Source: Corallium rubrum (taxonomy: Eukaryota > Cnidaria > Anthozoa > Scleralcyonacea > Coralliidae). From it: 64,000 bases of DNA. A program made the translations under genes and the position numbers. The notes under the pieces were generated by a model, which was not told the DNA's origin, searched no databases, and saw only the letters and a program-made list of their open reading frames with translations. Positions 1-64,000 of the stretch are shown here, in pieces (position 1 is the first letter of the stretch; each line of letters starts with the position of its first letter). Where the stretch lies: positions 756,001-820,000 of the forward strand of contig OZ036008.1 in NCBI GenBank assembly GCA_964035015.1, read 5' to 3'.

Positions 1-287
1 CATCCCAAAGCTAAGCTTACTACAGAATCAAGAAATCTACAAAGCCACCTTTCAAGCTAGATAATATAACCGCATCCGGTGTTCCTTCAAATCTTCATTA
101 ATATAAACACACCCAGCCGACAATATTTGAAAACTGATCATAAACCGCGAAAATAAACATCTTGAACCTCAAAATATGAGTTAAACCAAGACAACAAATG
201 GAACGGTGATATTTCGACTTTAGTTGCAAAGTCATCATCAGACCTAGTGTCTAGAATGAAATATCTATACAAATTTCTATATACAAT

Positions 288-350
288 TATATATATATAT
301 ATATATATATACAAGGATGGGGAAATATGATTAAAATAACTGGTCTACAG

Positions 351-410
<60 letters not shown>
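288..410. repeat. (TA)n microsatellites
   Basis: Two AT dinucleotide tracts (288-311 and 353-410) are separated by 40 bases of ordinary AT-rich sequence. The flanking bases 1-780 show no coding signal that I can support and probably belong to an intron or spacer downstream of the exon at 781-953. Confidence 0.9.
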
Positions 411-412
<2 letters not shown>

Positions 413-780
413 ACGGAGTTGGCCGTAGCTGCACTATAGCTAAAACGAGAAGCTTCAAAAACACGCTTTACCTCGCGTTTTGGATGAATTCGTTCTACGT
501 GGCAAGCGATTTTCAAGTTTCATGTACTTTAGTCCAGATTTTTTCTCGTCACAAAGAAAATCCACCGACAGGAAAGAGTTTTATGAAGAACACGTTAAAA
601 AACTACGATTTCTTATTTTTTTCTAAACAGCACTAGACTCTCAAGGCTTGTGTATTACAACGACAGATAATTTTTCTCGTCACACTATAGAGAGAGTCCA
701 CGCGAACAGGAAAATGTTGAAACTGGCTTTGTTCACTATCGGCTGTACGTTTAATCTGTTTAGTATTGTATAAAGCTTAC

Positions 781-953
781 CTGTTGTAGGCCTAATGGCC
801 AGTCAGAATCCGGATGTCCTTGAAAAGCTTCATGTGTATCTGTAGTTTGTCTTGATTCCTCCGTAGCTAACGAAGCAAACTGTGTTTCGAAATCAGATCG
901 ATTGTCCTTGGAATGTTTGTCATGATGAGACGGATTGTGCAGCGATTTATCAA
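781..953 (-). CDS. Exon of unidentified host gene (Tudor-like gene, downstream exon)
   Basis: This is the most 3' visible exon of the minus-strand gene whose main exon is at 3489-3985. On the minus strand it follows a textbook acceptor (pyrimidine run then TTTTGCAG) and ends at CAG|GTAAGC. It needs one base from the preceding exon, which is what the exon at 3281-3381 leaves over, and it ends in phase 0. The encoded stretch is polar, rich in His, Ser, Asp and Gln (NPSHHDKHSKDN), and looks disordered. No domain is recognised. The gene continues past the left edge of the window, so its end is not seen. Confidence 0.7.
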
Positions 954-3280
954 CTGCAAAAGAGAGAAACACGAGAGAAGGACCTAATTATCCATCAAAG
1001 AATAGAGTTGGGATTTTTCCAGTTGTGTATACAATGATTCTACAGAATCAATTTCTACAGTGTAGGCTGTATCATTACGCGCTTATTACGTTTACAAGAT
1101 TTGCTAAAATATGTCGAAATACAGCGCGTAGTGGATTAAAAATAAACTGTCGCTGATAAAATTATTTATAATGTGCCCTAGTAACAGAAATATGAATAAC
1201 AAAATAGTAACGTGCGCAGCAAAAACAATTCATTGTCAGTGGAGAGAATGTCCATGCTTTTTTCACAGTGAAAGACAAAAGTCCTTCGGCTCGAAAAAGC
1301 TGTGCTTCGTACAACGTCTTAAATCTTAACCCATTCAAGGCGGCATCCTTCTTTTAAGTCGCATGTATTTTATGAACCGGCTAACGCCAGCAATGAATCG
1401 AACGACGGAAAGCATTTAAGAACAAGTTGCAGAACTATCCCTCGGCTCTGTCAAACAGCATCTGAGTTTCAAGTCGCGTGGATTTTACTCTACCTGTAAC
1501 GCCAGATTTCGTCACAGAGCCGATCCATCGACGGGAAAGGGTTCATTATTTATATACCATGTTCGATAATTTGCAACAGCAAGTAGATTTCAGGCATGCT
1601 TGTGTAGCTTTCATGTCAGGCGAAGGCCGGTTAAACACAGAGTAGAACGTCAAACAGGTTTTAGCCATTAAGACAAACCACTGCTAAAACCATTGTCACT
1701 TTCTGATCCAGAAAGGGACAATGGTTTTAAGAAAGTGACAATGGTTTTAACTGTTGGTGTACATATAAAGAAAATGCTCGAAATTTCCAGATTGGTAGTA
1801 AACTTAGAAAGTTAAATATACACTGCAAAAAAGCCTGAAAGGTTGCAGAGATAGAGAGAGCAAGTAGATATATGTATGATGTAAGATTTCCGGTAATATT
1901 AGCCAGAGAAAAGCGAGGGATATAGAAATTTACTCCATGCTCCCTTCTCGACTTGTATGCATCATGCCGCGATTAGCCTCGTGTTTGAATGCAGAATGAT
2001 CAAACAATCTAGTAATCATATAATATTAAACTATGATGAAACTTGTTAAAAAGAGAGAGTGCTGGCTATATAGGCAGTGTTTTGGATAGAGCAATAAAAG
2101 CGAAAAGTAGAGAACTGCCCATATTTCTAGTAACAAAATATTGATATCTCTGCAAGCATATAGCCCTTCGTCACATTTGGGTTCCGCTCGAAACGTCAGT
2201 ATTTCGTTGCTTAAAATCTTGCTAGTTTACCACCTTTTCGCTTTTCTATGATCAAACTGTCCTGTTGCCTTATATTCGAAACGTGTTTTTTCCTCAGTTT
2301 CAACGCCGATGCATCTGCAAGCATGTCCTATATATGGGGAACCAATATTATCTTATTACAAAACCAAAATTCTTAGATATCGATATCGTAGAATTTTCTA
2401 TACCCCAACAAAATATATATATTAATATTAGTTCAGGAAACTAAAGTCAACATATACATAACATTTAAACTAATGCCTTAAATATCGTTGCCACTAGTGC
2501 AGTCAGAACCGTGGTCAGACAAAGCTTTCTGTAAATGACTGATTGTGGTCAATTATTCTATAAGCTCGATCTTACCCCGACGTCAAAATGGATGATTGTT
2601 GTTTTCTAGGTTCTTCGTCTATCTCTTTATGAACTACCGAAGCATTTCTTCTTCTGCTTTGCAGAGTTTTTCAATCCTTTCTGGTTCTCACTCTATATAA
2701 TCATTGTGATCTATCTCGCTGATAGTTAGACGAATTAGCGAGGATACAATATTATAAGAACGAGCCACTGCCAGCAATAACGTCACCCGAACTGCCATAA
2801 ACCATTATAGCCTAAATCCTTTATTTAGTAGTCTTAGTTAACGGCCCTTCGCATGCATTAGACATTAACCCTTAGTTTTTTCTTTAATTTTGACCATGTA
2901 CCGGTAAAAAAATACACACGAGACCAAAGATTTTCGTAGAATTTTAGAATTGTACTCTCTATGTATGTTCACTTGTTTACAACCAAGTGTAAAGAAGACA
3001 GGTCAACAAGAGTATAGTTGAACTGTGTAAAAATCAATCGTTTTACTCCACTAGAATCTAAGCAACAGAATTGTGCCTTAAAGTCGTAATATACAGTAAA
3101 CATTAGTAGGGATTAACGTTTTACCAGAAGCAGGGAAAAGCAGGAAAAGAGACTAATTTGTGTAAATTGTTGGCAGTTCGTATAGCCGGTTTGTGTACAC
3201 AGAACTATTTCAAGCTTAATGCTTCATTCTCGACTTAATTCAGGTACTAATCGGCTATATATTATTTTCAATAAACTTAC
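954..3280 (-). other. Intron of the host gene
   Basis: This is the interval between two phase-matched exons, bounded by GTAAGT at its upstream (right) end and TTTTGCAG at its downstream (left) end. It is AT-rich with no open reading frame worth reporting. A short snap-back repeat around AACCATTGTCACTTTCT lies at about 1688-1755. I see no mobile element with clear ends. Confidence 0.6.
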
Positions 3281-3381
3281 CTGAAATGGGTTCGTCGTGG
3301 ACAGGGCCAGAAAAATTAAGAAAACCACTGAGATTTCCTTCTTTAGATAACACATTACTGCTTATTCTGAGAACACTTGAC
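3281..3381 (-). CDS. Exon of unidentified host gene (middle exon)
   Basis: This 101-base minus-strand exon lies between a strong acceptor (TTTTATTCTAG) and a strong donor (TTTCAG|GTAAGT). The first base completes the AG left by the upstream exon to give an Arg codon, then 33 codons are open, and one base is carried into the next exon. That three-exon phase agreement is the best evidence that this is a real gene. The peptide is short, Ser/Asn/Gly-rich and has no recognisable domain. It has no ATG-initiated frame of its own. Confidence 0.72.
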
Positions 3382-3488
3382 CTAGAATAAAAGCAGCACA
3401 TGGTAAAAACATTTCGGTCAAAAACTATTACACGTTGAGAGCTTCATGTCGTGTTCAACAACAAATAACTCAGTTTATAGCAACACAC

Positions 3489-3985
3489 CTTGGTTGGTTT
3501 GAATCAATTTGTTCGGGCAAAAGATGACTAGGAATGTTCGTGCCCGCTTTTGAGCTTTGAGAGTAAGTATTGTGAGTCTCAGATGGCAGCTCACTGCCCA
3601 TTGATTCATAGACACGTTGTTCGCTGAATGAACCAAACTTCTGTTCTTTTAGCCCAATATCAGAGTCTCTATCTAGCATAGTCCTATCCCTGAACGTCTC
3701 CCAAGACGACATAGGATGAATCACAGGAGTTTTTGGCCAAATCCACGGCGGCATGCCCCAAAATCCTACCCAAGTAAGCTTATCTCCTAGCACTCGTTCG
3801 ACTGCGCCGTCAGCAAACTTGACTGTGTAGCCATCAGTATGCCTCGCTTGAACGGTACCGGGATAGAAACTTCCGTCGCTTCGTCGTGCATAGATAGAGT
3901 TGCTAATAATTAGCAAAGGTGCACGGTTTTGTACGGACGCCATGTGAGCTTTCGTCCAGTTCAGCCCTGGCTGTGCTTGGGACTT
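3489..3985 (-). CDS. Host gene exon with Tudor-like (DUF4537/SGF29-type) domain
   Basis: This minus-strand exon codes for about 165 residues. Residues near the start, YARRSDGSFYPGTVQ then DGYTVKFADG and AVERVLGDKL, have the rhythm of a small Tudor-like barrel (x-A-R-R-x-D-G-x-F-Y-x-G-T-V), as in DUF4537 or SGF29-type domains that bind modified tails or peptides. The rest is low-complexity and polar. The exon is preceded by TTGCAG, at the end of a 97-base intron that starts with GTAAGC at 4082. It ends at CCAAG|GTGTGT in phase 2, matching the exon at 3281-3381. Which protein this is cannot be said; the domain call is by pattern only. It could also be another barrel of the same fold. Confidence 0.6.
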
Positions 3986-4082
3986 CTGCAACTCCCGGTA
4001 GATCCAAATATTGATCCACTATGAACTAAACGTTGCCTGGAGAGTTACTTATAAACCAAGTGACTAGACTGTATCAGCTTAC

Positions 4083-4119
4083 CGCCCAAGAAAGGTGTGT
4101 TTCGAGAAGAACCAACTTG
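4083..4119 (-). CDS. Possible short upstream exon of the Tudor-like gene
   Basis: A 37-base minus-strand segment runs from a pyrimidine-rich acceptor (CTTATTCTAAAG) to GGGCG|GTAAGC. It is open in the frame that joins the next exon in phase 0. It is so short that chance is a serious alternative; a longer exon in another frame ending at the same donor is also open but would not keep the phase. Confidence 0.35.
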
Positions 4120-5790
4120 CTTTAGAATAAGAACGGAGCGGCTCGAATAACGGTACACTCGAAACCCCCAAAAAGATATTCCAGCCCTGCGAACTGATAA
4201 ATTTTAAGTGGCAGGTTTCCGTAGGCGTAGCACCAATACCAGTTAGCTTCAGTAGCAAATGTCAGAGGAATGTAAAGGGAAAATGAGAAAAAGAACTGAA
4301 AAGCCCCCCTAGCTTGGAGTCACTGATAGAAAGCCTTGTTCAACCAGTTCTTGCACAGGCCACATACAAAAGCTTATCGCAACTTGGATAAACAAAGAAA
4401 TTTAATAAGATTATTCAAGCATTTCTAGTTACGTAAATGCACTCATCTGGAGAATGCTTCCGAAAATTTTCCCCCAAGGCAATTCGGTTCATGGCCAATG
4501 TAGCCGACACGAAGGCCACGTTGTGAAGCCTCGAAGCGTTTAATTGGCGTTTTTTGCTCTATTTCTCGTTTCTGTAGCAAAATAGGCTTTCTACTACTCG
4601 GTGTTCGTGACGTGTTTTGATAGTAGATATATGTCTGTTGTTGCCGACCAAACTGAAACAGCAGGGGCGGACTTGTTATTGCCGCGGTGCATGACCGGCT
4701 CATATACCGGTCGCCAGGAGAAACGCGCTCTGCGCTTTTGAATTAAATCCCTTTCCGTTTTACACCAGTTTCGTTTAACGGCTATATAGAACTCGATGTA
4801 ATCGCAGTGTTGGCAGTTCTTAACCTTCACACATTGTTCTTTTTTCGTAGAGAATTCCAAACACCTTCCGTCGTCCACAAACATTCGAGATGCCGTCTTA
4901 TCGTCGTGCGTGTCACCGGGCAGCACACTTCAAATGGTTTCAAGAATGGCGCGGGAAATAAATCGAAAAACGAAAAGAAAATAAGCGCGGAGTCCTTTAA
5001 CACCGTACAAAAAAAAAATATCTGGAATCATGGACATCTGATTTTCATTCAAGTTCTCATAACCCTTTACCGCTTATGTTGTATCTTCTTCTCATGCCGA
5101 GAGGTCGGAAATGACTCTTTTCAATTGACAACGAAGCCAAGAGATGTTTCACGAGTTGTTATAAACCCATTCTTAAAATGGAAACCAATTTAAATATTCT
5201 TTTATGGGCATCAATCATACCTCGTTTGTGAGTGTGTAATTCAAACGAATCTTTGCTTCATAACGAGGCTACAAGAGCTATAGAGTATTTTAAATGGCTG
5301 TCATTTTGGAAGAGTTCTGTGTGTCAAACTCTTCGAATCATTGAAACTTCCTTAAAATGCTACTATGAAAGTGTTTTGGTCACGACATGCGAATCATTGC
5401 ACGAAGTATAGTTATCCTTTCGTGAGGTTACCACGCATATCAAGTCTATTTGGGGACATGTCGGACAGATGGCTGCGTGATCACGTGGATCAATTGACGT
5501 CAGAGGCTCTCAAATGCTAAGTTCAAAGAACGAGTGGTATTTGTAACTGCATATCGCGTGTCGATGTTGAAAGATCGAGTGAGCGAGATTTTCAACATGC
5601 ACGTTTCCCAGTGCTAAGCTGTTTTTCTTCAGATAATTTAGTGCTAAATGATTTTTGTCTTTTAAGTAATTTATTTTTTGTTCTAAACAGATAAAGAAAT
5701 ATACTACAACACTTTGTTACAAAGCTACTGTCCATACCTACGTACATTTTATTGCCGGCAGCGGCTATGTTCCCGTGCAGATATATCTGC

Positions 5791-5795
<5 letters not shown>
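4120..5795. other. No supported gene; upstream part of host locus
   Basis: Minus-strand open stretches at 4443-4703 and 4594-4926 overlap in different frames. The second has an ATG and a Cys-rich stretch (CVKVKNCQHC) and could hold the first exon of the gene below. No donor or acceptor pairs convincingly, so I do not call it. Confidence 0.3.

Positions 5796-5862
<67 letters not shown>
5796..5862. repeat. (TA)n microsatellite
   Basis: This is a pure AT dinucleotide run of about 67 bases. The next 1 kb (5863-6865) is AT-rich with only short chance reading frames. Confidence 0.9.
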
Positions 5863-6865
5863 TAAAGCAAGTTTGTAACATGGATGTTACAAAGCTGGCG
5901 GATGGTTCAAGAGTGCTCGATACCATGAAAGGTAGAGCGTAATAAAATAGTTAAAATCATGGCCAGAAATGCGGGACAGTCAGCGCAATGCATCGCGGGC
6001 GCATAAATTAGCCAAATTCTATGCCTGGAATAGGAATATCAGACATCTTAAAAGAACTTAGAACCTAAAATAAACCAAAAGAACTTAGAATAATATAAAT
6101 TTAAATCAGTTAAACAATGTGGCAAAGATTTCTTGAATGTATAATCTTTTAATGAAATGAAGTGAACAGAATATTTTATAACTTGACAAGTACAAAAGTA
6201 CACCAAAATATATTGAATTTGGAGGAATTTTTTTGTATTTTGGAGCCCTTCGTACCCTCATTAAGTTAGTCAGCGGCTGTACGTATAAATGTTTTCAAAA
6301 TTGTTGACAAGAAGGCACTGAAACGCTCGTAATTTTGGAGTATTTCGCACTTTGTCTTCTCTGGAACGCTTGCATTGGTAACAGGATCAGCTTACAGTTT
6401 TCATAAAAAACAGACTATTTTAAAGGTATTTGGCGGAGCGAATACAAGCTAAGATGTCTCTAAATCAACACAAAATGAAGAATGAAACATGGTACAAGAA
6501 ATGTGGACGTGTGCATTTCGTCGTCGAACACTTCGAACAATACTACACTGGCCTGAACTTAGCATATAATGGGGATTTTGCTGTACTTAATAGGAGTTTA
6601 CGTTGCGAAATAATATTGTAAAATTGACTTACTCGGGCGGAGTATTGGAAAATCGTGACATATCAAGAGTTTACAAGACCACTCATTGAGGTATTTTATA
6701 GATTTGTAGACGTGTGCACTTTGCAAATTCTGTTTTGTTTCAGTTTGCGCATCGCATTTGTATGTTTTTAGTGTTAAAGCTTAGTATTTCCGCCATCTTG
6801 AATTCGCAAAATTGGTTACTTGTGCGCATAACTGGCAGCCATACTGTCCTTAATTTCTCGCCATG

Positions 6866-6957
6866 GGTTTCGTCACTACTCCGAGTTTCACGCGTATTGC
6901 GATCTTCAGGTACCTAAAGATCGCAATACGCGTGAAACTCGGAGTAGTGACGAAACC
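6866..6957. repeat. Perfect 41-bp inverted repeat (hairpin)
   Basis: The left arm 6866-6906 (GGTTTCGTCACTACTCCGAG...) is matched base for base by the right arm 6917-6957, with a 10-base loop holding GGTACC. It contains no gene. Such a near-perfect arm length points to a small foldback element or a recent snap-back event. Confidence 0.9.
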
Positions 6958-6970
6958 ATTTTAACTATTT

Positions 6971-6975
<5 letters not shown>

Positions 6976-7018
<43 letters not shown>
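6976..7018. repeat. (TA)n microsatellite
   Basis: This is a pure AT dinucleotide tract right after the hairpin at 6866-6957. Confidence 0.9.
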
Positions 7019-7020
<2 letters not shown>

Positions 7021-7115
7021 TCAAGAGCCAGCATTCAGCAAATTGTTCCAAATACAGCATATAAATTTTCAAGAGGAACTTCATTTAATCTTCAATTTAA
7101 TTCAATTCAATTCAA

Positions 7116-7183
7116 TTCACAATGTTTCGGGGTCTAGCCCATTCTTCAGGTCCTGATGGGGCTAGACCCCGAAACGTTGTGAA
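7116..7183. repeat. Inverted repeat with GGGGTCTAGCCC arms
   Basis: The left arm 7116-7140 and right arm 7158-7183 pair over about 25 bases with one or two mismatches. They flank TTCTTCAGGTCCTGAT, and the right arm ends CCCCGAAACGTTGTGAA. A short (AATTC)n tract precedes it. Motifs of the form CTGATG...CCGAAACGTTG recur near the ends of retroelements in animal genomes; no such element is visible next to it. Confidence 0.7.
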
Positions 7184-7486
7184 TTGGTAAGTGGGGCTCA
7201 ACAGCCTTGGAAGGCAGCCCCCTTGCTCTGGGTTATACAGAACAATAAATTCAGCTAGACCTTCACTTGTGTGTTGGTTGGGCTTTCCATGTCGGATTCA
7301 CTGACTGCAACAATGTGGCTGGTGTTTCCTATAGGCATGCTGATGAACTTTGACATGAGTGAAACAGACAACTTTTTTATATAAGAATGTGACCACATAT
7401 CTCTCTCACTGTTTATTGGATTTCCCCACCCCCATTCCTGGAAAAACTTGGTCTTACACACTTGCAAACTGTCACAAGGGTTCTAA

Positions 7487-7835
7487 GGGGGTGTTTGTAT
7501 GAGAGGCGAGTCAGCCCGGTAAGCGGGATAGCCCGGTAAGCGAGATCTCACTGTGTAGTTATTTTCCTGTTAAAAATTCCTCTGTGTTTATATGGCCAAG
7601 CGGGCTAGCCCAGTTAGCGAGATCTCACTTGAAAGAGGCGAGATCTCGGTAAGCGGGCTGGCCGCTTACCGGGATGATTTTTCAAAGGGATGCCGATGCT
7701 ATCTATTGTCGTTGTTGTAAAATCATCCCGGTAGGCAGGATGAAATTCGTTCATATACTAACGCGAGCCAGAATTCATCCCGCTTACCGGGCTATCCAGG
7801 TAAGTGGGCTGGCTCGCCTCCATATAAACAGCCCC
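7487..7835. mobile_element. PIF/Harbinger-like MITE
   Basis: The ends GGGGGTGTTTGTATGAGAGG (left) and, read inward from the right, GGGGCTGTTTATATGGAGG are imperfect terminal inverted repeats. The trinucleotide TAA stands on both sides (7484-7486 and 7836-7838), the target-duplication type of PIF/Harbinger elements. The interior is made of inverted copies of a GCCCGGTAAGCGGG-type motif. It has no coding capacity. Similar motifs recur at about 61.9-62.4 kb. Confidence 0.65.
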
Positions 7836-7852
7836 TAAAACAACAAGAAAAT

Positions 7853-8080
7853 ATCAAAGTCCAATTTGGACAAATTTGAAAATGATACTGAAATGTCCCA
7901 TTAAAAACATGTTTTAAAACATTTAAAATTTTGCTCAAAAGTGCTGTCAAGAATGCAGAAAATGCCATTTCAGAGATCCAAATTTCAACAATTTCCATGG
8001 GGGGGGGGGGGGGGGGATGTCCCCGGACCCCCTAGAAGTGTAAGTTTGACTAAGGTATCAAAATTCCTAGATGCGCCCCT
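7853..8080. mobile_element. hAT-like non-autonomous repeat, copy 1
   Basis: This shares a core with the copies at 10140-10408 and 13030-13200 (CCAATTTGGACAAA, then AAATGCCATTT). It ends in GATGCGCCCCT, close to the CCGCCCCTG end seen in copy 2. It holds a run of 17 G at about 8000. It interrupts the BEL/Pao integrase remnant next to it. Confidence 0.5.
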
Positions 8081-8267
8081 CTTTAATGATAAAAGGGCCA
8101 AAGTAATCCACACCCGTGTATGTGAATGGTGGTGCTGGCGTGATACGATCCCTCGGTAGATCTGCCATTTTCTGATCGTTCGGCTTACCACGGTGGCGAC
8201 GACAAAACACACCGACTTCGAAATCAGTGACTCGGCGAACTGCTGGCTGCTGCGTTACATTTGACAA
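8067..8267 (-). pseudogene. BEL/Pao integrase fragment
   Basis: A minus-strand frame contains CRRHRGKPNDQKMADLP followed by PFTYTGVDYFGPF. This is the junction between the zinc-binding region and the first catalytic Asp region of BEL/Pao integrases (the family has Y-x-G-x-D-Y-F-G-P). The frame is cut at the left by the hAT-like repeat. It belongs with the fragments at 8860-8975 and 10683-11275 as one decayed element on the minus strand. Confidence 0.7.
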
Positions 8268-8859
8268 TCCAATACTTTTCCCGAAGCGCTGCGATAATGT
8301 CCTTGCGAATAATTATCAATTATTGGACGAGTCTGAGCAAAATATCATGATTTGTCAGTGGCGAGCTGCTAGTTATTTGCCGATGCCGAAGGCAGAGGCA
8401 AATAACTAGTAGCGAGACACTGACAAATCATGATATTTTGCGATAGACGAGTTCAATAATTGATTTATCATTCATAAAATAGTTAAAAATTTGAAATGCC
8501 TGAAGTAAGAGATCGCCACTCTTCTCTCTGTCTTCGGCATACTAAAATCTTCGTAAAACTTACTTTTTGTTGGCACGAGTCTTGCTTTTTATCTCACTAA
8601 AACTTCCTTTTCACTATTTCTTTTCTGAAGTACATTGTCGTTATGGATGCTTCCAAATACCCTCGATTATTTCCTCGGATAGCTCAAGAACTAGCCGCCA
8701 TGTTTACGAAAATTATTTGCCGTCAGCAGCGTTATCGCTAGTGCGCATGCTCATAAAATTATTTGCAGCAGAAAAATTATTTGCACTCAGTTATTTGCAG
8801 GTAAATTAACCAATCAGAATGCAGGATAGAAACGAAATGAATGATAACGAGCGTTGTTA

Positions 8860-8975
8860 CATGATTCTTGTAAGGCAGGATAACTTAGTAAATCTGTGCG
8901 AGTAAGACGACCGCCAACTCGAAGAATTCCGTCTTCCAGGCATGGGTCAAGGCGATATATAGGGCTGATTACTCG
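8860..8975 (-). pseudogene. BEL/Pao integrase N-terminal fragment
   Basis: The minus-strand frame reads RLDPCLEDGILRVGGRL, a close match to the conserved L-D-P-x-L-x-x-x-G-(I/L)-L-R-V-G-G-R-L block at the start of BEL/Pao integrases. The sequence on either side is not collinear with a BEL pol, so this is a broken remnant. Confidence 0.65.
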
Positions 8976-8989
8976 GGCTACTGTGGTTA

Positions 8990-10139
8990 TTATTTTTATT
9001 ATTTTTATTTTTTTGCGACGCGTTATTAGTCCTCCGCGCGACCGCTGGCGATATTGACCAAGAAGCTTTGCGAAACTGAGGCATGTGACAATATCTATGC
9101 ATGTGACCAGTGCATGACTGCATGTGCCTTCTTTGAGTATTTCTTTTTGACTGGGTGAGTGCCCTTTCTCGTCTCGGACGTGTTTTGTGTGCTCACAGAC
9201 ATAGTTATTGGGCAGTAATGTCGCTGGCAAGTATCTTGATATTATTATATACGCTTACAATCGCACACGCTGTTCATTAAAACGCTGTAGGCCTACGTTG
9301 TACATGTGTGGAAATAATATTTTCTTTCTTTGCTTTCCTGATCCGGTCTGATCACTCGTCTCGGATGTGTTCTCTGTATTCACAGACATAGTTATTGGTC
9401 AGTAATTTCGCTGGCAAGTACGCCGTTAATAATAGTTGTGTTGATATTTAATACCTGAAGAGACTCGACATATGAACGCTGTGTACATGTGTGGAAATAC
9501 GTTAATAAATACCGGCAATCGTGTTTTGTTATTGCAAATTGTGTTTTCTATCGGAGAATTGGATTGTGTTTTGACTTTTGTCTGTGACCAATGTGTTAGT
9601 AGACTTCAGATTTCAGTAGCCCGAGTGAACGCCTGACCAGGCGTCTTGTTTTCTTAATATTCACTTTCTACGTTTTCTGTAGCTCTCGTTGGTCTACGTT
9701 GCTTTCGAGTTTGATTGCGTTGAGAGCAATTATCTCTTTACCAAACTCAAGGGTCTGAACAAACTTCAGAATGGCAGTTTCAGCTTCTTCTAGATCTTGA
9801 ACAGAGAGGGGAGAGGAAAAGCTGCTGGAATCTTTAGATGAGGTCATCTTTCAGACGGTATATAGGCGTTGAGTTTCCATTGGTTTCCACTTCTATGCTA
9901 ACAGTCTCACTATTTAGTTCTATAGGCGAGCTCGCCTACTGGTCTGTAAGAGGGTGGTAAAGGGTATTTTCGTGACCCGTGAATTGCCAATATATTTTCT
10001 TGTGAAATGCCGGAATTTTGTGTCGTGGAACGTGATTTGTATTCCAGCCGTGAGCCGTGATTGTCGATAATAATTGTCCGTTAAATGAGAATGAAGTACT
10101 GAAGTTGTCGTGAACTGTGATTAAGCATTACGTATTTTA
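8990..10139. other. Interspersed-repeat spacer
   Basis: There is no gene. Two related segments at about 9170-9240 and 9352-9420 (both CTCGTCTCGGA..GTGTT, then CACAGACATAGTTATTGG) show a local duplication of about 180 bases spacing. The block appears to be inserted into the decayed BEL/Pao. Confidence 0.45.
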
Positions 10140-10408
10140 TAATTTTAATGCCGTGTAATTTTCTCAATATTAAAAGTTTAGAAAACACCAATTTGGACAA
10201 AATCTTTTGTAAAAATGATAAAATGTCCATTAAAATATGTTTTAAAAGTTTCAAAATTTTGCTCAAATGTGCTGTCATATCGCGGGAAATGCCATTTTAG
10301 AGACGCTAATTACAAAAATTTTCCGGGGAAGTATGCCGCGGACCCCCACCCCTACAACTGTGGACCATAACTTTGACTGACGTTTTCAAAATCCTAAATC
10401 CGCCCCTG
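10140..10408. mobile_element. hAT-like non-autonomous repeat, copy 2
   Basis: This shares CCAATTTGGACAAA, TGTCCATTAAAA and AAATGCCATTTTAGAGA with the copy at 7853-8080 and ends ATCCGCCCCTG, a typical hAT-like terminal sequence (CAGGGGCGGAT when read inward). Left boundary uncertain. Confidence 0.5.
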
Positions 10409-10682
10409 ATTCTGAAGAATATATGAGCTTCAATCTACTCAGCTTCAACCTACTTCGCCTTCTGTGAATAATTGTCACAGAGTTGATTAAAAGTTCCCGT
10501 AATTTTTTTGTGAAACGTGAAATGGCAGTATTCTTATCCGTGAAATGAGAAATGACTTTTCTACTTCCCGTGAAACGTGATCCGTACCCCCACCCCCTTT
10601 ACCACCCTCCTGTAACACCTTCTTTGTGCGGAGAACTACAGCCACTGCCTTTTTTCAACCGGTGCCAATCGGGTAGGATTAC

Positions 10683-11275
10683 TCAACTCGCTGATTTCCG
10701 TTGCACTACTTGCGATGGTCTTCTTAACTTCTGGATCATCATCAGCAATTGACTCATGTCATCAGCATGGTTTCTGGGGCCATTCGTGCTCTGGTTGCCA
10801 AAGAAAGTATAGGCCTTAATTCTAATCATCGTCGATGCGTCTAAGGAGTGTAGCACCATCTCGCCCTCTCGAGGAATCATGTGCAGCATTTTCGTCGGTC
10901 TCAACGTATCTTCGAGAAGTCACGAATTAACTGCACGCGATTTGCCACAAATACATGGAATCTTTTTTCTCTCGTTGATGATGTAACGAAGGAGCGTCTT
11001 CGAATCGGTATAGTACATGAAGTCGGGTTGGTTATCCAGTTCCTTCTTTAACAACTGACGAATACGAACTAAGACTGTGGCTGCAGTAAGCTCCAGGCGT
11101 GGTATGGTGATCGCTTTAACCGGTGCAAGACGGGATTTGCTCATTAAGAAGGAACAACGTACACAATCATTCTCATCTCGTGAGCGAAGATACGCCATGG
11201 CTCCATAACCGATAGACCTCGCATCTGCGAAAATCTGAATCTGCTGAGTAACCACTGATCCAAATTTGGGGGGTC
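10683..11275 (-). pseudogene. BEL/Pao RNase H region and downstream, frameshifted
   Basis: Minus-strand codons give IQIFADARSIGYGAMAYLR, then SKSRLAPVKAITIPRLELT and YTDSKTLLRYI. These are the BEL/Pao RNase H blocks: F-x-D-A-S, the S-R-x-A-P-x-K-x-x-x-x-P-R-L-E-L block, and Y-T-D-S. Downstream, blocks typical of the BEL tether (FVANRVQLI and FLWQPEHEWP) appear in shifted frames with stops, so the gene is dead. The upstream RT part is missing because a Gypsy 3' LTR begins at 11276. Confidence 0.75.
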
Positions 11276-11439
11276 TGACACATCGTTGGGTAGAATGTAA
11301 AGTAGAAATAACACTTTATATCTTTAGGGTAATACATGTTAAACATAATCGCCATCACATCTCCCCAAGTACGTCCTTCGCCTGTTGTCTCTCGTCCCTA
11401 TCCCCGGATGTAAAGTGCCCGAAACCGCGGAACACTACA
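11276..11439 (-). repeat. Gypsy 3' LTR (minus strand)
   Basis: On the minus strand a purine tract (AAGGAAAGAGGGGA, about 11440-11453) is followed by TGTAGTGTTCCGCGG and about 164 bases later TGTCA, after which BEL coding sequence resumes. This is the arrangement expected of a polypurine tract plus 3' LTR (TG...CA). The matching 5' LTR was not found near 18.6 kb, so the exact right end is tentative. Confidence 0.55.
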
Positions 11440-11644
11440 TCCCCTCTTTCCTTACTTTTAAACTTTAAAACTATAATATGAACTGTAACTGTTTTTGTTT
11501 GTTCTTTAACTACAATACACAGTTTAAACCCAGATAACGAAGTCGTTCAGAGCTTTCGGTTTTCTAACGACTCTGCCGTCCGATCGTCTTAGTTTTACTT
11601 CTTGGTCAAGATAGGTATTTTTGTGGTCTGTGACATCAGGAGTC

Positions 11645-12650
11645 TTATCGTGAATGTCTGGCCGTTGACGAATGGTTCAACGTGCTGTAGATTTCGCTTG
11701 TATTCTTCTCCACCTTCGGTAGACCGCAACGAAACCTGGTCTCCCTGCCGGGTTCCTTCTCGTAAGCAGAAGACAATTTGTTTTCCTTCTTTTTCTCCAA
11801 CAAAACTAAATCACCTTCTTGGATGTCTTTATCACTGGCATGAAATTTCTGGTCAATGTAATCTTTATTCGCCTGTTTTCGTTCAGAGTCACGGTCACGG
11901 ACATCTTGATACAAGTCATCTTCTCATCGATTGGTACAAATTCGGGAAATTTCGTTGTCAACTTTCTGCCAAAAAGTAGTTCTGCAGGGCCTTTCCCGGT
12001 TGTTGAGTGACGTGTGGAGCGGAAGGCAAGGATAAATTTATTTAGTTCTATTTGCCATCGTCTGCCTTCTGCATGAGCCACTCTCATTGCTTTGAGGAGG
12101 GATCTGATTTGTCGTTCCACCTCCCCATCAATTGCTCTTGGCCAAAGAGGGATGGTGTGACGGTGTTTGATGCCCAGTTCCTGTAGGTATTCGTCCAACT
12201 TCTTCGATGTAAAGTTCGCAGCATTGTCTGTTCTCACAGCTCTTGGTATACCAAGGCGTCTTCGAATGGTTTCACTGGGTATAGAGCGTATGATATCAAC
12301 CTCCATCCAACGACTAAAATAGTCCAGTAAGACAAGCAAGTACTCTCCTGATGGCATGGAACCAAACAAATCCATAGCAAGTTCTTCCCATGGTTTTTGT
12401 GGCATCACAGTGGGCGTAAGAGGTGGAACTTGAGTGGTTTTCAACACGAGTTGGCCTTGCATTTCTTCTCCGCAACTTGGTCTATGCCCGGCCACCACAC
12501 CTTTGAGCGTAACCTTTCCTTTGTTTTCACCACACCTTGGTGACCTTCATGCGCCAGTTCAAGTACACGAGTGCGAAGTGCTGATGGAATAACTAAACGT
12601 GTTCCTCTGAGAATGACATGTCCAATAAATGTGAGTTCATTGCGCACCGA
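11645..12650 (-). pseudogene. Gypsy integrase (zinc-binding, catalytic core, C-terminal part)
   Basis: Minus-strand frames at 12441-12647, 11806-12498 and 11645-11914 cover an integrase. The HHCC start is ELAHEGHQGVVKTKERLR then VWWPG; the core is WEELAMDLFG, LLVLLDYFSRWMEV and RTDNAANFTS; the end is EGDLVLL. The three pieces lie in different frames, so at least two frameshifts are present. Residues after the second Asp are altered and the expected E-region reads GEVERQIRSLLKA. It belongs to the same element as RNase H (12905-13790), RT (16987-17550) and Gag (17677-18560), and ends at the LTR at 11276-11439. Confidence 0.8.
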
Positions 12651-12659
12651 GCGATAAGG

Positions 12660-13029
12660 TTTGGCACAGTTATTCCAGTTGCCATCAACAAGGCACTGAC
12701 GTACAGCTTGAAGTTCTGTATCAGCAGCGGTTTCTCTCTCAATTTCACTTGAATTCGTAAGGCAGCAGCAGGTACAACCGTTTGCGCAACCACTTGGATA
12801 TATTCATCGTCGTACAACGACTGACTAGAGGCAGGTATATTTGTCAAACGAGACAGTCCATCAGCGATGTTGCGGCGAGATGGAACATAAAATACACGAT
12901 AGTTCTACGGCTGGAGGCGGAGAACCCATCGCTCAATTCGTGCAGACGTTTTCGATGTTGTTGAATAAATTACTTTCAGTGCTTTGTGGTCAATGACAAG
13001 GTCGAACTCTGGGAGAGCATAAAGGTAAA
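12660..13029 (-). pseudogene. Gypsy RNase H C-terminal part and tether
   Basis: The minus-strand frame reads LPEFDLVIDHKALKVIYS then ARIERWVLRLQP, the end of a Gypsy RNase H (F-x-x-x-x-D-H-K-x-L). It is followed by a tether region with MTNIPASSQSLYDDEYIQ. The reading frame is cut at 13030 by a hAT-like repeat; the N-terminal half of RNase H reappears at 13713-13795. Confidence 0.75.
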
Positions 13030-13712
13030 CAGGGGCGGATCCAGAAAATCTGACGGTTGCAAATATGGGACGACACCAAATTAAGGGGGGCCGGTGGCAC
13101 GCCCCCTGGAAATTTTGAAATTGACACCTGTTTAATAATGCCATTTCCTGCATTCTGAGCGGATGTTTTAAACAAATTCTGCCGCACGCGGGGATCAAAT
13201 AATAAACCAACAAGACGCAAATATGATATTACACGTGTAAAATTGTCTTATAACATTGAAGTGAGGTTTCCATATTATATATTGTCTGCACGAGCCCTCA
13301 AAATTGAAAGACTGCGTTGGCGATAGCAACGATCATATAATTCACATTGAACTGCGATCGTAGAACTGTAATTGTAATGATCGCCGATTTTCTATCTCGG
13401 CGATCGCTCTTATTGTGACAGTTGTTTACAAATTGCCGTGATCGCTTAGTTTATTTTATTTTAGGTCAAGCAAGTGAGGCAGTATGCATAGCAATTCTAC
13501 AGGAAACAAGCTCTATTAAACATTTAAACTGTTTGCAAAACTTAACGTAACGATATAAATAGAATGTGATCTATCAATTTACCTCCTTCCATCACTGTAC
13601 TCATTGTACTTATCCACTCATATCGTCGGGTAATCTTCTATTCCAATGAACAAGGAAAACATTTTCAGTATCAACCGCAGAGTAGAATTAAAGTTTAAAT
13701 TAGAATTAAAGA
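13030..13712. mobile_element. hAT-like repeat, copy 3 (inserted in Gypsy RNase H)
   Basis: The left end is CAGGGGCGGATCCAGAAAA, a hAT-like terminus. The next 170 bases are the reverse complement of the core in the copies at 7853 and 10140 (for example TAATGCCATTTCCTGCATTCTGAGC). Gypsy RNase H sequence stops at 13029 and resumes at about 13713, so the insertion fills that interval. The right terminus is not recognisable. Confidence 0.5.
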
Positions 13713-13795
13713 CCAGCACACCAAACGAGAGCAAGTGCTTCCTTTTCAGTTTGACTGTACCGGCGTTCTACACTGCTGAGAGTCCTGCTAGTCCC
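13713..13795 (-). pseudogene. Gypsy RNase H N-terminal fragment
   Basis: The minus-strand frame reads SRTLSSVERRYSQTEKEALA, the signature of Gypsy RNase H (S-R-x-L-x-x-x-E-x-x-Y-x-x-x-E-K-E-A-L-A). It is bounded on the left by the hAT-like insertion and on the right by purine and CA repeats. The RT region that should lie between this and 16987 (about 300 codons) is missing. Confidence 0.8.
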
Positions 13796-13812
13796 ATGGT
13801 TTAAAAATTTGG

Positions 13813-13928
13813 GTGAAGTCTGAGGAGAAAGAGGAGGAGGAGGAGAAAGAGGAGGAGGAGAAAGAGGAGGAGGAGAAAGAAGAGGAGGAGAAAGAGGAGG
13901 AGGAGAAAGAAGAAGAGGAGGAGCAAAT

Positions 13929-13969
<41 letters not shown>
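13813..13969. repeat. (GAGGAGGAGAAA)n and (CA)n simple repeats
   Basis: A purine-only tract at 13813-13927 is followed by a clean CA tract at 13932-13969. A pyrimidine tract of the opposite orientation lies at 15442-15538, so an inverted pair of purine/pyrimidine tracts brackets the ATPase pseudogene between them. Confidence 0.9.
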
Positions 13970-13973
<4 letters not shown>

Positions 13974-14029
13974 CATTTAGCTTAATTAAAATATATATTT
14001 CGGTTTTAGTTCAAACATTTACATATCAA

Positions 14030-15372
14030 ACGTTTTAGTGAGGTCTACTTCTTAGATTCTATTTAGGCGTTTTTATTTTAAAAGTAGCATGATAGTCTTT
14101 CTTGTCTTCGGATGATAATTGGGACACATCTTCTTTTGTCATGGATAAATATTTTTATCTAGTCATCAATAGATGATGTTCATACTCTTCTTTATCATCT
14201 GGGGTCATATTTGCCAAGTCACTTTCTTTCCAATCCGAAGAGCTTTCCCTCTTATGAAAGAAATTATGTTTAAGCGTTGGTTGCTCAACGGTAGGAGGCG
14301 GTGTTACAAAATAGGCTTTCGGTGTAGCAGGAAAACTCCACGGAAGATCGTCAGTTTCTTACTTCATCTTTGGTGTCAAATTTTCTGAAGTTTTTGGAGG
14401 CTGAGTTTGAAGATTAGTCAGAGGTTGAAACTGATTTTGCAGTTGGTTTTGAAACGTCAGAAAACGTCCTAGCTGATTAGAGTAAAGATGCTCTTTTCTT
14501 CAGGTGTTAATTGTGGCGCTTGTACAATATCTTGCATTTTTTGTTCTGTTCTGTATTGTACATGGCATTAACAATCGGAGGTAATTGATAGGATTGCTTT
14601 TGTATGAAACTACCCAGCTGTTGCTGCAGGCCGGAGCCTTCTTCTCCAGGTAGAACATTGGTCTAGAGGCGATGATCGTCGTCCGTGTTCGGCTTTAGAT
14701 CAAGCATTAAATAACCATGAGGGCGACTTGTCGCTTCCTCGTAACTCTTCATAAATTCATGGACATGACTTGGGTTCACCTGCCGTGCCAAGACAGAAAT
14801 TTGTTGCTTATCCCTCGGAGACTTGAAGAGTACAATGTAATGTGCGTTGAAGGCTTGAGGCTGATGTTTCTTGTTTCTTTGGCTTGGTGAAATATGTTCT
14901 GAAGAATATAGATCATGGAGAGATTCCGGTGATGACTTCCCTTAGTAAATAAATTAGCAATACGTTTATCTCTTCATGACTGATCCATGAGATCCATAAG
15001 ACTTCGCTTCGAAACATCAAGAAAATTATCAGAGTCAATGTCGGAAGATATACCCTCGTTTAGTTCAATGTTAGGGGTAGTCTTGATTATTTTTAAATAC
15101 ATGGGCTGCCACTGTCCATAACACCAAATGATACGTTCTGGAGGAGGATTAATCATAGTTTTGGCGTTTTCCAGAAGTCTCTTCACCCAAACTGTTTTCC
15201 CGCTCTGAGTACACCCTGCAACAATGCATGTGAACGGATGCTGCATGACTGTTGCCTCAGTGAGATGTGCTGGTCTTGAATAAGTGCTGTCTTTATGGAA
15301 TTTTTTTATATGACGTTGCACATTGAATAGTGTAGAAAACGTTTTTCCACAAGTGCTGCAGACATAAGACAT
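14030..15372 (-). pseudogene. Zinc-finger ATPase pseudogene
   Basis: Minus-strand sequence starts MSYVCSTCGKTFSTLF at 15372 and keeps the C2H2 finger (C-x2-C, H-x4-H), the Walker A stretch AGCTQSGKTVWVKRLLENAK and WCYGQWQPMYL. It then breaks: the Walker B region is altered (SLMDLMDQS then stop) and later blocks run in several frames. It is homologous to the two intact 443-residue copies at 29103-30434 and 30919-32250. Relative to those it has many substitutions and small indels, showing an older insertion. It encodes no functional protein. Confidence 0.85.
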
Positions 15373-15441
15373 GATCACTCGTTGAGCATGAAAGCATGAG
15401 CAGAATAAATATTTCTATAGAATATCTTATTATATATTTAT

Positions 15442-15538
15442 CTTTCTCCTCCTCTTTCTCCTCCTCCTCCTCTTCCTCCTCCTCCTCCTCCTCTTTCTCC
15501 TCCTCCTCCTTCTCCCCCTCCTCCTCTTTCTCTTCCTT
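15442..15538. repeat. (CTCCTCCTCTTT)n pyrimidine tract
   Basis: This low-complexity tract is the reverse-strand counterpart of the purine tract at 13813-13927. Confidence 0.9.
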
Positions 15539-15540
15539 TT

Positions 15541-16066
15541 GTTCGGCAACGATCGGTTACTGTGATTTCCTCTAAAAATTCATCGCACGAAGATATATTC
15601 ATTAGTGCAACTCGAATTGCGCTAACAACCTCGTGTCTCCGTATCAGTGGAAATGCTTTGCAAGGCTGATTAGCGCCAGAAATCTTGATTACACCGGAGA
15701 GATATTTTGAAAGTTTTGTATTATTAGCGCTAGACGCTATTGTGACTACTGGACAATTTAGACAGCTTGTGTCACGGTGTATCTTATCAGCACTGCATTT
15801 GCCTGGCGTGGGGCCGCATCATTATTGCATAATGATCCTTTGGCGTTTTATTGCCCTCACCTTCACTGGGCTCAATCATCAGTTTGAATTGTGGAAAATA
15901 ATTATATAATTTAATTATGACTTTTTAATAAACGCGGCTGTGGTTCAAGGGGACCATAGCCAATTTATCCCAATTGGTGTATTTCATTTTCCTTTGTGGG
16001 TTGCCCAGTACACAGAGCTCAGTTAATGCAGTGCTGATATTAGTCAGAGAGACGGTGGAAGACATA
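15541..16066. other. Unassigned insert inside the decayed element
   Basis: This does not match either arm of the intact palindromic element. It is AT-rich with one 74-codon chance frame. It may be filler from a rearrangement or a piece of the ancestral larger element. Confidence 0.35.
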
Positions 16067-16138
16067 AAATATTTTAAATTCTATATTACATGTACGCGTG
16101 TTACTAATGACCTCCTCGCCTAGACTTGTCTAATCCCC

Positions 16139-16384
16139 TTAATGACACCTAACGAGTTTGTCTTTTGTATCCTGCATGTGCACTGAGGATAAATATGCAA
16201 ATATCACACTTAGTAACAGAAAGCGTAGCAACCAGCTTGAAGAGTTATCCCGTTTATATTTTCTCATGAAATCATTGATCGTTCTTCTTACGGCTTCTTG
16301 AATTGATTCTTCATCCAAGGATTCGTATACTCTATACACTAGGGTTAGATAAGCGATAATTCGACCAAAACTGTCAACATTCAT
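16139..16384 (-). pseudogene. BH1-like small protein, decayed copy
   Basis: This minus-strand frame is homologous to the 96-residue frames at 28744-29034 and 32319-32609, with the same SFGRIIAYLTLVYRVYESLD block. It carries a shortened Arg run after REAV and loses the C-terminal frame after the hydrophobic segment. Upstream in the same frame it keeps LVWREIAGFWLSNL and the same run of six T, so the upstream reading frame is conserved between copies. Confidence 0.75.
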
Positions 16385-16986
16385 CTCTTCGTAAATAACA
16401 CTCAGATTACTTAACCAAAACCCCGCTATTTCCCTCCAAACCAGCTTTAAGATAAAAAATATAAAGTGTCTCTATCCATTTCTGTTTCGTCGTTCCTCTA
16501 CAAACTAGGCCAAAGTAAACGACAACTCTCTAAAATTGTTAACGCTTATTGCCACCAAACGTGTATAAGACTGTTTGATCATTTAGGTTCTAGCTAATAT
16601 AATATTCAAAGTCTCCATATTATTCAAATAATATTTAGGTTTCACCAGAGCAGTTATCTAAAGGTAATGAAAAGGTAATTACTATTACTTGTAAGGATAT
16701 AAGTCGAGTGCCTTTTGATAATGACGTAACTTCGGGAATTAGTCGGAGAGCTATCGGTTATGACGTATTACACGGGAGGTTGGTTTGAGAATTAGGGTTG
16801 GGGGGTTGGATAAAAGTTAGTGTTAAGAGGGTCCTAAAGGAGACTGAGAAATAATGACGTATGCATAATGAGATTAGGATTAGTTACGGTTAGGAGGTCT
16901 CACAGGAGCCTGAGAATGAGTTGAATATTTAGTTTAATGAGGCGGCATCCCTTTGGCAGCTATAGTGGGGGGGGGGTATCACTACT

Positions 16987-17550
16987 ATCGAGCTTGGAAA
17001 AAATGGTGCTTCCATTTAGGTTTTCCAGTATTTCATCAACGGTGGGTACAGGCAACTTCTCTCGCTTGACAGCTGTATTAGCTCTGCGCATGTCCACACA
17101 GAGCCTGATATCCACCGATGGCTTTGGAGCAACAAAGGCAGGACTTACCCAGGTAGTTGGTCCTTCCACTTGTTCAATGATATCATTGTCCAGAAGTTCA
17201 TTCACCTTCTGAGTCACCTTCGTTTTCAAGGAAAAAGGCATACGTCGTGTCTTCTGGGCCACTGGAGTCATAGAATCATCTATATGCAGTTTAAGTTGAT
17301 AATCCTTGAGTTTCCCAATTCCGTGAAAGACACTCGGATGTTGGACTTTGATCATTGCTTCGAAGGCTGGGTCAGCAGAGTCACAGGTGTCTGTACAAAC
17401 GTTGCACTCAGCTCCAATGCGAAGGATGCCAAGTTCTTTTGCAGTCGAGTAACCCAGCAGGCACCGTCCTCTCTTGACAACAACAAGGTTTGCCATTGTT
17501 TTCGCACTTGGAATATTAAGTTCAACTTTAATCTGTCCAATAACATCGAG
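16987..17550 (-). pseudogene. Gypsy reverse transcriptase, N-terminal part
   Basis: Minus-strand codons include HIDDSMTPVAQKTRRMPFSL, DNDIIEQVEGPTTWVSPAFV, DIRLCVDMRRANTAVKRE and PVPTVDEILENLNGSTIFSK. These are the canonical Gypsy RT blocks 1 to 3 (D-x-x-x-P-V-x-x-x-x-R-R-x-P; W-x-S-P; R-x-C-V-D-x-R-x-x-N). The frame stops at the codons for KLD where the AGTAG terminus of the decayed element begins, so the insertion is between RT blocks 3 and 4. The catalytic Y-x-D-D block is absent from the window. Confidence 0.88.
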
Positions 17551-17567
17551 TCATACAGCCGTTGTGG

Positions 17568-17822
17568 TCAATCTTGAAGACCCGTTGTCAATCCCAGCCT
17601 TTTCAACTCTTGAAAAGTGGTTTCACTGATTAAATTTGTCTCCGAACCAGAATTCACCAGCATTTGCATCTTGTAATTAGAAATGCTGACCATGATAGTT
17701 TGCCCAGTAAAACGCATATGAAAACACACCATTTTCTTCTTCATAGACCTGCTGCTGTTCCTCCACGCAGTTGGCTTGCTTATCATTGTTTTTCTCGCGA
17801 TTGCGAGAATACTCTTGCTCAT
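17568..17822 (-). pseudogene. Gypsy aspartic protease fragment
   Basis: The minus-strand frame contains KMQMLVNSGSETNLIS. Retroviral-type proteases have L-V-D-S-G-S/A here, so the catalytic Asp is replaced by Asn. Upstream, frame changes link it to the zinc-knuckle region at 17677-17919. The Asn in the active site and the frame breaks both mark a dead copy. Confidence 0.75.
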
Positions 17823-18560
17823 TGGAATTGTCCCTTGGTTTCTTGCCGGTTAGTTGAATGCTCTTTCCTCCCCGACAACACAACCCCAAATGCCCATACT
17901 TGCTGCATTTGTAACACATTTTACCTCTAGCAGGACAATATTGATCTCGTGCAATGTGCCCCTTTCGGCCACAATTAAAACAAGTCCTGTCCTCCCTTGT
18001 TTTGCGTGCCTGTTGTGGTGTTGTCGCAGTGAATTAACAACGCGCTCCTCTTCATTTCCAGCGTCATTTGACGAACTTGCTGCTCTACAGCTTCTCATGA
18101 CGAGATTGAGATAGAGCTTCTTCCAACGTGATATTATTTGTTCGTAACGATTTCTTCTTTAGGTCAGTGTCGCTTATCTTATCATTGAGTTGATCTCTTA
18201 AATTATCGTTGAGGGAAGTACAGTACCGAAATCTCAAAGATGTGCTTGTAGTCGTAAACGAGCGATGAATTGATCCGTTGTTTCATCGTCCTTTGGTGTT
18301 AATTGACGAAATACGTGTTTCTAGTAGGGGACATTGTTTTTAACATTAAAATAATTATCAAGCTTCCTAATGCATACCTTGTGTTCGTCGTCTGTCTCAG
18401 CGGCATTAGTTGGTCCTGGATCAACAAGGTCTTCGTAAATATCATGGAGTTGCAAATCTGCCAATTTAAGTAGTTGTGCAATGTTTCGCTTTGCATTCGT
18501 TATCCCTTTCCCTTCGCTGTAATACTGGTACGCTCGTTTCCATTTCCGCCATCGTTCGGC
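17677..18560 (-). pseudogene. Gypsy Gag remnant with zinc knuckle
   Basis: The 3' part holds CYKCSKYGHLGLCC, a CCHC-like knuckle with the last Cys shifted, after a run of Lys and Arg. Upstream, at about 18310-18560, one minus-strand frame reads WRKWKRAYQYYSEGKG, then AQLLKLADLQLHDIYEDL and CIRKLDNYFN, a Gypsy capsid-like region, before a stop. Several frameshifts separate the pieces. The 5' LTR expected upstream is not seen; the region beyond 18590 turns into a different dispersed repeat. Confidence 0.7.
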
Positions 18561-18689
18561 CGTTTGAGACGCTGAGCCTGATAATTCTAACGTAGGTAAG
18601 GGTCATTCATACCCACTGGCCATCCTCGTCGCCTATAAAGTTATTGATACCCACCTGATGCCGCCATATTGACACAGAAATCTGGCAGA

Positions 18690-19000
18690 GGTTATTTTTT
18701 CTCTTTCTCGTTCGCTTTCCGCCCGCACTCCTTATGTCCAGCTGACGATTTCGACGCATCTCCAGCGATCCCCGAAATATCCGATCTCCGAAAGAACCAC
18801 TGCGGAGGAGAGAGTGAAGTTGGTGCTTGTCGTGCTAAATGACAGGAATTTTGGGAAGCACAGAAAATAGTGTTCCAAAACCGAAGACAATGTTCCAAGC
18901 AGATCGGATTCTCCATGTAAACATGTGCCCGGGTTGCATAACTTCACTCGCATTTTTCGATCCAATTGGACTGTCAATCCGCTTCATGTAAACACGGCCT
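18690..19000 (-). repeat. Dispersed repeat (partner at 48330-48460)
   Basis: Read on the minus strand, CACATGTTTACATGGAGAAT and the following bases (TCCGATCTGCTTGGAACATT) match 48340-48400 almost exactly, as does CACGACAAGCACCAACTTCA. Short tails of the form CTTCATGTAAACAnGGCC also recur at about 58400 and 61320. This is a repeat family without recognisable ends. Confidence 0.7.
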
Positions 19001-19018
19001 AACACTATGTATTGTTTA

Positions 19019-19455
19019 TTAAATTGTTATGCGGAGCAGACAGACGCGCATGCATGTCTTTCCGTGGTTGTCGATTTCCCCCTGATCACGTAGATCTTCT
19101 CCGTACCAGATCCTTATTTTTTCTCCGTTTCTGATGTACTTTGGATTTTGGAAGTCAGAAAGGATGAGCTCTGGTGTTGTTGCTGTGTAGTCTGGCAGCC
19201 TGTACCAACCAGATCTAGAAACACTAACTCTTACCGAGGGATAAATGACACGATTCTTTAAATCTGTAACGAGCATGCCAAGGTCGGTAACTTGTGCTGC
19301 ACCACCCCAGTATGAATTCTTAGAAGGACTGTATCCCACAGTACCATTTGTGTGAACCAGTTTCACTGCTCCAATAAACAAGGATGGTCCAGGGTATGCG
19401 AGCTCCAGGTACTGCTTGTCTTTCGCTCGAACATAACCAAGATATTTCCATAGGC
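19019..19455 (-). CDS. Terminal exon of an unidentified host gene
   Basis: This minus-strand exon is open for 145 codons, starts after TTAATATTTATTAG (acceptor-like) and ends with TAA overlapping AATAAA at 19015-19020, a poly(A) signal in the right place. The protein contains blocks such as AVKLVHTNGTVGYSPSKNSY, YPSVRVSVSRSGWYRLPDY and RIWYGEDLRDQGEIDNHGKT. These look like a compact extracellular beta-rich domain, but I cannot name the family. Neutral codon use and no frame breaks suggest a living gene. Upstream exons would lie beyond the Polinton, so that element may sit in an intron. Confidence 0.6.
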
Positions 19456-19576
19456 CTAATAAATATTAAAAGATAGAACGAAGTCTGTACAAGGAAATAT
19501 CAGACTAAGGTCTTGACCAAGCCGCAGGTGACGTTGGTACAAAAAAGACCGAAGTCTGATATTTTCTCGCACAGAC

Positions 19577-20603
19577 AGTAGTATAGGATATGGGGGTACC
19601 AGGCCAGTTTATTTTGGGGCGTGGACGAGATTTTTGTCCACTCCCAGGGCTGTTTTAGAGCTAGCCACATGCATCACTTTTTTCGGAAGTGGTCCTATCA
19701 GCGATTCCACATTTTTGTGCTACTACCGGTCAACTATAGGTAATTTCTGTAGCATCACTTTTTGGCCGTCAGCTAGAATGCTGGTTGGGTGCTTCACCAC
19801 TCCAAGGCGTGGACTATTCCAAGGAATGTTTTTAGTTGGCCACATGCATCACTTTTTGGAAAAGTTTACATTAGGTACGGTGGAAAAGACCACAGCGACC
19901 AAGTGGTTTGGCGATGGTCCCAAGCTTTAGGCTGAGAAGGACGCCCCCGCCCTTCTTGGAGTCACCAAGGTCAAGTCATCCGTATGGTTATGTTGCTGGT
20001 ACCTCCGTCAGCCCCGGCCGTTGGTCCCAGCCGTTGGCCCCAGTGGTTGGCCCTACTTGCCCCGTCAGCGCGACCACTGGAACCACGGCAAAGAACCACG
20101 GCTTGGCTATACGGGTGGTTATAGTTAATGGACCATCTGTTTTTGCCCCCGACTCGCCAGGCCAGTCAGTTGCCACCAGGAATCCAAAACCCAGGAATAC
20201 CAATGACCCAACCTATATGAAATTATTTTTCCATGCAACATAAAGTTTACATCAGGTACGGTGGAAAAGACCACAGAGACCAAGTCGTTTGGCGATGGTC
20301 CCGAGCTTATGCTAAGAAGGACGCCCCATTACTTCTTGGAGTCACCAAGGTCAAGTAATCCATATGGTCATTTACCTAGCACCACACAACAGCTCCGAAC
20401 AGCGGCAACCTGGAGTCCAGGCGGCCACACCGAGCCGAAGGCGAGGTGTTGGGCCGCAATCATACCAGGAGTCACCAGTGTAAAGTCTATTGTGAGTCAG
20501 ATAAAACCTTCCAGCAAATGGACCAGTTTATTTTGCCCCCAACTCGCCAGCCCAGTCGGTTGCCACCGATCTTCCAAAATACAAGTCTTAACAGAATCCA
20601 AGT
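19577..20603 (+). repeat. Polinton left terminal inverted repeat
   Basis: This is about 1.03 kb, complementary to 42047-43100 with high identity. It lacks a 31-base segment present in the right copy just after GGCCAGTTTATTTTGGG. Inside the repeat a block of about 370 bases occurs twice in tandem (starting near 19867 and 20230, each with GGTACGGTGGAAAAGACCAC). Reading frames inside are shadows; no gene is called. Confidence 0.93.
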
Positions 20604-20796
20604 CAGATTTTATGAAGTAGTCCGCAGACTTAAAGAAACCTCATTTTGAATGTACGGAGAGAAATATGTCAAATGCCGGCGTTTTTAAAGCCTTATATTC
20701 ACAGCCTATACTAGCATAAGGGAAAATTGGGAATTTCAGTCGGTTTAGGTACTAGCACCACCTTTTTTACTCAGAAAACGCCCAACCACCCCTTCA

Positions 20797-22197
20797 CTAC
20801 AGGACGTTTTTACTGAACAGATATCCGGCCACAGCTGTTACAATTAAGATAATCCCCAGCTCATTATCCATCGTGTTTGTGCCAGGTGTATGGATGGCTA
20901 CATTATCAGTGTTTGTACCAGGTGCATTTTCCTTATGAGGTTCCTCATCTAATGTTTCCAGATGTGGGACATATTCCTGGTGTAACTTCTTTGGCTGCCT
21001 ATGGACAACCTGCTGGTAGTTTACTTTAGAGTTAATACCAAATTTCATGGTATCAGACGCGTGTTTGAGTAAGTTGTTATATCCGATAATTTTTTTCTTC
21101 AGTATTGTGAGCGACCCTGGCACTAACCATGTGTCAGGACTTATGGCCAAGTTCTGGGTTACGTTAGTATCTGATATTGATCTGTTCATATTCAGAATCC
21201 AAGTGCTAACAGAATAGTTAACGACGGCGTCATTTACAAGGACTCTGAATTCCTGTTGTGACTCCAGACTTCCGGCGCCCTTCTTAACGATGCTTACCCT
21301 TGTTTTGGCCTGCGAACCTAGGACTGCGTAGACATAAGCCTCGATAGACTCGTTTAGGTATTGTAGCCCTATCCTGGTAAAACCATCTGTCTTGAGTGGT
21401 ATGAATCTCCTATAGTGTGTTTTATAATCAGAGTTAAGACGCCACATCCACTCCTTAAATGCACGGTCATGATGCTGACCAGAGTGCGGATTAATAAGGA
21501 ACTTTTTCTCTCTAGGTATATTTCCCATATTGTCGATTACATCCTTACCAGCACCAAATTCCCTCATTAGGTCACTCTTTTTCTCTTTTATAAGTCTCCT
21601 TAATATTCGCCTGGTAGTGAAGTATACATGGAACCGCATAATGGATGTAACCACCGGATAAACATCATCGGAGAATTTCAGGTGCTCGACCCCAACACCG
21701 CAGCAATATGTGCTTAGGTAAACAGCAAAGATCAATTGGTAGTAAGGTTCACCATTATTCCACCACACTGCTATATCAGTCCTGTTTCCTGGGTTCAGAA
21801 CTGGTAACTTAGACATGAAGAAGTTATGGTCGTTAACATAGACCCTGAAATTGTTAAGGTCATAGTCTATAGCGTTTTCCGATAAGTACGTGAACTTTGA
21901 GAAGTCGTGTTTTCCCTCAACGTCCTTCTCCCAGTATCTTTTTCCCTGGACCTTCTGCACGGTACCACCACCTAGCCATATTTTTGGGAACTTTGGCGGT
22001 GGCTTATCTATTGTGAGGTACTTGGTGTAGCTTTCGTTACTCTTGAATTCCCGATCCTCGGTGTAGATGTATGTAGCGTCAGCGCCGACGGGTCCGAAGA
22101 ACACGCCAGGTTCTGTCTTACCAAAAACTGATTCAGTTATAAACTTGCTTTTGTCAGCATATGGGTACTTAGCGAAGAATCTACTTAGGGTCTTGTT
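20797..22197 (-). CDS. Polinton protein of unknown function, C-terminal membrane anchor
   Basis: This is an open frame of 488 codons from 22263. I prefer the internal ATG at 22197 (466 residues): it is preceded by TATGGTATATG, the motif seen before other genes of the element, and it reduces the overlap with the upstream gene to 17 bases. The middle is mixed with many aromatic residues. The C-terminus has Gln/His/Glu-rich linkers with a repeated APGTNT/TPGTNT motif and ends in a hydrophobic segment (GIILIVTAVAGYLF) four residues before the stop, a tail anchor. I recognise no family. Its position beside ATPase and capsid genes suggests a virion or membrane role (inference). Confidence 0.8.
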   Translation of the reverse strand, partial: NKTLSRFFAKYPYADKSKFITESVFGKTEPGVFFGPVGADATYIYTEDREFKSNESYTKYLTIDKPPPKFPKIWLGGGTVQKVQGKRYWEKDVEGKHDFSKFTYLSENAIDYDLNNFRVYVNDHNFFMSKLPVLNPGNRTDIAVWWNNGEPYYQLIFAVYLSTYCCGVGVEHLKFSDDVYPVVTSIMRFHVYFTTRRILRRLIKEKKSDLMREFGAGKDVIDNMGNIPREKKFLINPHSGQHHDRAFKEWMWRLNSDYKTHYRRFIPLKTDGFTRIGLQYLNESIEAYVYAVLGSQAKTRVSIVKKGAGSLESQQEFRVLVNDAVVNYSVSTWILNMNRSISDTNVTQNLAISPDTWLVPGSLTILKKKIIGYNNLLKHASDTMKFGINSKVNYQQVVHRQPKKLHQEYVPHLETLDEEPHKENAPGTNTDNVAIHTPGTNTMDNELGIILIVTAVAGYLFSKNVL

Positions 22198-22732
22198 CAT
22201 ATACCATAGGTTGTGTACTATTCTCCACCAGTTTGGTCTTATGCTGGTATATATGCTTACCACTTATAGCAACACCTCCAAGTAATCCTATTAGGGGTAT
22301 GTATGGGCTAACTACTGATATAATACTCTCAACATCTTTTCTCAGTATACCATTGCTTTTAAGTTCATCTGTTAGCGCAACAGGATCCTCAATTGCGTCA
22401 AGGCCACCAAGCATTGTTGAGAACTGACTTATTAGTAAATCTGTTAGGAACCCGTCTGCGTCCTTCTTCCTTTTAGCTTCATAAGCCTTGTAAATTTTGT
22501 CTAATGTCTTCTCACTACATTTTCTTATATGTCCGGACTTCTGGGTAATGTACCCATCATCAGATGCAGTTATCAGTTCCTCGCGCCTGGTGTCTATTCT
22601 AGGTTCCTCAGTGTTCACAGTTTCAGCAATACTCTCTTCCGCAACCTGTAGCTCATCAACTAGTTTTTCAATAGCCTCATCTTCAATAACAACTAGCTCA
22701 TTTTTACTGCGCTTACCTTCCCTCTTAGGCAT
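22181..22732 (-). CDS. Polinton small protein with one membrane segment
   Basis: This has 183 codons and begins after TAATGTATG. The N-terminal half is charged (KRSKNELVVIEDEAIEKLVD) with helical, probably coiled-coil, acidic stretches. Near residues 145-165 lies a hydrophobic stretch (YIPLIGLLGGVAISGKH). It sits 15 bases from the end of the ATPase gene and overlaps the next gene by its last codons, the tight packing typical of the left arm. No family recognised. Confidence 0.75.
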   Translation of the reverse strand: MPKREGKRSKNELVVIEDEAIEKLVDELQVAEESIAETVNTEEPRIDTRREELITASDDGYITQKSGHIRKCSEKTLDKIYKAYEAKRKKDADGFLTDLLISQFSTMLGGLDAIEDPVALTDELKSNGILRKDVESIISVVSPYIPLIGLLGGVAISGKHIYQHKTKLVENSTQPMVYEQDPK

Positions 22733-22747
22733 ACATTAGGTTATGTT

Positions 22748-23344
22748 TCATTTAACCTCATAGGTCGGAGGCTGCGCACTGAGTTTAATGTCAAGGTACT
22801 TACCAGTGGCAAGCTGCGAAATTATAGACTTTTCCATTTCATCATCTGCTATATGTCCAAAAAACTCATCCCTTAACACCTTCATACTTCTCCTGTTATG
22901 AGTACTGAAAAATAACAGTCTGGTGGTGTTGTCCCTTATACCAGTCGCGACACTGTTTAGCTTTTGCGTTAGAATGAACAATGTGATGTTATGATGCCTG
23001 CCACTGTATGATAAAAAAGCCAGCATGCCGTCGTTAAGATGTTGATCACCTGTGTTACTCATGTCATCAACTATTACAGCAGTCTTAGATCCAGAGTAAA
23101 TTTTTACTACGGCCTCAATAACAGGGTCTAGTCTATCTGGGCTTATGCTCAGTCCTATGACATCTGGGTCGCTATTAAGATATCCCCAGTCTAGGTATGT
23201 CATATTTATCCATAGTGTAGGACAGAGTATTATGATGAAGTCAAAATACTTCCCATACTCCACAGAAAGTATTTCGTTAAGCAATGTGTAAGTTTTACCA
23301 CATCCAGATGGTCCAACTATCAGAATAGTCTCTGGCTTATCCAT
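22748..23344 (-). CDS. Polinton packaging-type ATPase (FtsK/HerA-A32-like)
   Basis: This 198-residue protein has Walker A GPSGCGKTYTLL at residues 10-21 and Walker B TAVIVDDMS at about 88-96. A later block, ITLFILTQKLNSV, fits the sensor strand with Gln seen in A32-type genome-packaging ATPases of Polintons and large DNA viruses. By family knowledge it would drive DNA into capsids. It starts right after TAGTGTATG, three bases downstream of the capsid gene's stop. The frame is intact. It is not similar in detail to the zinc-finger ATPase of the nested element, which has a longer and different C-terminal region. Confidence 0.85.
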   Translation of the reverse strand: MDKPETILIVGPSGCGKTYTLLNEILSVEYGKYFDFIIILCPTLWINMTYLDWGYLNSDPDVIGLSISPDRLDPVIEAVVKIYSGSKTAVIVDDMSNTGDQHLNDGMLAFLSYSGRHHNITLFILTQKLNSVATGIRDNTTRLLFFSTHNRRSMKVLRDEFFGHIADDEMEKSIISQLATGKYLDIKLSAQPPTYEVK

Positions 23345-23347
23345 ACA

Positions 23348-24583
23348 CTAATACTGAATAGACTGAAGCTGGCCATTAGCCAGGTTGATTAACCCATCCG
23401 ACAGCACGTAAAGGTAGCAGGTACAGGCAGTGGTCCCAGCACTTTTATCAACCTCGATAAGTATTCCGTTCTGTGTGTCAGTCAGCTTTACACCCTGGCC
23501 CTGTACCCTCTTTAGCGCTGTTGTTGAAAAGTCGCAGACCAAGGCAAACTTATCACTGAAGAAATTCGCCTCACTAACATTCCTATCAAACCGGTCATCA
23601 CTTGGGAAGAACACCCGGCTAGCCTCACTGAAGAAATCGTACTTCTTCATCGACTGTGTGTACAGGAAGTTTGGCTGGCCCTGAAAACTTATCTTAACAC
23701 TCTCAATAGATGGGTAGTAGAAAGACTCACTTCCGTCAGTAGTTCTCTTGAAGATCATCACGATATTTCTCATGGACTTCCTTGGCAAGTTCACATTCTC
23801 ATGAATTTTAGTGCTAGCAGCAGTAACTGGGAAGGTCTTAACCAGGGTGGCGTGACTGTAATAGGAAGACTTCCCCCTGCTGTAAATCCCCTCAACCTCG
23901 CCTGCTAACATCTCATTCTCGACTGTCTCATACCTCAACTTAAGGTTATCCAGCTTAAAACTGTTTGGCACAGCCTTACCACTACCACCGGGGAGTAACA
24001 CGTTAGCTGGTGTGTTAATTTTTAGTATGGTCTCATGTGTGTTCTGAAGTGCCTGGGGATAGATAGCCCCATTTTCACTAAGCCAGTCATCATCAATAGG
24101 TACTGTGAACCTGTCACCATAGACGCCATTTACAAGAGCATCACCAGCAACGCTAGAATCACCACTTACGTCCTGACTCCTTAGCTTAGCAAGGTTCACA
24201 CTCCCACCAAGACCCTGGTCAATTTTTCCAACCCGCTTTGACTTAGACCAGAGGTCCTCGTAGCATCTAAGAACATGGGCTTCATTCAGATCCCTATATA
24301 TTTCACCATTAAGCTTATGGGTTACTTGCTTAAACAGTGTGGACTTAAGGTTGTTCTGATGGTATGACTCCTTGTTACCATTTTTCAGGGTGAATGTAAG
24401 CATCCTACTACCAGGAATTAGTACATGATTAACTGGTAGTGTCGACAGCTTTACATACAGGTCCTGACCAGAGGATATATGTGTTGGGTTAAATGTTACG
24501 TCGACTACTCTCCTAGTGCCTTTCTTACTACTGTCTGGTTTCTTTAGTTTGTAGCTTGGAGTTATTCTATCTTCCTGCAACAT
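23348..24583 (-). CDS. Putative Polinton major capsid protein (double jelly-roll)
   Basis: This has 411 codons and starts after TTAGTCTATG. Near residues 30-110 are blocks typical of Polinton capsid proteins: LPVNHVLIPGSRMLTFTLKN, then NLKSTLFKQVTHKLNGEIYR and EAHVLRCYEDLWSK. The pattern is a long hydrophobic strand, then a conserved 'NN..........NG' strand and an aromatic-rich 'Y.DLW' turn. Length is a little below the usual 450-600 residues. Strand-rich composition continues to the end, with no membrane segment. The frame is intact. The assignment rests on these blocks and on position next to the packaging ATPase; a structure prediction would decide. Confidence 0.65.
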   Translation of the reverse strand: MLQEDRITPSYKLKKPDSSKKGTRRVVDVTFNPTHISSGQDLYVKLSTLPVNHVLIPGSRMLTFTLKNGNKESYHQNNLKSTLFKQVTHKLNGEIYRDLNEAHVLRCYEDLWSKSKRVGKIDQGLGGSVNLAKLRSQDVSGDSSVAGDALVNGVYGDRFTVPIDDDWLSENGAIYPQALQNTHETILKINTPANVLLPGGSGKAVPNSFKLDNLKLRYETVENEMLAGEVEGIYSRGKSSYYSHATLVKTFPVTAASTKIHENVNLPRKSMRNIVMIFKRTTDGSESFYYPSIESVKISFQGQPNFLYTQSMKKYDFFSEASRVFFPSDDRFDRNVSEANFFSDKFALVCDFSTTALKRVQGQGVKLTDTQNGILIEVDKSAGTTACTCYLYVLSDGLINLANGQLQSIQY

Positions 24584-24598
24584 AGACTAAGTTATATC

Positions 24599-26116
24599 TT
24601 ATTTCTTCTTTCCATACCTATCATAAACCATCCATACGATCGCCAGAACCAACACCCACAGATTGCTGGCCAACCAAGCCAACCCCATAACACCATACTT
24701 TAGCAGAGCAACTACCAGGTTACCGACAGCCATGATAATAGGACCTAGCACTGGACCAAGTTTCCTAGCCAACTTTCTGAAGGTATTATAGACCGACCGT
24801 CCGAATGATCCAGCAGCGTTAGAACCTATTTTAATATTGTGACGCAACCCTATGATTACAGTAGTCAGAAGGCTAGCCAGACCCACAGCAAGAGATGTCG
24901 CACCAAGCCAGTTCTCCTTCATCCACTTCTTAAATCGTTCTAACCTAGAAAGATCTCTTATGCTCTCGTTGTTATCAACCTCCTCCTCAAACACTGACCT
25001 AGACTCTTTATATTTAGGGACTCCTCCTTTCTCAACAATGTGTATCAGATCGCTCTTCAGCTCAGCCACCCCACTAATATTCCTATACAGCTGCTCCTTC
25101 AGCGGGTCAGTCTCTCTCAAAGCCTTCAGTCTGTATTCATTAGCCAACTGGTCCAGTGCTTCTATCTTAGTGTCAGCATCCCCCCTAGGATCCAGCATCC
25201 CTGAGAACTCACGAATCTCCTGCTCTGTAAGCTCACTGACCCTCTCACGTAACCTCCCACCGATCTCTGAAATAGATGACTCAACTATTTCCATTGTTAC
25301 ACTTTCAGGTATATCTGGCAGATAAATTGGGTCAATGCCAGTTCCATCAAAAATGGTGGTGTCATTAAGGTCATTAATAAGTCTACCTATCCTTTCCCCT
25401 GGCTTTGGTTTCTTGTAGTGTTTGTTCTTTTCCCTTACCATACTCTCAATCATCTCAGGTGTGTGTTCAGGATATTCATTTTCACTAACAACATCACTAA
25501 CTACTTCTTTACTTACCCCTATTTCATCTACCAATGACTCTATATAGCGACTTGTAAGCACTACTACATGTTCAACTAGTTCGGTGAACTCCTTCTCTAT
25601 GTCTGACCCCACATTAAGTTTCTCAGTGATAGGGTTACCACTATCATCATTACGGGATGTGTTAATCAACCTGACGTCTACACTACGGTAACTAAGAGTT
25701 AGCTCGTGACCACCTGATACGACTTTCCCACTTTTCCCAAAAGAGACGCCTCGTATTATTTCCAGACCAGGATTATTATTTAGTAGTGGTCTAGTGGTGA
25801 GACCTTCAGATACAGTTAAGAATGATCTGATAAGCCTAACCGCTCTGACCTGTTTATATCTCGGCAATTTTTTACTGAAGGTGCCTTTATTAGTTGCCAA
25901 ATTGTTAACGAAGTTCTGTAGATTATACTTAACTCCTACTCTCCTCACATTAGTAATGTCCTTACCCTCATAGTTTATGTCCTCGTCAATCCATTTAGTC
26001 TCAGCATAAGGGTCTTCATCCTGAAATAACGGGTCACCAGATTCTGACCACTCTTCACCATCCCATTCAGGAGGATTGTTTTCAAAGTCGTCAAATACGT
26101 CACCACCTTCGGCCAT
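24599..26116 (-). CDS. Polinton large membrane protein, acidic N-terminus
   Basis: This has 505 codons and starts after TTAGTTTATG, four bases from the integrase stop. The first 50 residues are strongly acidic (DDFENNPPEWDGEEW). The middle is helical and charged. The C-terminal 110 residues hold a hydrophobic segment (LAVGLASLLTTVIIGL) and a long hydrophobic stretch with two or more segments ending VLAIVWMVYDRYGKKK. The plan (acidic start, helical middle, C-terminal membrane part) is repeated in the smaller protein at 33789-34706. No family recognised; a virion membrane or internal protein is possible. Confidence 0.78.
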   Translation of the reverse strand: MAEGGDVFDDFENNPPEWDGEEWSESGDPLFQDEDPYAETKWIDEDINYEGKDITNVRRVGVKYNLQNFVNNLATNKGTFSKKLPRYKQVRAVRLIRSFLTVSEGLTTRPLLNNNPGLEIIRGVSFGKSGKVVSGGHELTLSYRSVDVRLINTSRNDDSGNPITEKLNVGSDIEKEFTELVEHVVVLTSRYIESLVDEIGVSKEVVSDVVSENEYPEHTPEMIESMVREKNKHYKKPKPGERIGRLINDLNDTTIFDGTGIDPIYLPDIPESVTMEIVESSISEIGGRLRERVSELTEQEIREFSGMLDPRGDADTKIEALDQLANEYRLKALRETDPLKEQLYRNISGVAELKSDLIHIVEKGGVPKYKESRSVFEEEVDNNESIRDLSRLERFKKWMKENWLGATSLAVGLASLLTTVIIGLRHNIKIGSNAAGSFGRSVYNTFRKLARKLGPVLGPIIMAVGNLVVALLKYGVMGLAWLASNLWVLVLAIVWMVYDRYGKKK

Positions 26117-26119
26117 AAA

Positions 26120-27208
26120 CTAACCAATATTATGGATATCACTCTCAGGTACCCAGCTATTATGCTTGCTATCATACCCGAGCCACTTCACCAGGGCCAT
26201 CTTCTTTTTCCTCTTAAGTATTTTCTCCACCCTATAAACATGATCCTTCTTAACAACAGCACTTAGCTCCTCTTCATAAAACTTACCAATTATTGGCTCA
26301 CCCTCTAAGTCCTCTATTTCATAAACATTTGGATCACCCCTAATTACTTTAGTCACCTTGAATAGTTCCTCCGTGAAGTTAGCCTCATAACCCTTAGTGA
26401 ATGTGCTTTTGTACTTACTTATCCTAACAGTGTCACCAACTTTAAATTTAGCTAGAGGGTATTCCCCAAAGGTGTGGCCAAATAAGGTGTTCCACACTTC
26501 AGCCTCATTACTTTTATTCACATTAGCAGGTTTCATCAGTATAGTTCTATGCTTACTGTTATTGTAATTACTAACCAGCGAGTCTAGAACATCAGTCCAC
26601 TTATATGTTCCCTTACTGTAGAAGTACTTCCACATAGCCGTCTTTAAGGTTCTGTTGAACCGTTCCACAACAGCAGCCTTCTTATCTGATAGAGTGCTAA
26701 AGTACTTAGCACCAGCTCCCTCCAGTAAGGACCTTACCCCAACATTGTAAAATTCCTTGCCATAGTCAAACTGAACCAGTTCTGGATCCGCTCCAAAACG
26801 CTTCTTAAATTTCTTAAGCAACAACGTTACCGCCTTGGTCATACTTCCAGTGTCTTTCCTATACACAGGGATGGCAAAGGCATATCTGCTTAAAATTTCA
26901 ACAGCCGTCAATATCCAACGGTATCCACCATTCTTATTCCCATACTTACCCATATCAACAAGATCCATCTGCAGCTGCTCACCAAGGTAGTAAACCCTAG
27001 TCTGTCTGAACTTATGCTTACTAACTATTTTCCTGTACCGTGTAAAAGTGTCCTGTGATTTCAACCATTCAGTGACCTTACTCCTACTCGCACCGGGGAG
27101 ACCATCAGCCAGTGCTTTCTGGTAAAGTCTCTCAGATGACTGGTAACCAGTTGCTGGGTTATAGTATATATCTCTCAGCCCCTGTTCCAATTCTATGTCA
27201 TTGTCCAT
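26120..27208 (-). CDS. Polinton integrase (RVE-type) with C-terminal chromodomain
   Basis: This is 362 residues. The catalytic triad is seen as LQMDLVDMG (first Asp, about residue 80), LVQFDYGKEF (second Asp, about 143) and AAVVERFNRTLK (Glu, about 182), the D,D(35)E spacing of retroviral-type integrases. Before it lies a helical N-terminal region without an evident HHCC. After it comes a beta-rich stretch (KFKVGDTVRISKYK), then a chromodomain: VYRVEKILKRKKKMALVKWL and NSWVPESDI, with the aromatic cage positions Tyr/Trp/Trp present. Chromodomains steer integration to marked chromatin in related elements. The start follows GAGTATATG. The frame is intact and all key residues are present. Confidence 0.93.
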   Translation of the reverse strand: MDNDIELEQGLRDIYYNPATGYQSSERLYQKALADGLPGASRSKVTEWLKSQDTFTRYRKIVSKHKFRQTRVYYLGEQLQMDLVDMGKYGNKNGGYRWILTAVEILSRYAFAIPVYRKDTGSMTKAVTLLLKKFKKRFGADPELVQFDYGKEFYNVGVRSLLEGAGAKYFSTLSDKKAAVVERFNRTLKTAMWKYFYSKGTYKWTDVLDSLVSNYNNSKHRTILMKPANVNKSNEAEVWNTLFGHTFGEYPLAKFKVGDTVRISKYKSTFTKGYEANFTEELFKVTKVIRGDPNVYEIEDLEGEPIIGKFYEEELSAVVKKDHVYRVEKILKRKKKMALVKWLGYDSKHNSWVPESDIHNIG

Positions 27209-27842
27209 ATACTCTACGAGATGTACAGCTCCAGCAATATGCTCCCAAAACCATTCAGCGGGTTTCCATTCTGATCTGTCACATGGAATTCCAACTCATT
27301 TATAACACCTTTACCAATTTCCAGCTCTGTCTCAATGTCAACAAATGACTGTGTCGAACCGAACAGCGGCTGCTCACTAGTGACTGGAAGACTTACTTAC
27401 TAGTATTACTCTTCCTTCCATTGTATAAATTCATTGATGTAGTTATCACATTACACATTACAATCAGGTACTTAAGCCCGTTGTTCACATTTATCAGCCC
27501 ACTCTTTGTGCTACTACCTGGTAAGAATATACGGGTGCTGAATCCTAGTAAAGATGCTAAGTTGTTGTGTAGTACTAGCGTCGTGCTACTGTCGGTCACC
27601 ATCGTACACTTAGCTTCTGGTTTACTAAGTGTTAATGTAACCCCGCTGTTCCCCTCAAGTATCTTCTTAAAATCCTGGAATGTATAATAACCATCTCCAA
27701 GGAATTTGTTCACCCTCTTATTGTGAACATAGTAGTTACCCTTACTGCTGGTCACATTAAAGTACTCCCACATTATGTAGGACTTCTTCAGCAGAATATG
27801 AGGATTTTTCCCTGTCATTATAGGCTCCTCCAATCTAATCAC
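27209..27842 (-). pseudogene. Putative Polinton virion protein, frameshifted near its C-terminus
   Basis: The open part (stop at 27393) is best started at the ATG at 27818, which follows CCTATA; the longer frame would need GTG. It contains GYYTFQDFKKIL, NLASLLGFSTRIFLPG and LKYLIVMCNVI. These are blocks I associate with a common invertebrate Polinton protein thought to be a minor virion component. After the stop, another frame continues with LPVTSEQPLFG, INELEFHVTDQNGNPL and ILLELYIS, the expected C-terminal strand pattern of that family, ending 27 bases before the integrase start. So the gene seems to carry one frameshift near 27393-27400. Family assignment is moderate, the frameshift likely. 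Confidence 0.55.
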
Positions 27843-27962
27843 CTTTTACGATCCTTCTATCAGCACAGTTAGTTTCCTCATAGTATAGATCATATTATGG
27901 TAACATCTACCAATAGCTGTCGTGGGTGGTTACGCAGTAAGCAGGCTTATATACCCTAATAT
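27843..27962. promoter_or_regulatory. Divergent intergenic region of the Polinton
   Basis: These 120 bases separate the left-arm genes (minus) from the right-arm genes (plus). They contain TATATACCC, CATAGTATAGATCATATTAT and CTAATATATG at the right-arm start. All genes of the element run outward from here, so a bidirectional promoter is the natural reading. Confidence 0.45.
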
Positions 27963-28326
27963 ATGAGTCTGAATTTAGGTTACTCAGTGTCACCAGGAAG
28001 TAATGAAGTCACTGACGACATTGACATGAAAAATTTCAGGATAACCCAAAGCACACCGGCCACTGATGACAACCCCTGATAAATAAAAAGTATGCCATAG
28101 ACAAATTCGCCAAGAAGGAAAATTACAGACTTAACGCCACAATGGTCTGGTACTACCCAACAGCTGGTGGAACGCCGAATTCGTTAGGCGGTAACACCTA
28201 CCCGATGGTCCCAGTAAGTAAGGACACTATGATAAGAATATTATGCCACTCGTTCGACACAGATGGCGTTGTGCCTGACAACGTAGTGCAGGTCACGTAC
28301 AGGCTGTACTATGTTACCTACAGAGC
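27963..28326 (+). pseudogene. Interrupted Polinton gene, 5' part (unknown product)
   Basis: Starts at ATG after CTAATAT. The first frame runs 38 codons to a TGA at about 28077, beside a run of C. The next frame then continues without stop through KKENYRLNATMVWYYP and NVVQVTYRLYYVTYRA until 28326, where the nested element begins. The two frames together look like one gene with a one-base indel near CCCC. Strand-rich, aromatic sequence suggests a small beta-barrel virion protein, but I recognise no family. The 3' part lies at 33033-33258, beyond the insertion; coordinates and frame agree if the insertion and one copy of the 6-bp duplication are left out. Confidence 0.6.
28321..28326 (+). repeat. 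6-bp target duplication CAGAGC (left copy)
   Basis: CAGAGC stands directly before AGTAGATGACCC. The same hexamer follows the other terminus at 33027-33032. Six base pairs is the duplication size of Polinton-type integrases. Confidence 0.93.
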
Positions 28327-28385
28327 AGTAGATGACCCCCCCCATCCAGTGTATCAAAGGGATGCCGCCTCATTAATATTCAGCG

Positions 28386-28450
28386 TGACTCACGCATGAC
28401 TCACGCACCATGACTCACGCATGACTCACGCATGACTCACGCATGACTCA
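28386..28450 (+). promoter_or_regulatory. Array of six AP-1-type sites (left arm)
   Basis: The palindromic heptamer TGACTCA occurs at 28386, 28397, 28411, 28422, 28433 and 28444, mostly on an 11-bp period (one helical turn). A TATATAA box follows at 28502-28508, about 50 bases away. TGACTCA is the consensus for Fos/Jun-type bZIP factors. The array is mirrored at 32903-32967. Confidence 0.8.
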
Positions 28451-28501
28451 CGCCTGTGACATGTTTGGACAAGACTGGAATATAGTTAGTGCGCATGAAG
28501 T

Positions 28502-28508
28502 TATATAA
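28502..28508 (+). promoter_or_regulatory. TATA box of the BH1-like gene (left arm)
   Basis: TATATAA lies about 50 bases after the AP-1-type array and 141 bases before the ATG at 28649, the right order for a pol II promoter. Mirror copy at 32845-32851. Confidence 0.6.
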
Positions 28509-28648
28509 ATTGAATAATATGGAGACTTTGAATATTATATTAACCTTTATGATCAAACGGTCTTATACACGTTTTGTGGCAATAAGTGTTAACAAATTTA
28601 GAGAGTTATCGTTTACTTTGGCCTAGTTTGTAGAGGAACGAAACAGAA

Positions 28649-29034
28649 ATGGATAGAGACACTTTATATTTTTTATCTTAAACCTGGTTTGTAGGAATTT
28701 AGCGGGTTTTTGGTTAAGTAATCTTAGTGTTATTTACGAAGAGATGAATGTTGACAGTTTTGGTCGAATTATCGCTTATCTAACCCTAGTGTATAGAGTA
28801 TACGAATCCTTGGATGAAGAATCAATTCGAGAAGCCGTAAAAAGAAGAACGATCAATGATTTCATGAGAAAATATAAACGGAATAACTCTTCAAGCTGGT
28901 TGCTACGCTTTCTGTTACTAACGGTGATATTTGCATATTTATCTCAGTGCACGTGCAGGAGACAAAAGAGAAACTCGTTAGGGGCAATTAAGAGGATTAA
29001 GCGCTTAGGCGAGTCTAGGCGAGAAAGTCATTAG
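28649..29034 (+). CDS. Small Bcl-2-like (BH1 motif) membrane protein, left arm
   Basis: The clear frame is 28744-29034 (96 residues). It opens with MNVDSFGRIIAYLTLVYRV, matching the BH1 core of Bcl-2 proteins ((N/S)-(W/Y/F)-G-R-(I/V)-x-A-(F/Y)-(L/F)). A helix with NDFMRKYKRNN follows, where family members have the helix before BH2, and then WLLRFLLLTVIFAYL, a likely membrane segment. The same frame is open 69 bases upstream (AGFWLSNLSVIYEEM fits the helix before BH1). There it meets a short ATG frame starting at 28649 at the heptamer TTTTTTA (28669-28675), placed in the register needed for -1 slippage. No BH3 motif is visible. Family members oppose or promote apoptosis at mitochondria; the role here is inference. 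Convergent with the ATPase gene. Confidence 0.55.
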
Positions 29035-29102
29035 CGTCATCACAACAATCAGTTTAAAATATTTATTTCGGTTTTCGTTCAAACATATACATATAAAAAG
29101 TT

Positions 29103-30434
29103 TTAGTAAGGTCTGCTTCTTAGATTATATTTAGGTGTTTTTATTTTAAAAGTAGCATGATAATCTTTCTTGTCTTCTGGTGATAATTGGGACACATCTT
29201 CTTTTGTCATGGGTAAATATTTTGATCTAGTCATCATTAGATGGTGTTCATACTCTTCTCTATCATCCGGAGTCATCTTTGCCAAGTCTTTCTCTGTCGG
29301 GTCGCCCAAACTTTCCCAGTTATGAAAGAAATTATGTTTAAGCGTCGGTTGTTCAACGGTAGGAGGCGGTGTTACAAAATAGGTTTTAGGTGTAGCAGGG
29401 AAACCCCACGGAAGATCGTCAGTTTCTTGCTTTATCTCCGGTGTCAAATTTGGTGTATTTTGCTGAGTTTGAAGATTAGTCAGAGGTTGAGACTGATTTT
29501 GCAGTTGGTTTTGAAACGTCAGAAAACGTCCTAGCTGATTGGAGTAAAGTATGCTCTTTTCTTCAGGTGTTAACTGTGGCGCTTGTACAATATCTTGCAT
29601 TTTTTGTTCTGTATTGTACATGGCATTAACGATCGGAGGTAATTGATAGGATTGCTTTTGTATGAAACTACCCAGCTGTTGCTGCAGGCTGGAGCTATTT
29701 TCTCCAGGTAGAACATTGGTCTTGAGGCGGTGATCGTCGTCCGTAGTCGGCTTTAGATCAAGCATTAAATAACCATGAGGGCGACTTGTGGCTTCCTCGT
29801 AACTCTTCATAAATTCATGGACATGACCTGGGTTCACCTGCCGTGCCAAGACAGAAATTTGTTGCTTATCCCTCGGAGACTTGAATAGTACGATATAGTG
29901 TGCGTTGAGGCTGATGTTTCTGGTTTCTTTGCCTTGATGAAATATATTCTGAACAATGTAGATCACGGAGAGATTCCTGTGATGACTTCCTTTAGTAAAT
30001 AGACTAGCAATACGTTTATCTCCCCCTGATTGAGCCATAAGATCATCGAGGACGATCAGGTTACGTTGTGAGACTTCAAGAAAATTATCAGAGTCAATGT
30101 CGGAAGGTATACCCTCATAGAATTCGATGCCTGGTATTGTTTTGATCATTTCTAAATACATGGGCTGCCACTGTCCATAGCACCAAATGATACGTTCGGG
30201 AGGAGGATTAATCGTAGTTTTGGCGTTTTCAAGAAGTGTTTTCACCCATACTGTTTTACCACTTTGGGTGCACCCTGCTACAATACACGTGAACGGGTGC
30301 TGCATGACTGTAGATACGTTGGCTAGAGGAATAGGTTGCGAGGCGTCGCTCTCGGGGTGGACATTCTTAATATGACGAAGAAGGTGCTCTTTTCTCGATA
30401 GACTTTTTCCGCATTTGTTGCAAACGTGTGACAT
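29103..30434 (-). CDS. Zinc-finger P-loop ATPase, left-arm copy
   Basis: I start at the ATG at 30434 (GTAAACATG context); the frame is open nine codons further up but only from TTG. The result is 443 residues. Residues 4-25 form a C2H2 finger (CNKCGKSLSRKEHLLRHIKN). The ATPase core follows: CIVAGCTQSGKTVWVKTLL (Walker A), ERIIWCYGQWQPMYLEMI, RNLIVLDDLMAQSGG (Walker B), TKGSHHRNLSVIYIVQNIFH (sensor block with Gln) and IVLFKSPRDKQQISVLARQ. These blocks resemble A32-type packaging ATPases known from animal virus-like elements. The C-terminal 200 residues are Gln/Pro-rich and end in a basic tail. A poly(A)-type AATAAA follows at about 29065. No frame breaks. Confidence 0.85.
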   Translation of the reverse strand: MSHVCNKCGKSLSRKEHLLRHIKNVHPESDASQPIPLANVSTVMQHPFTCIVAGCTQSGKTVWVKTLLENAKTTINPPPERIIWCYGQWQPMYLEMIKTIPGIEFYEGIPSDIDSDNFLEVSQRNLIVLDDLMAQSGGDKRIASLFTKGSHHRNLSVIYIVQNIFHQGKETRNISLNAHYIVLFKSPRDKQQISVLARQVNPGHVHEFMKSYEEATSRPHGYLMLDLKPTTDDDHRLKTNVLPGENSSSLQQQLGSFIQKQSYQLPPIVNAMYNTEQKMQDIVQAPQLTPEEKSILYSNQLGRFLTFQNQLQNQSQPLTNLQTQQNTPNLTPEIKQETDDLPWGFPATPKTYFVTPPPTVEQPTLKHNFFHNWESLGDPTEKDLAKMTPDDREEYEHHLMMTRSKYLPMTKEDVSQLSPEDKKDYHATFKIKTPKYNLRSRPY

Positions 30435-30566
30435 GTTTACACGATGAGTACTAAACACCAAATGAGTTTATTATTTGGAAGCGCAATGCTTAAATTATTT
30501 AACCAAATTTCTGCAGAGGATCTAAACACCCAAACACCCCCGGGGGTAACCCCAAACACCCCTGGG

Positions 30567-30786
30567 CACTCCAATAACCCCCAGGGGTGTTTGTGGGTTA
30601 CCCCCGGGGTGTTTGGGGTTACCCCAGGGGTGATTGGGGTACCCCAGGGGTGTTTGGGGGTTACCCATGGGGTGATTGGGGTACCCCAGGGGTGATTGGG
30701 GTACCCCAGGGGTGTTTGGGGTTACCCCCGGGGGTGATTGGGGTACCCAGGGGTGTTTGGGGTTACCCCCGGGGGTGATTGGGGTA
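30567..30786 (+). repeat. G-rich spacer at the palindrome centre
   Basis: Imperfect tandem units of about 20 bases (GGGGTGTTTGGGGTTACCCC, GGGGTGATTGGGGTACCCCA) run through the spacer and into both arm ends. The strand has regularly spaced G-runs of four or more and also local self-complementary GGGGTACCCC blocks. It is the only asymmetric segment of the element and the turn of any hairpin formed by a single strand. Confidence 0.9.
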
Positions 30787-30918
30787 CCCAGGGGTGTTTG
30801 GGGTTACCCCCGGGGGTGTTTGGGTGTTTAGATCCTCTGCAGAAATTTGGTTAAATAATTTAAGCATTGCGCTTCCAAATAATAAACTCATTTGGTGTTT
30901 AGTACTCATCGTGTAAAC

Positions 30919-32250
30919 ATGTCACACGTTTGCAACAAATGCGGAAAAAGTCTATCGAGAAAAGAGCACCTTCTTCGTCATATTAAGAATGTCCACCCCG
31001 AGAGCGACGCCTCGCAACCTATTCCTCTAGCCAACGTATCTACAGTCATGCAGCACCCGTTCACGTGTATTGTAGCAGGGTGCACCCAAAGTGGTAAAAC
31101 AGTATGGGTGAAAACACTTCTTGAAAACGCCAAAACTACGATTAATCCTCCTCCCGAACGTATCATTTGGTGCTATGGACAGTGGCAGCCCATGTATTTA
31201 GAAATGATCAAAACAATACCAGGCATCGAATTCTATGAGGGTATACCTTCCGACATTGACTCTGATAATTTTCTTGAAGTCTCACAACGTAACCTGATCG
31301 TCCTCGATGATCTTATGGCTCAATCAGGGGGAGATAAACGTATTGCTAGTCTATTTACTAAAGGAAGTCATCACAGGAATCTCTCCGTGATCTACATTGT
31401 TCAGAATATATTTCATCAAGGCAAAGAAACCAGAAACATCAGCCTCAACGCACACTATATCGTACTATTCAAGTCTCCGAGGGATAAGCAACAAATTTCT
31501 GTCTTGGCACGGCAGGTGAACCCAGGTCATGTCCATGAATTTATGAAGAGTTACGAGGAAGCCACAAGTCGCCCTCATGGTTATTTAATGCTTGATCTAA
31601 AGCCGACTACGGACGACGATCACCGCCTCAAGACCAATGTTCTACCTGGAGAAAATAGCTCCAGCCTGCAGCAACAGCTGGGTAGTTTCATACAAAAGCA
31701 ATCCTATCAATTACCTCCGATCGTTAATGCCATGTACAATACAGAACAAAAAATGCAAGATATTGTACAAGCGCCACAGTTAACACCTGAAGAAAAGAGC
31801 ATACTTTACTCCAATCAGCTAGGACGTTTTCTGACGTTTCAAAACCAACTGCAAAATCAGTCTCAACCTCTGACTAATCTTCAAACTCAGCAAAATACAC
31901 CAAATTTGACACCGGAGATAAAGCAAGAAACTGACGATCTTCCGTGGGGTTTCCCTGCTACACCTAAAACCTATTTTGTAACACCGCCTCCTACCGTTGA
32001 ACAACCGACGCTTAAACATAATTTCTTTCATAACTGGGAAAGTTTGGGCGACCCGACAGAGAAAGACTTGGCAAAGATGACTCCGGATGATAGAGAAGAG
32101 TATGAACACCATCTAATGATGACTAGATCAAAATATTTACCCATGACAAAAGAAGATGTGTCCCAATTATCACCAGAAGACAAGAAAGATTATCATGCTA
32201 CTTTTAAAATAAAAACACCTAAATATAATCTAAGAAGCAGACCTTACTAA
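30919..32250 (+). CDS. Zinc-finger P-loop ATPase, right-arm copy
   Basis: This is the exact mirror of the gene at 29103-30434, with an identical 443-residue translation and identical shadow frames on the other strand, so the DNA is the same or nearly so. It is transcribed outward from the centre, away from the left copy; both would be driven from the region around the G-rich spacer, where AATTATTTAACC / TTAAATAATTTAAG lie symmetrically. With two intact copies and no decay, the insertion must be young or the arms are kept alike by copying between them. Confidence 0.85.
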   Translation: MSHVCNKCGKSLSRKEHLLRHIKNVHPESDASQPIPLANVSTVMQHPFTCIVAGCTQSGKTVWVKTLLENAKTTINPPPERIIWCYGQWQPMYLEMIKTIPGIEFYEGIPSDIDSDNFLEVSQRNLIVLDDLMAQSGGDKRIASLFTKGSHHRNLSVIYIVQNIFHQGKETRNISLNAHYIVLFKSPRDKQQISVLARQVNPGHVHEFMKSYEEATSRPHGYLMLDLKPTTDDDHRLKTNVLPGENSSSLQQQLGSFIQKQSYQLPPIVNAMYNTEQKMQDIVQAPQLTPEEKSILYSNQLGRFLTFQNQLQNQSQPLTNLQTQQNTPNLTPEIKQETDDLPWGFPATPKTYFVTPPPTVEQPTLKHNFFHNWESLGDPTEKDLAKMTPDDREEYEHHLMMTRSKYLPMTKEDVSQLSPEDKKDYHATFKIKTPKYNLRSRPY

Positions 32251-32318
32251 AACTTTTTATATGTATATGTTTGAACGAAAACCGAAATAAATATTTTAAA
32301 CTGATTGTTGTGATGACG

Positions 32319-32704
32319 CTAATGACTTTCTCGCCTAGACTCGCCTAAGCGCTTAATCCTCTTAATTGCCCCTAACGAGTTTCTCTTTTGTCTCCTGCAC
32401 GTGCACTGAGATAAATATGCAAATATCACCGTTAGTAACAGAAAGCGTAGCAACCAGCTTGAAGAGTTATTCCGTTTATATTTTCTCATGAAATCATTGA
32501 TCGTTCTTCTTTTTACGGCTTCTCGAATTGATTCTTCATCCAAGGATTCGTATACTCTATACACTAGGGTTAGATAAGCGATAATTCGACCAAAACTGTC
32601 AACATTCATCTCTTCGTAAATAACACTAAGATTACTTAACCAAAAACCCGCTAAATTCCTACAAACCAGGTTTAAGATAAAAAATATAAAGTGTCTCTAT
32701 CCAT
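32319..32704 (-). CDS. Small Bcl-2-like (BH1 motif) membrane protein, right arm
   Basis: Mirror copy of the frame at 28649-29034, with the clear 96-residue part at 32319-32609 and the upstream ATG at 32704. Protein, slippery heptamer and flanks are identical to the left copy. It is read inward from the right terminus, driven by its own TATA box and AP-1-type array. Confidence 0.55.
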
Positions 32705-32902
32705 TTCTGTTTCGTTCCTCTACAAACTAGGCCAAAGTAAACGATAACTCTCTAAATTTGTTAACACTTATTGCCACAAAACGTGTATAAGACCGTTTGA
32801 TCATAAAGGTTAATATAATATTCAAAGTCTCCATATTATTCAATTTATATAACTTCATGCGCACTAACTATATTCCAGTCTTGTCCAAACATGTCACAGG
32901 CG

Positions 32903-32967
32903 TGAGTCATGCGTGAGTCATGCGTGAGTCATGCGTGAGTCATGGTGCGTGAGTCATGCGTGAGTCA
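32903..32967 (-). promoter_or_regulatory. Array of six AP-1-type sites (right arm)
   Basis: Mirror of 28386-28450. Because TGACTCA is nearly palindromic it reads TGAGTCA on the plus strand here. Confidence 0.8.
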
Positions 32968-33032
32968 CGCTGAATATTAATGAGGCGGCATCCCTTTGAT
33001 ACACTGGATGGGGGGGGTCATCTACTCAGAGC

Positions 33033-33258
33033 AACACAAGGTTCTGAGCTATTGGGTACACTAACTCTGGGGAATGCAGACAGGCATTATAGCGGTCACT
33101 GGTCTATACCTGTTAATCATGACTTTTACGTCAAAGACACTATATCAGTACAGCAGGCCAGCAATAAACCATCTGTCGGCTACATCTACCCAACAATAAC
33201 CGGACTGACTAGTGGTAATGAGAGCTGCCTAACTGTAGCATTCTATGAGCCTGTTTAA
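33033..33258 (+). pseudogene. Interrupted Polinton gene, 3' part
   Basis: Coding sequence resumes directly after the right copy of CAGAGC (33027-33032) and runs to TAA at 33256-33258. Blocks include LGTLTLGNADRHYSGHWSIP and PSVGYIYPTITGLTSGN, strand- and turn-rich like the 5' part. The last codons overlap the start of the next gene (ATG at 33245), as elsewhere in this compact element. Together with 27963-28326 it would make a protein of roughly 200 residues; the function is unknown. Confidence 0.65.
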
Positions 33259-33811
33259 TCCCACCCATATTATGACACTTAACAGGGAGAAGAGTATAAT
33301 AAGATTCAACCACATATCTGATAAGCTGAGCCAGGGGGAGGTTGAGATGTTAAAGTCACTTTACGAGCATTACCACATGATGGCTACATGCTACCAGTGG
33401 CAATTTAAGAGACTCTCTAGGATCAATCTTACCATGAACATGTCTGCTATATTCCTGACTGTTGCTGGCGGGGCGTTTAGCGCATTAGGTGGATTCGCTA
33501 CATTATCTATAAGTGCTGTCGGGCTTCTTATGCATGGGTATATCAAGAATAAGAGAATAGCGGAGAAAGTAAGTCAGTGCGAGGTTGCATACAAGAGCTA
33601 TACAAAGTCACTAAACACCATCAAAGGATATCTCAGAGGTATCGAGTTTGACAGATCCACAATGTTTAGCAACCTGACCATGGTAGACAATATAATAAAT
33701 GACAGCACTATGCCGCTGGAGAGGAAAATAAAGGATAGGTATAGCAGGGTATATAGAGGTCATGCGTATATGAAATCATCGGAGTATTATGACGGGCTTC
33801 GAGGAGTTTGA
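33245..33811 (+). CDS. Polinton membrane protein, two hydrophobic segments
   Basis: This has 188 codons, starting inside the last codons of the preceding gene (14-base overlap). Residues about 66-98 form a hairpin of two hydrophobic segments (SAIFLTVAGGAFSALGGF and ATLSISAVGLLMHGYI), flanked by helical charged regions (EMLKSLYEHYHMMATCYQW before, AEKVSQCEVAYKSYTKSLNT after). No family recognised. Short Gly-rich double segments of this kind occur in virion membrane or membrane-active proteins, but that is only a suggestion. The C-terminal 23 bases overlap the next gene. Confidence 0.75.
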   Translation: MSLFNPTHIMTLNREKSIIRFNHISDKLSQGEVEMLKSLYEHYHMMATCYQWQFKRLSRINLTMNMSAIFLTVAGGAFSALGGFATLSISAVGLLMHGYIKNKRIAEKVSQCEVAYKSYTKSLNTIKGYLRGIEFDRSTMFSNLTMVDNIINDSTMPLERKIKDRYSRVYRGHAYMKSSEYYDGLRGV

Positions 33812-34706
33812 AATGAACACTTTAGGTAGTTATGAGGTTCCCGATGATGATGGCAGTGTGGTTGCTGGTTATGAAGAAACAGATTTAGGTGGAACTGATC
33901 CTACATTGGGTGCTGACCCTGGAAGAGGGACTGTTAGATTTAGTCGGACTGGGGAAACCATATATCCAGACTTTGATGAGAACAGGCCAGACATAATCAG
34001 CGGTCGTAAAACCAGGACAGACCCGGAGTACATCGAAATGGATGAGCTTAGAGACAGGATTGACAGAAGTCATGTTAGTGAATTAGAATGGGACGACTGG
34101 GGTTTCAGGCCTGATAATCAGCCAGGTACTGTAGATTATGATGAAAGTGTTAACATAAGGCTTAATAATGAGGGTTCATTAATGAGAAGATGGGTCCGTG
34201 ATCTTTTCACTAACATTCTTAGTATTGGAGACTGTGCCGATCCTGATTTCATAGACTATCTTATTAATGATAAAATCCTAAGTATTGAAAGAAAGCCAGA
34301 TAATGCTTCCGACTACAGAGTTAGGTTCTTTAATCATGAGTTCGAGACAGCTGACAGGTCTATAGATATCGACACTAAGACTATTAGAGATGATATAAGG
34401 AACCTATATGACGAGTGGAGTGAAAGACTTAACAGAAGCACTTTGAAGAAGGTGGGTGTGATAACTGGTATCGGTCTAAGCATAGCGGCAATAGTCACAG
34501 GGCTAGCAGTTGGATTAACAAGAGGAGGTTCAGATGTGATACATGCGGGGAAGAAGAGGAGAAAGTGGGAGAAGCTTAACCCAGCTAAGGTAAGTATACC
34601 ATGGTCAGATATTGAGGAGGCTGGTGGAGATGTCCTAGTATTTACTGGTAAGTATCTCACAGTTATCTTAGCGGTATCTGCAGTGTATCTGATAGCAAGA
34701 CGGTAA
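33789..34706 (+). CDS. Polinton membrane protein, acidic N-terminus
   Basis: This has 305 codons and begins after AGTATTATG. The first 60 residues are acidic and Gly-rich (EVPDDDGSVVAGYEETDLGG). The middle contains RWVRDLFTNILSIGDCADPD. Two hydrophobic segments lie near 222-245 (VITGIGLSIAAIVTGLAVGL) and at the C-terminus (YLTVILAVSAVYLIARR), with a basic KKRRKWEK between them. The layout mirrors the 505-residue protein at 24599-26116, so the two may be distant paralogues. Function unknown. Confidence 0.75.
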   Translation: MTGFEEFEMNTLGSYEVPDDDGSVVAGYEETDLGGTDPTLGADPGRGTVRFSRTGETIYPDFDENRPDIISGRKTRTDPEYIEMDELRDRIDRSHVSELEWDDWGFRPDNQPGTVDYDESVNIRLNNEGSLMRRWVRDLFTNILSIGDCADPDFIDYLINDKILSIERKPDNASDYRVRFFNHEFETADRSIDIDTKTIRDDIRNLYDEWSERLNRSTLKKVGVITGIGLSIAAIVTGLAVGLTRGGSDVIHAGKKRRKWEKLNPAKVSIPWSDIEEAGGDVLVFTGKYLTVILAVSAVYLIARR

Positions 34707-34729
34707 GTAAACCTGAGGTAATCTATAAG

Positions 34730-35083
34730 ATGACTGACAGCAAACCTGAGGTAATCTATAAGATGACTGACAGTAAAGACCCTAAGATTACTACCGAGGT
34801 TAAGACTAAAGATCCCAAACGTGTTGAGGCAGGTAAGAGGTTGGCAGCAATCTCCAAAGCAGCAAAGGAAAAGAAGATGAAGGAAAGGATAAAGATGGAT
34901 GAGTCAGATTCCTCATGGTCATTACCTTCTAATGGATACATGTTAGGACTAGCAGGACTTCTGGTAGCGGGTGTGTCATTATACTTCACATGGAAAAGTG
35001 ATAGGAGGGAGGTAGCTGCTGCTGTTGTGGCTGACACAGCTGAGCCAGTTGCAAAGACCATGAGCAAGCTGGAGACATTGTAA
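34730..35083 (+). CDS. Small Polinton membrane protein with duplicated start
   Basis: This has 117 codons. A 33-bp direct duplication (units starting at 34711 and 34744) repeats the leader and first codons, giving two in-frame ATGs at 34730 and 34763 and a protein start that repeats KPEVIYKMTDSK-like sequence. The rest has a Lys-rich stretch (KAAKEKKMKERIKMDE) and one membrane segment (GYMLGLAGLLVAGVSLYFTW) near residues 65-84. Either ATG could be used; the second lies in the same leader context. No family recognised. Confidence 0.68.
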   Translation: MTDSKPEVIYKMTDSKDPKITTEVKTKDPKRVEAGKRLAAISKAAKEKKMKERIKMDESDSSWSLPSNGYMLGLAGLLVAGVSLYFTWKSDRREVAAAVVADTAEPVAKTMSKLETL

Positions 35084-35101
35084 CTAAATATCACTAGTAG
35101 T

Positions 35102-35335
35102 ATGTCGGCTCAGAGGAAGGAACTTATGAATGAAGGATTCGACGCTGTTTTAGTTACGGTGGGAGTTTTACTGTTTAGTATGGCTAGTAAGAAATTGCTG
35201 AGGGAGCCGCTAACATCGGCTGAGAGTATGAAGTCATATGTGAAGCTAGCAGTTGGTATCACAGCATCAACACTAACTGTAAAATACCTGCAGCAGAAGA
35301 AGTATATACCTGAGGACCCCTTCAAGAATACCTAG
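35102..35335 (+). CDS. Small Polinton protein, two hydrophobic stretches
   Basis: This has 77 codons, starting after CTAGTAGTATG, the motif shared by other genes of the element. Hydrophobic stretches AVLVTVGVLLFSMASKKLL and VKLAVGITASTLTVKYL suggest a short membrane protein. It sits in a head-to-tail row with the neighbours (18 and 8 bases apart). No family recognised. Confidence 0.62.
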   Translation: MSAQRKELMNEGFDAVLVTVGVLLFSMASKKLLREPLTSAESMKSYVKLAVGITASTLTVKYLQQKKYIPEDPFKNT

Positions 35336-35343
35336 GTGACATT

Positions 35344-35769
35344 ATGGCAGGTGCATTAGCAGGTGGAGCTCTTCAGACAACATTCGCTGCATTAAGTTTT
35401 GCTGGGGCAGGTTTCCTATTTAACAAGCTTAACCACACTGGATATGAGAAGGAAATTAAGAGACACAACCTAAGCATGGAGAAGCTGGCAGCAGCTAAGA
35501 AAGCGTTCTATGAGAATGAGATAAGACATAAGGACAGACTGGCTCAACTTAGAGCGGAGTTAAGTGATGCCAACGCCGACATAAATACCACTAACAGGGC
35601 CTTGGATAAGCTGAGAACATACACCTCAAATGGTATGACCTTCAGGGATGAACCTAAACTTGGAGACTTCTATAAACCTTCTAAGGAGATGCAGAAGTAC
35701 CAGGCGATGTTTGTTGCTATAGCGGGAGTCTCTGTAGGTTTCATAGCACATAGGGTAGGGATTATTTAA
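35344..35769 (+). CDS. Small Polinton protein, coiled coil between membrane segments
   Basis: This has 141 codons. The start is hydrophobic and Gly/Ala-rich (GGALQTTFAALSFAGAGFLF). Residues about 40-95 are a charged helical region likely to form a coiled coil (EKLAAAKKAFYENEIRHKDR). The end is a second hydrophobic segment (MFVAIAGVSVGFIAHRVGII). Such a plan fits a small structural membrane protein. Function unknown. Confidence 0.7.
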   Translation: MAGALAGGALQTTFAALSFAGAGFLFNKLNHTGYEKEIKRHNLSMEKLAAAKKAFYENEIRHKDRLAQLRAELSDANADINTTNRALDKLRTYTSNGMTFRDEPKLGDFYKPSKEMQKYQAMFVAIAGVSVGFIAHRVGII

Positions 35770-35781
35770 AGATATATTCCT

Positions 35782-36309
35782 ATGCTATATTATATGGGTA
35801 GAAGGGAAGACTATGTGGAGCGAAGATTCAGGAAAATAGATGAGATGTACACATGTGATGACTGTGGTGGCCAACGTATAAACTGCCATGGTTTTCCGAC
35901 CTGTACATCATGTGGCCTACAAGGACCTTTCACAGTACCTGTACCAGAGTTGGATCTAATGTCATGGAGCAAGAGGAAGACTGTTCATAAGAGAAGTAAG
36001 TGGTTTGCTAGAAGGATAGCGGGAGTTGTTAATAGTTCTGATGAAAGAACGTTGACAGCTGATTTCATAAAGGTTGTGTCAGTGCTGATGAGACTTAACC
36101 TGATAGGAAAAAATGTAAGTAGGTACAGCTACTATATAATAAGGTTGGCCAGTCGCAGAGGACTAACACTACTCACAGACGTCAGTGACATGTGTGATGG
36201 ATATAGTAAGAACATGTTTGATGATCGGTTGTTCGGATCTGTATATAGGGAGCTGGGTTGGGACATTGATTGCAGATGTCTTATGTTCCTGAAGTGGAAG
36301 GACACTTAA
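35782..36309 (+). CDS. Zinc-ribbon protein, possible VLTF3-like transcription factor
   Basis: This has 175 codons. Residues 24-43 hold a zinc ribbon, C-x2-C ... C-x2-C (CDDCGGQRINCHGFPTCTSC, with CG at the end). After it comes a helical domain (KRSKWFARRIAGVVNSSDER, RLNLIGKNVSRYSYYIIRL, FGSVYRELGWDIDCRCLMF). An N-terminal ribbon plus helical repeats is the plan of VLTF3-type late transcription factors of large DNA viruses and of TFIIB. The resemblance is one of layout and of a few positions only. If right, it would pair with the start-proximal motif found in front of many genes here. Other zinc-binding roles are possible. Confidence 0.5.
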   Translation: MLYYMGRREDYVERRFRKIDEMYTCDDCGGQRINCHGFPTCTSCGLQGPFTVPVPELDLMSWSKRKTVHKRSKWFARRIAGVVNSSDERTLTADFIKVVSVLMRLNLIGKNVSRYSYYIIRLASRRGLTLLTDVSDMCDGYSKNMFDDRLFGSVYRELGWDIDCRCLMFLKWKDT

Positions 36310-36334
36310 AGAAATAATTTTATATACCTAGTAT

Positions 36335-37099
36335 ATGCCCAGTAGATATAGGAAAGTCGCTAGTGATCTGGTAAGTTATATAGAGAAGAATCACCCAGAG
36401 GTCTTATTAACAGCAAGGTCTACGGACGGTAAAGGTCTCGGGTTACCCAACATCGTAATACTTGAGAGGAGGGGTGGTTACACGGGGTTATCAATGTGGG
36501 TGACGTCAAAGATAACAGACTATAGGATGGATCAAATGGATAGGTTCGTGATGTCAGGACATGCTGTAACAATATCTGATGACTATGACAGCCTACGCTC
36601 TGCCCTTACGTATTACCTGTCGTTATACCACCCGGGTGGTTCGGGTGATTACATGACGGATAGTAGACAGTTAGATCTTGTAAAGGACCTGAACCGTACT
36701 AGTGTGATTAATCCCTTCGAAAAGGGTGAGAGGACACCACTAACCCACGATGATATTGACATGCTATATGACGTTGTGGAATTTGTTATGAGGAATTATA
36801 AGTATGCAGCTATAATGCCAACGTCTTGGTCCGAGTCCGGTCCAGACATTACCATATTCTCAAAGAACTATATATACAATGGGTTGGCGATATGGTTAAG
36901 TGAATCCTCGGCGTGTTACAGACTATCCAGTTTAAGCCACAGTCAGTTTCATCACCTACTTAATACGGCTAAAAGGCCGTACTTAACCATATCGTCCCTG
37001 GACTATCAGGACATAACTGACATAATTGATCAGTATATGAGGGGGGAGTTTAATTATGGTGACCGCCTACCTAAGTTCTGCGAAGAGGACTGTCCGTAA
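36335..37099 (+). CDS. Tandem degenerate VRR-NUC-like protein
   Basis: This has 254 codons, starting after CTAGTATATG. Two halves share a plan: VASDLVSYIEKNHPEVLL...LPNIVILERRGGYTGLSMWV and LYDVVEFVMRNYKYAAIM...GPDITIFSKNYIYNGLAIWL, each ending in a 'YDSLRSALTYYL / YQDITDIIDQYM' helix. The same plan forms the nuclease part of the neighbouring protein at 37484-38299, where D-I-I-I-G and G-L-A-I-E-L-K carry the catalytic residues. Here the E-x-K is missing in both halves (SMWVT, AIWLS), so cleavage is unlikely. It may bind DNA or regulate the neighbour. The relation is inferred by eye from three aligned repeats. Confidence 0.6.
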   Translation: MPSRYRKVASDLVSYIEKNHPEVLLTARSTDGKGLGLPNIVILERRGGYTGLSMWVTSKITDYRMDQMDRFVMSGHAVTISDDYDSLRSALTYYLSLYHPGGSGDYMTDSRQLDLVKDLNRTSVINPFEKGERTPLTHDDIDMLYDVVEFVMRNYKYAAIMPTSWSESGPDITIFSKNYIYNGLAIWLSESSACYRLSSLSHSQFHHLLNTAKRPYLTISSLDYQDITDIIDQYMRGEFNYGDRLPKFCEEDCP

Positions 37100-37104
37100 C
37101 CGAC

Positions 37105-37308
37105 CTACTTTCCTATATAGGGCCGGTACCTGGGTGAGTAAACCCGGGGTTTTTTATGTTTAGATTTTTTACGTCTTAGCCTTGTGTAAAGACTATTAAG
37201 ATCTATTAACTCTCTCATCATTTTATCTATTTCTCTGTGGGGTACCTTTCCCTCCGACTCGCATATTTCATCGACCAGATTTCCTATATCACGCTCTATG
37301 CCCTCCAT
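37105..37308 (-). CDS. Small antisense-strand protein, helical and basic
   Basis: This 67-codon frame runs against its neighbours on the minus strand, with GACTATATG at the start. The N-terminal helix (IERDIGNLVDEICESE) is followed by a basic tail (RLRRKKSKHKKPRVYSPRYR). A second minus-strand small frame at 38247-38411 has a related KLVDEV helix. Coding status is uncertain. Confidence 0.4.
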   Translation of the reverse strand: MEGIERDIGNLVDEICESEGKVPHREIDKMMRELIDLNSLYTRLRRKKSKHKKPRVYSPRYRPYIGK

Positions 37309-37483
37309 ATAGTCAACGTAGAAAATACATTCTAATGGTAAACGCGTCTGACCTGCTGTTCTGAGAGGCCCTTAAACGGGGTGTTTGGCTATAGCATGAC
37401 TTTTCCCATATCGGGGAATGCCACATAATACCTGAGGTGCCAGGTGCGTTTAAATAAGTTTTATAAATATATAAACCTATAGT

Positions 37484-38299
37484 ATGCTTAAGACATTTAA
37501 GTTCGGCGGTAAATTAATCAGAACACAAAAGTACGGTTACGAGATATGGTTCCTAGGTAAAGACGTTGCTGAGGCGCTTGGTTACAAGAATCTGGATAAA
37601 GCTATCAGAGATCACGTTGATGTTGACTGTAAGAAAAAGGTCAAGCAATACCTGACCGACCGTTTTGGGGGGTCAGGTCAGAGGAGAGAAATCAACATGA
37701 TAAATGAGCCTGGAGTATATAGTCTGGTGTTCTCATCAAAATTACCTATAGCAAAGAGGTTTAGGAACTGGGTGTACAGAGATGTTCTACCATCCATAAG
37801 AAAAACTGGACAGTACGTAGCACCAAGACTTACTGGTAACCAGCTGTCACTGATGAATGAGACTGACCTTCATTATCAGGTTATTAAGTATATAAGGAAG
37901 TACCATCCTAACGCTGTGGTCATACCAGGCTTAGGGGAAAATCAGGACACTAAATCAAAAAGAATATCTAGCTGGAAAAAGGGGTATATAGGTGGGCAAT
38001 CTGACATTATCATAGGGAACCTACATAAGACATACTCTGGTCTGGCTATAGAGCTTAAGACTCCAAATGGTATGGGAGTCTGTTCGGACAAGCAGAAGTC
38101 GTTCATAGATACCATGAGCGATAATGGGTATAGGACCCTAGTGTCACATGATTATGACGAGATACAAAGATGCATTGATGAGTATATGGCAAAGTCGAGA
38201 GTAAGATGTAGGTACTGCGGCAGGAAGTTCCGTAATAAAGACACGCTTAGTAATCACTGCAAATACTTCCACAGGATCTCTTACACTTCAGAAACTTAA
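37484..38299 (+). CDS. Bro-N / VRR-NUC / C2H2 zinc-finger fusion protein
   Basis: This has 271 codons, starting after CTATAGTATG. Residues 1-110 are a Bro-N (BRO family, N-terminal) domain: YEIWFLGKDVAEALGYKNLD, NEPGVYSLVFSSKLPIAKRF and WVYRDVLPSIRKTGQY. Residues about 130-235 are a VRR-NUC-type nuclease: GGQSDIIIG (Asp), GLAIELKTPNG (E-x-K) and SDKQKSFID (Gln) are present, so it may be active. Residues 238-262 are a C2H2 finger (CRYCGRKFRNKDTLSNHCKY). Bro-N proteins bind DNA in insect viruses and phages; VRR-NUC domains cut branched DNA. Placed next to polymerase, a role in genome processing is plausible. Frame intact. Confidence 0.85.
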   Translation: MLKTFKFGGKLIRTQKYGYEIWFLGKDVAEALGYKNLDKAIRDHVDVDCKKKVKQYLTDRFGGSGQRREINMINEPGVYSLVFSSKLPIAKRFRNWVYRDVLPSIRKTGQYVAPRLTGNQLSLMNETDLHYQVIKYIRKYHPNAVVIPGLGENQDTKSKRISSWKKGYIGGQSDIIIGNLHKTYSGLAIELKTPNGMGVCSDKQKSFIDTMSDNGYRTLVSHDYDEIQRCIDEYMAKSRVRCRYCGRKFRNKDTLSNHCKYFHRISYTSET

Positions 38300-38411
38300 T
38301 ATACCTATCCACCAGTTCCCTCTCCATCTCAATTAAATTAAAAACTTCATCTACTAGTTTTTCTACTTGCTTACGGATCCTTAATATTCTAGCAAATACT
38401 ACATCTTCCAT
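38247..38411 (-). CDS. Possible 54-residue antisense small protein
   Basis: A minus-strand ATG at 38411 follows CTTATTAT and opens 54 codons ending at 38247, overlapping the 3' end of the Bro-N gene. Helical start ARILRIRKQVEKLVDEVFNL resembles the NLVDEI helix of the frame at 37105-37308. Two related tiny antisense frames in neighbouring gaps argue against pure chance, but weakly. Confidence 0.33.
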   Translation of the reverse strand: MEDVVFARILRIRKQVEKLVDEVFNLIEMERELVDRYIKFLKCKRSCGSICSDY

Positions 38412-38472
38412 ATAATAAGTATAGAAGATATAGTACGTTTAAATTATTTAATAAAAAATATACAGATATAGT

Positions 38473-41400
38473 ATGTCGAGGACACTTAAAGAAATAACTC
38501 CAGGTGTTAGTATGTCAAGAACGGTTAAGAAAATAAACCCACTTGAAGAGATATCATCAGATGCTGATACGTTAGCGAGACGCAGACAGGATCTGCATGA
38601 TGAGCTGGGAGTTGTTGAGGCCAGAAGGGCTCTTAAGGGTTATACTAGAGGTATGGAAATTAGTATTCTGGACAGAGGTGATCCTGAGTCTGAAATAGAT
38701 CAGACAAGAACCCTAGTATGCAGAGTGCTCGAAATTGAGATGGAGGATATTGGTGGAATAAAGTTTGCGGAAATGTTGAAGATAAAGTTGAAGAAGGAAC
38801 AAAATAATGGCGATTTCCTTTTCAAGGATGTCTACTTTGGGAGTAAAGCCGCTGTCGCTATAGATAGAAGTCACCTGGAGTCTCTAGCAGCAGTGGGAGG
38901 GAAGAACATGCTGAACCTATACGAGTCATGGACCTCTGAAGGTAGTGGCTGGGTCATAGACAGCATCATGAGTCATTATCTTAATGTGGTAGCCTATAGG
39001 CCGTTACAAGGTAGTAGCTATGTAGAACTTCCTAAAGAGTTGAGGAACCCCGCAAAGGGGTTGATAAATATACAGAACAGTGACAATGAGTGTTTTAGAT
39101 GGTGCCATATCAGGTACCTGAACCCACAGAACACACATCCGGAAAGAATCAAGAAAACTGATAAAGCCTTACTACCTACCCTGGAATACACTGGTGTGAG
39201 ATTCCCAGTGGAAACAAGACAGTGCAGTAAGATAGAAACGCAAAATAACATACGCATAAATGTGTTTGGGTATGAGGGTGGGCAGACTTATCCTATATAT
39301 GTGTCAAAGGAAAAGCATGAGAGCTGCATGAACCTACTGCTGATTGATAGGCATTATGTGTTGATTAAGGACTTTAATAAGTTCATGTATCTAAAGACCA
39401 AGCATAAGGAGAGGAAGCATTTCTGCATGCATTGCCTACAGTGCTTCAGCTCAGATGCTATACTGTCAGCTCATAGTGAGAACTGTATTGTGGTGAATGG
39501 TAAACAGGCTATAAAGATGCCTGAGGAGAGTGAGAACAAACTCACATTCATCAACCACCGTAAGCAGCTTGAAGTACCTTTCGTTATATATGCTGACTTC
39601 GAAGCCCTGGTGATGCATAATAACACACCTAGCAAAGATGATAGTAAGTCCTACACACAAGAGTATCAGAGGCATGTAGACTGTGGATTCTCATATAAGG
39701 TGGTATGCTGTGTTGATGACAGCTTTAGCAAACCGGTGAAGGTGTATAGGGGTGAGAAGGCTGTCTATAAGTTCATGAAAAAGATGCTGAAGGAAGTGGC
39801 CTACTGCCAGAGTGTCAAGGAGAAATTCTTCAATAAAGATATGACCATGACTAAGGATGAGATGGATGAATATGAAAAATCAGTAGAGTGCCACATATGT
39901 AATAAAAGTTATGTGGACTCAGACGTGAGGGTTAGAGATCACTGCCACATAACTGGGAAATATAGGGGATCAGCCCATAGCAAATGTAATATGATTTACA
40001 GAATTACTGATAAAATACCAGTAATCTTTCATAATCTAAGGGGCTATGACAGCCACTTCATAATGCAGGAAATAGGTAAATTCGGAATGGATATAAATGT
40101 GATACCTAACAACATGGAGAAGTATATGTCATTCATGCTGGGCCGACATCTAGTGTTCATAGATAGTCTCCAGTTCATGTCCAGTGCTCTAGGACGACTT
40201 GTTGACAACTTACCTAGGGACGCTTTCGTGATAACGTCTGAGGAGTTTAAGGGTAAGAAATTTGATCTAATGACTCGCAAGGGAGTTTATCCATACGACT
40301 ATATGAGCAGCTTTGAAAAGTTTGAGGACACCTGCTTACCAACTAAGGACGAGTTCTATAGCGCCCTGAATAATGAACACATTTCTGAGGATGACTATGC
40401 ACATGCTCATAAGGTCTGGAGAACCTTCAGGTTGGGTAATATGGGAGAATACCATGACCTGTATATGAAGTCAGATGTGCTGCTGCTGGCTGATGTTTTT
40501 GAAAACTTTAGGAAGACCTGTCTGCAGTACTATAAGTTGGACCCATGTCACTACTTCTCCAGTCCCGGGTTGTCCTGGGATGCGATGCTAAAAATGACTG
40601 GAGTGGAAATTGAACTGATGACTGATATAAACATGTTCCAGTTCATAGAAAAGGGTATGAGAGGTGGAACGTCATATATCGCTAACAGGTATGGGATGGC
40701 TAATAACAAGTACATGAAAAAATATGATGAAAAGCTGCCTGGATGCCAACAACCTTTACGCATGGGCCATGAGTCAGTACCTACCGACCGGCGGATTCAA
40801 GTGGCTGGAGGATGTTGACACAGTGGACTTGAGTAAATATGGCGATGAGTCTGACCGAGGACTTATACTTGAGGTTGATCTGGAGTACCCGGACGAACTT
40901 CATGAAAAACATAATGACTTTCCTCTGGCCCCAGAAAAGCTCAGGGTAAAATCGGATATGTTGTCAGACTATTGCCGGGATATAAAAGATAAGTATAACA
41001 TCCACATAGGAACAGTACATAAACTAATCCCAAACCTTATGGATAAGAAAAAGTACGTTCTACATTACAGGAACCTGCGGCTATACCTTGAGCTAGGGAT
41101 GAAGCTTAAGAAAATACACAGGGCATTGGAATTTGACCAGTCCCCATGGTTAAAAGAGTATATAGACTACAACACTCAGAAGAGGTCTCATGCCAGGAAT
41201 GCATGCGAGAAGGACTTCTTCAAACTTATGAACAACAGCATCTTCGGAAAGACCATGGAAAACCTTAGGAAAAGGGTTGACGTTAGACTTGTAACTAGCC
41301 CGTATAAACTAATGAAACTGACTTCCAAGCCAACATTCGTAAGCAGTAAAATATTCAACGAAAACCTGGTCGCTGTACATAAAATCAAGGAATGCCTAAC

Positions 41401-42040
41401 ACTCAACAGGCCTGCCTTCGTTGGGATGTGTATACTTGACATGTCTAAGACCTTGATGTATGACTTCCACTACAGATATATAGGGAATCTATACGGTCCT
41501 AGGGCTAAGCTACTTTTTACTGACACCGATAGTCTACTATATGAGATATCTGCCGGGGATGTTTACAAGGACTTCCACTCTGACCGTGACAAGTTTGATA
41601 ATAGCGACTACCCGGTGGACTCTGAATATCACTTCACAGAGAATAAAAAAGTTATAGGTAAGATGAAGGATGAGGCAGCTGGAATACCCATCACTGAATT
41701 CATAGGACTGAAGAGTAAAATGTACTCCTACACAAAAGACAATGACAAGGGAGATAAGAAGGCCAAGGGAATTAAGAAGGTTGTTATAAGTAAGGACATA
41801 AAACATAACGACTATAAAGACACGTTACTGGGGCAAAAGCAGCTCAAACATAAAATGAAAACTATAAGGAGTGTATACCATCAGCTGGGATCCTACGAAG
41901 TCAACAAAATATCGCTCAGCTGCTTTGACGACAAAAGGTACATACTCAATGACGGTGTTAGCAGCTATGCCTATGGACATAATTTCATCAGACCCCTGGA
42001 CGAGTGGTTTTATAAAATCGGCTTTGCGTTTTCGGGGTAA
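38473..42040 (+). pseudogene. Protein-primed DNA polymerase B, frameshifted
   Basis: Two frames (38473-40818 and 40724-42040) together cover a Polinton polymerase of usual size, about 1,180 residues. The N-terminal region has GLINIQNSDNECFRWC, typical of this family, and Cys/His clusters (FCMHCLQCF; CHICNKSY...RDHCHITGKY). Exonuclease motifs are VIYADFEALV, FHNLRGYDSHF and YMKSDVLLLADVF. Polymerase motifs are CLDANNLYAWAMS (A), FKLMNNSIFGKTMEN (B) and LFTDTDSLLYEI (C). The shift falls between about 40725 and 40742, just before motif A, and a few residues usual there seem lost. All catalytic residues are otherwise present, so the break is recent. The start follows GATATAGTATG. The 3' end touches the terminal repeat. 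Confidence 0.93.
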
Positions 42041-42046
42041 AAAATT

Positions 42047-43100
42047 GGATTCTGTGAAGACTTGTATTTTGGAAGATCGGTGGCAACCGACTGGGCTGGC
42101 GAGTTGGGGGCAAAATAAACTGGTCCATTTGCTGGAAGGTTTTATCTGACTCACAATAGACTTTACACTGGTGACTCCTGGTATGATTGCGGCCCAACAC
42201 CTCGCCTTCGGCTCGGTGTGGCCGCCTGGACTCCAGGTTGCCGCTGTTCGGAGCTGTTGTGTGGTGCTAGGTAAATGACCATATGGATTACTTGACCTTG
42301 GTGACTCCAAGAAGTAATGGGGCGTCCTTCTTAGCATAAGCTCGGGACCATCGCCAAACGACTTGGTCTCTGTGGTCTTTTCCACCGTACCTGATGTAAA
42401 CTTTATGTTGCATGGAAAAATAATTTCATATAGGTTGGGTCATTGGTATTCCTGGGTTTTGGATTCCTGGCGGCAACCGACTGGCCTGGCGAGTCGGGGG
42501 CAAAAACAGATGGTCCATTAACTATAACCACCCGTATAGCCAAGCCGTGGTTCTTTGCCGTGGTTCCAGTGGTCGCGCTGACGGGGCAAGTAGGGCCAAC
42601 CACTGGGGCCAACGGCTGGGGCCAACGGCCGGGGCTGACGGAGGTACCAGCAACATAACCATACGGATGACTTGACCTTGGTGACTCCAAGAAGGGCGGG
42701 GGCGTCCTTCTCAGCCTAAAGCTTGGGACCATCGCCAAACCACTTGGTCGCTGTGGTCTTTTCCACCGTACCTAATGTAAACTTTTCCAAAAAGTGATGC
42801 ATGTGGCCAACTAAAAACATTCCTTGGAATAGTCCACGCCTTGGAGTGGTGAAGCACCCAACCAGCATTCTAGCTGACGGCCAAAAAGTGATGCTACAGA
42901 AATTACCTATAGTTGACCGGTAGTAGCACAAAAATGTGGAATCGCTGATAGGACCACTTCCGAAAAAAGTGATGCATGTGGCTAGCTCTAAAACAGCCCT
43001 GGGAGTGGACAAAAGTCTCGTCCACGCCTCGGGGAGTAGAGACATCCCTGTCGTAGCACCCAAAATAAACTGGCCTGGTACCCTCATATCCTATACTACT
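42047..43100 (-). repeat. Polinton right terminal inverted repeat
   Basis: Complement of 19577-20603, including the internal tandem block, plus a 31-base segment at about 43023-43065 absent from the left copy. It ends CCTATACTACT followed by the ACAGAC duplication (43101-43106). The stop of the polymerase frame lies just before it. Confidence 0.93.
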
Positions 43101-43109
43101 ACAGACCAA

Positions 43110-43552
43110 GTAAACGAGGTTAATAAATCGTTTATTACATGGCTATTTTACGTTTTTTGATAGTTTTTGTATCAAAATGGGTGTGAAAATCTTAGAAATT
43201 CACGCCAGAATAATCAACATCCAGGACAGCGGTCCGAATATGGCAAAAGACGGACAGTGGTCCGTATACCGCGCATTTGTATGCGGTCCGTGCGTTAACC
43301 AATGAAAACACAGGATATTACAAAGCTATATAATAATTTTTGAGATATGCTAGTGACAGACTAACAGAAAAACAAACGAAGGTGAGAACATAACATGGCG
43401 GAAGTAATTATAGCCAACAAACGTTGTTTATTATACATGCTTACCTGAACTAACCATTACATTTTTGCTCAATTGTGCCGTTCATACTCTTGCCTTTTTC
43501 AACATTGCGACGTTGCTGCTGTTGGCTGTTGTTAAAATCAGAAATGCCAGAG
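43110..43552. other. Spacer after the Polinton
   Basis: AT-rich, with short self-complementary runs around GGTCCGTATACCGCGC at about 43258. No gene seen. Confidence 0.5.
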
Positions 43553-43768
43553 TCAAATATTTTGAGTCACACATTTTAAGTCACGCGGATTATATCCCTT
43601 CCCCAAAACATTAGCTTTTTTATAAAAAGAAGGGGTTTTCTTAAGTTTGCGTATGACTTTCCGAGACGCCTCTCCCAATTGACGATATTGTTTTGCTATG
43701 TCTATGACTTTCTCGTCAGTAAGAGAGCCCTCAGACAGCCTATGCTTTAATGCCTTAATGAAGTACTC
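43553..43768 (-). pseudogene. Unidentified open segment, exon or remnant
   Basis: A minus-strand frame of 71 codons without ATG lies between a stop and TGA. It reads ALKHRLSEGSLTDEKVIDIA, YRQLGEASRKVIRKLKKTPS and NVLGKGYNPRDL: helical, basic, of protein-like composition. TTTAAG just upstream could be an acceptor. It may be a last exon or a piece of a transposon gene. I do not recognise it. Confidence 0.3.
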
Positions 43769-43943
43769 TTAAATCAGTGTTACACTATACTAGGAGGTTT
43801 ACAGGTACATAACTAAAATAATATATTATAATATAGTACATATGATATATATCAAAACAAAGGAAAAGGAGGAAGAAAAAAAACAACTAATAAAATTATT
43901 TAAATATACAAGTAATATATAAGAAACTAAAATACAAAATCAA

Positions 43944-44501
43944 TCAATAAGATGGATGACAGAGGGACTTAATTATAGGCATAGCGGAGGTTTTGATGCT
44001 TGGAATACTAGATATAGACGAGAGATTACTATATGGAATCTGATTCCACGTAACTATTGTTCTAGGGTAAAATGAATATTTATATATGTTATTACTGCAC
44101 TGGATCTGACGAAAAGGAGAGGTGTTAGGCAACCTGGAATCTCTACTTAAAAAGCACACCTCCTTAGGGAAACTAATACCTACAAGACCTTGTTGGATCT
44201 TATAAAACATGTTGGCCTGATACAGTAATCTACGTTGCTCAAGTGAGTCCCAGTCTAAATAATCAATCATAGGAGAGATATGACTAGCTCTAGAGTAGCC
44301 GCTATGAGTAAATCTAGCAGCCCTGCGCTGTATCATCTCGATGTTATTAATGTTCCTTTTAGTGTAAGGATTCCATACAGAGCAGGCATATTCTAGTTGG
44401 GGACGCACAAGACTAGTATAAGCCCTTGACTTAACTTTCAAGCTACAATCAAATAGGCAGCAATGGGATATAAACAACCCATTACTGTTTGAGTTGGCCA
44501 A
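43944..44501 (-). pseudogene. 3' end of a LINE reverse transcriptase (CR1/L2-like)
   Basis: The minus-strand frame reads SRAYTSLVRPQLEYACSVWN, then NNIEMIQRRAARFTHSGYSR and WDSLEQRRLLYQANMFYKI. These are the conserved C-terminal blocks of non-LTR RTs (R-P-x-L-E-Y-x-x-x-x-W; Q-R-R-A-A-R; L-x-W-x-x-L-x-x-R-R). Only the last 150-180 codons remain, a usual 5' truncation. The 5' break lies at about 44470, next to the minisatellite array. Confidence 0.85.
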
Positions 44502-44514
44502 AAACTGTCTTTGT

Positions 44515-45300
44515 TGTTTTACTCTGTCTAAAACGAGACTTTTTTACTCTGTCTAACACCAGACTATTTTACTCTGTTTAACAATAGACTATTTTATTCT
44601 GTCTCACATCAGACTGTTTTACTGTGTCTAACACCAGACAATTTTACTCCGTCTAACACCAGACTATTTTACCCGTCTAACCCAGACTATTTTACTCTGT
44701 CTAACACAAGACTATTTTACTCCGTCTAACACCAGACTATTTTACTTTGTCTAACACCAGACTATATTTTTCTCTCTAACACCAAACTATTTTACTCTGT
44801 TTAACGCCAGACTACTTTACTCTGTCTGGCACCAGACTATAAAAAATATAGTTTGGTATTAGATAGAGTAAAATAGTTTGGCATTAGACAGAGTAAAATA
44901 GTCTCGTGTTAGACAGAGTAAACTAGTGTGGTGTTAGACAGTAAAATAGTCTTTTGTTAGACAGAGTAAAACAGTCTGGAGTTAAACAGAGTAAAATAGT
45001 TTGGTGTTAGAGAGAGTAAAATATAGTCTGGTCTTAGATAGAGTAAAATAGTTTGGTATTAGACCGAGTAAAATAGTCTGGTGTTAGACAGAGTAAATAT
45101 CTGCTGTTAGACAGAGTAAAATAGTCTGGTGTTAGACAGAATAAAATAGTCTGGTGTTAGACAGAGTAAATTGTCTGGTGTTAGACAGAGTAAATATCTG
45201 CTGTCAGACAGAATAAAATAGTCTGGTGTTAGTTAGACAGAGTAAATTGTCTGGTGTTAGACAGAGTAAAATACTCTGGTGTTAGACAGAGTAAAATATT
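44515..45300. repeat. 25-bp minisatellite, inverted arrays
   Basis: Units of about 25 bp built on TCTGGTGTTAGACAGAGT(AAAATAG). In 44515-44842 they lie in the reverse orientation, in 44848-45300 in the forward one, so the block folds on itself. Units vary by single bases and small indels. Shorter forward arrays follow at 46515-46857 and 47490-48075, and isolated units appear at the end of the window (63760-63960). Confidence 0.93.
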
Positions 45301-46514
45301 CCCCGAGACCAGGCGACGGGCCGAAGTCTCGGGGCCTGGTGGCGAGGGTGCTAATCTCGCCTCGCGTGGGGTACACGAAAATTTGAAAACCATGCGAAAG
45401 TAATCGAGCAAAACGTTTCTATGTTTCTATGCATCAACTCCGGTCACTTTCGTTGTGCTTGCGTCATTACCACCAAATTCAGACAAACTACTGCAAATTT
45501 AACCAGGAAATTACCAGGAAAATTAAGATGCGTAAAGCCTGTGTAGCAGCCCAGGATGAAAATGAAATAAAAGTTAATACCACAAAACATTATACTTTGA
45601 AAATTTGTCTTCGCTTAGAGAAAATATTTTAGTTCAGAGATCGTTTTAAATACAAAAAGCGAAATGAGAAAAGTTGAAATATAGAAGGTAAGCATTCGTT
45701 CATTCTAGACCATTGACTGCGTGAACTATTTTAATAGCCAAAATAAAGTAAAACTTTCGTGAGTATTTAACTGTCTCTTGAATTTAGTTGCCATTTCACT
45801 GCATTCTGTCATTGCATTTTACTTACTAAACTCACGTCCTTTGTGTAGGGACTTAATTCTATCACTATTATATTTGATGAATGCCAGTGAAATTTTTTTA
45901 TTTGGTTAACAGTAAATCTAATTTGTTTAGTAATATGCAATTATATAAGAGTTTGTAGTCCACACAGAAATGGGTTATATTAAAAATGTGCATATATTAA
46001 ATACTTATTCAAGTGTTTAACCCATTCCTGCCTGAAAGATCTGTGTCGTATAGTATGATAGCCACAGTAGATTAATAATATGAGGCCAACTTGGCAGGAA
46101 TAGGTGAATTTAGTACATGCAATTAAAAAATTTATATTTCCATTGTTTTACTAAATAAAATATTACCTGTAGTGTATATGTATCATTTACTTCATAATTT
46201 ATTATTTTTGCATAATATCATGATTGTATTTATTGTACAGTATACACATACACTGCTGCCAAGTAGTTGACAGTGTATGTGTGACTTTGCAAACTACCAC
46301 ACTTTTCAGGTTTGTAAATTTCAGCATTGTACCCATAGCAACAACAATCAAATATTTATCTCAATTTTTATGAAGTGGTGTTTGGAAGAAAATTATCTGG
46401 TGGATAAATAATTAGAATATTTAATTATATAAATACTGGTTTATATAATCATAAAAACTGTAAAGGAAAGTACATGCAGCAAGGGGCCGGGTTGTTGCAT
46501 TAATGTATTTCTAG
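45301..46514. other. AT-rich spacer between minisatellite blocks
   Basis: It starts with CCCCGAGACCAGGCGACGGG and CTAATCTCGCC, motifs that recur in reverse near 61120-61260 (a GC-rich repeat family). The rest is AT-rich without a gene. It may be an insertion that split the array. Confidence 0.45.
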
Positions 46515-46857
46515 TCTGACGTTGAACAGATCTAGAGTAAAGTAGTTTGGTGTTAGAGAGTAAAATATAGTCTGGTGTTAGACAGAGCAAAATAGTCTTG
46601 TGTTAGACAGAGTAAAATAGTCTGGGATTAGACGGGTAAATAGTCTGGTGTTAGACAGAGTAAAATAGTCTGGTGTTAGACAAAGTTAATAGTCTGGTGT
46701 TAAACTGAGTAAAATAGTCTGCTGTTAGACAGAGTTAAATCGTCTGGTGTTAGACAGCGTAAAATAGTCTGGAGTTAAACAAAGTAAAATAGTTTGCTGT
46801 TAGAGAGAGTAAGATATAGTTTAGTGGTGCCGTTAGATAGAGTAAAATAATTTGGTA
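46515..46857 (+). repeat. 25-bp minisatellite, second block
   Basis: Same unit as 44848-45300, forward orientation. Confidence 0.9.
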
Positions 46858-47489
46858 CATTACCAGAAATTTGGGACAAGATGGTGGCGTGCGTGCGTAT
46901 TAAAGACCATAATAATGGAGATTCTCAACAGTAAATAATAAGGAGAGCACATAATAATTCAAATTTTGCTTAAACGGTGACATATTTCTTCTTTGCCCGA
47001 CTCCATTTGACTTCAGCATGGACTAAGGAACAGTTATAACAAAAAAAACGTTTGCTTACTTCGACGACAAAGTACTTCCCTAGTTCGTCTTATTTTTGCA
47101 CTGAAAGCGCCACTATCCATAGTGTTAGCCATAGTAATCTTTGCAAACAGGTTCTAGAAATTGGCAAAATTGACCAACAACGTTACGGGCGATGCGACGT
47201 GCTCGACTCGCGTTGCATTCGGCATGAGTCAGTCTACTTCGAGAGCACATAAAGGTCATTTGTCTCTAACATAGTACTTCCAAAAGTGTTTGAACTTGCT
47301 TGATTTCACAGTCCTTATCGTGCACAATTTAGGCGAATTCTAAAGAACTCAATGACCTGAATAATGAGAAACACTAGAAGACAGTAGAATCATACTCATT
47401 AGAAATTCTAGAATACAAAATTATATTATTAGGCGAATATAGCCGCTGACCAAGAGCAGCGGCACGAATGACCCAAATTTCTGGTAATG
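46858..47489. mobile_element. 632-bp element with 18-bp terminal inverted repeats
   Basis: It starts CATTACCAGAAATTTGGG and ends with the exact complement at 47472-47489. It sits inside the minisatellite array, which continues on both sides. It has no coding capacity beyond a 66-codon chance frame. The target duplication is unclear because the host sequence is repetitive. A MITE-type DNA transposon is the simplest reading. Confidence 0.65.
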
Positions 47490-48075
47490 AATAGTCTGGT
47501 GTGAGACAGACTGACAGAGTAAAATAGTCTAGTGTTAGACAGAGTAAAATAGTCTTGTGTTAGACAGAGTAAAATAGTCTGGCATTAGACTGAGTAAAAT
47601 AGTCTGGTGTTGGAGAGAGTAAAATAGTCTGGAGTTAAACAGAGTAAAATAGTTTGGTGTTAGAGAGAGTAAAATATAATCTGGTGCCGTTAGATAGAGT
47701 AAAATAGTTTGGTATTAGACAGAGTAAAATAGTCTGGTGTTAGACAGAGTAAAATAGTCTGGTGTTAGACAGAGTAAATAGTCTGGTGTTAGACAGAGTA
47801 AAATAGTCTGTTGTTAGACAGACTGACAGAGTAAAATAGTCTGAAGTTAAACAGAGTAAAATAGTTTGGTGTTAGAGAGAGTAAAATATAGTCTGGTGTT
47901 AGATAGAGTAAAATAGTTTGGTATTATACAGAGTAAAATAGTCTGGTGTTGTACAGGGCAAAATAGTCTGATGTTAGACAGAGTAAATAGTCTGGTGTTC
48001 GACAGAGTGAAATAGTCCGGCATTAGACAGAGTAAAATAGTCTGGTGTTAGACAGAGTAAAATAGTTTAGTGTTA
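47490..48075 (+). repeat. 25-bp minisatellite, third block
   Basis: Forward units as above; ends at about 48075 with TTTAGTGTTAAACTATTG. Confidence 0.9.
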
Positions 48076-48201
48076 AACTATTGTCCTGACTGAACGGACG
48101 TTGGTTTTAGAGCAGCTTGAAATTGAAAGGAACGTACTTATCTTCCGGTATTAAACTTCCATAATACTAAACTAACGTTGTTATACAGTATATTAAGCAA
48201 A

Positions 48202-48327
48202 ATGAGTTCAGTTAAAGAACTTAAGAAGGAGAATGGCGCCTTACAGCAGCAAGTTAAAGAGCTCGGAGAAGAATTGAAAGTCCTAAGTCAACGTGTTGAC
48301 GCTATTAAATTCGCCCTGAAACTTTAG
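48202..48327 (+). CDS. Possible 41-residue coiled-coil peptide or first exon
   Basis: ATG in good context (AAAATGAG) opens MSSVKELKKENGALQQQVKE followed by further heptads (LGEELKVLSQRVDAIKF). It is a clean coiled coil and then a stop. It resembles the start of transposon ORF1 or zinc-finger proteins. It may be a remnant inside a repeat, since 48330-48460 belongs to a dispersed family. Confidence 0.35.
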   Translation: MSSVKELKKENGALQQQVKELGEELKVLSQRVDAIKFALKL

Positions 48328-48329
48328 AC

Positions 48330-48460
48330 TTTTATGCAACCCGGCACATGTTTACGTGGAGAATCCGATCTGCTTGGAACATTGTTTTCGGTTTTAGAAC
48401 ACTATTTTCTGTGCTTCCCTCAATTTCTGTCATTTATCACGACAAGCACCAACTTCACTC
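48330..48460 (+). repeat. Dispersed repeat (partner at 18690-19000)
   Basis: Near-identical, in reverse orientation, to part of 18690-19000 (CACATGTTTACGTGGAGAAT and following). The bases from 48461 to 48876 show no gene. Confidence 0.7.
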
Positions 48461-48876
48461 ATGCGTATCAAGTCATTTTCAAGTCAAATCGTGTTTATAT
48501 AGTGTTACGAGCGTCCCGACTTAAAATATTTTAATTCTATTTTACTCGCAACAAAAAACAGTGTGAACCAGTTACTTTCTTAAAACTATTTATTTACTTC
48601 AATCATACTATGTAATTAGCGTCTTTATAACTTTAACAAATAGGCAATTAATTTTTAACAGTTCAAACTTATCTCTTAATCTCTGCCTGAGCACAACTCT
48701 GTGAGTCGTCAACGACTTCTTCTTGACTTCTTCTATCAACGATGATCCATTTCTTTCTGGTAGTTTTCGTGATGCTATTCAGGCACTTCTCTTAACGCCT
48801 TATGAATAATGCATGACTCGCTTAGTTGTGCTCAAGCTTTTATAATACTGGTAGAGGAAGATATTGTGAAACGATG

Positions 48877-49073
48877 TGTTGTGAAGACTTGTTTTTTTTT
48901 TATGAAGTTGAAATTCAAAGACTTCTTAGGTGACCTGTAGCGAAGAGGGAGTTGAAACCGGTTCGGAGCAGTCTGGTCGGAAGCGTGGAAGGAAGAGCTT
49001 GTTTTCTAATATATGTATTTTCATATTTTGTATTTTACGCTTAATTTTAATGACAATAAAGTTCTACCAAACA
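48877..49073 (+). repeat. BEL/Pao 5' LTR
   Basis: 197 bases, TG...CA, nearly identical to 57770-57967; differences are a T-run length, one extra AG, and single substitutions, so the insertion is fairly recent. AATAAA lies near the end. Confidence 0.93.
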
Positions 49074-49078
49074 TTTTT

Positions 49079-49096
49079 TGGCGATCCTGCCAGGAC
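49079..49096 (+). promoter_or_regulatory. Primer-binding site
   Basis: TGGCGATCCTGCCAGGAC starts five bases after the LTR with TGG, the complement of the CCA end of a tRNA. The tRNA was not identified. Confidence 0.7.
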
Positions 49097-49104
49097 ATTC
49101 GTGG

Positions 49105-49400
49105 ATTCGTCTCGTATACAAGACTTTGGGATATCGAATTTACGCTGATTTATCGTCTCGTATAGAGAACTTTTGGATATCGAATTTACGCTGATTTATC
49201 GTCTCGTATAGAGGACTTTTGGATATCGAATTTACGCTGGTTTATCGTCTCCTATAAAGGATTGTTGGATATCAAATTTACGCTGATTTATCGTTTCGTA
49301 GAAAGGATTTTGGATATCGAATTTTATGTTAATTTATCCTCTCGTATATAGAGGATTTTTGGATAAATTTTATCGTCTGGCATAAAGGGTTTTGGATATT
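49105..49400 (+). repeat. About 57-bp tandem repeat in the BEL leader
   Basis: Five to six units of TATCGTCTCGTATAGAGGAC followed by TTTTGGATATCGAATTTACG, decaying toward the 3' side. It lies in the leader between primer-binding site and Gag. Confidence 0.85.
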
Positions 49401-49538
49401 GGATGTTTTGAACAGTGACATTGGTTTGTGAGAAATTACATCAACAATTGGAGACACTATCTCACATTTCTATGGTACACATTCTTGTCTATGGTGAAAA
49501 CTTCATCGTAGTAGGACAACCCACTTCTAAAGGGCAAT

Positions 49539-50036
49539 ATGTCTGAAGAGGAACCAGAGCTTGATAACATTCTCGAAGAACCAAAAGTCGATGAAGGAAT
49601 AAAGAACCTTCAGGCAGCACTCGAGTTAAGTCGTCGCAAACGTGCCAGTAAACGAAACACAACGAAAATCAGACATCACCTAGAAAAGTTACTGAGTGCA
49701 CCACAGACTGCCCTTGAGGAACAAGAAATTGAGCATCGCGTTGAACAGTTATGGACTTCATTAGAAGATACTCAAAATATCATGGATGATCTGTCTGCTT
49801 GTCACTTGGAACAAAAGGATTATAACAGTCAGAAGGTTATAATGAAAGAATCAGATGAATTGGAATTCGACTGTCAACAAGTCATTGAAAAGGCACAAAA
49901 CTGTACTCATTGCTGGAAGTTCAGCAACCAGTACTGTGGTGAACCCTGCAGTTGGGCACAATGATGACAGCACAACAGTAAATGGTGCAAAGCAGGCAAC
50001 AGAGGGTCAGATGGGCCTAGTCCAACAGCCAACAAT
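49539..50036 (+). pseudogene. BEL/Pao Gag N-terminal region, frameshifted
   Basis: The frame from ATG 49539 is helical and charged (NLQAALELSRRKRASKRNTT). It runs to a stop at 49964, but from about 49905 the sensible continuation (SSATSTVVNPAVGHNDDSTT) is in another frame, and the main frame returns by 50037. Two small indels thus break an otherwise continuous Gag that joins the 995-codon frame. Confidence 0.75.
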
Positions 50037-53024
50037 GTGGTAGATCTAACAGGAGGACAAAACCTCTCCAACCCAACCATTGATACTGCAGCACAACCAA
50101 TGCAAGAACCAAACAATCCCAGTGCAACAAACCATACATTGGCACAACCAATAGATGGACAGAATGCCTCTAGTTCTACCTTGACTACTGTGACACAACA
50201 ACCAATGGTATCGACTGTTCCTAATGCAACTCAAGGGTCAACCATTAATCATCGACTCAAGCAATTGAAAGTACCAACATTCGATGGAGACAAGACCAGG
50301 TTTGAAGAATATGGGGGGTTATTTCAGAGTCTCGTTGAAATGTCAACAGAGCCAACTAGTTTAAAGATGGCAAGACTCCGCCAAAGTCTGACTGGAAGAG
50401 CTCTAGAGTCTATTCGAGGACTTGGGGTGTCAACACCAGAGTATGAGGAGGCAAAAGAGATTTTGAAATCGAAGTTTGGAGGTCAGAGACGCCAACTACG
50501 AGCTTATTTAGATGAGTTAGAAAGGATGGCTGCACTACGTAACAATGATGTGCGAGGTTTTGAAAGGTTTTCTGACCTGGTGAGGGTGACTGTGGTCAAA
50601 CTACAAGCAGAAGGAAAACATGGTGAACTGGGTGATGGAACTTTGCATAGTTTGTTGGTTAAAAAGTTAACAGAACGCCAGTTGGAGAGCTACACAAGAT
50701 GGATGAGCGAACACAGCAAAGAGAGATCTGTTATTAGTCTACGGGACTGGTTAAAAGAAGAAGTCTCCATTAGAGTGGAAGCAATCGAAATGGCCCACGG
50801 TGTAGAAGCTGAAGGAGATGAGAACAACTGCCAAAGAACAACTAAGGTTGGTGGAAAAGGGAAACCAAGATCCTTCTTCACCACAGGTGGCAACCAACGA
50901 AAGCCGAAGCCAGAAGGTGAGCATGATGTCAAACGTAAACCCCCATGTGTTTGTTGTGGTGGATTATTTCACGGTATTTGGGCTTGCCGACTTTTCCAAC
51001 AGAAACCTGTTGAAAATCGATGGAACTTCGCTAAGGAGAAGCAATTATGTTTTCGCTGTTTAAGTAAGGATCACCGTGGTAAGGACTGCGGGAGGTCGCA
51101 ACCATGCAATGTGGATGGATGCCAGCTTAATCATCACCATTTGCTACATCGTCAAAGCATCACCCTGCCATCAGACACTTCCAAAACGCCCCCAGTACTT
51201 CCACGGGAGGGGGCAGACAAGCGCAGTACAGTTATGGTGACAACACAAAAGCCAACAAGCCGTGGTGAACGATACTCATTACGCACTGTTCCGGTATGGT
51301 TGAAAGCGAATGGGAAGAAAGTGAAGGTAAATGCAATTATGGATGATGCTTCTAATGAAACATTCTTGCATGAAGATGTTGCCAGTCTTCTGGGTCTTCA
51401 AGAACCATTCCAAAAGGTGCAAGTTCATGTTTTGAACAGTTCAGTGGAAACCTTTCAGTCCATGCCAATCAAGATCGACATTGAAAGTGTGAGTGGAGAA
51501 TTTAGAAAGACTATCGAAGTCAAGACATGCCCTCATCAAGTAACAGGAACTTATAAAGTTGCCGATTGGAACGAGAAGAAACAGCACTGGCCGCATTTAG
51601 AACAGTGTGATTTTCCCAAGCCTGCAAGGAATAGCTTTGTCGATCTATTGATAGGAGTAGACAATGCAGACCTGCATTACTCGATGGTAGATGTCCAAGG
51701 ACCAACTGGAGGCCCAATCGCACGTTTGGGACCACTTGGGTGGACATGTATAGGAACTACAGGGGGAGAAGCAGCTAGAGGAAACAGATCCCACATGGTC
51801 CACTCGTTTCTAACCAGGGAACCCCGGCAAGATAATGCCATTCAAGGTTGCTGCGACGTCAATGACACATTGAGAAAGTTCTGGGAAGTCGAGAGTTATG
51901 GAACGGAGATCAAACGTACACAGGTGATGACCAAAGAAGAAAAGACGGCACTTGAAAAGATAGAGTCTTCGATTACGTACACTGGAAACAGATATCGTGT
52001 GTCTGTGCCATGGAAGGAGGACTGTCCTGAACTACCTAGCAATCGTGAAATGGCACTGAAACGCCTAGAAAGTACTGAGAGAAATTTAAAAGGCAAGGAC
52101 AGCTTTGTAAGGAAGGAATATCAAAACACCATCAAAGCTTATGTCGAAAAGGGTTACCTGCGAAAGGTACCCCCAGAGGAAAAGTCGCCTCCATCCAGCT
52201 GGTACCTGCCGCATTTTGCCATAGTCAAGTTGGAGAAAACGACGACCAAGGTGCGAATAGTGTTTGACTGCTCCGCTAAACACGAAGGAGTATCGCTGAA
52301 TGATGCTATTCACGCTGGTCCGAAACTTCAAACCGAATTATTCCATGTCCTTGTTCGCTTTCGACGAAATTCGATTGGCATAGCTTGCGACATCAGGGAG
52401 ATGTACTTACAGATTGAAATAGAAGAGAAAGATCGGCCGTACTTCAGAATCCTTTGGCGTGACTACGAAAGTGATCGAGAGCCAGATGAATATGAATTCA
52501 CCCGAGTGGTTTTTGGTAAAAATTCCGCACCTATGGAATCGCAATTCGTGGCTCAACAAAATGCACGGCGTTTTCAAGATCGTTACCCATTGGCTGCAGA
52601 AACTGTCCTTAAGTCAACCTATATGGATGACTCTATTGACAGTGTCGAAGACGAAGCCAAGGCCGTAGCACTTCGTCAACAGCTACAAGACCTGTGGCAG
52701 ATCGCTGGAATGCAAGCTAGAAAGTGGGTATCGAACTCCGAACAAGTCATTGCCGCAATCCCAGAAGAGTATCGAGCGTCAGAGCTAGTAATCCGAAACG
52801 ATGAGCAGCCAGTCACAAAGACGTTGGGAATATCGTGGTTCAGCAGCGCAGATACTCTTGCAGTTTCAACTCCTTCTGTGCCATCATCCATGCCGATTAC
52901 AAAAAGAAATGTTTTGAAAAAGATAGCCGCAGTGTTCGATCCGCTTGGCTTGATTTCGCCTGTGATTATCCGAGGAAAGATATTCCTTCAAGTTTTATGG
53001 GCTAGAGGCTACGGCTTCATCTAA
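50037..53024 (+). CDS. BEL/Pao Gag-protease-reverse transcriptase (truncated by LINE)
   Basis: This is a 995-codon frame. Domains in order: Gag (LKQLKVPTFDGDKTRFEEYG, as in DUF1759); two Cys/His clusters (CVCCGGLFHGIWAC; CFRCLSKDHRGKDC); aspartic protease (NAIMDDASNETFLHEDVA, as in DUF1758); RT (WYLPHFAIVKLEKTTTKVRI, DCSAKHEG, IACDIREMYLQIEI, FTRVVFGKNSAPMESQF); and the catalytic box STYMDDSIDS near residue 863. It goes on through the connection region (DPLGLISPVIIRGKIFLQVL) and stops just after WARGYG, where LINE sequence begins. Without that insertion the frame would continue at about 56430. Catalytic residues are intact up to there. Confidence 0.92.
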   Translation: MVDLTGGQNLSNPTIDTAAQPMQEPNNPSATNHTLAQPIDGQNASSSTLTTVTQQPMVSTVPNATQGSTINHRLKQLKVPTFDGDKTRFEEYGGLFQSLVEMSTEPTSLKMARLRQSLTGRALESIRGLGVSTPEYEEAKEILKSKFGGQRRQLRAYLDELERMAALRNNDVRGFERFSDLVRVTVVKLQAEGKHGELGDGTLHSLLVKKLTERQLESYTRWMSEHSKERSVISLRDWLKEEVSIRVEAIEMAHGVEAEGDENNCQRTTKVGGKGKPRSFFTTGGNQRKPKPEGEHDVKRKPPCVCCGGLFHGIWACRLFQQKPVENRWNFAKEKQLCFRCLSKDHRGKDCGRSQPCNVDGCQLNHHHLLHRQSITLPSDTSKTPPVLPREGADKRSTVMVTTQKPTSRGERYSLRTVPVWLKANGKKVKVNAIMDDASNETFLHEDVASLLGLQEPFQKVQVHVLNSSVETFQSMPIKIDIESVSGEFRKTIEVKTCPHQVTGTYKVADWNEKKQHWPHLEQCDFPKPARNSFVDLLIGVDNADLHYSMVDVQGPTGGPIARLGPLGWTCIGTTGGEAARGNRSHMVHSFLTREPRQDNAIQGCCDVNDTLRKFWEVESYGTEIKRTQVMTKEEKTALEKIESSITYTGNRYRVSVPWKEDCPELPSNREMALKRLESTERNLKGKDSFVRKEYQNTIKAYVEKGYLRKVPPEEKSPPSSWYLPHFAIVKLEKTTTKVRIVFDCSAKHEGVSLNDAIHAGPKLQTELFHVLVRFRRNSIGIACDIREMYLQIEIEEKDRPYFRILWRDYESDREPDEYEFTRVVFGKNSAPMESQFVAQQNARRFQDRYPLAAETVLKSTYMDDSIDSVEDEAKAVALRQQLQDLWQIAGMQARKWVSNSEQVIAAIPEEYRASELVIRNDEQPVTKTLGISWFSSADTLAVSTPSVPSSMPITKRNVLKKIAAVFDPLGLISPVIIRGKIFLQVLWARGYGFI

Positions 53025-56000
53025 ACAGTATTGGTGACAGGGCGCTTGGAAAGAATCTTTGTGCGTATATAAAGTCATCTATTCGCAATCAAGGCTCGGT
53101 TTTTCCCTTACGACCCACAAACCAGGTTCCTCCGCTATCGGCTCTCAAGAAACCAGAAAAGTCTGTCCTCAAGAGACCAGAGGAAAGGAATATGGTAAGA
53201 CCGATGACAACCAACAACATGAGGCAAGACCAAACACATCTCAATCTGAGACAAGACCAGAAAGCCAGCTGGAGAAAGTACCTGCAATTTGTTCGATATG
53301 TGACATCGACAACGAAATAACTGAGACTTTTACGAACGATTTAGATGGTGATATAAATGTGAGCAGCAGTTCTGCTAAAAGTAAGTTAAACTCTATTCCT
53401 ATAGGTAGAGGTTTTAAAATGGCTCATTTAAATATTGTAAGTATTCCCAAACATATAAATGAGGTTCGGATATCAATGGCAAATCAGCATTTAGATTTAA
53501 TGGCCTTTAACGAAACTAGACTTGACTCCATTATCAGCAACAATGAAGTTAAAATTCAAGGTTACGATGTCGTCAGAAAAGATAGATCCCGAAAAGGTGG
53601 TGGAGTGTGTATTTATTTACGAAACTCTATAAATTACTTAAATCGTAATGACCTAGTACCGGTCGATTTAGAAGCAGTTTGTTTGGAAATTATAAAACCA
53701 AATAGTCGACCTTTTGTGGTTGTTGCGGTCTATAGACCACCAGATTCTTCGTCAGATTTTTTTGAATATTTTGAAAATTTGGTCAAGGTTATTGATAATG
53801 AAGACAAGGAACTCTTCATCCTAGGAGACTTAAATTGCGATTTACTAAAAGCCACCCCTGATCAACCGACTAAGAAATTGCTTTCTTTACTCGAACTCTA
53901 TCAATTATCCCAATTAATAAAGGAGCCAACTCGCATTACAAGGACGTCCTCAACTCTTTTAGACCATTTTGTAACATCTAACCCAGAAAAGATCACCATT
54001 TCAGGGGTTGTTCATACAGGGGTCAGTGACCATAGTCTTATTTTCGCAATCAGGAAAATAAATATATCTCCTAAAATTAAGGCTACTACCATCCAGATTA
54101 GAAATATGAAAAAATTTAATGAACAACATTTTTTGGAAGATCTAATGAAACAACCTTGGGAACAACTTTATGTATTAGAGGACGATCCTAACGCGATGTG
54201 GCTCTTTTGGAAAAAATTATTCATGGAGGTCTTGGATGTGCATGCGCCCCTTCAACATAAAAGGGTAAAATCTAAAAAGGTTCCTTGGTTGACAAATGAC
54301 CTGAAGGAGCACATTAGAAACAGGGATAAACTTAAAAAGAAAGCAATGATTACTAAGACTGAAATTGATTGGTCAAAATACAAGCATGCTAGAAATATGG
54401 TTAACATTAAAATTAGGAAAGTAAAGTCTGACTATTACCAACGGATGATTGCTGATCAAAAACACAATCCCCAAAAAGCCTGGAAAATAATAAATAATCT
54501 ACTTGGAAGAAATTCGAAAGACCGTACTGTAAATGAGTTGAACATAAATGGCAACAACACTGTTGTACCTGACGAAATTGCGGATGGTTTCAACAACTAT
54601 TTTACTAATATTGGAGAAAATCTAGCAGATTTTATGAGCAATTCAGAACAAAATTTTGCTGATTATGTTAAAATAACAAATGCTCGCTTTACATCTTTTG
54701 AGACAATAAGTGTTGATAAGGTCATAAACTTATTAAACGGTCTATCAAATTCTAAAGCTACTGGTATTGACAACATCTCTATTAAAATCTTGAAGATTGC
54801 TTCTCCTGTAATTTCTACATCGATAACACATATTTTTAATCAATCAATTATTTTAAGCACATGTCCTCTTGAGTGGAAAATGGCCAGGGTTACTCCTATC
54901 CACAAAAATGGTCTTAGAAGTTTAAGAGAAAATTATAGACCAATTTCCGTCCTACCCGCAATAAGTAAAATTATGGAACGGATTTTATATAATCAATTAT
55001 ACGAATATTTAATCAATAATAACCTACTCTCGACTAAACAGTACGGTTTTCGAAAGTTCCACTCAACAGTAATGGCGTTACTTGACTGTACAAATAGTTG
55101 GTGCACAAATATTGACCGGGGCATGTTCAACCTGGTTGTCTTTATCGATTTAAAAAAGGCATTCGACACAGTAAACCATCAAATACTGTTACGTAAATTA
55201 GATCTTTATGGAATAAAAGGAAATGCCTTATCGCTAATTCGATCATTTTTGATTGACCGTGTCCAGAAATGTCAAGTAAACGGCGTTAATTCGTCTGAAA
55301 AACCGATTACTTGTGGGGTTCCACAGGGCTCTATTTTGGGCCCTCTGTTATTCCTACTTTATATTAACGATCTCCCTGAATGTCTCAAGAAAACCGAAAC
55401 GCGATTGTTTGCCGATGATACGACCTTAACATCTTCTGGAGAATCAATTAATGAATTGGAATCTGCCATGAATATGGATTTAGATTCCTTAAAAAACTGG
55501 CTATTAGCAAATAAGTTAAGTTTAAATGTTGCCAAGACAGAATTTATTTTGATCGGTTCAAGACCTAGACTTAAAGGTATTGATAAACAGCCTAAAATAG
55601 CTATCGAAAACATGGCGATAAAACAAGTTTCCGAAACAAAGTCTCTTGGGGTGATTGTTGATCAGCATTTGTCTTGGAATGGTAATACCGACTATATCTG
55701 CAAGAAAATAACTAAAGGAATTGGAGCCATGCGAAGGTTAAGACCCATTGTTGATAACAATACATTACTTTCTGTCTATCATGCACTTATTCAACCGCAT
55801 TTCAATTACTGTTGTGAATTGTGGGACGTTTTTGGCTTGTGTCAATCGACACGATTACAAAAACTTCATAATAGGTCAGCCAGAATTCTCATGCATATGA
55901 GTAATGATATTCACCATACTGAGGCCCTTAGCGCTCTGGGCTGGGATACTCTTCGGGTTCAAAGACAAAAGCTAAAGGCAAAATTAATGTTTAAAGTCCT

Positions 56001-56430
56001 CAATAATTTCGGGCCGCAACCTCTTCAAGACTTGTTTATAAAAAAGTCTGAAATTACAAGTCATAATTTAAGAGGTTGTAGTACAATGCTTCACATACCA
56101 TTACCTAAAACAAATAGTTTAAAGAAAAGTTTCAGTTATGATGGGGCTATAACATGGAACTCTTTACCAAGTTCCATAAGAGAGTCCCAGTCTTATTCTA
56201 TTTTCAAAAATAGAATTGCTGCTCACGTTTTGTAGTTATATTATAAATCCTTACCCTACTATTATATTGTAAATTTGTCATACATTTTATATTTTATGAA
56301 CTTTGTAATTAGATTTTATAGTTTTAATTATTGTATTGTAATTAGTCTATTTTGATCACACGCCCCCCATGGAAACCAGCAATAGTTGTTGGGGTTTTAG
56401 CGTGTTTAAATAAAGTTCTTCATCATCATC
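53020..56430 (+). mobile_element. CR1/L2-like LINE inserted in BEL pol
   Basis: BEL coding stops being BEL-like at about 53016 and resumes with codons for IQDDVVNEIRLWLEQL at about 56438. Between lies one LINE with a long ORF, a short 3' tail, AATAAA-like TTTAAATAAAG and a terminal (TCA)n repeat instead of poly(A), as in CR1/L2-type elements. Exact junctions are uncertain by a few bases. Confidence 0.85.
53059..56235 (+). CDS. LINE ORF2: AP endonuclease and reverse transcriptase
   Basis: This frame is 1,058 codons long (a TTG at the left edge; the first sensible ATG is near MAHLNIVSIPKHINEVR). The endonuclease part shows MAFNETRLD, GYDVVRKDRSRKGGGVCIYL, VAVYRPPDSSSDFFEYF, LGDLNCDLL and GVSDHSLI, the AP-type motif set with Asn, Glu, Asp and His in place. 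RT part: GLRSLRENYRPISVLPAISK, QYGFRKFHSTVMALLD, VVFIDLKKAFDTVNHQILLR, CGVPQGSILGPLLFLLYIND, TRLFADDTTL (the F-A-D-D box) and the C-terminal HNRSARILMHMS. The frame is intact over the whole of both enzymes, so this copy may be young and active. The N-terminal 100 residues are low-complexity. Confidence 0.92.
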   Translation: MCVYKVIYSQSRLGFSLTTHKPGSSAIGSQETRKVCPQETRGKEYGKTDDNQQHEARPNTSQSETRPESQLEKVPAICSICDIDNEITETFTNDLDGDINVSSSSAKSKLNSIPIGRGFKMAHLNIVSIPKHINEVRISMANQHLDLMAFNETRLDSIISNNEVKIQGYDVVRKDRSRKGGGVCIYLRNSINYLNRNDLVPVDLEAVCLEIIKPNSRPFVVVAVYRPPDSSSDFFEYFENLVKVIDNEDKELFILGDLNCDLLKATPDQPTKKLLSLLELYQLSQLIKEPTRITRTSSTLLDHFVTSNPEKITISGVVHTGVSDHSLIFAIRKINISPKIKATTIQIRNMKKFNEQHFLEDLMKQPWEQLYVLEDDPNAMWLFWKKLFMEVLDVHAPLQHKRVKSKKVPWLTNDLKEHIRNRDKLKKKAMITKTEIDWSKYKHARNMVNIKIRKVKSDYYQRMIADQKHNPQKAWKIINNLLGRNSKDRTVNELNINGNNTVVPDEIADGFNNYFTNIGENLADFMSNSEQNFADYVKITNARFTSFETISVDKVINLLNGLSNSKATGIDNISIKILKIASPVISTSITHIFNQSIILSTCPLEWKMARVTPIHKNGLRSLRENYRPISVLPAISKIMERILYNQLYEYLINNNLLSTKQYGFRKFHSTVMALLDCTNSWCTNIDRGMFNLVVFIDLKKAFDTVNHQILLRKLDLYGIKGNALSLIRSFLIDRVQKCQVNGVNSSEKPITCGVPQGSILGPLLFLLYINDLPECLKKTETRLFADDTTLTSSGESINELESAMNMDLDSLKNWLLANKLSLNVAKTEFILIGSRPRLKGIDKQPKIAIENMAIKQVSETKSLGVIVDQHLSWNGNTDYICKKITKGIGAMRRLRPIVDNNTLLSVYHALIQPHFNYCCELWDVFGLCQSTRLQKLHNRSARILMHMSNDIHHTEALSALGWDTLRVQRQKLKAKLMFKVLNNFGPQPLQDLFIKKSEITSHNLRGCSTMLHIPLPKTNSLKKSFSYDGAITWNSLPSSIRESQSYSIFKNRIAAHVL

Positions 56431-57345
56431 AACATACAGGATGATGTAGTTAACGAAATTCGATTATGGCTAGAGCAGTTATCACGTGTAACTCAAGTGA
56501 GAATTCCTCGTTGCATCAGAAATGCACCAACCATCACTTCCTTCAAACTGATAACGTTTGTCGACGCATCTACGAGTGCCTTTGGTGCTGCAGTGTATGC
56601 ACACTTCGAGTATGAGCAACGGCATCCACCAACTTGTCGCCTGTTAGCGTCAAAAAGTAGAGTTGCGCCTTTGGTGCCTGTGACTGTCCCTCGACTAGAA
56701 TTAATGGCTGCAGTAATTGGTTTGAGATTGACGCAGGCCTTAATCAGAGTCTTAGAAGTACCAATGAGTGTCGTAACCTTCTATTCAGATAGTCTTGATG
56801 TTCTTTGGTGGATAAGAGGACACGGGAAGGACTTTCGAGCGTTCGTAGCTAATAGAGTTGGCGAGATTCAGATGTTCAGTGACCCTCAACAATGGCAGCA
56901 TGTATCCACCGAGCAGAATCCGGCAGATTTGGTATGCCAAGGTGTAAGTGCGGAAGAGATAGAAGGTAATTATTTGTGGTGGAATGGCCCAGATTGGTTG
57001 ATGAAAGAAGAAAAACACTGGCCTAGAGCTGATGGTAAGCCCCCACATGAAATGAAGGAAAGCAAGAAAGCAACGGTCCTTCTGAGTCGGCTTAACCCCG
57101 TTCAACGTGATGTGGATCAGAGGAAAGTAGACCAAGATTGGAGACTGAGCCCAAGTCGTTATTCGTCCTGGATGCATTTGGTTCGTATTCATGCGCGAGT
57201 CATCCGAGTTCTCTGCAACATGCAGTCCCAAAACAACACACCATGTAACCAAGCTCATCGTGAAACACTATATACCATGACATGGCAAACCACGCAGCTG
57301 GGACAAACTTCATTTTGTCTCAAGTATCGCAGAGATTCTGGGTAA
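56430..57345 (+). pseudogene. BEL/Pao RNase H and tether (continuation after the LINE)
   Basis: Coding resumes with QDDVVNEIRLWLEQLSRVTQ, then KLITFVDASTSAFGAAVYAH, ASKSRVAPLVPVTVPRLELM, VVTFYSDSLDVLWWIRGHGK and TEQNPADLVCQG. These are the BEL RNase H blocks with catalytic Asp residues kept, followed by the linker to integrase. Cut off from the RT part by the LINE, it cannot be translated as part of pol. Confidence 0.85.
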
Positions 57346-57691
57346 TAGCAGCTCGTGAAGAAATCCGAAGTTGGGAAAAGGAGTGCAACGAGTGCAGGAA
57401 AAGAAAAACGAAGCTTGCCAACCAAGTGATGGCTCCACTTCCGCAAGTTCGTCTCAGGTTCAGGGCTATCCGACTTTGAACAGAAGACCCAAACGGACGG
57501 AGATAGTAAAGGACATGAAAGAAGGTGACATTGTTCTGACCTTGGAACCTCAACTCCCAAGAGGCCGTTGGCCGTTAGGCCGTATTGTTGAGACGTACCT
57601 CGGAAAGGATGGTCACACTCGGGTGGCCAAAGTTCAATGTGGTAACAAGACCTTAGTTCACAAATTGGTGCCCTTGCTACCACAAGAGTGA
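57282..57691 (+). pseudogene. BEL/Pao integrase remnant lacking the catalytic core
   Basis: The zinc-binding region is present (NHAAGTNFILSQVSQRFWVI, EWEKECNECRKRK-like, LANQVMAPLPQVRLRF). It is followed within a few codons by the C-terminal DUF5641-like part (KDMKEGDIVLTLEPQLPRGR, GRIVETYLGKDGHTRVAKVQ, NKTLVHKLVPLLP). About 200 codons that hold the D,D,E core are missing, with the junction near 57475. This is a clean internal deletion, so the copy could not integrate without help. Confidence 0.85.
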
Positions 57692-57754
57692 CTTCGGACA
57701 CGTTTTTTAATGTTTTTTGTATGTAACTTACAACGCACTGAGCACTCCTCATAG

Positions 57755-57769
57755 TGCGGGGAGGGGGGA
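57755..57769 (+). promoter_or_regulatory. BEL/Pao polypurine tract
   Basis: GCGGGGAGGGGGGA lies directly before the right LTR, the primer site for plus-strand synthesis. Confidence 0.85.
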
Positions 57770-57967
57770 TGTTGTGAAGACTTGTTTTTTTTTTTTATGA
57801 AGTTGAAATTCAAAGACTTCTTAGATGACTGTAGCGAAGAGGGAGTTGAAACCGGTTTGGAGCAGTCTGGTCGGAAGCGTGGAAGGAAGAGCTTGTTTTC
57901 TAATATATGTATTTTCTTATTTTGTATTTTACGCTTAATTTTAATGACAATAAAGTTCTACCAAACA
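57770..57967 (+). repeat. BEL/Pao 3' LTR
   Basis: 198 bases, TG...CA, pair of 48877-49073, followed by CGATG. Confidence 0.93.
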
Positions 57968-57972
57968 CGATG

Positions 57973-58482
57973 ACTAATTTCCTCTACGTAGAATGAGTCA
58001 GTAGTTTTATATTAAAGTCTCTTATCAAACCACCGATTACAACATCTCCGCCAACTCATGTCCGTAACTCGTTTATCTATATCCTTTACGTATTGGAATT
58101 TGCTAAATCATGCTTTACGTATTGGATCCGGAGTATTTGCTAAATCATGCAACTACAAATTATTTCCCATAGGTAAATTAGAATAACGTATATAAACTAT
58201 ATTACAATATTATAGTATACATGATAATTGTATATCATGTAACAATAGGTGAATCAGATTGGAGACATTCGAGTCGTCCTTGCTTGAATCTCGAGTCAAT
58301 CAACTCCACTGCGTGCATGGATTGACTTCAGCCATCCGTTTTGATCAGATCGAAAACTTTCAAGCTTCTTCATGTAACGGGATTTGACTTGAACAATCAA
58401 TCCACTTCATGTAAACAGGGCCTTAGTGTTAAATGATATGTAATATAGATACACTGTGTGAGTAAATCGAAGTAAAATTACT
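57973..58482. other. Spacer with dispersed repeat pieces
   Basis: No gene. Contains CTTCATGTAAACAGGGCC then TTAGTGTTAAATGATATGTA, which recurs at about 61325-61390. Confidence 0.5.
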
Positions 58483-60345
58483 GTACTAGAAATACATAAA
58501 TGCAACACCCCCTCGCCTGCTTTTATATGCTTTTTGAAATACACAACACCCACCCCACCTTCAAATTAAAATAAGCACTCCTGTTAAACAGCAAAAACAA
58601 ATGATAATCCTCAGGATAATTACAGAATTTATGATTAGGATGACTAAAATGAAAGTTGAACATATCAAAGGAAAACTTACAGATTGCATATTAAACTCTG
58701 GTTGTAAAAATATATTGTTTTTAGCCATTTAGTAGGTTTCCAAAGGAATTACTTTTATGTTTTGCAAAGGCAGGATTAAAAGTTAACAGCTCAAAAACTA
58801 CATTTGTAATAGGAGATAAAAACAACAGACAACCTTTCAGTCTGTATAATACAGGACAAAAGAAAATGGACAAAGCCTGTGAGTATTTATGATAAGTGCT
58901 TGCAATTAAGTCAATGAAAAACATCACGTCCACAGTAGCAAAGGGAGCACGAAAACGTGAAGCGGTTAAGCAAAAACTCGAAAACAACATAATAATTAAA
59001 GGACAAGGTATAAAACTTTATGTGATAGTTACTAGATTAAGTTTACAGTAACTGCATGACGAGTGTCTAAAAGGATTCTATTTAAACGTCTTGCCGTTCT
59101 TGGCGTTTACAGAATATATTAATGAATAAATGCTGATTACAATCAGCAAAATAAATAAATACAAATGCCCTACCGTCAACTTTAAAGTGATTTTGAGACC
59201 ACTGAGTGACCTGTGACCACAAACACCACAATTCAGATCGAGTTTAATGTTTTTGTTTACCATACGGCGTTTAGTTTCTTCAGGTTTTCTGGTTTCTCTT
59301 CAAGATATATTAAATCACCTGTTTGTATCCTTCTTTTATTCGTTGTTCTGCTTCTTTCCGTTTAAAACGAAACCATTTGAAACCATTTTGTTTCGCAAAA
59401 TATGGAAATTATATAACTACTAGAAATACATGAACGCAACAACCCCTCGCCCGCTAGACTTGGATCAAGTCTGTCTCTCGAGGGGATGAGGTTGAGCGTG
59501 CGGAGAATGGGGTTTACATGCTTTTTTGAAACACCCCCCACCCACCCCCTGATGAAAATAAACACTCCTGATTATACAGCCAATATAAAAACAAACAAAT
59601 ATAAAAACAAATGATATTAAATCCTTGAGATATTAAATTATAGAATTTATGGATAGGTCGATAGGATGACAAAACTGATTTAAATCATTTAATGAAAGTT
59701 GAACATATCAAAGCAAAACTTAGATTTCATTATTAAATTCTGGTTGTAAAAAATATATTGTTTTTAGGAGGTTTCAAAAGGGATTATTTCTAGCAAGCCT
59801 TTAAATGGCTTCTCTATGCATGTACATTTTGCAAAGGCAGAATTAAAAGTTGACAGCTCAAAAATTACATTTATAATAGAGTGAGATAAAAAAAATTCAG
59901 TAGAATCGGATTCCAGAAAGAAGTATTAAACAGACAACGTTTCAGTCGAAAATTTGGAATCACAGCCAAGAAAACCGACAAAGCCCACGTCCACCACGGT
60001 TAATATAAGCGTGATATAAGCCTAAGTGTTTTAAGTTAGCTTTAGTTAAGCTGACTTATGGTTAATTTGGACGAGCAAAGGGATGAAGCACGAAAACGTG
60101 AAGCTGTATATTGTTTTAGGACATAAGGACAAAATACAAATCCCCTACCGTTATAAACTTGAATGATCTTGAGACCACTGAGTGACGACAAACACTGCAA
60201 TTCAGATCGAGGTTTTGTTTACCATACGGCGTTTGGTTTCTTCAGGTCCTCTCGTTTCGCTTCAAGATATATTAAACCGGCTGTTTGTATCCTTTTCTTC
60301 GTTGTTCTCTTTTAATTTAAGTAGAGCGGGCTCCATTTCGTAATA
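58483..60345. repeat. Tandem duplication of about 0.92 kb
   Basis: Copy A 58483-59395 and copy B 59417-60345 share ACTAGAAATACAT at the start, ATGAAAGTTGAACATATCAA in the middle and CCATACGGCGTTT, TTCAAGATATATTAAA and TTCGTTGTTCT near the end, with many substitutions and indels. The duplication is therefore old. A minus-strand open segment (NIKLDLNCGVCGHRSLSG, 59078-59263) is not conserved as a frame in copy B, so no gene is called. Confidence 0.75.
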
Positions 60346-60434
60346 AACGAAAGCAAAAATAATACTGACAGATTTAGTTTTCTGCATCGCTAGTCACCAG
60401 TGTCCAACAATTCTTACCGCGTGACACCGTACCA

Positions 60435-60436
<2 letters not shown>

Positions 60437-60496
<60 letters not shown>
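60437..60496. repeat. (TA)n microsatellite
   Basis: Pure AT run of about 60 bases. Confidence 0.9.
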
Positions 60497-60500
<4 letters not shown>

Positions 60501-63033
60501 TAATTATAAAATAACCGGAAGTAAATGAACGACAACACGCACTCTGATTAGCTATTGAGTCAAACAAGCGTGCCATTATAACTCCATAACGGCACGGCAC
60601 ACGAGATACTTCGCGACGATTTTGTCGTTTTTGATGAATTTTATGTGGATTTAATCATCAACGAAAGTAAAAAATTACTTGGATATATGTCTAATCACGT
60701 AATTAACACAGCACCATGTTTTCAGTGCAACTTTAAGTGCATTTTCATCGCTAAAATCGCCGACATGTTGTACGAGGCCACGCGTGGCGCTAAATGGTAA
60801 CAAACTCGTCCTGAGACAGGTAAGCTGTTTTTTTGCTTACTTTTCTTGGGTTTATTGACAATTTAAAGTCATTATTTTATAAAAGAAATAAAAAACTTAG
60901 TCGCTGTGCGATTATCGAGTTATAATGTTCTCGAGGAGCTAGTAAAACACTCGGCTATCGCCTCGTGCTTTACACGCATCTCTCGTGCATTATAACTCGC
61001 TAATCGCACGCGACACGTTTTTTATTTCCTAAATAAATAACTAAATAAATAAATAAACTATTTCCGAGATTACGTCTCCCTCGCTTTTTCTCCACGCGTG
61101 TAAAATGGACTCCACGCATGTCGAGATTAGCACCCTCACCGGGCTCCGGGCCTTCGGCCCTCCGCCCGGCTCGGGGAATATAAGATTGCTTCAAAGCTAG
61201 TCACCAGTACCATGCATCACCGGGCTCGGGGCCTTCGGCCCTACGCCCGGGCTCGGGGACAATGAAGCAGTATAGTAGATCGACAAAAGTTACCGCTCGA
61301 TTCAGATGTTGTATAGTTATATCCGCTTTACGTAAACAAGACCTTAGTGTTAAATGATATGTAATATAGATACACTATGTATGTAAATCGACGGAAAATT
61401 ACTGTACAACGAAGCAGTATAGTAGATTGACAAACGTTACGGCTACATGCAGATGTTTTATAATGTTGATAGGAATAATGTCAAACTTGCATTTAAAGAA
61501 GAAGACAAGATCGAGATAGTCAAGCCAGTTTAATTAAGTGGTAATTATAAATTAAGGTCGAAAAAACGATCTCTAAAATGATATTAGTAATCTCTTTTAG
61601 AAACTTACAGATGAACTTTGTGGCTCTTTGTCGGGCGGATTCAATAAAAGTAATATATTGTTTGAACTGATTGAGGTGCCCTTGTCTGCATGACTTTATA
61701 AAGTATCATTTAGAAAACGCACGCATGCAGTGGTTTCTATAACTGTATGTAAACATGGAAAAATGTTTACGCCATCCACTACGCCATTCAGTAGAGGCAG
61801 ATAAAGATCTGACCAATTATACACAGGTGGCCAAAAGTAATGAGCCGCCCAATGAAAACGGTGTTATCAGACAACATCGATAAGAAAGGCAAATTTAGGG
61901 GGCGATTACATGGAGCGAGCTAGCCCGGTAAGCCGAGATGAGTTTTGAATTGACGTGGATGATTTCAGGGCGAAATTCGAAATTATTAAGTAAATAAGGG
62001 CAAACGTAAGTTAGTATTACTTCAGTTTTACACTAATTAATCTATTATTTACTTTGTAAGCCCATCGTTAATAGAAAGATTGTTATAGTCTTAGGCTGAC
62101 CCACGAATGCATCTTCACGAAGACGAATTAATTTATTAACTCTTCGTTATGATCACGAAACAGTGAAAACACACGAACAACGTTTTGATGTTGTATTTCA
62201 GTTCCTTTCAGCACAATTTATTCACACAGTCAAGTGAAACAAACGCGTATCGAAGCAAATTCAACAGTTTTTCAACCCGGTTTGCTGAGATGAAAACGAT
62301 TACATGGATATTCTCATCCCGGAAAATCAGGCTAGCCCGCTTGGCATGTAGTCGAAATGTTAAAAAAAAGATGCGTTTCATATATATAGCGGTTAACCGG
62401 GCTAGCCCGGAAGAAATCATGTTTAAGAATAAAATTTCTAGGTTATGAAGGAGTTTTATTAGAATTACAGAACGAGAGACTTGAACTTGCTCCAGCCATC
62501 CTTGTTAGAGACGGCCCATTCTATTTTTGAGACGGGGGTTGGGCATTTTTCTGTGCAAAATTTGAATAATTTTGCCGCAGAAACCTCTGCCAGAACTATT
62601 TTACAATTTTGGCATATTTACAATCTACCGTTTGGCTTCGCACGATTTACTTTTTCTCTGCCAAACCTGTGCTTGAAATTTTTTGGTATTTGCCAAACTT
62701 CCCACTCAAAAATATTATGACCCTCCCTTATGCGTTTGTATGCAAATATAATCACACATTGCAAAATATACTGAAATAGACTATAAATCCTAATTTGTTT
62801 TCATACACTTTGAGATATAGAAAATCGAATGAAATATAAAGCACCTAATAGAACTTCATTGGATTCTAAAAATATTACGAAAAAGTTGCAAAACTCGCAG
62901 ACAAATAGGCGCCCCTTAATTTTGATCACGTATCTTTAAATCAATGAAACGATGCAAGTTAGACCGACCAACATCTGTGCCTCCGATGCTATCTGACAAA
63001 TAACAATTACGCTAAATTGCTATTTTCATCAGT
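60497..63033. other. Intergenic repeats, no gene supported
   Basis: A GC-rich repeat with CACCGGGCTCGGGGCCTTCG-type units stands at 61130-61260. A snap-back repeat (TTATAACTCG / CGAGTTATAA) lies at 60917-61003. A MITE-like region at about 61897-62420 has inverted AGCCCGG motifs as in the element at 7487-7835. The remainder is AT-rich. Confidence 0.5.
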
Positions 63034-63103
63034 TCAACAGTTCAGCAGGCAACTCTTAAACCTCACAGACACCTCAACAGCCTTTCTGTTCAGTTGTTGA
63101 AAG

Positions 63104-63389
63104 ATGGAAGACAAAGAGAACGTAGCGTATTGTGACGTGCTCGATGTTCCACGACCACCGGCTTCACCTTCAAGGGTCCAACGTCCTCCTGAGCCACTTT
63201 CCCTTGGTAGAAGCCCTCTGCATTTTCCAAGACAAGCCGCTATTTCGCAAAACAACAACAGACGCTCTCAAAACGCAGTCTCAAAAATGAATGTGGCGTT
63301 TGTGTTTGTGGTAGTATTTTTTGCCATCTTGTCCACGGTTTTTGCCGTGATGTATTTCACGATTGATAAAAATGACAAAGCTTGTGCAA
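63104..63389 (+). CDS. First coding exon of a type II membrane protein (host gene)
   Basis: ATG in AAAGATGG context opens 95 codons up to TGTGCAA|GTAAGAG, a good donor at 63390; the open frame beyond it turns low-quality. The N-terminal 60 residues are cytoplasmic-like, Pro/Arg-rich (DVPRPPASPSRVQRPPEPLS). Then comes a single membrane segment (NVAFVFVVVFFAILSTVFAV) and a short charged start of the outside part (TIDKNDKACA). No signal peptide, so type II topology is likely. The following exons lie outside or further right; the ligand or enzyme domain is not visible, so the family cannot be named. Confidence 0.65.
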
Positions 63390-63759
63390 GTAAGAGAGCT
63401 AGACGTTGTATATCATTGATTCCAACCAGGCCACAGGAGGAAATAGAAAAAAAAAGCTCTGGGCTAAGAAAGTCATAGATTAAAATTTGGTTGGAGTAGT
63501 ATAATTCCAAGAAATAGCTGCCTATAGAATGTCTGAGGGTTCTCTCAGGAAAAAATTATAACAAAAAAGGGGTTGTTTTTAGTTGGTTCAAACAGGAATG
63601 GGTTAATCACTTGTTAACTTGTTGATGCGGGCTAGGATAACTGACGGTTGTCAGTCCTTTGACGAGTAGAATCTTCTGGCGCTAGACAAACTAAAACAAT
63701 AAAGATGCTGTTTCTAGCCAACTTAAGCTGTCTAGGCTGCCTGAGGATTCTCTCTTTGA

Positions 63760-63960
63760 CGAGTAAAATCATCTGGTGTTATACAGAGTAAAACAATAAT
63801 AGGACCGTTTTTGGTCGATGGGTTATATGTATATGCACTTCCATACGACCATAGCCGTATAATGCGTAAATTTAAGACCTTCCTGCCAGTTGTTGTTGTG
63901 GGACAACTTTATGTCTTTACTCTGTCTAACGCCAGGCGATTTTACTTGTCAAAGACAAAA
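63760..63960. repeat. Isolated minisatellite units
   Basis: GTTATACAGAGTAAAACA and, reversed, TTTACTCTGTCTAACGCCAG are single units of the 25-bp repeat of 44515-48075, here probably part of a dispersed inverted-repeat element. Confidence 0.6.
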
Positions 63961-64000
63961 AGAGACGCGCCTCGGAAATTCATACTACTATTTAAAGGGA

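Follow-up and report, generated by a model that had tools for sequence, protein, structure and literature searches.

A high-copy family of palindromic elements with Polinton ends and an ATPase lineage of its own in a coral genome: probable satellites of Polintons

The window analysed in this study, a stretch of 64,000 nucleotides from Corallium rubrum, contains a 4,700-bp palindrome which probably belongs to a high-copy family of non-autonomous, palindromic Polinton satellites; these would be replicated and integrated by a helper, and their arms would be regenerated by snap-back. The elements combine a palindromic plan with 6-bp duplications, shared termini and a shared terminal box, end modules derived from Polintons, and a constrained ATPase of their own.

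Results

Structure of the palindrome

Alignment of the two arms gives exact coordinates for the palindrome (28327-33026 of the window). The arms are free of gaps, as had been predicted, and 2,262 bp long instead of the proposed 2,240 bp, while the spacer measures 176 bp rather than 220 bp. Only four mismatches distinguish the arms, all within 30567-30583, and the element is bordered by the perfect 6-bp direct repeat CAGAGC. The ATPase and the BH1-like protein expected to be present twice were both found as ORFs in each arm.

28321..28326, left target-site duplication CAGAGC, same as 33027-33032
28327..30588, + strand, left arm, terminus AGTAGATGACCCCCCCC
28355..28375, - strand, conserved terminal box TAATGAGGCGGCATCCCTTTG, left end, about 28 bp from the terminus
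28386..28453, tandem TGACTCACGCA units with AP-1-like TGACTCA, left end
28744..29034, + strand, 96-aa Bcl-2/E1B-19K-like (BH1-like) ORF, left arm, sub-threshold Bcl-2 match
29103..30434, - strand, 443-aa ORF with C2H2 zinc finger and A32-like ATPase, left arm
30579..30824, central tandem array, units of about 21 bp across the axis
30589..30764, spacer at the axis, within the G/C-rich tandem array
30765..33026, - strand, right arm
30919..32250, + strand, 443-aa zinc-finger ATPase, right arm
32319..32609, - strand, 96-aa BH1-like ORF, right arm
32900..32967, tandem AP-1-like units, right end
32978..32998, + strand, conserved terminal box, right end
33027..33032, right target-site duplication CAGAGC

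The core TGACTCA of the TGACTCACGCA unit is what we take to be an AP-1-like site. The A32-like ATPase match in the 443-aa ORF exceeds the Pfam cut-off (PF04665), and the C2H2 finger scores just under it. The label BH1-like needs qualification: the protein is a shortened relative of the 124-aa E1B-19K/Bcl-2-like protein of the full-length Polintons, with all Pfam scores below cut-off, and several copies have a truncated or disrupted ORF for it. Comparison with solved structures gave nothing credible for this protein, and matches almost solely to zinc fingers for the ATPase profile. No relatives of the ATPase were found in phage records and IMG/VR by protein, profile and terminal box, and an Rfam search gave no match.

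Insertion site and a second copy

The palindrome is nested in a Polinton, in agreement with the original prediction; the surrounding element has Polinton-type inverted repeats (19577-20601 and 42045-43100, ends AGTAGTATAGG), a 6-bp duplication ACAGAC, an integrase and an ATPase. A second family member lies outside it.

13986..16986, second family member, decayed and rearranged, terminus at 16986 of AGTAGTGATACC type
16935..16955, + strand, terminal box of the decayed member
19577..43100, host Polinton-type element holding the palindrome, of a different family, duplication ACAGAC
22748..23344, - strand, host Polinton ATPase, Pox_A32
26120..27208, - strand, host Polinton integrase, rve and chromodomain
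28142..28326, + strand, interrupted host ORF, left piece
33034..33258, + strand, interrupted host ORF, right piece, frame unchanged

The host integrase is 42% identical to that of Polintons with palindrome-type ends, and the host ATPase 21% identical to the core of the palindrome's ATPase; the terminal box is absent from the host Polinton in a search allowing up to three mismatches. By coordinate arithmetic on the two pieces, read apart, the interrupted host ORF keeps one reading frame on both sides of the insertion. The decayed member possesses an ATPase remnant from 13986 and a BH1 region at 16131-16634. Its arms are clearly unequal, and its left end was not found. This copy was considered as proof of an ancestral palindrome and dropped, since a one-arm single inversion explains it equally well.

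Copies across the genome

The check for other genome copies, run with the terminal box, detected 1,377 boxes with at most one mismatch in the 474-Mb host genome and none for the reversed control. Among the first 100 listed boxes, 54 pair face to face at distances of 4.4-7.4 kb; there are 37 facing pairs under 30 kb, against five adjacent pairs for the remaining three orientations. Short facing pairs are opened by 27 of these 100 boxes and any facing pair under 30 kb by 37; scaling to 1,377 boxes suggests about 370 short and about 510 paired elements in the whole genome.

A total of 28 short elements, 4.4-6.6 kb in size, were studied. The first 40 Mb of C1 contain 27 short pairs, of which 15 were covered, namely 14 consecutive ones, picked irrespective of palindromy, and L019; 13 of the 28 were picked for having both ends listed, so this sample favours paired ends. 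A perfect 6-bp duplication flanks 27 of the 28 (14/14 in one set, 13/14 in the other), namely the window element and 26 of the 27 others; in the 14 consecutive elements it was taken next to the ends that best fit AGTAG/CTACT, and L046 had no such right end. Twelve of the 14 consecutive pairs have arms whose outer 1.5 kb match by at least 95%. Hundreds of copies and 6-bp duplications strongly support the proposal of a transposable unit.

The short elements carry termini of the form AGTAG...CTACT, common to full-length Polintons. Of the 28, 21 have their midpoint in a tandem array, AP-1-like clusters are present in 19, and the arms are clearly unequal in L042, L053, L040 and L046. Searches of the 28 for polymerase, integrase and capsid genes gave no match. 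An ATPase match is missing from eight (L015-L017, L020, L021, L023, L044, L047), which implies that the ATPase is dispensable in cis. Of ten pairs longer than 9 kb, nine were examined, with a 27-kb pair left out, and a perfect 6-bp duplication was found in eight, the exception being L034+L035.

Similarity between arms was compared with that to the nearest other element in the sample. ATPase arms are closer within than between elements in six of eight cases, with two ties. For the 224/105-aa module the arms are closer within the element in three of eight, tied in two and opposite in three, and for the BH1 region the corresponding counts among 13 are six, five and two.

Polintons sharing the ends

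Three Polintons of 13.3-14.7 kb have palindrome-type ends, 6-bp duplications and inverted repeats of 175-506 bp. They encode a B-family polymerase (PolB), an ATPase, an rve/chromodomain integrase and a putative capsid protein of 449 aa, with some frames broken. The capsid assignment is drawn from position, from a colinear tubeworm-associated protein with 43% identity and from a motif; comparison of this protein with solved structures gave no match.

The search for a Polinton end that equals an arm succeeded for L030+L031, an 11.7-kb palindrome containing a polymerase gene, whose 4.4-kb arms are 98% alike and, over 4.4 kb, 95% identical to the left (polymerase) end of Polinton L028. In the window element, similarity to Polinton ends is confined to stretches of the outer 0.55 kb (77-90%). 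Two more large palindromes measure 9.7-9.9 kb. Four elements (L040, L043, L051 and L052) have a Polinton left end fused to the ATPase module at one identical point, which equates to position 598 in the window element's arm; three of them (L043, L051 and L052) have this end on both arms. A polymerase gene is present in L036+L037, a box pair of 10 kb. L036 contains an ATPase of the satellite's long type, 59% identical to the satellite ATPase, and a chimera of Polinton and satellite ATPase, which indicates that the two recombine.

A separate and constrained ATPase lineage

The palindrome ATPase is 38-49% identical to the ATPases of the same-end Polintons and forms a separate clade from them, as judged by a tree for L028 and L033 and by identity for L024 and L026. 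The possibility that it is simply the Polinton's ATPase was dropped given this low identity and separate clade. Purifying selection is indicated by a median dN/dS of 0.18 over 101 pairs, calculated from intact ORFs only (15 unique ATPases), while the 105-aa ORF has a median of 1.16 over eight pairs and thus no constraint.

None of the 115 integrase matches listed comes within 15 kb of 94 of the 95 listed copies of satellite-type ATPase; the exception, a copy at C1:30757063, is 5.2 kb from a truncated integrase. The ATPase scan scored the best 95 of 2,206 candidates and the integrase scan the best 113 of 2,257, so that a Polinton with a satellite-type ATPase could have escaped detection. In C1, the first 40 Mb contain 11 satellite-ATPase loci, four with unpaired and seven with paired boxes, and all seven of the latter sit in elements of at most 6.7 kb. 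ATPases of the same clade in public sequence are 75-84% identical in the core, and the sister group, about 62% identical, includes the coral Oculina patagonica; going by these relatives, the palindromic element may be old.

Discussion

Large perfect palindromes are a known hazard in assembly and sequencing, and the element might be an artefact of this kind, a fold-back chimera. This explanation is refuted, with practically no probability left to it: palindromic copies lie at unrelated loci, each with its own duplication, perfect in 27 of 28 short elements, and the host ORF in the window picks up in frame past the second duplication. The palindromes could instead be functionless deletion derivatives of Polintons, fossil defective-interfering genomes, in which the ATPase is a mere passenger whose constraint stems from full-length Polintons outside the sample that encode it too. 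The ends do derive from Polintons, L030+L031 is one such derivative, eight of the 28 short elements lack an ATPase match, and there is both the chimeric ATPase of L036 and a 59%-identical long-type ATPase near the polymerase gene in L036/L037. We nevertheless consider it unlikely in view of the different clade of the full-length Polintons' ATPases, the lack of any listed integrase within 15 kb of 94 among the 95 listed copies, the small size of all paired satellite-ATPase elements (seven of the 11 loci within C1's first 40 Mb) and the dN/dS of 0.18 between palindromes.

Chromosomal palindromes undergo gene conversion, and an ordinary non-autonomous transposon with very long terminal inverted repeats might have its arms homogenised in this way, with no snap-back. 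Arm identity alone cannot date its origin, and several elements are no closer within than between, which would suit such conversion. Efficient conversion should, however, prevent unequal arms such as those of L042, L053, L040, L046 and the window's second copy, and the existence of L030+L031, built from a different Polinton end, argues that palindromes arise repeatedly and do not merely persist. This alternative is quite improbable.

For the preferred reading, a helper-dependent palindromic satellite, we infer both the dependence and the snap-back. Replication of the satellite would start at the shared termini with the helper's protein-primed polymerase, and insertion would be the work of the helper's integrase. 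A displaced palindrome strand would fold back to form a hairpin with a complete origin at its duplex end, and copying out this hairpin would produce both arms from one, leaving them identical after each cycle. An end captured by recombination would then show on both sides at once, and the same step would make new palindromes out of Polinton ends. Given the match of L030+L031 to L028 and the fact that both arms of an element switch ends together, snap-back, as first suggested from protein-primed viruses, is the best-fitting mechanism, though an inferred one.

Replication and integration genes are absent from the satellite, and the cis sites of the helper (termini and 20-bp box) are shared; its ATPase lineage is distinct from the helper's, and the gene is maintained. 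To call it a defective genome would be too small a reading, since a separate, selectively constrained ATPase lineage suggests a satellite of long standing and not a by-product of deletion. The ATPase is related to genome-packaging ATPases and would most likely help the element's DNA to be packaged in helper capsids, much as phage satellites use packaging factors of their own. More tentatively, and with some doubt, the family could be a true satellite of eukaryotic Polinton viruses, with a linear palindromic genome, that replicates by its own hairpin, takes ends from any available Polinton and steals capsids through a private packaging ATPase, selection on which would be the trace of an infectious, capsid-transmitted cycle. 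Such a satellite would be unlike any described. Viral particles of Mavericks/Polintons have not been observed, according to PMC8097293. Purifying selection on the packaging-type ATPase of a satellite indirectly indicates that packaging is important to these elements in nature. The palindromic, apparently snap-back-made transposon plan turns defective viral genomes into heritable families. A literature search found no described transposon family with this plan, as had been supposed, and palindromic Polinton satellites are apparently a kind of mobile element new to the literature.

Comparison with known systems

Vertebrate Mavericks are described in part of PMC8097293 as having (AGT)2//(ACT)2 ends and 6-bp duplications. 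The satellite resembles Polintons/Mavericks (polintoviruses, adintoviruses) in its 6-bp duplications, AGT..ACT-kind ends with terminal inverted repeats, packaging-type A32/FtsK-like ATPase and Bcl-2/E1B-19K-like gene, and its ends are taken from full-length members in this genome. It differs in size (4.4-6.6 kb against 13-15 kb), in lacking polymerase, integrase and capsid genes, in being largely or wholly palindromic, and in its ATPase, which forms a clade apart and has a C2H2 finger and a long extension at the C-terminus. Incomplete particles of adenoviruses contain defective genomes of symmetric structure. These particles have been linked with the left genome end (a passage of PMC12090768, citing Daniell 1976). 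Snap-back defective adenovirus genomes have one genome end duplicated as a palindrome by a protein-primed replicator, as the satellite may also have, whereas the satellite is integrated in the germ line, amplified to hundreds of copies, and a lineage of its own with conserved genes.

Phage satellites that encode encapsidation functions are treated in part of PMC10690885. By analogy, the satellite may be likened to PICI and P4, which are small, use helper ends or replication and carry a packaging-related gene of their own; it is a eukaryotic element with a Polinton helper and a palindromic genome, and its hijacking is putative. In the foldback transposons FB of Drosophila and Galileo (from a section of PMC3573991), a long inverted repeat likewise forms most of the element, but the satellite has 6-bp duplications, Polinton ends and coding sequence in both arms.

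Structure and insertion of the palindrome

The near-perfect 4.7-kb palindrome predicted at 28327-33026 is real. Its arms are gap-free and carry four mismatches, all in 30567-30583 beside the axis. The original prediction was right that no indel separates the arms, but each measures 2,262 bp and not 2,240, and the spacer 176 bp and not 220. Chance as the origin is ruled out by the 2.26-kb length of the inverted repeat. The following features are needed below:

28327-33026, palindromic element, ends AGTAGATGACCCCCCCC...GGGGGGGGTCATCTACT
30579-30824, central tandem array of ~21-bp G/C-rich units over the palindrome axis, containing the spacer
19577-43100, host Polinton-type element, inverted repeats 19577-20601 and 42045-43100, ends AGTAGTATAGG, 6-bp duplication ACAGAC

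On either side of the palindrome stands CAGAGC, a perfect direct repeat of 6 bp. A host ORF halts at the left CAGAGC and, by frame arithmetic on the separately read pieces, continues in the same frame past the right one, as expected for insertion with a 6-bp duplication.

Copies in the genome

The original prediction had proposed a search for further copies, and these were found in the 474-Mb source assembly, where the window occupies C30:756001-820000. The terminal 274 bp of the palindrome gave at least 45 matches, many as facing pairs (best 40 of 1,113 candidates scored). A 20-bp terminal box, placed ~28 bp inside either end, has 691 + 686 occurrences genome-wide at up to one mismatch, and the reversed box, used as control, has 0. 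Among the first 100 listed boxes, 37 adjacent pairs less than 30 kb apart face each other versus five in the other three orientations; 27 of the 37 facing pairs measure 4.4-7.4 kb, and 26 boxes have no partner.

A total of 28 short elements were sampled, comprising that of the window, 13 picked from paired matches, and 14 consecutive box pairs. Perfect 6-bp duplications flank 14 of 14 in the window and picked set and 13 of 14 consecutive pairs, the sole exception being L046, whose right end is not recognisable. The window and picked elements have 0-10 arm-to-arm substitutions in the outer 2 kb, and arms are at least 95% matched across the outer 1.5 kb in 12 of the 14 consecutive elements (exceptions L040 and L046). 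Self-complementary hexamers make up six of 27 target duplications (TATATA four times, CAGCTG, GATATC; P ~3e-6 at 1/64, base composition ignored).

Full-length Polintons sharing the ends

Where the two boxes of a pair are 13.3-14.7 kb apart, they bound Polintons (L024+L025, L026+L027, and L028+L029) with the same end type and perfect 6-bp duplications; their inverted repeats are merely 175-506 bp. Their DNA_pol_B_2 polymerase sequence is 61-96% alike to an open ORF of another locus, L030, on which the Pfam match was obtained. L028 has an ATPase with a C2H2 finger and an A32 score under the cut-off, and the three jointly also encode a GRF zinc-finger protein and an integrase of 360 aa with rve and chromodomain. 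A 124-aa protein gave sub-threshold matches to Adeno_E1B_19K (E 0.0047) and Bcl-2 (E 0.011), and some reading frames are broken. A 449-aa protein, the putative major capsid protein judging from its position, is 98% alike across the three and 43% identical to a protein of contig L002. L002 also encodes a B-family polymerase, an IVa2/A32-like ATPase and an rve + chromodomain integrase, with a sub-threshold adenovirus-protease match. L001 and L002, both binned with an Escarpia laminata tubeworm symbiont, consist of Polinton DNA whose probable source is the animal host.

The integrase search gave at least 115 matches in the genome (best 113 of 2,257 candidates scored). Sixteen of the 115 listed form a second lineage of ~57% identity, 14 of them stop-free, and represent another Polinton family of this genome.

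The host Polinton has genes for an A32-like ATPase and for an integrase with rve and chromodomain. It is a bystander at the insertion site and not the helper, because it lacks the terminal box even with three mismatches allowed, and because identity is 42% between its integrase and the one encoded by the Polintons sharing the palindrome's ends, and 21% between its ATPase core and that of the palindrome. One of its ORFs, at 37484-38299, combines Bro-N with a VRR-NUC nuclease domain, which scores at its cut-off, and a C2H2 finger, which scores below threshold. Immediately beyond the host Polinton, 44517-48075 contains large arrays of 25-bp tandem units running in both directions. A Pao-type LTR retrotransposon ORF follows at 50037-57345 (DUF1759, RT, Peptidase_A17), apparently split by a non-LTR element at 53059-56235 (endonuclease and RT); the remaining Peptidase_A17 is 56497-57345.

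Cargo genes and ATPase lineages

The satellite-type ATPase is present in both arms of eight sampled elements (window, L011, L013, L014, L019, L045, L051, L052) and singly in others, e.g. L012, L022, L040, L042, and L053; the rest have a remnant or no match. A region encoding 224-aa and 105-aa proteins occupies both arms of L012, L015, L016, L018, L022, L042, L047, and L053, and one arm of L048. These proteins resemble ATPase-neighbouring Polinton proteins at 25-27% and 22% (E of 1e-13, 7e-9, and 6e-4, from single comparisons). Median dN/dS of the ATPase is 0.18, range 0.00-0.52 (101 pairs with dS >0.03; 15 unique intact ORFs), against 0.18 for the 224-aa ORF (13 pairs) and 1.16 for the 105-aa ORF (8 pairs). 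Stop-free ATPases are 87 of the 95 copies listed, best-scoring copies being biased to intact ones, and one of the 95 lies less than 15 kb from any of the 115 integrase matches listed.

In a midpoint-rooted tree with eight of 27 inner branches well supported, the palindrome ATPases and public homologues form one clade (98/99), and those of L028, L033, L038, L039, and the tubeworm contigs form another (92/98). Identity between the two types is 38-49% by stretch and 45-53% in the core. In locus L036, an ORF (3453-3971) joins a Polinton-type N-terminal part to the C-terminal end of a satellite-type ATPase, so the two types recombine. Homologues number 545 among public proteins; of the 120 listed, 13 are clusters that represent 60-225 sequences, and two come from the coral Oculina patagonica. 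Six metagenome contigs with genes for such homologues (P0001, P0018, P0021, P0022, P0037, P0055), of 4.7-6.4 kb, fall in the palindrome size range and are perhaps complete elements of other species; the remaining ones are shorter, except one of 13.6 kb.

Palindromes built from Polinton ends

Larger palindromes also occur. L030+L031 spans 11.7 kb and is flanked by the duplication GACACT; its arms, 4.4 kb long and 98% alike, each contain the polymerase gene and surround an asymmetric centre with one Polinton-type ATPase. Over 4.4 kb, 95% identity links this palindrome to the left end of L028. L038 (9.9 kb) and L039 (9.7 kb) are full-length palindromes (99.6 and 99.2%), and their outer regions correspond to the left ends of L024 and L026. 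The original prediction had called for a full-length virus or Polinton whose end matches one arm; the window element's outer arm matches Polinton ends in stretches, at 77% at the terminus (L028/L029) and 88-90% further in (L025/L027).

In the short elements L040, L043, L051, and L052, the outer module instead matches the left end of the full-length L026 (77-98% by stretch) and joins the ATPase module (89-95%) at window-element arm position 598; this shared junction looks like a single event inherited by all four. Both arms agree over the exchanged module in L043, L051, and L052, so the ends were swapped together on both sides. Copying of one strand into two arms explains this; two separate exchanges at one same base are unlikely.

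Clusters of AP-1-like TGACTCA sites split along the same two end classes. They occur in 19 of the 28 short elements, with AGTAGAT-type ends (6-12 sites each, expectation ~0.6), and in none of the other nine, with AGTAGT-type ends; Polinton L028/L029 has 5 + 5. Those of the window element lie at 28386-28453 and 32900-32967.

Proposed mechanism

A helper Polinton would replicate and integrate the palindrome, since ends, box and duplication length are shared. Protein-primed polymerases displace a single strand, which, when palindromic, folds back on itself as a hairpin presenting a duplex origin. Copying out such a hairpin would derive both arms from one, and arms are then expected to be closer within than between elements. 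This holds for the ATPase in six of eight elements, with two ties (nearest within the sample), for the BH1 region (a Bcl-2/E1B-19K-like ORF) in six of 13, with five ties and two opposite, and for the 224/105 module in three of eight, with two ties and three opposite. The opposing cases L018, L042, and L053 are the elements with the most divergent arms, as drift after insertion would give, which is not an independent test. The hairpin model further predicts coordinated ends, as seen in L043, L051, and L052, and a point of turning round; in 21 of the 28 short elements, tandem array makes up 60% or more of the central 300 bp. A trans-acting protein in a non-autonomous element is kept by selection only if it benefits the element encoding it, and the ATPase may do so by packaging the element's own genome into helper particles.

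Relation to known elements

The palindrome falls short of a full Polinton, because no polymerase, integrase or capsid gene was detected in it by the tests made, yet it bears Polinton signals. The transposon plan had been thought undescribed, and our search, which covered open papers, likewise turned up none that describes Polintons as palindromic or non-autonomous. The terms nonautonomous, non-autonomous and palindrom- appear nowhere in the text of PMC8097293, and in PMC6431247 palindrom- is absent and none of the passages containing nonautonomous, non-autonomous or inverted repeat deals with Polintons. There is a real chance that the element represents a new class. It has the plan of foldback transposons, and can be placed as a variant of defective snap-back genomes and of satellites.
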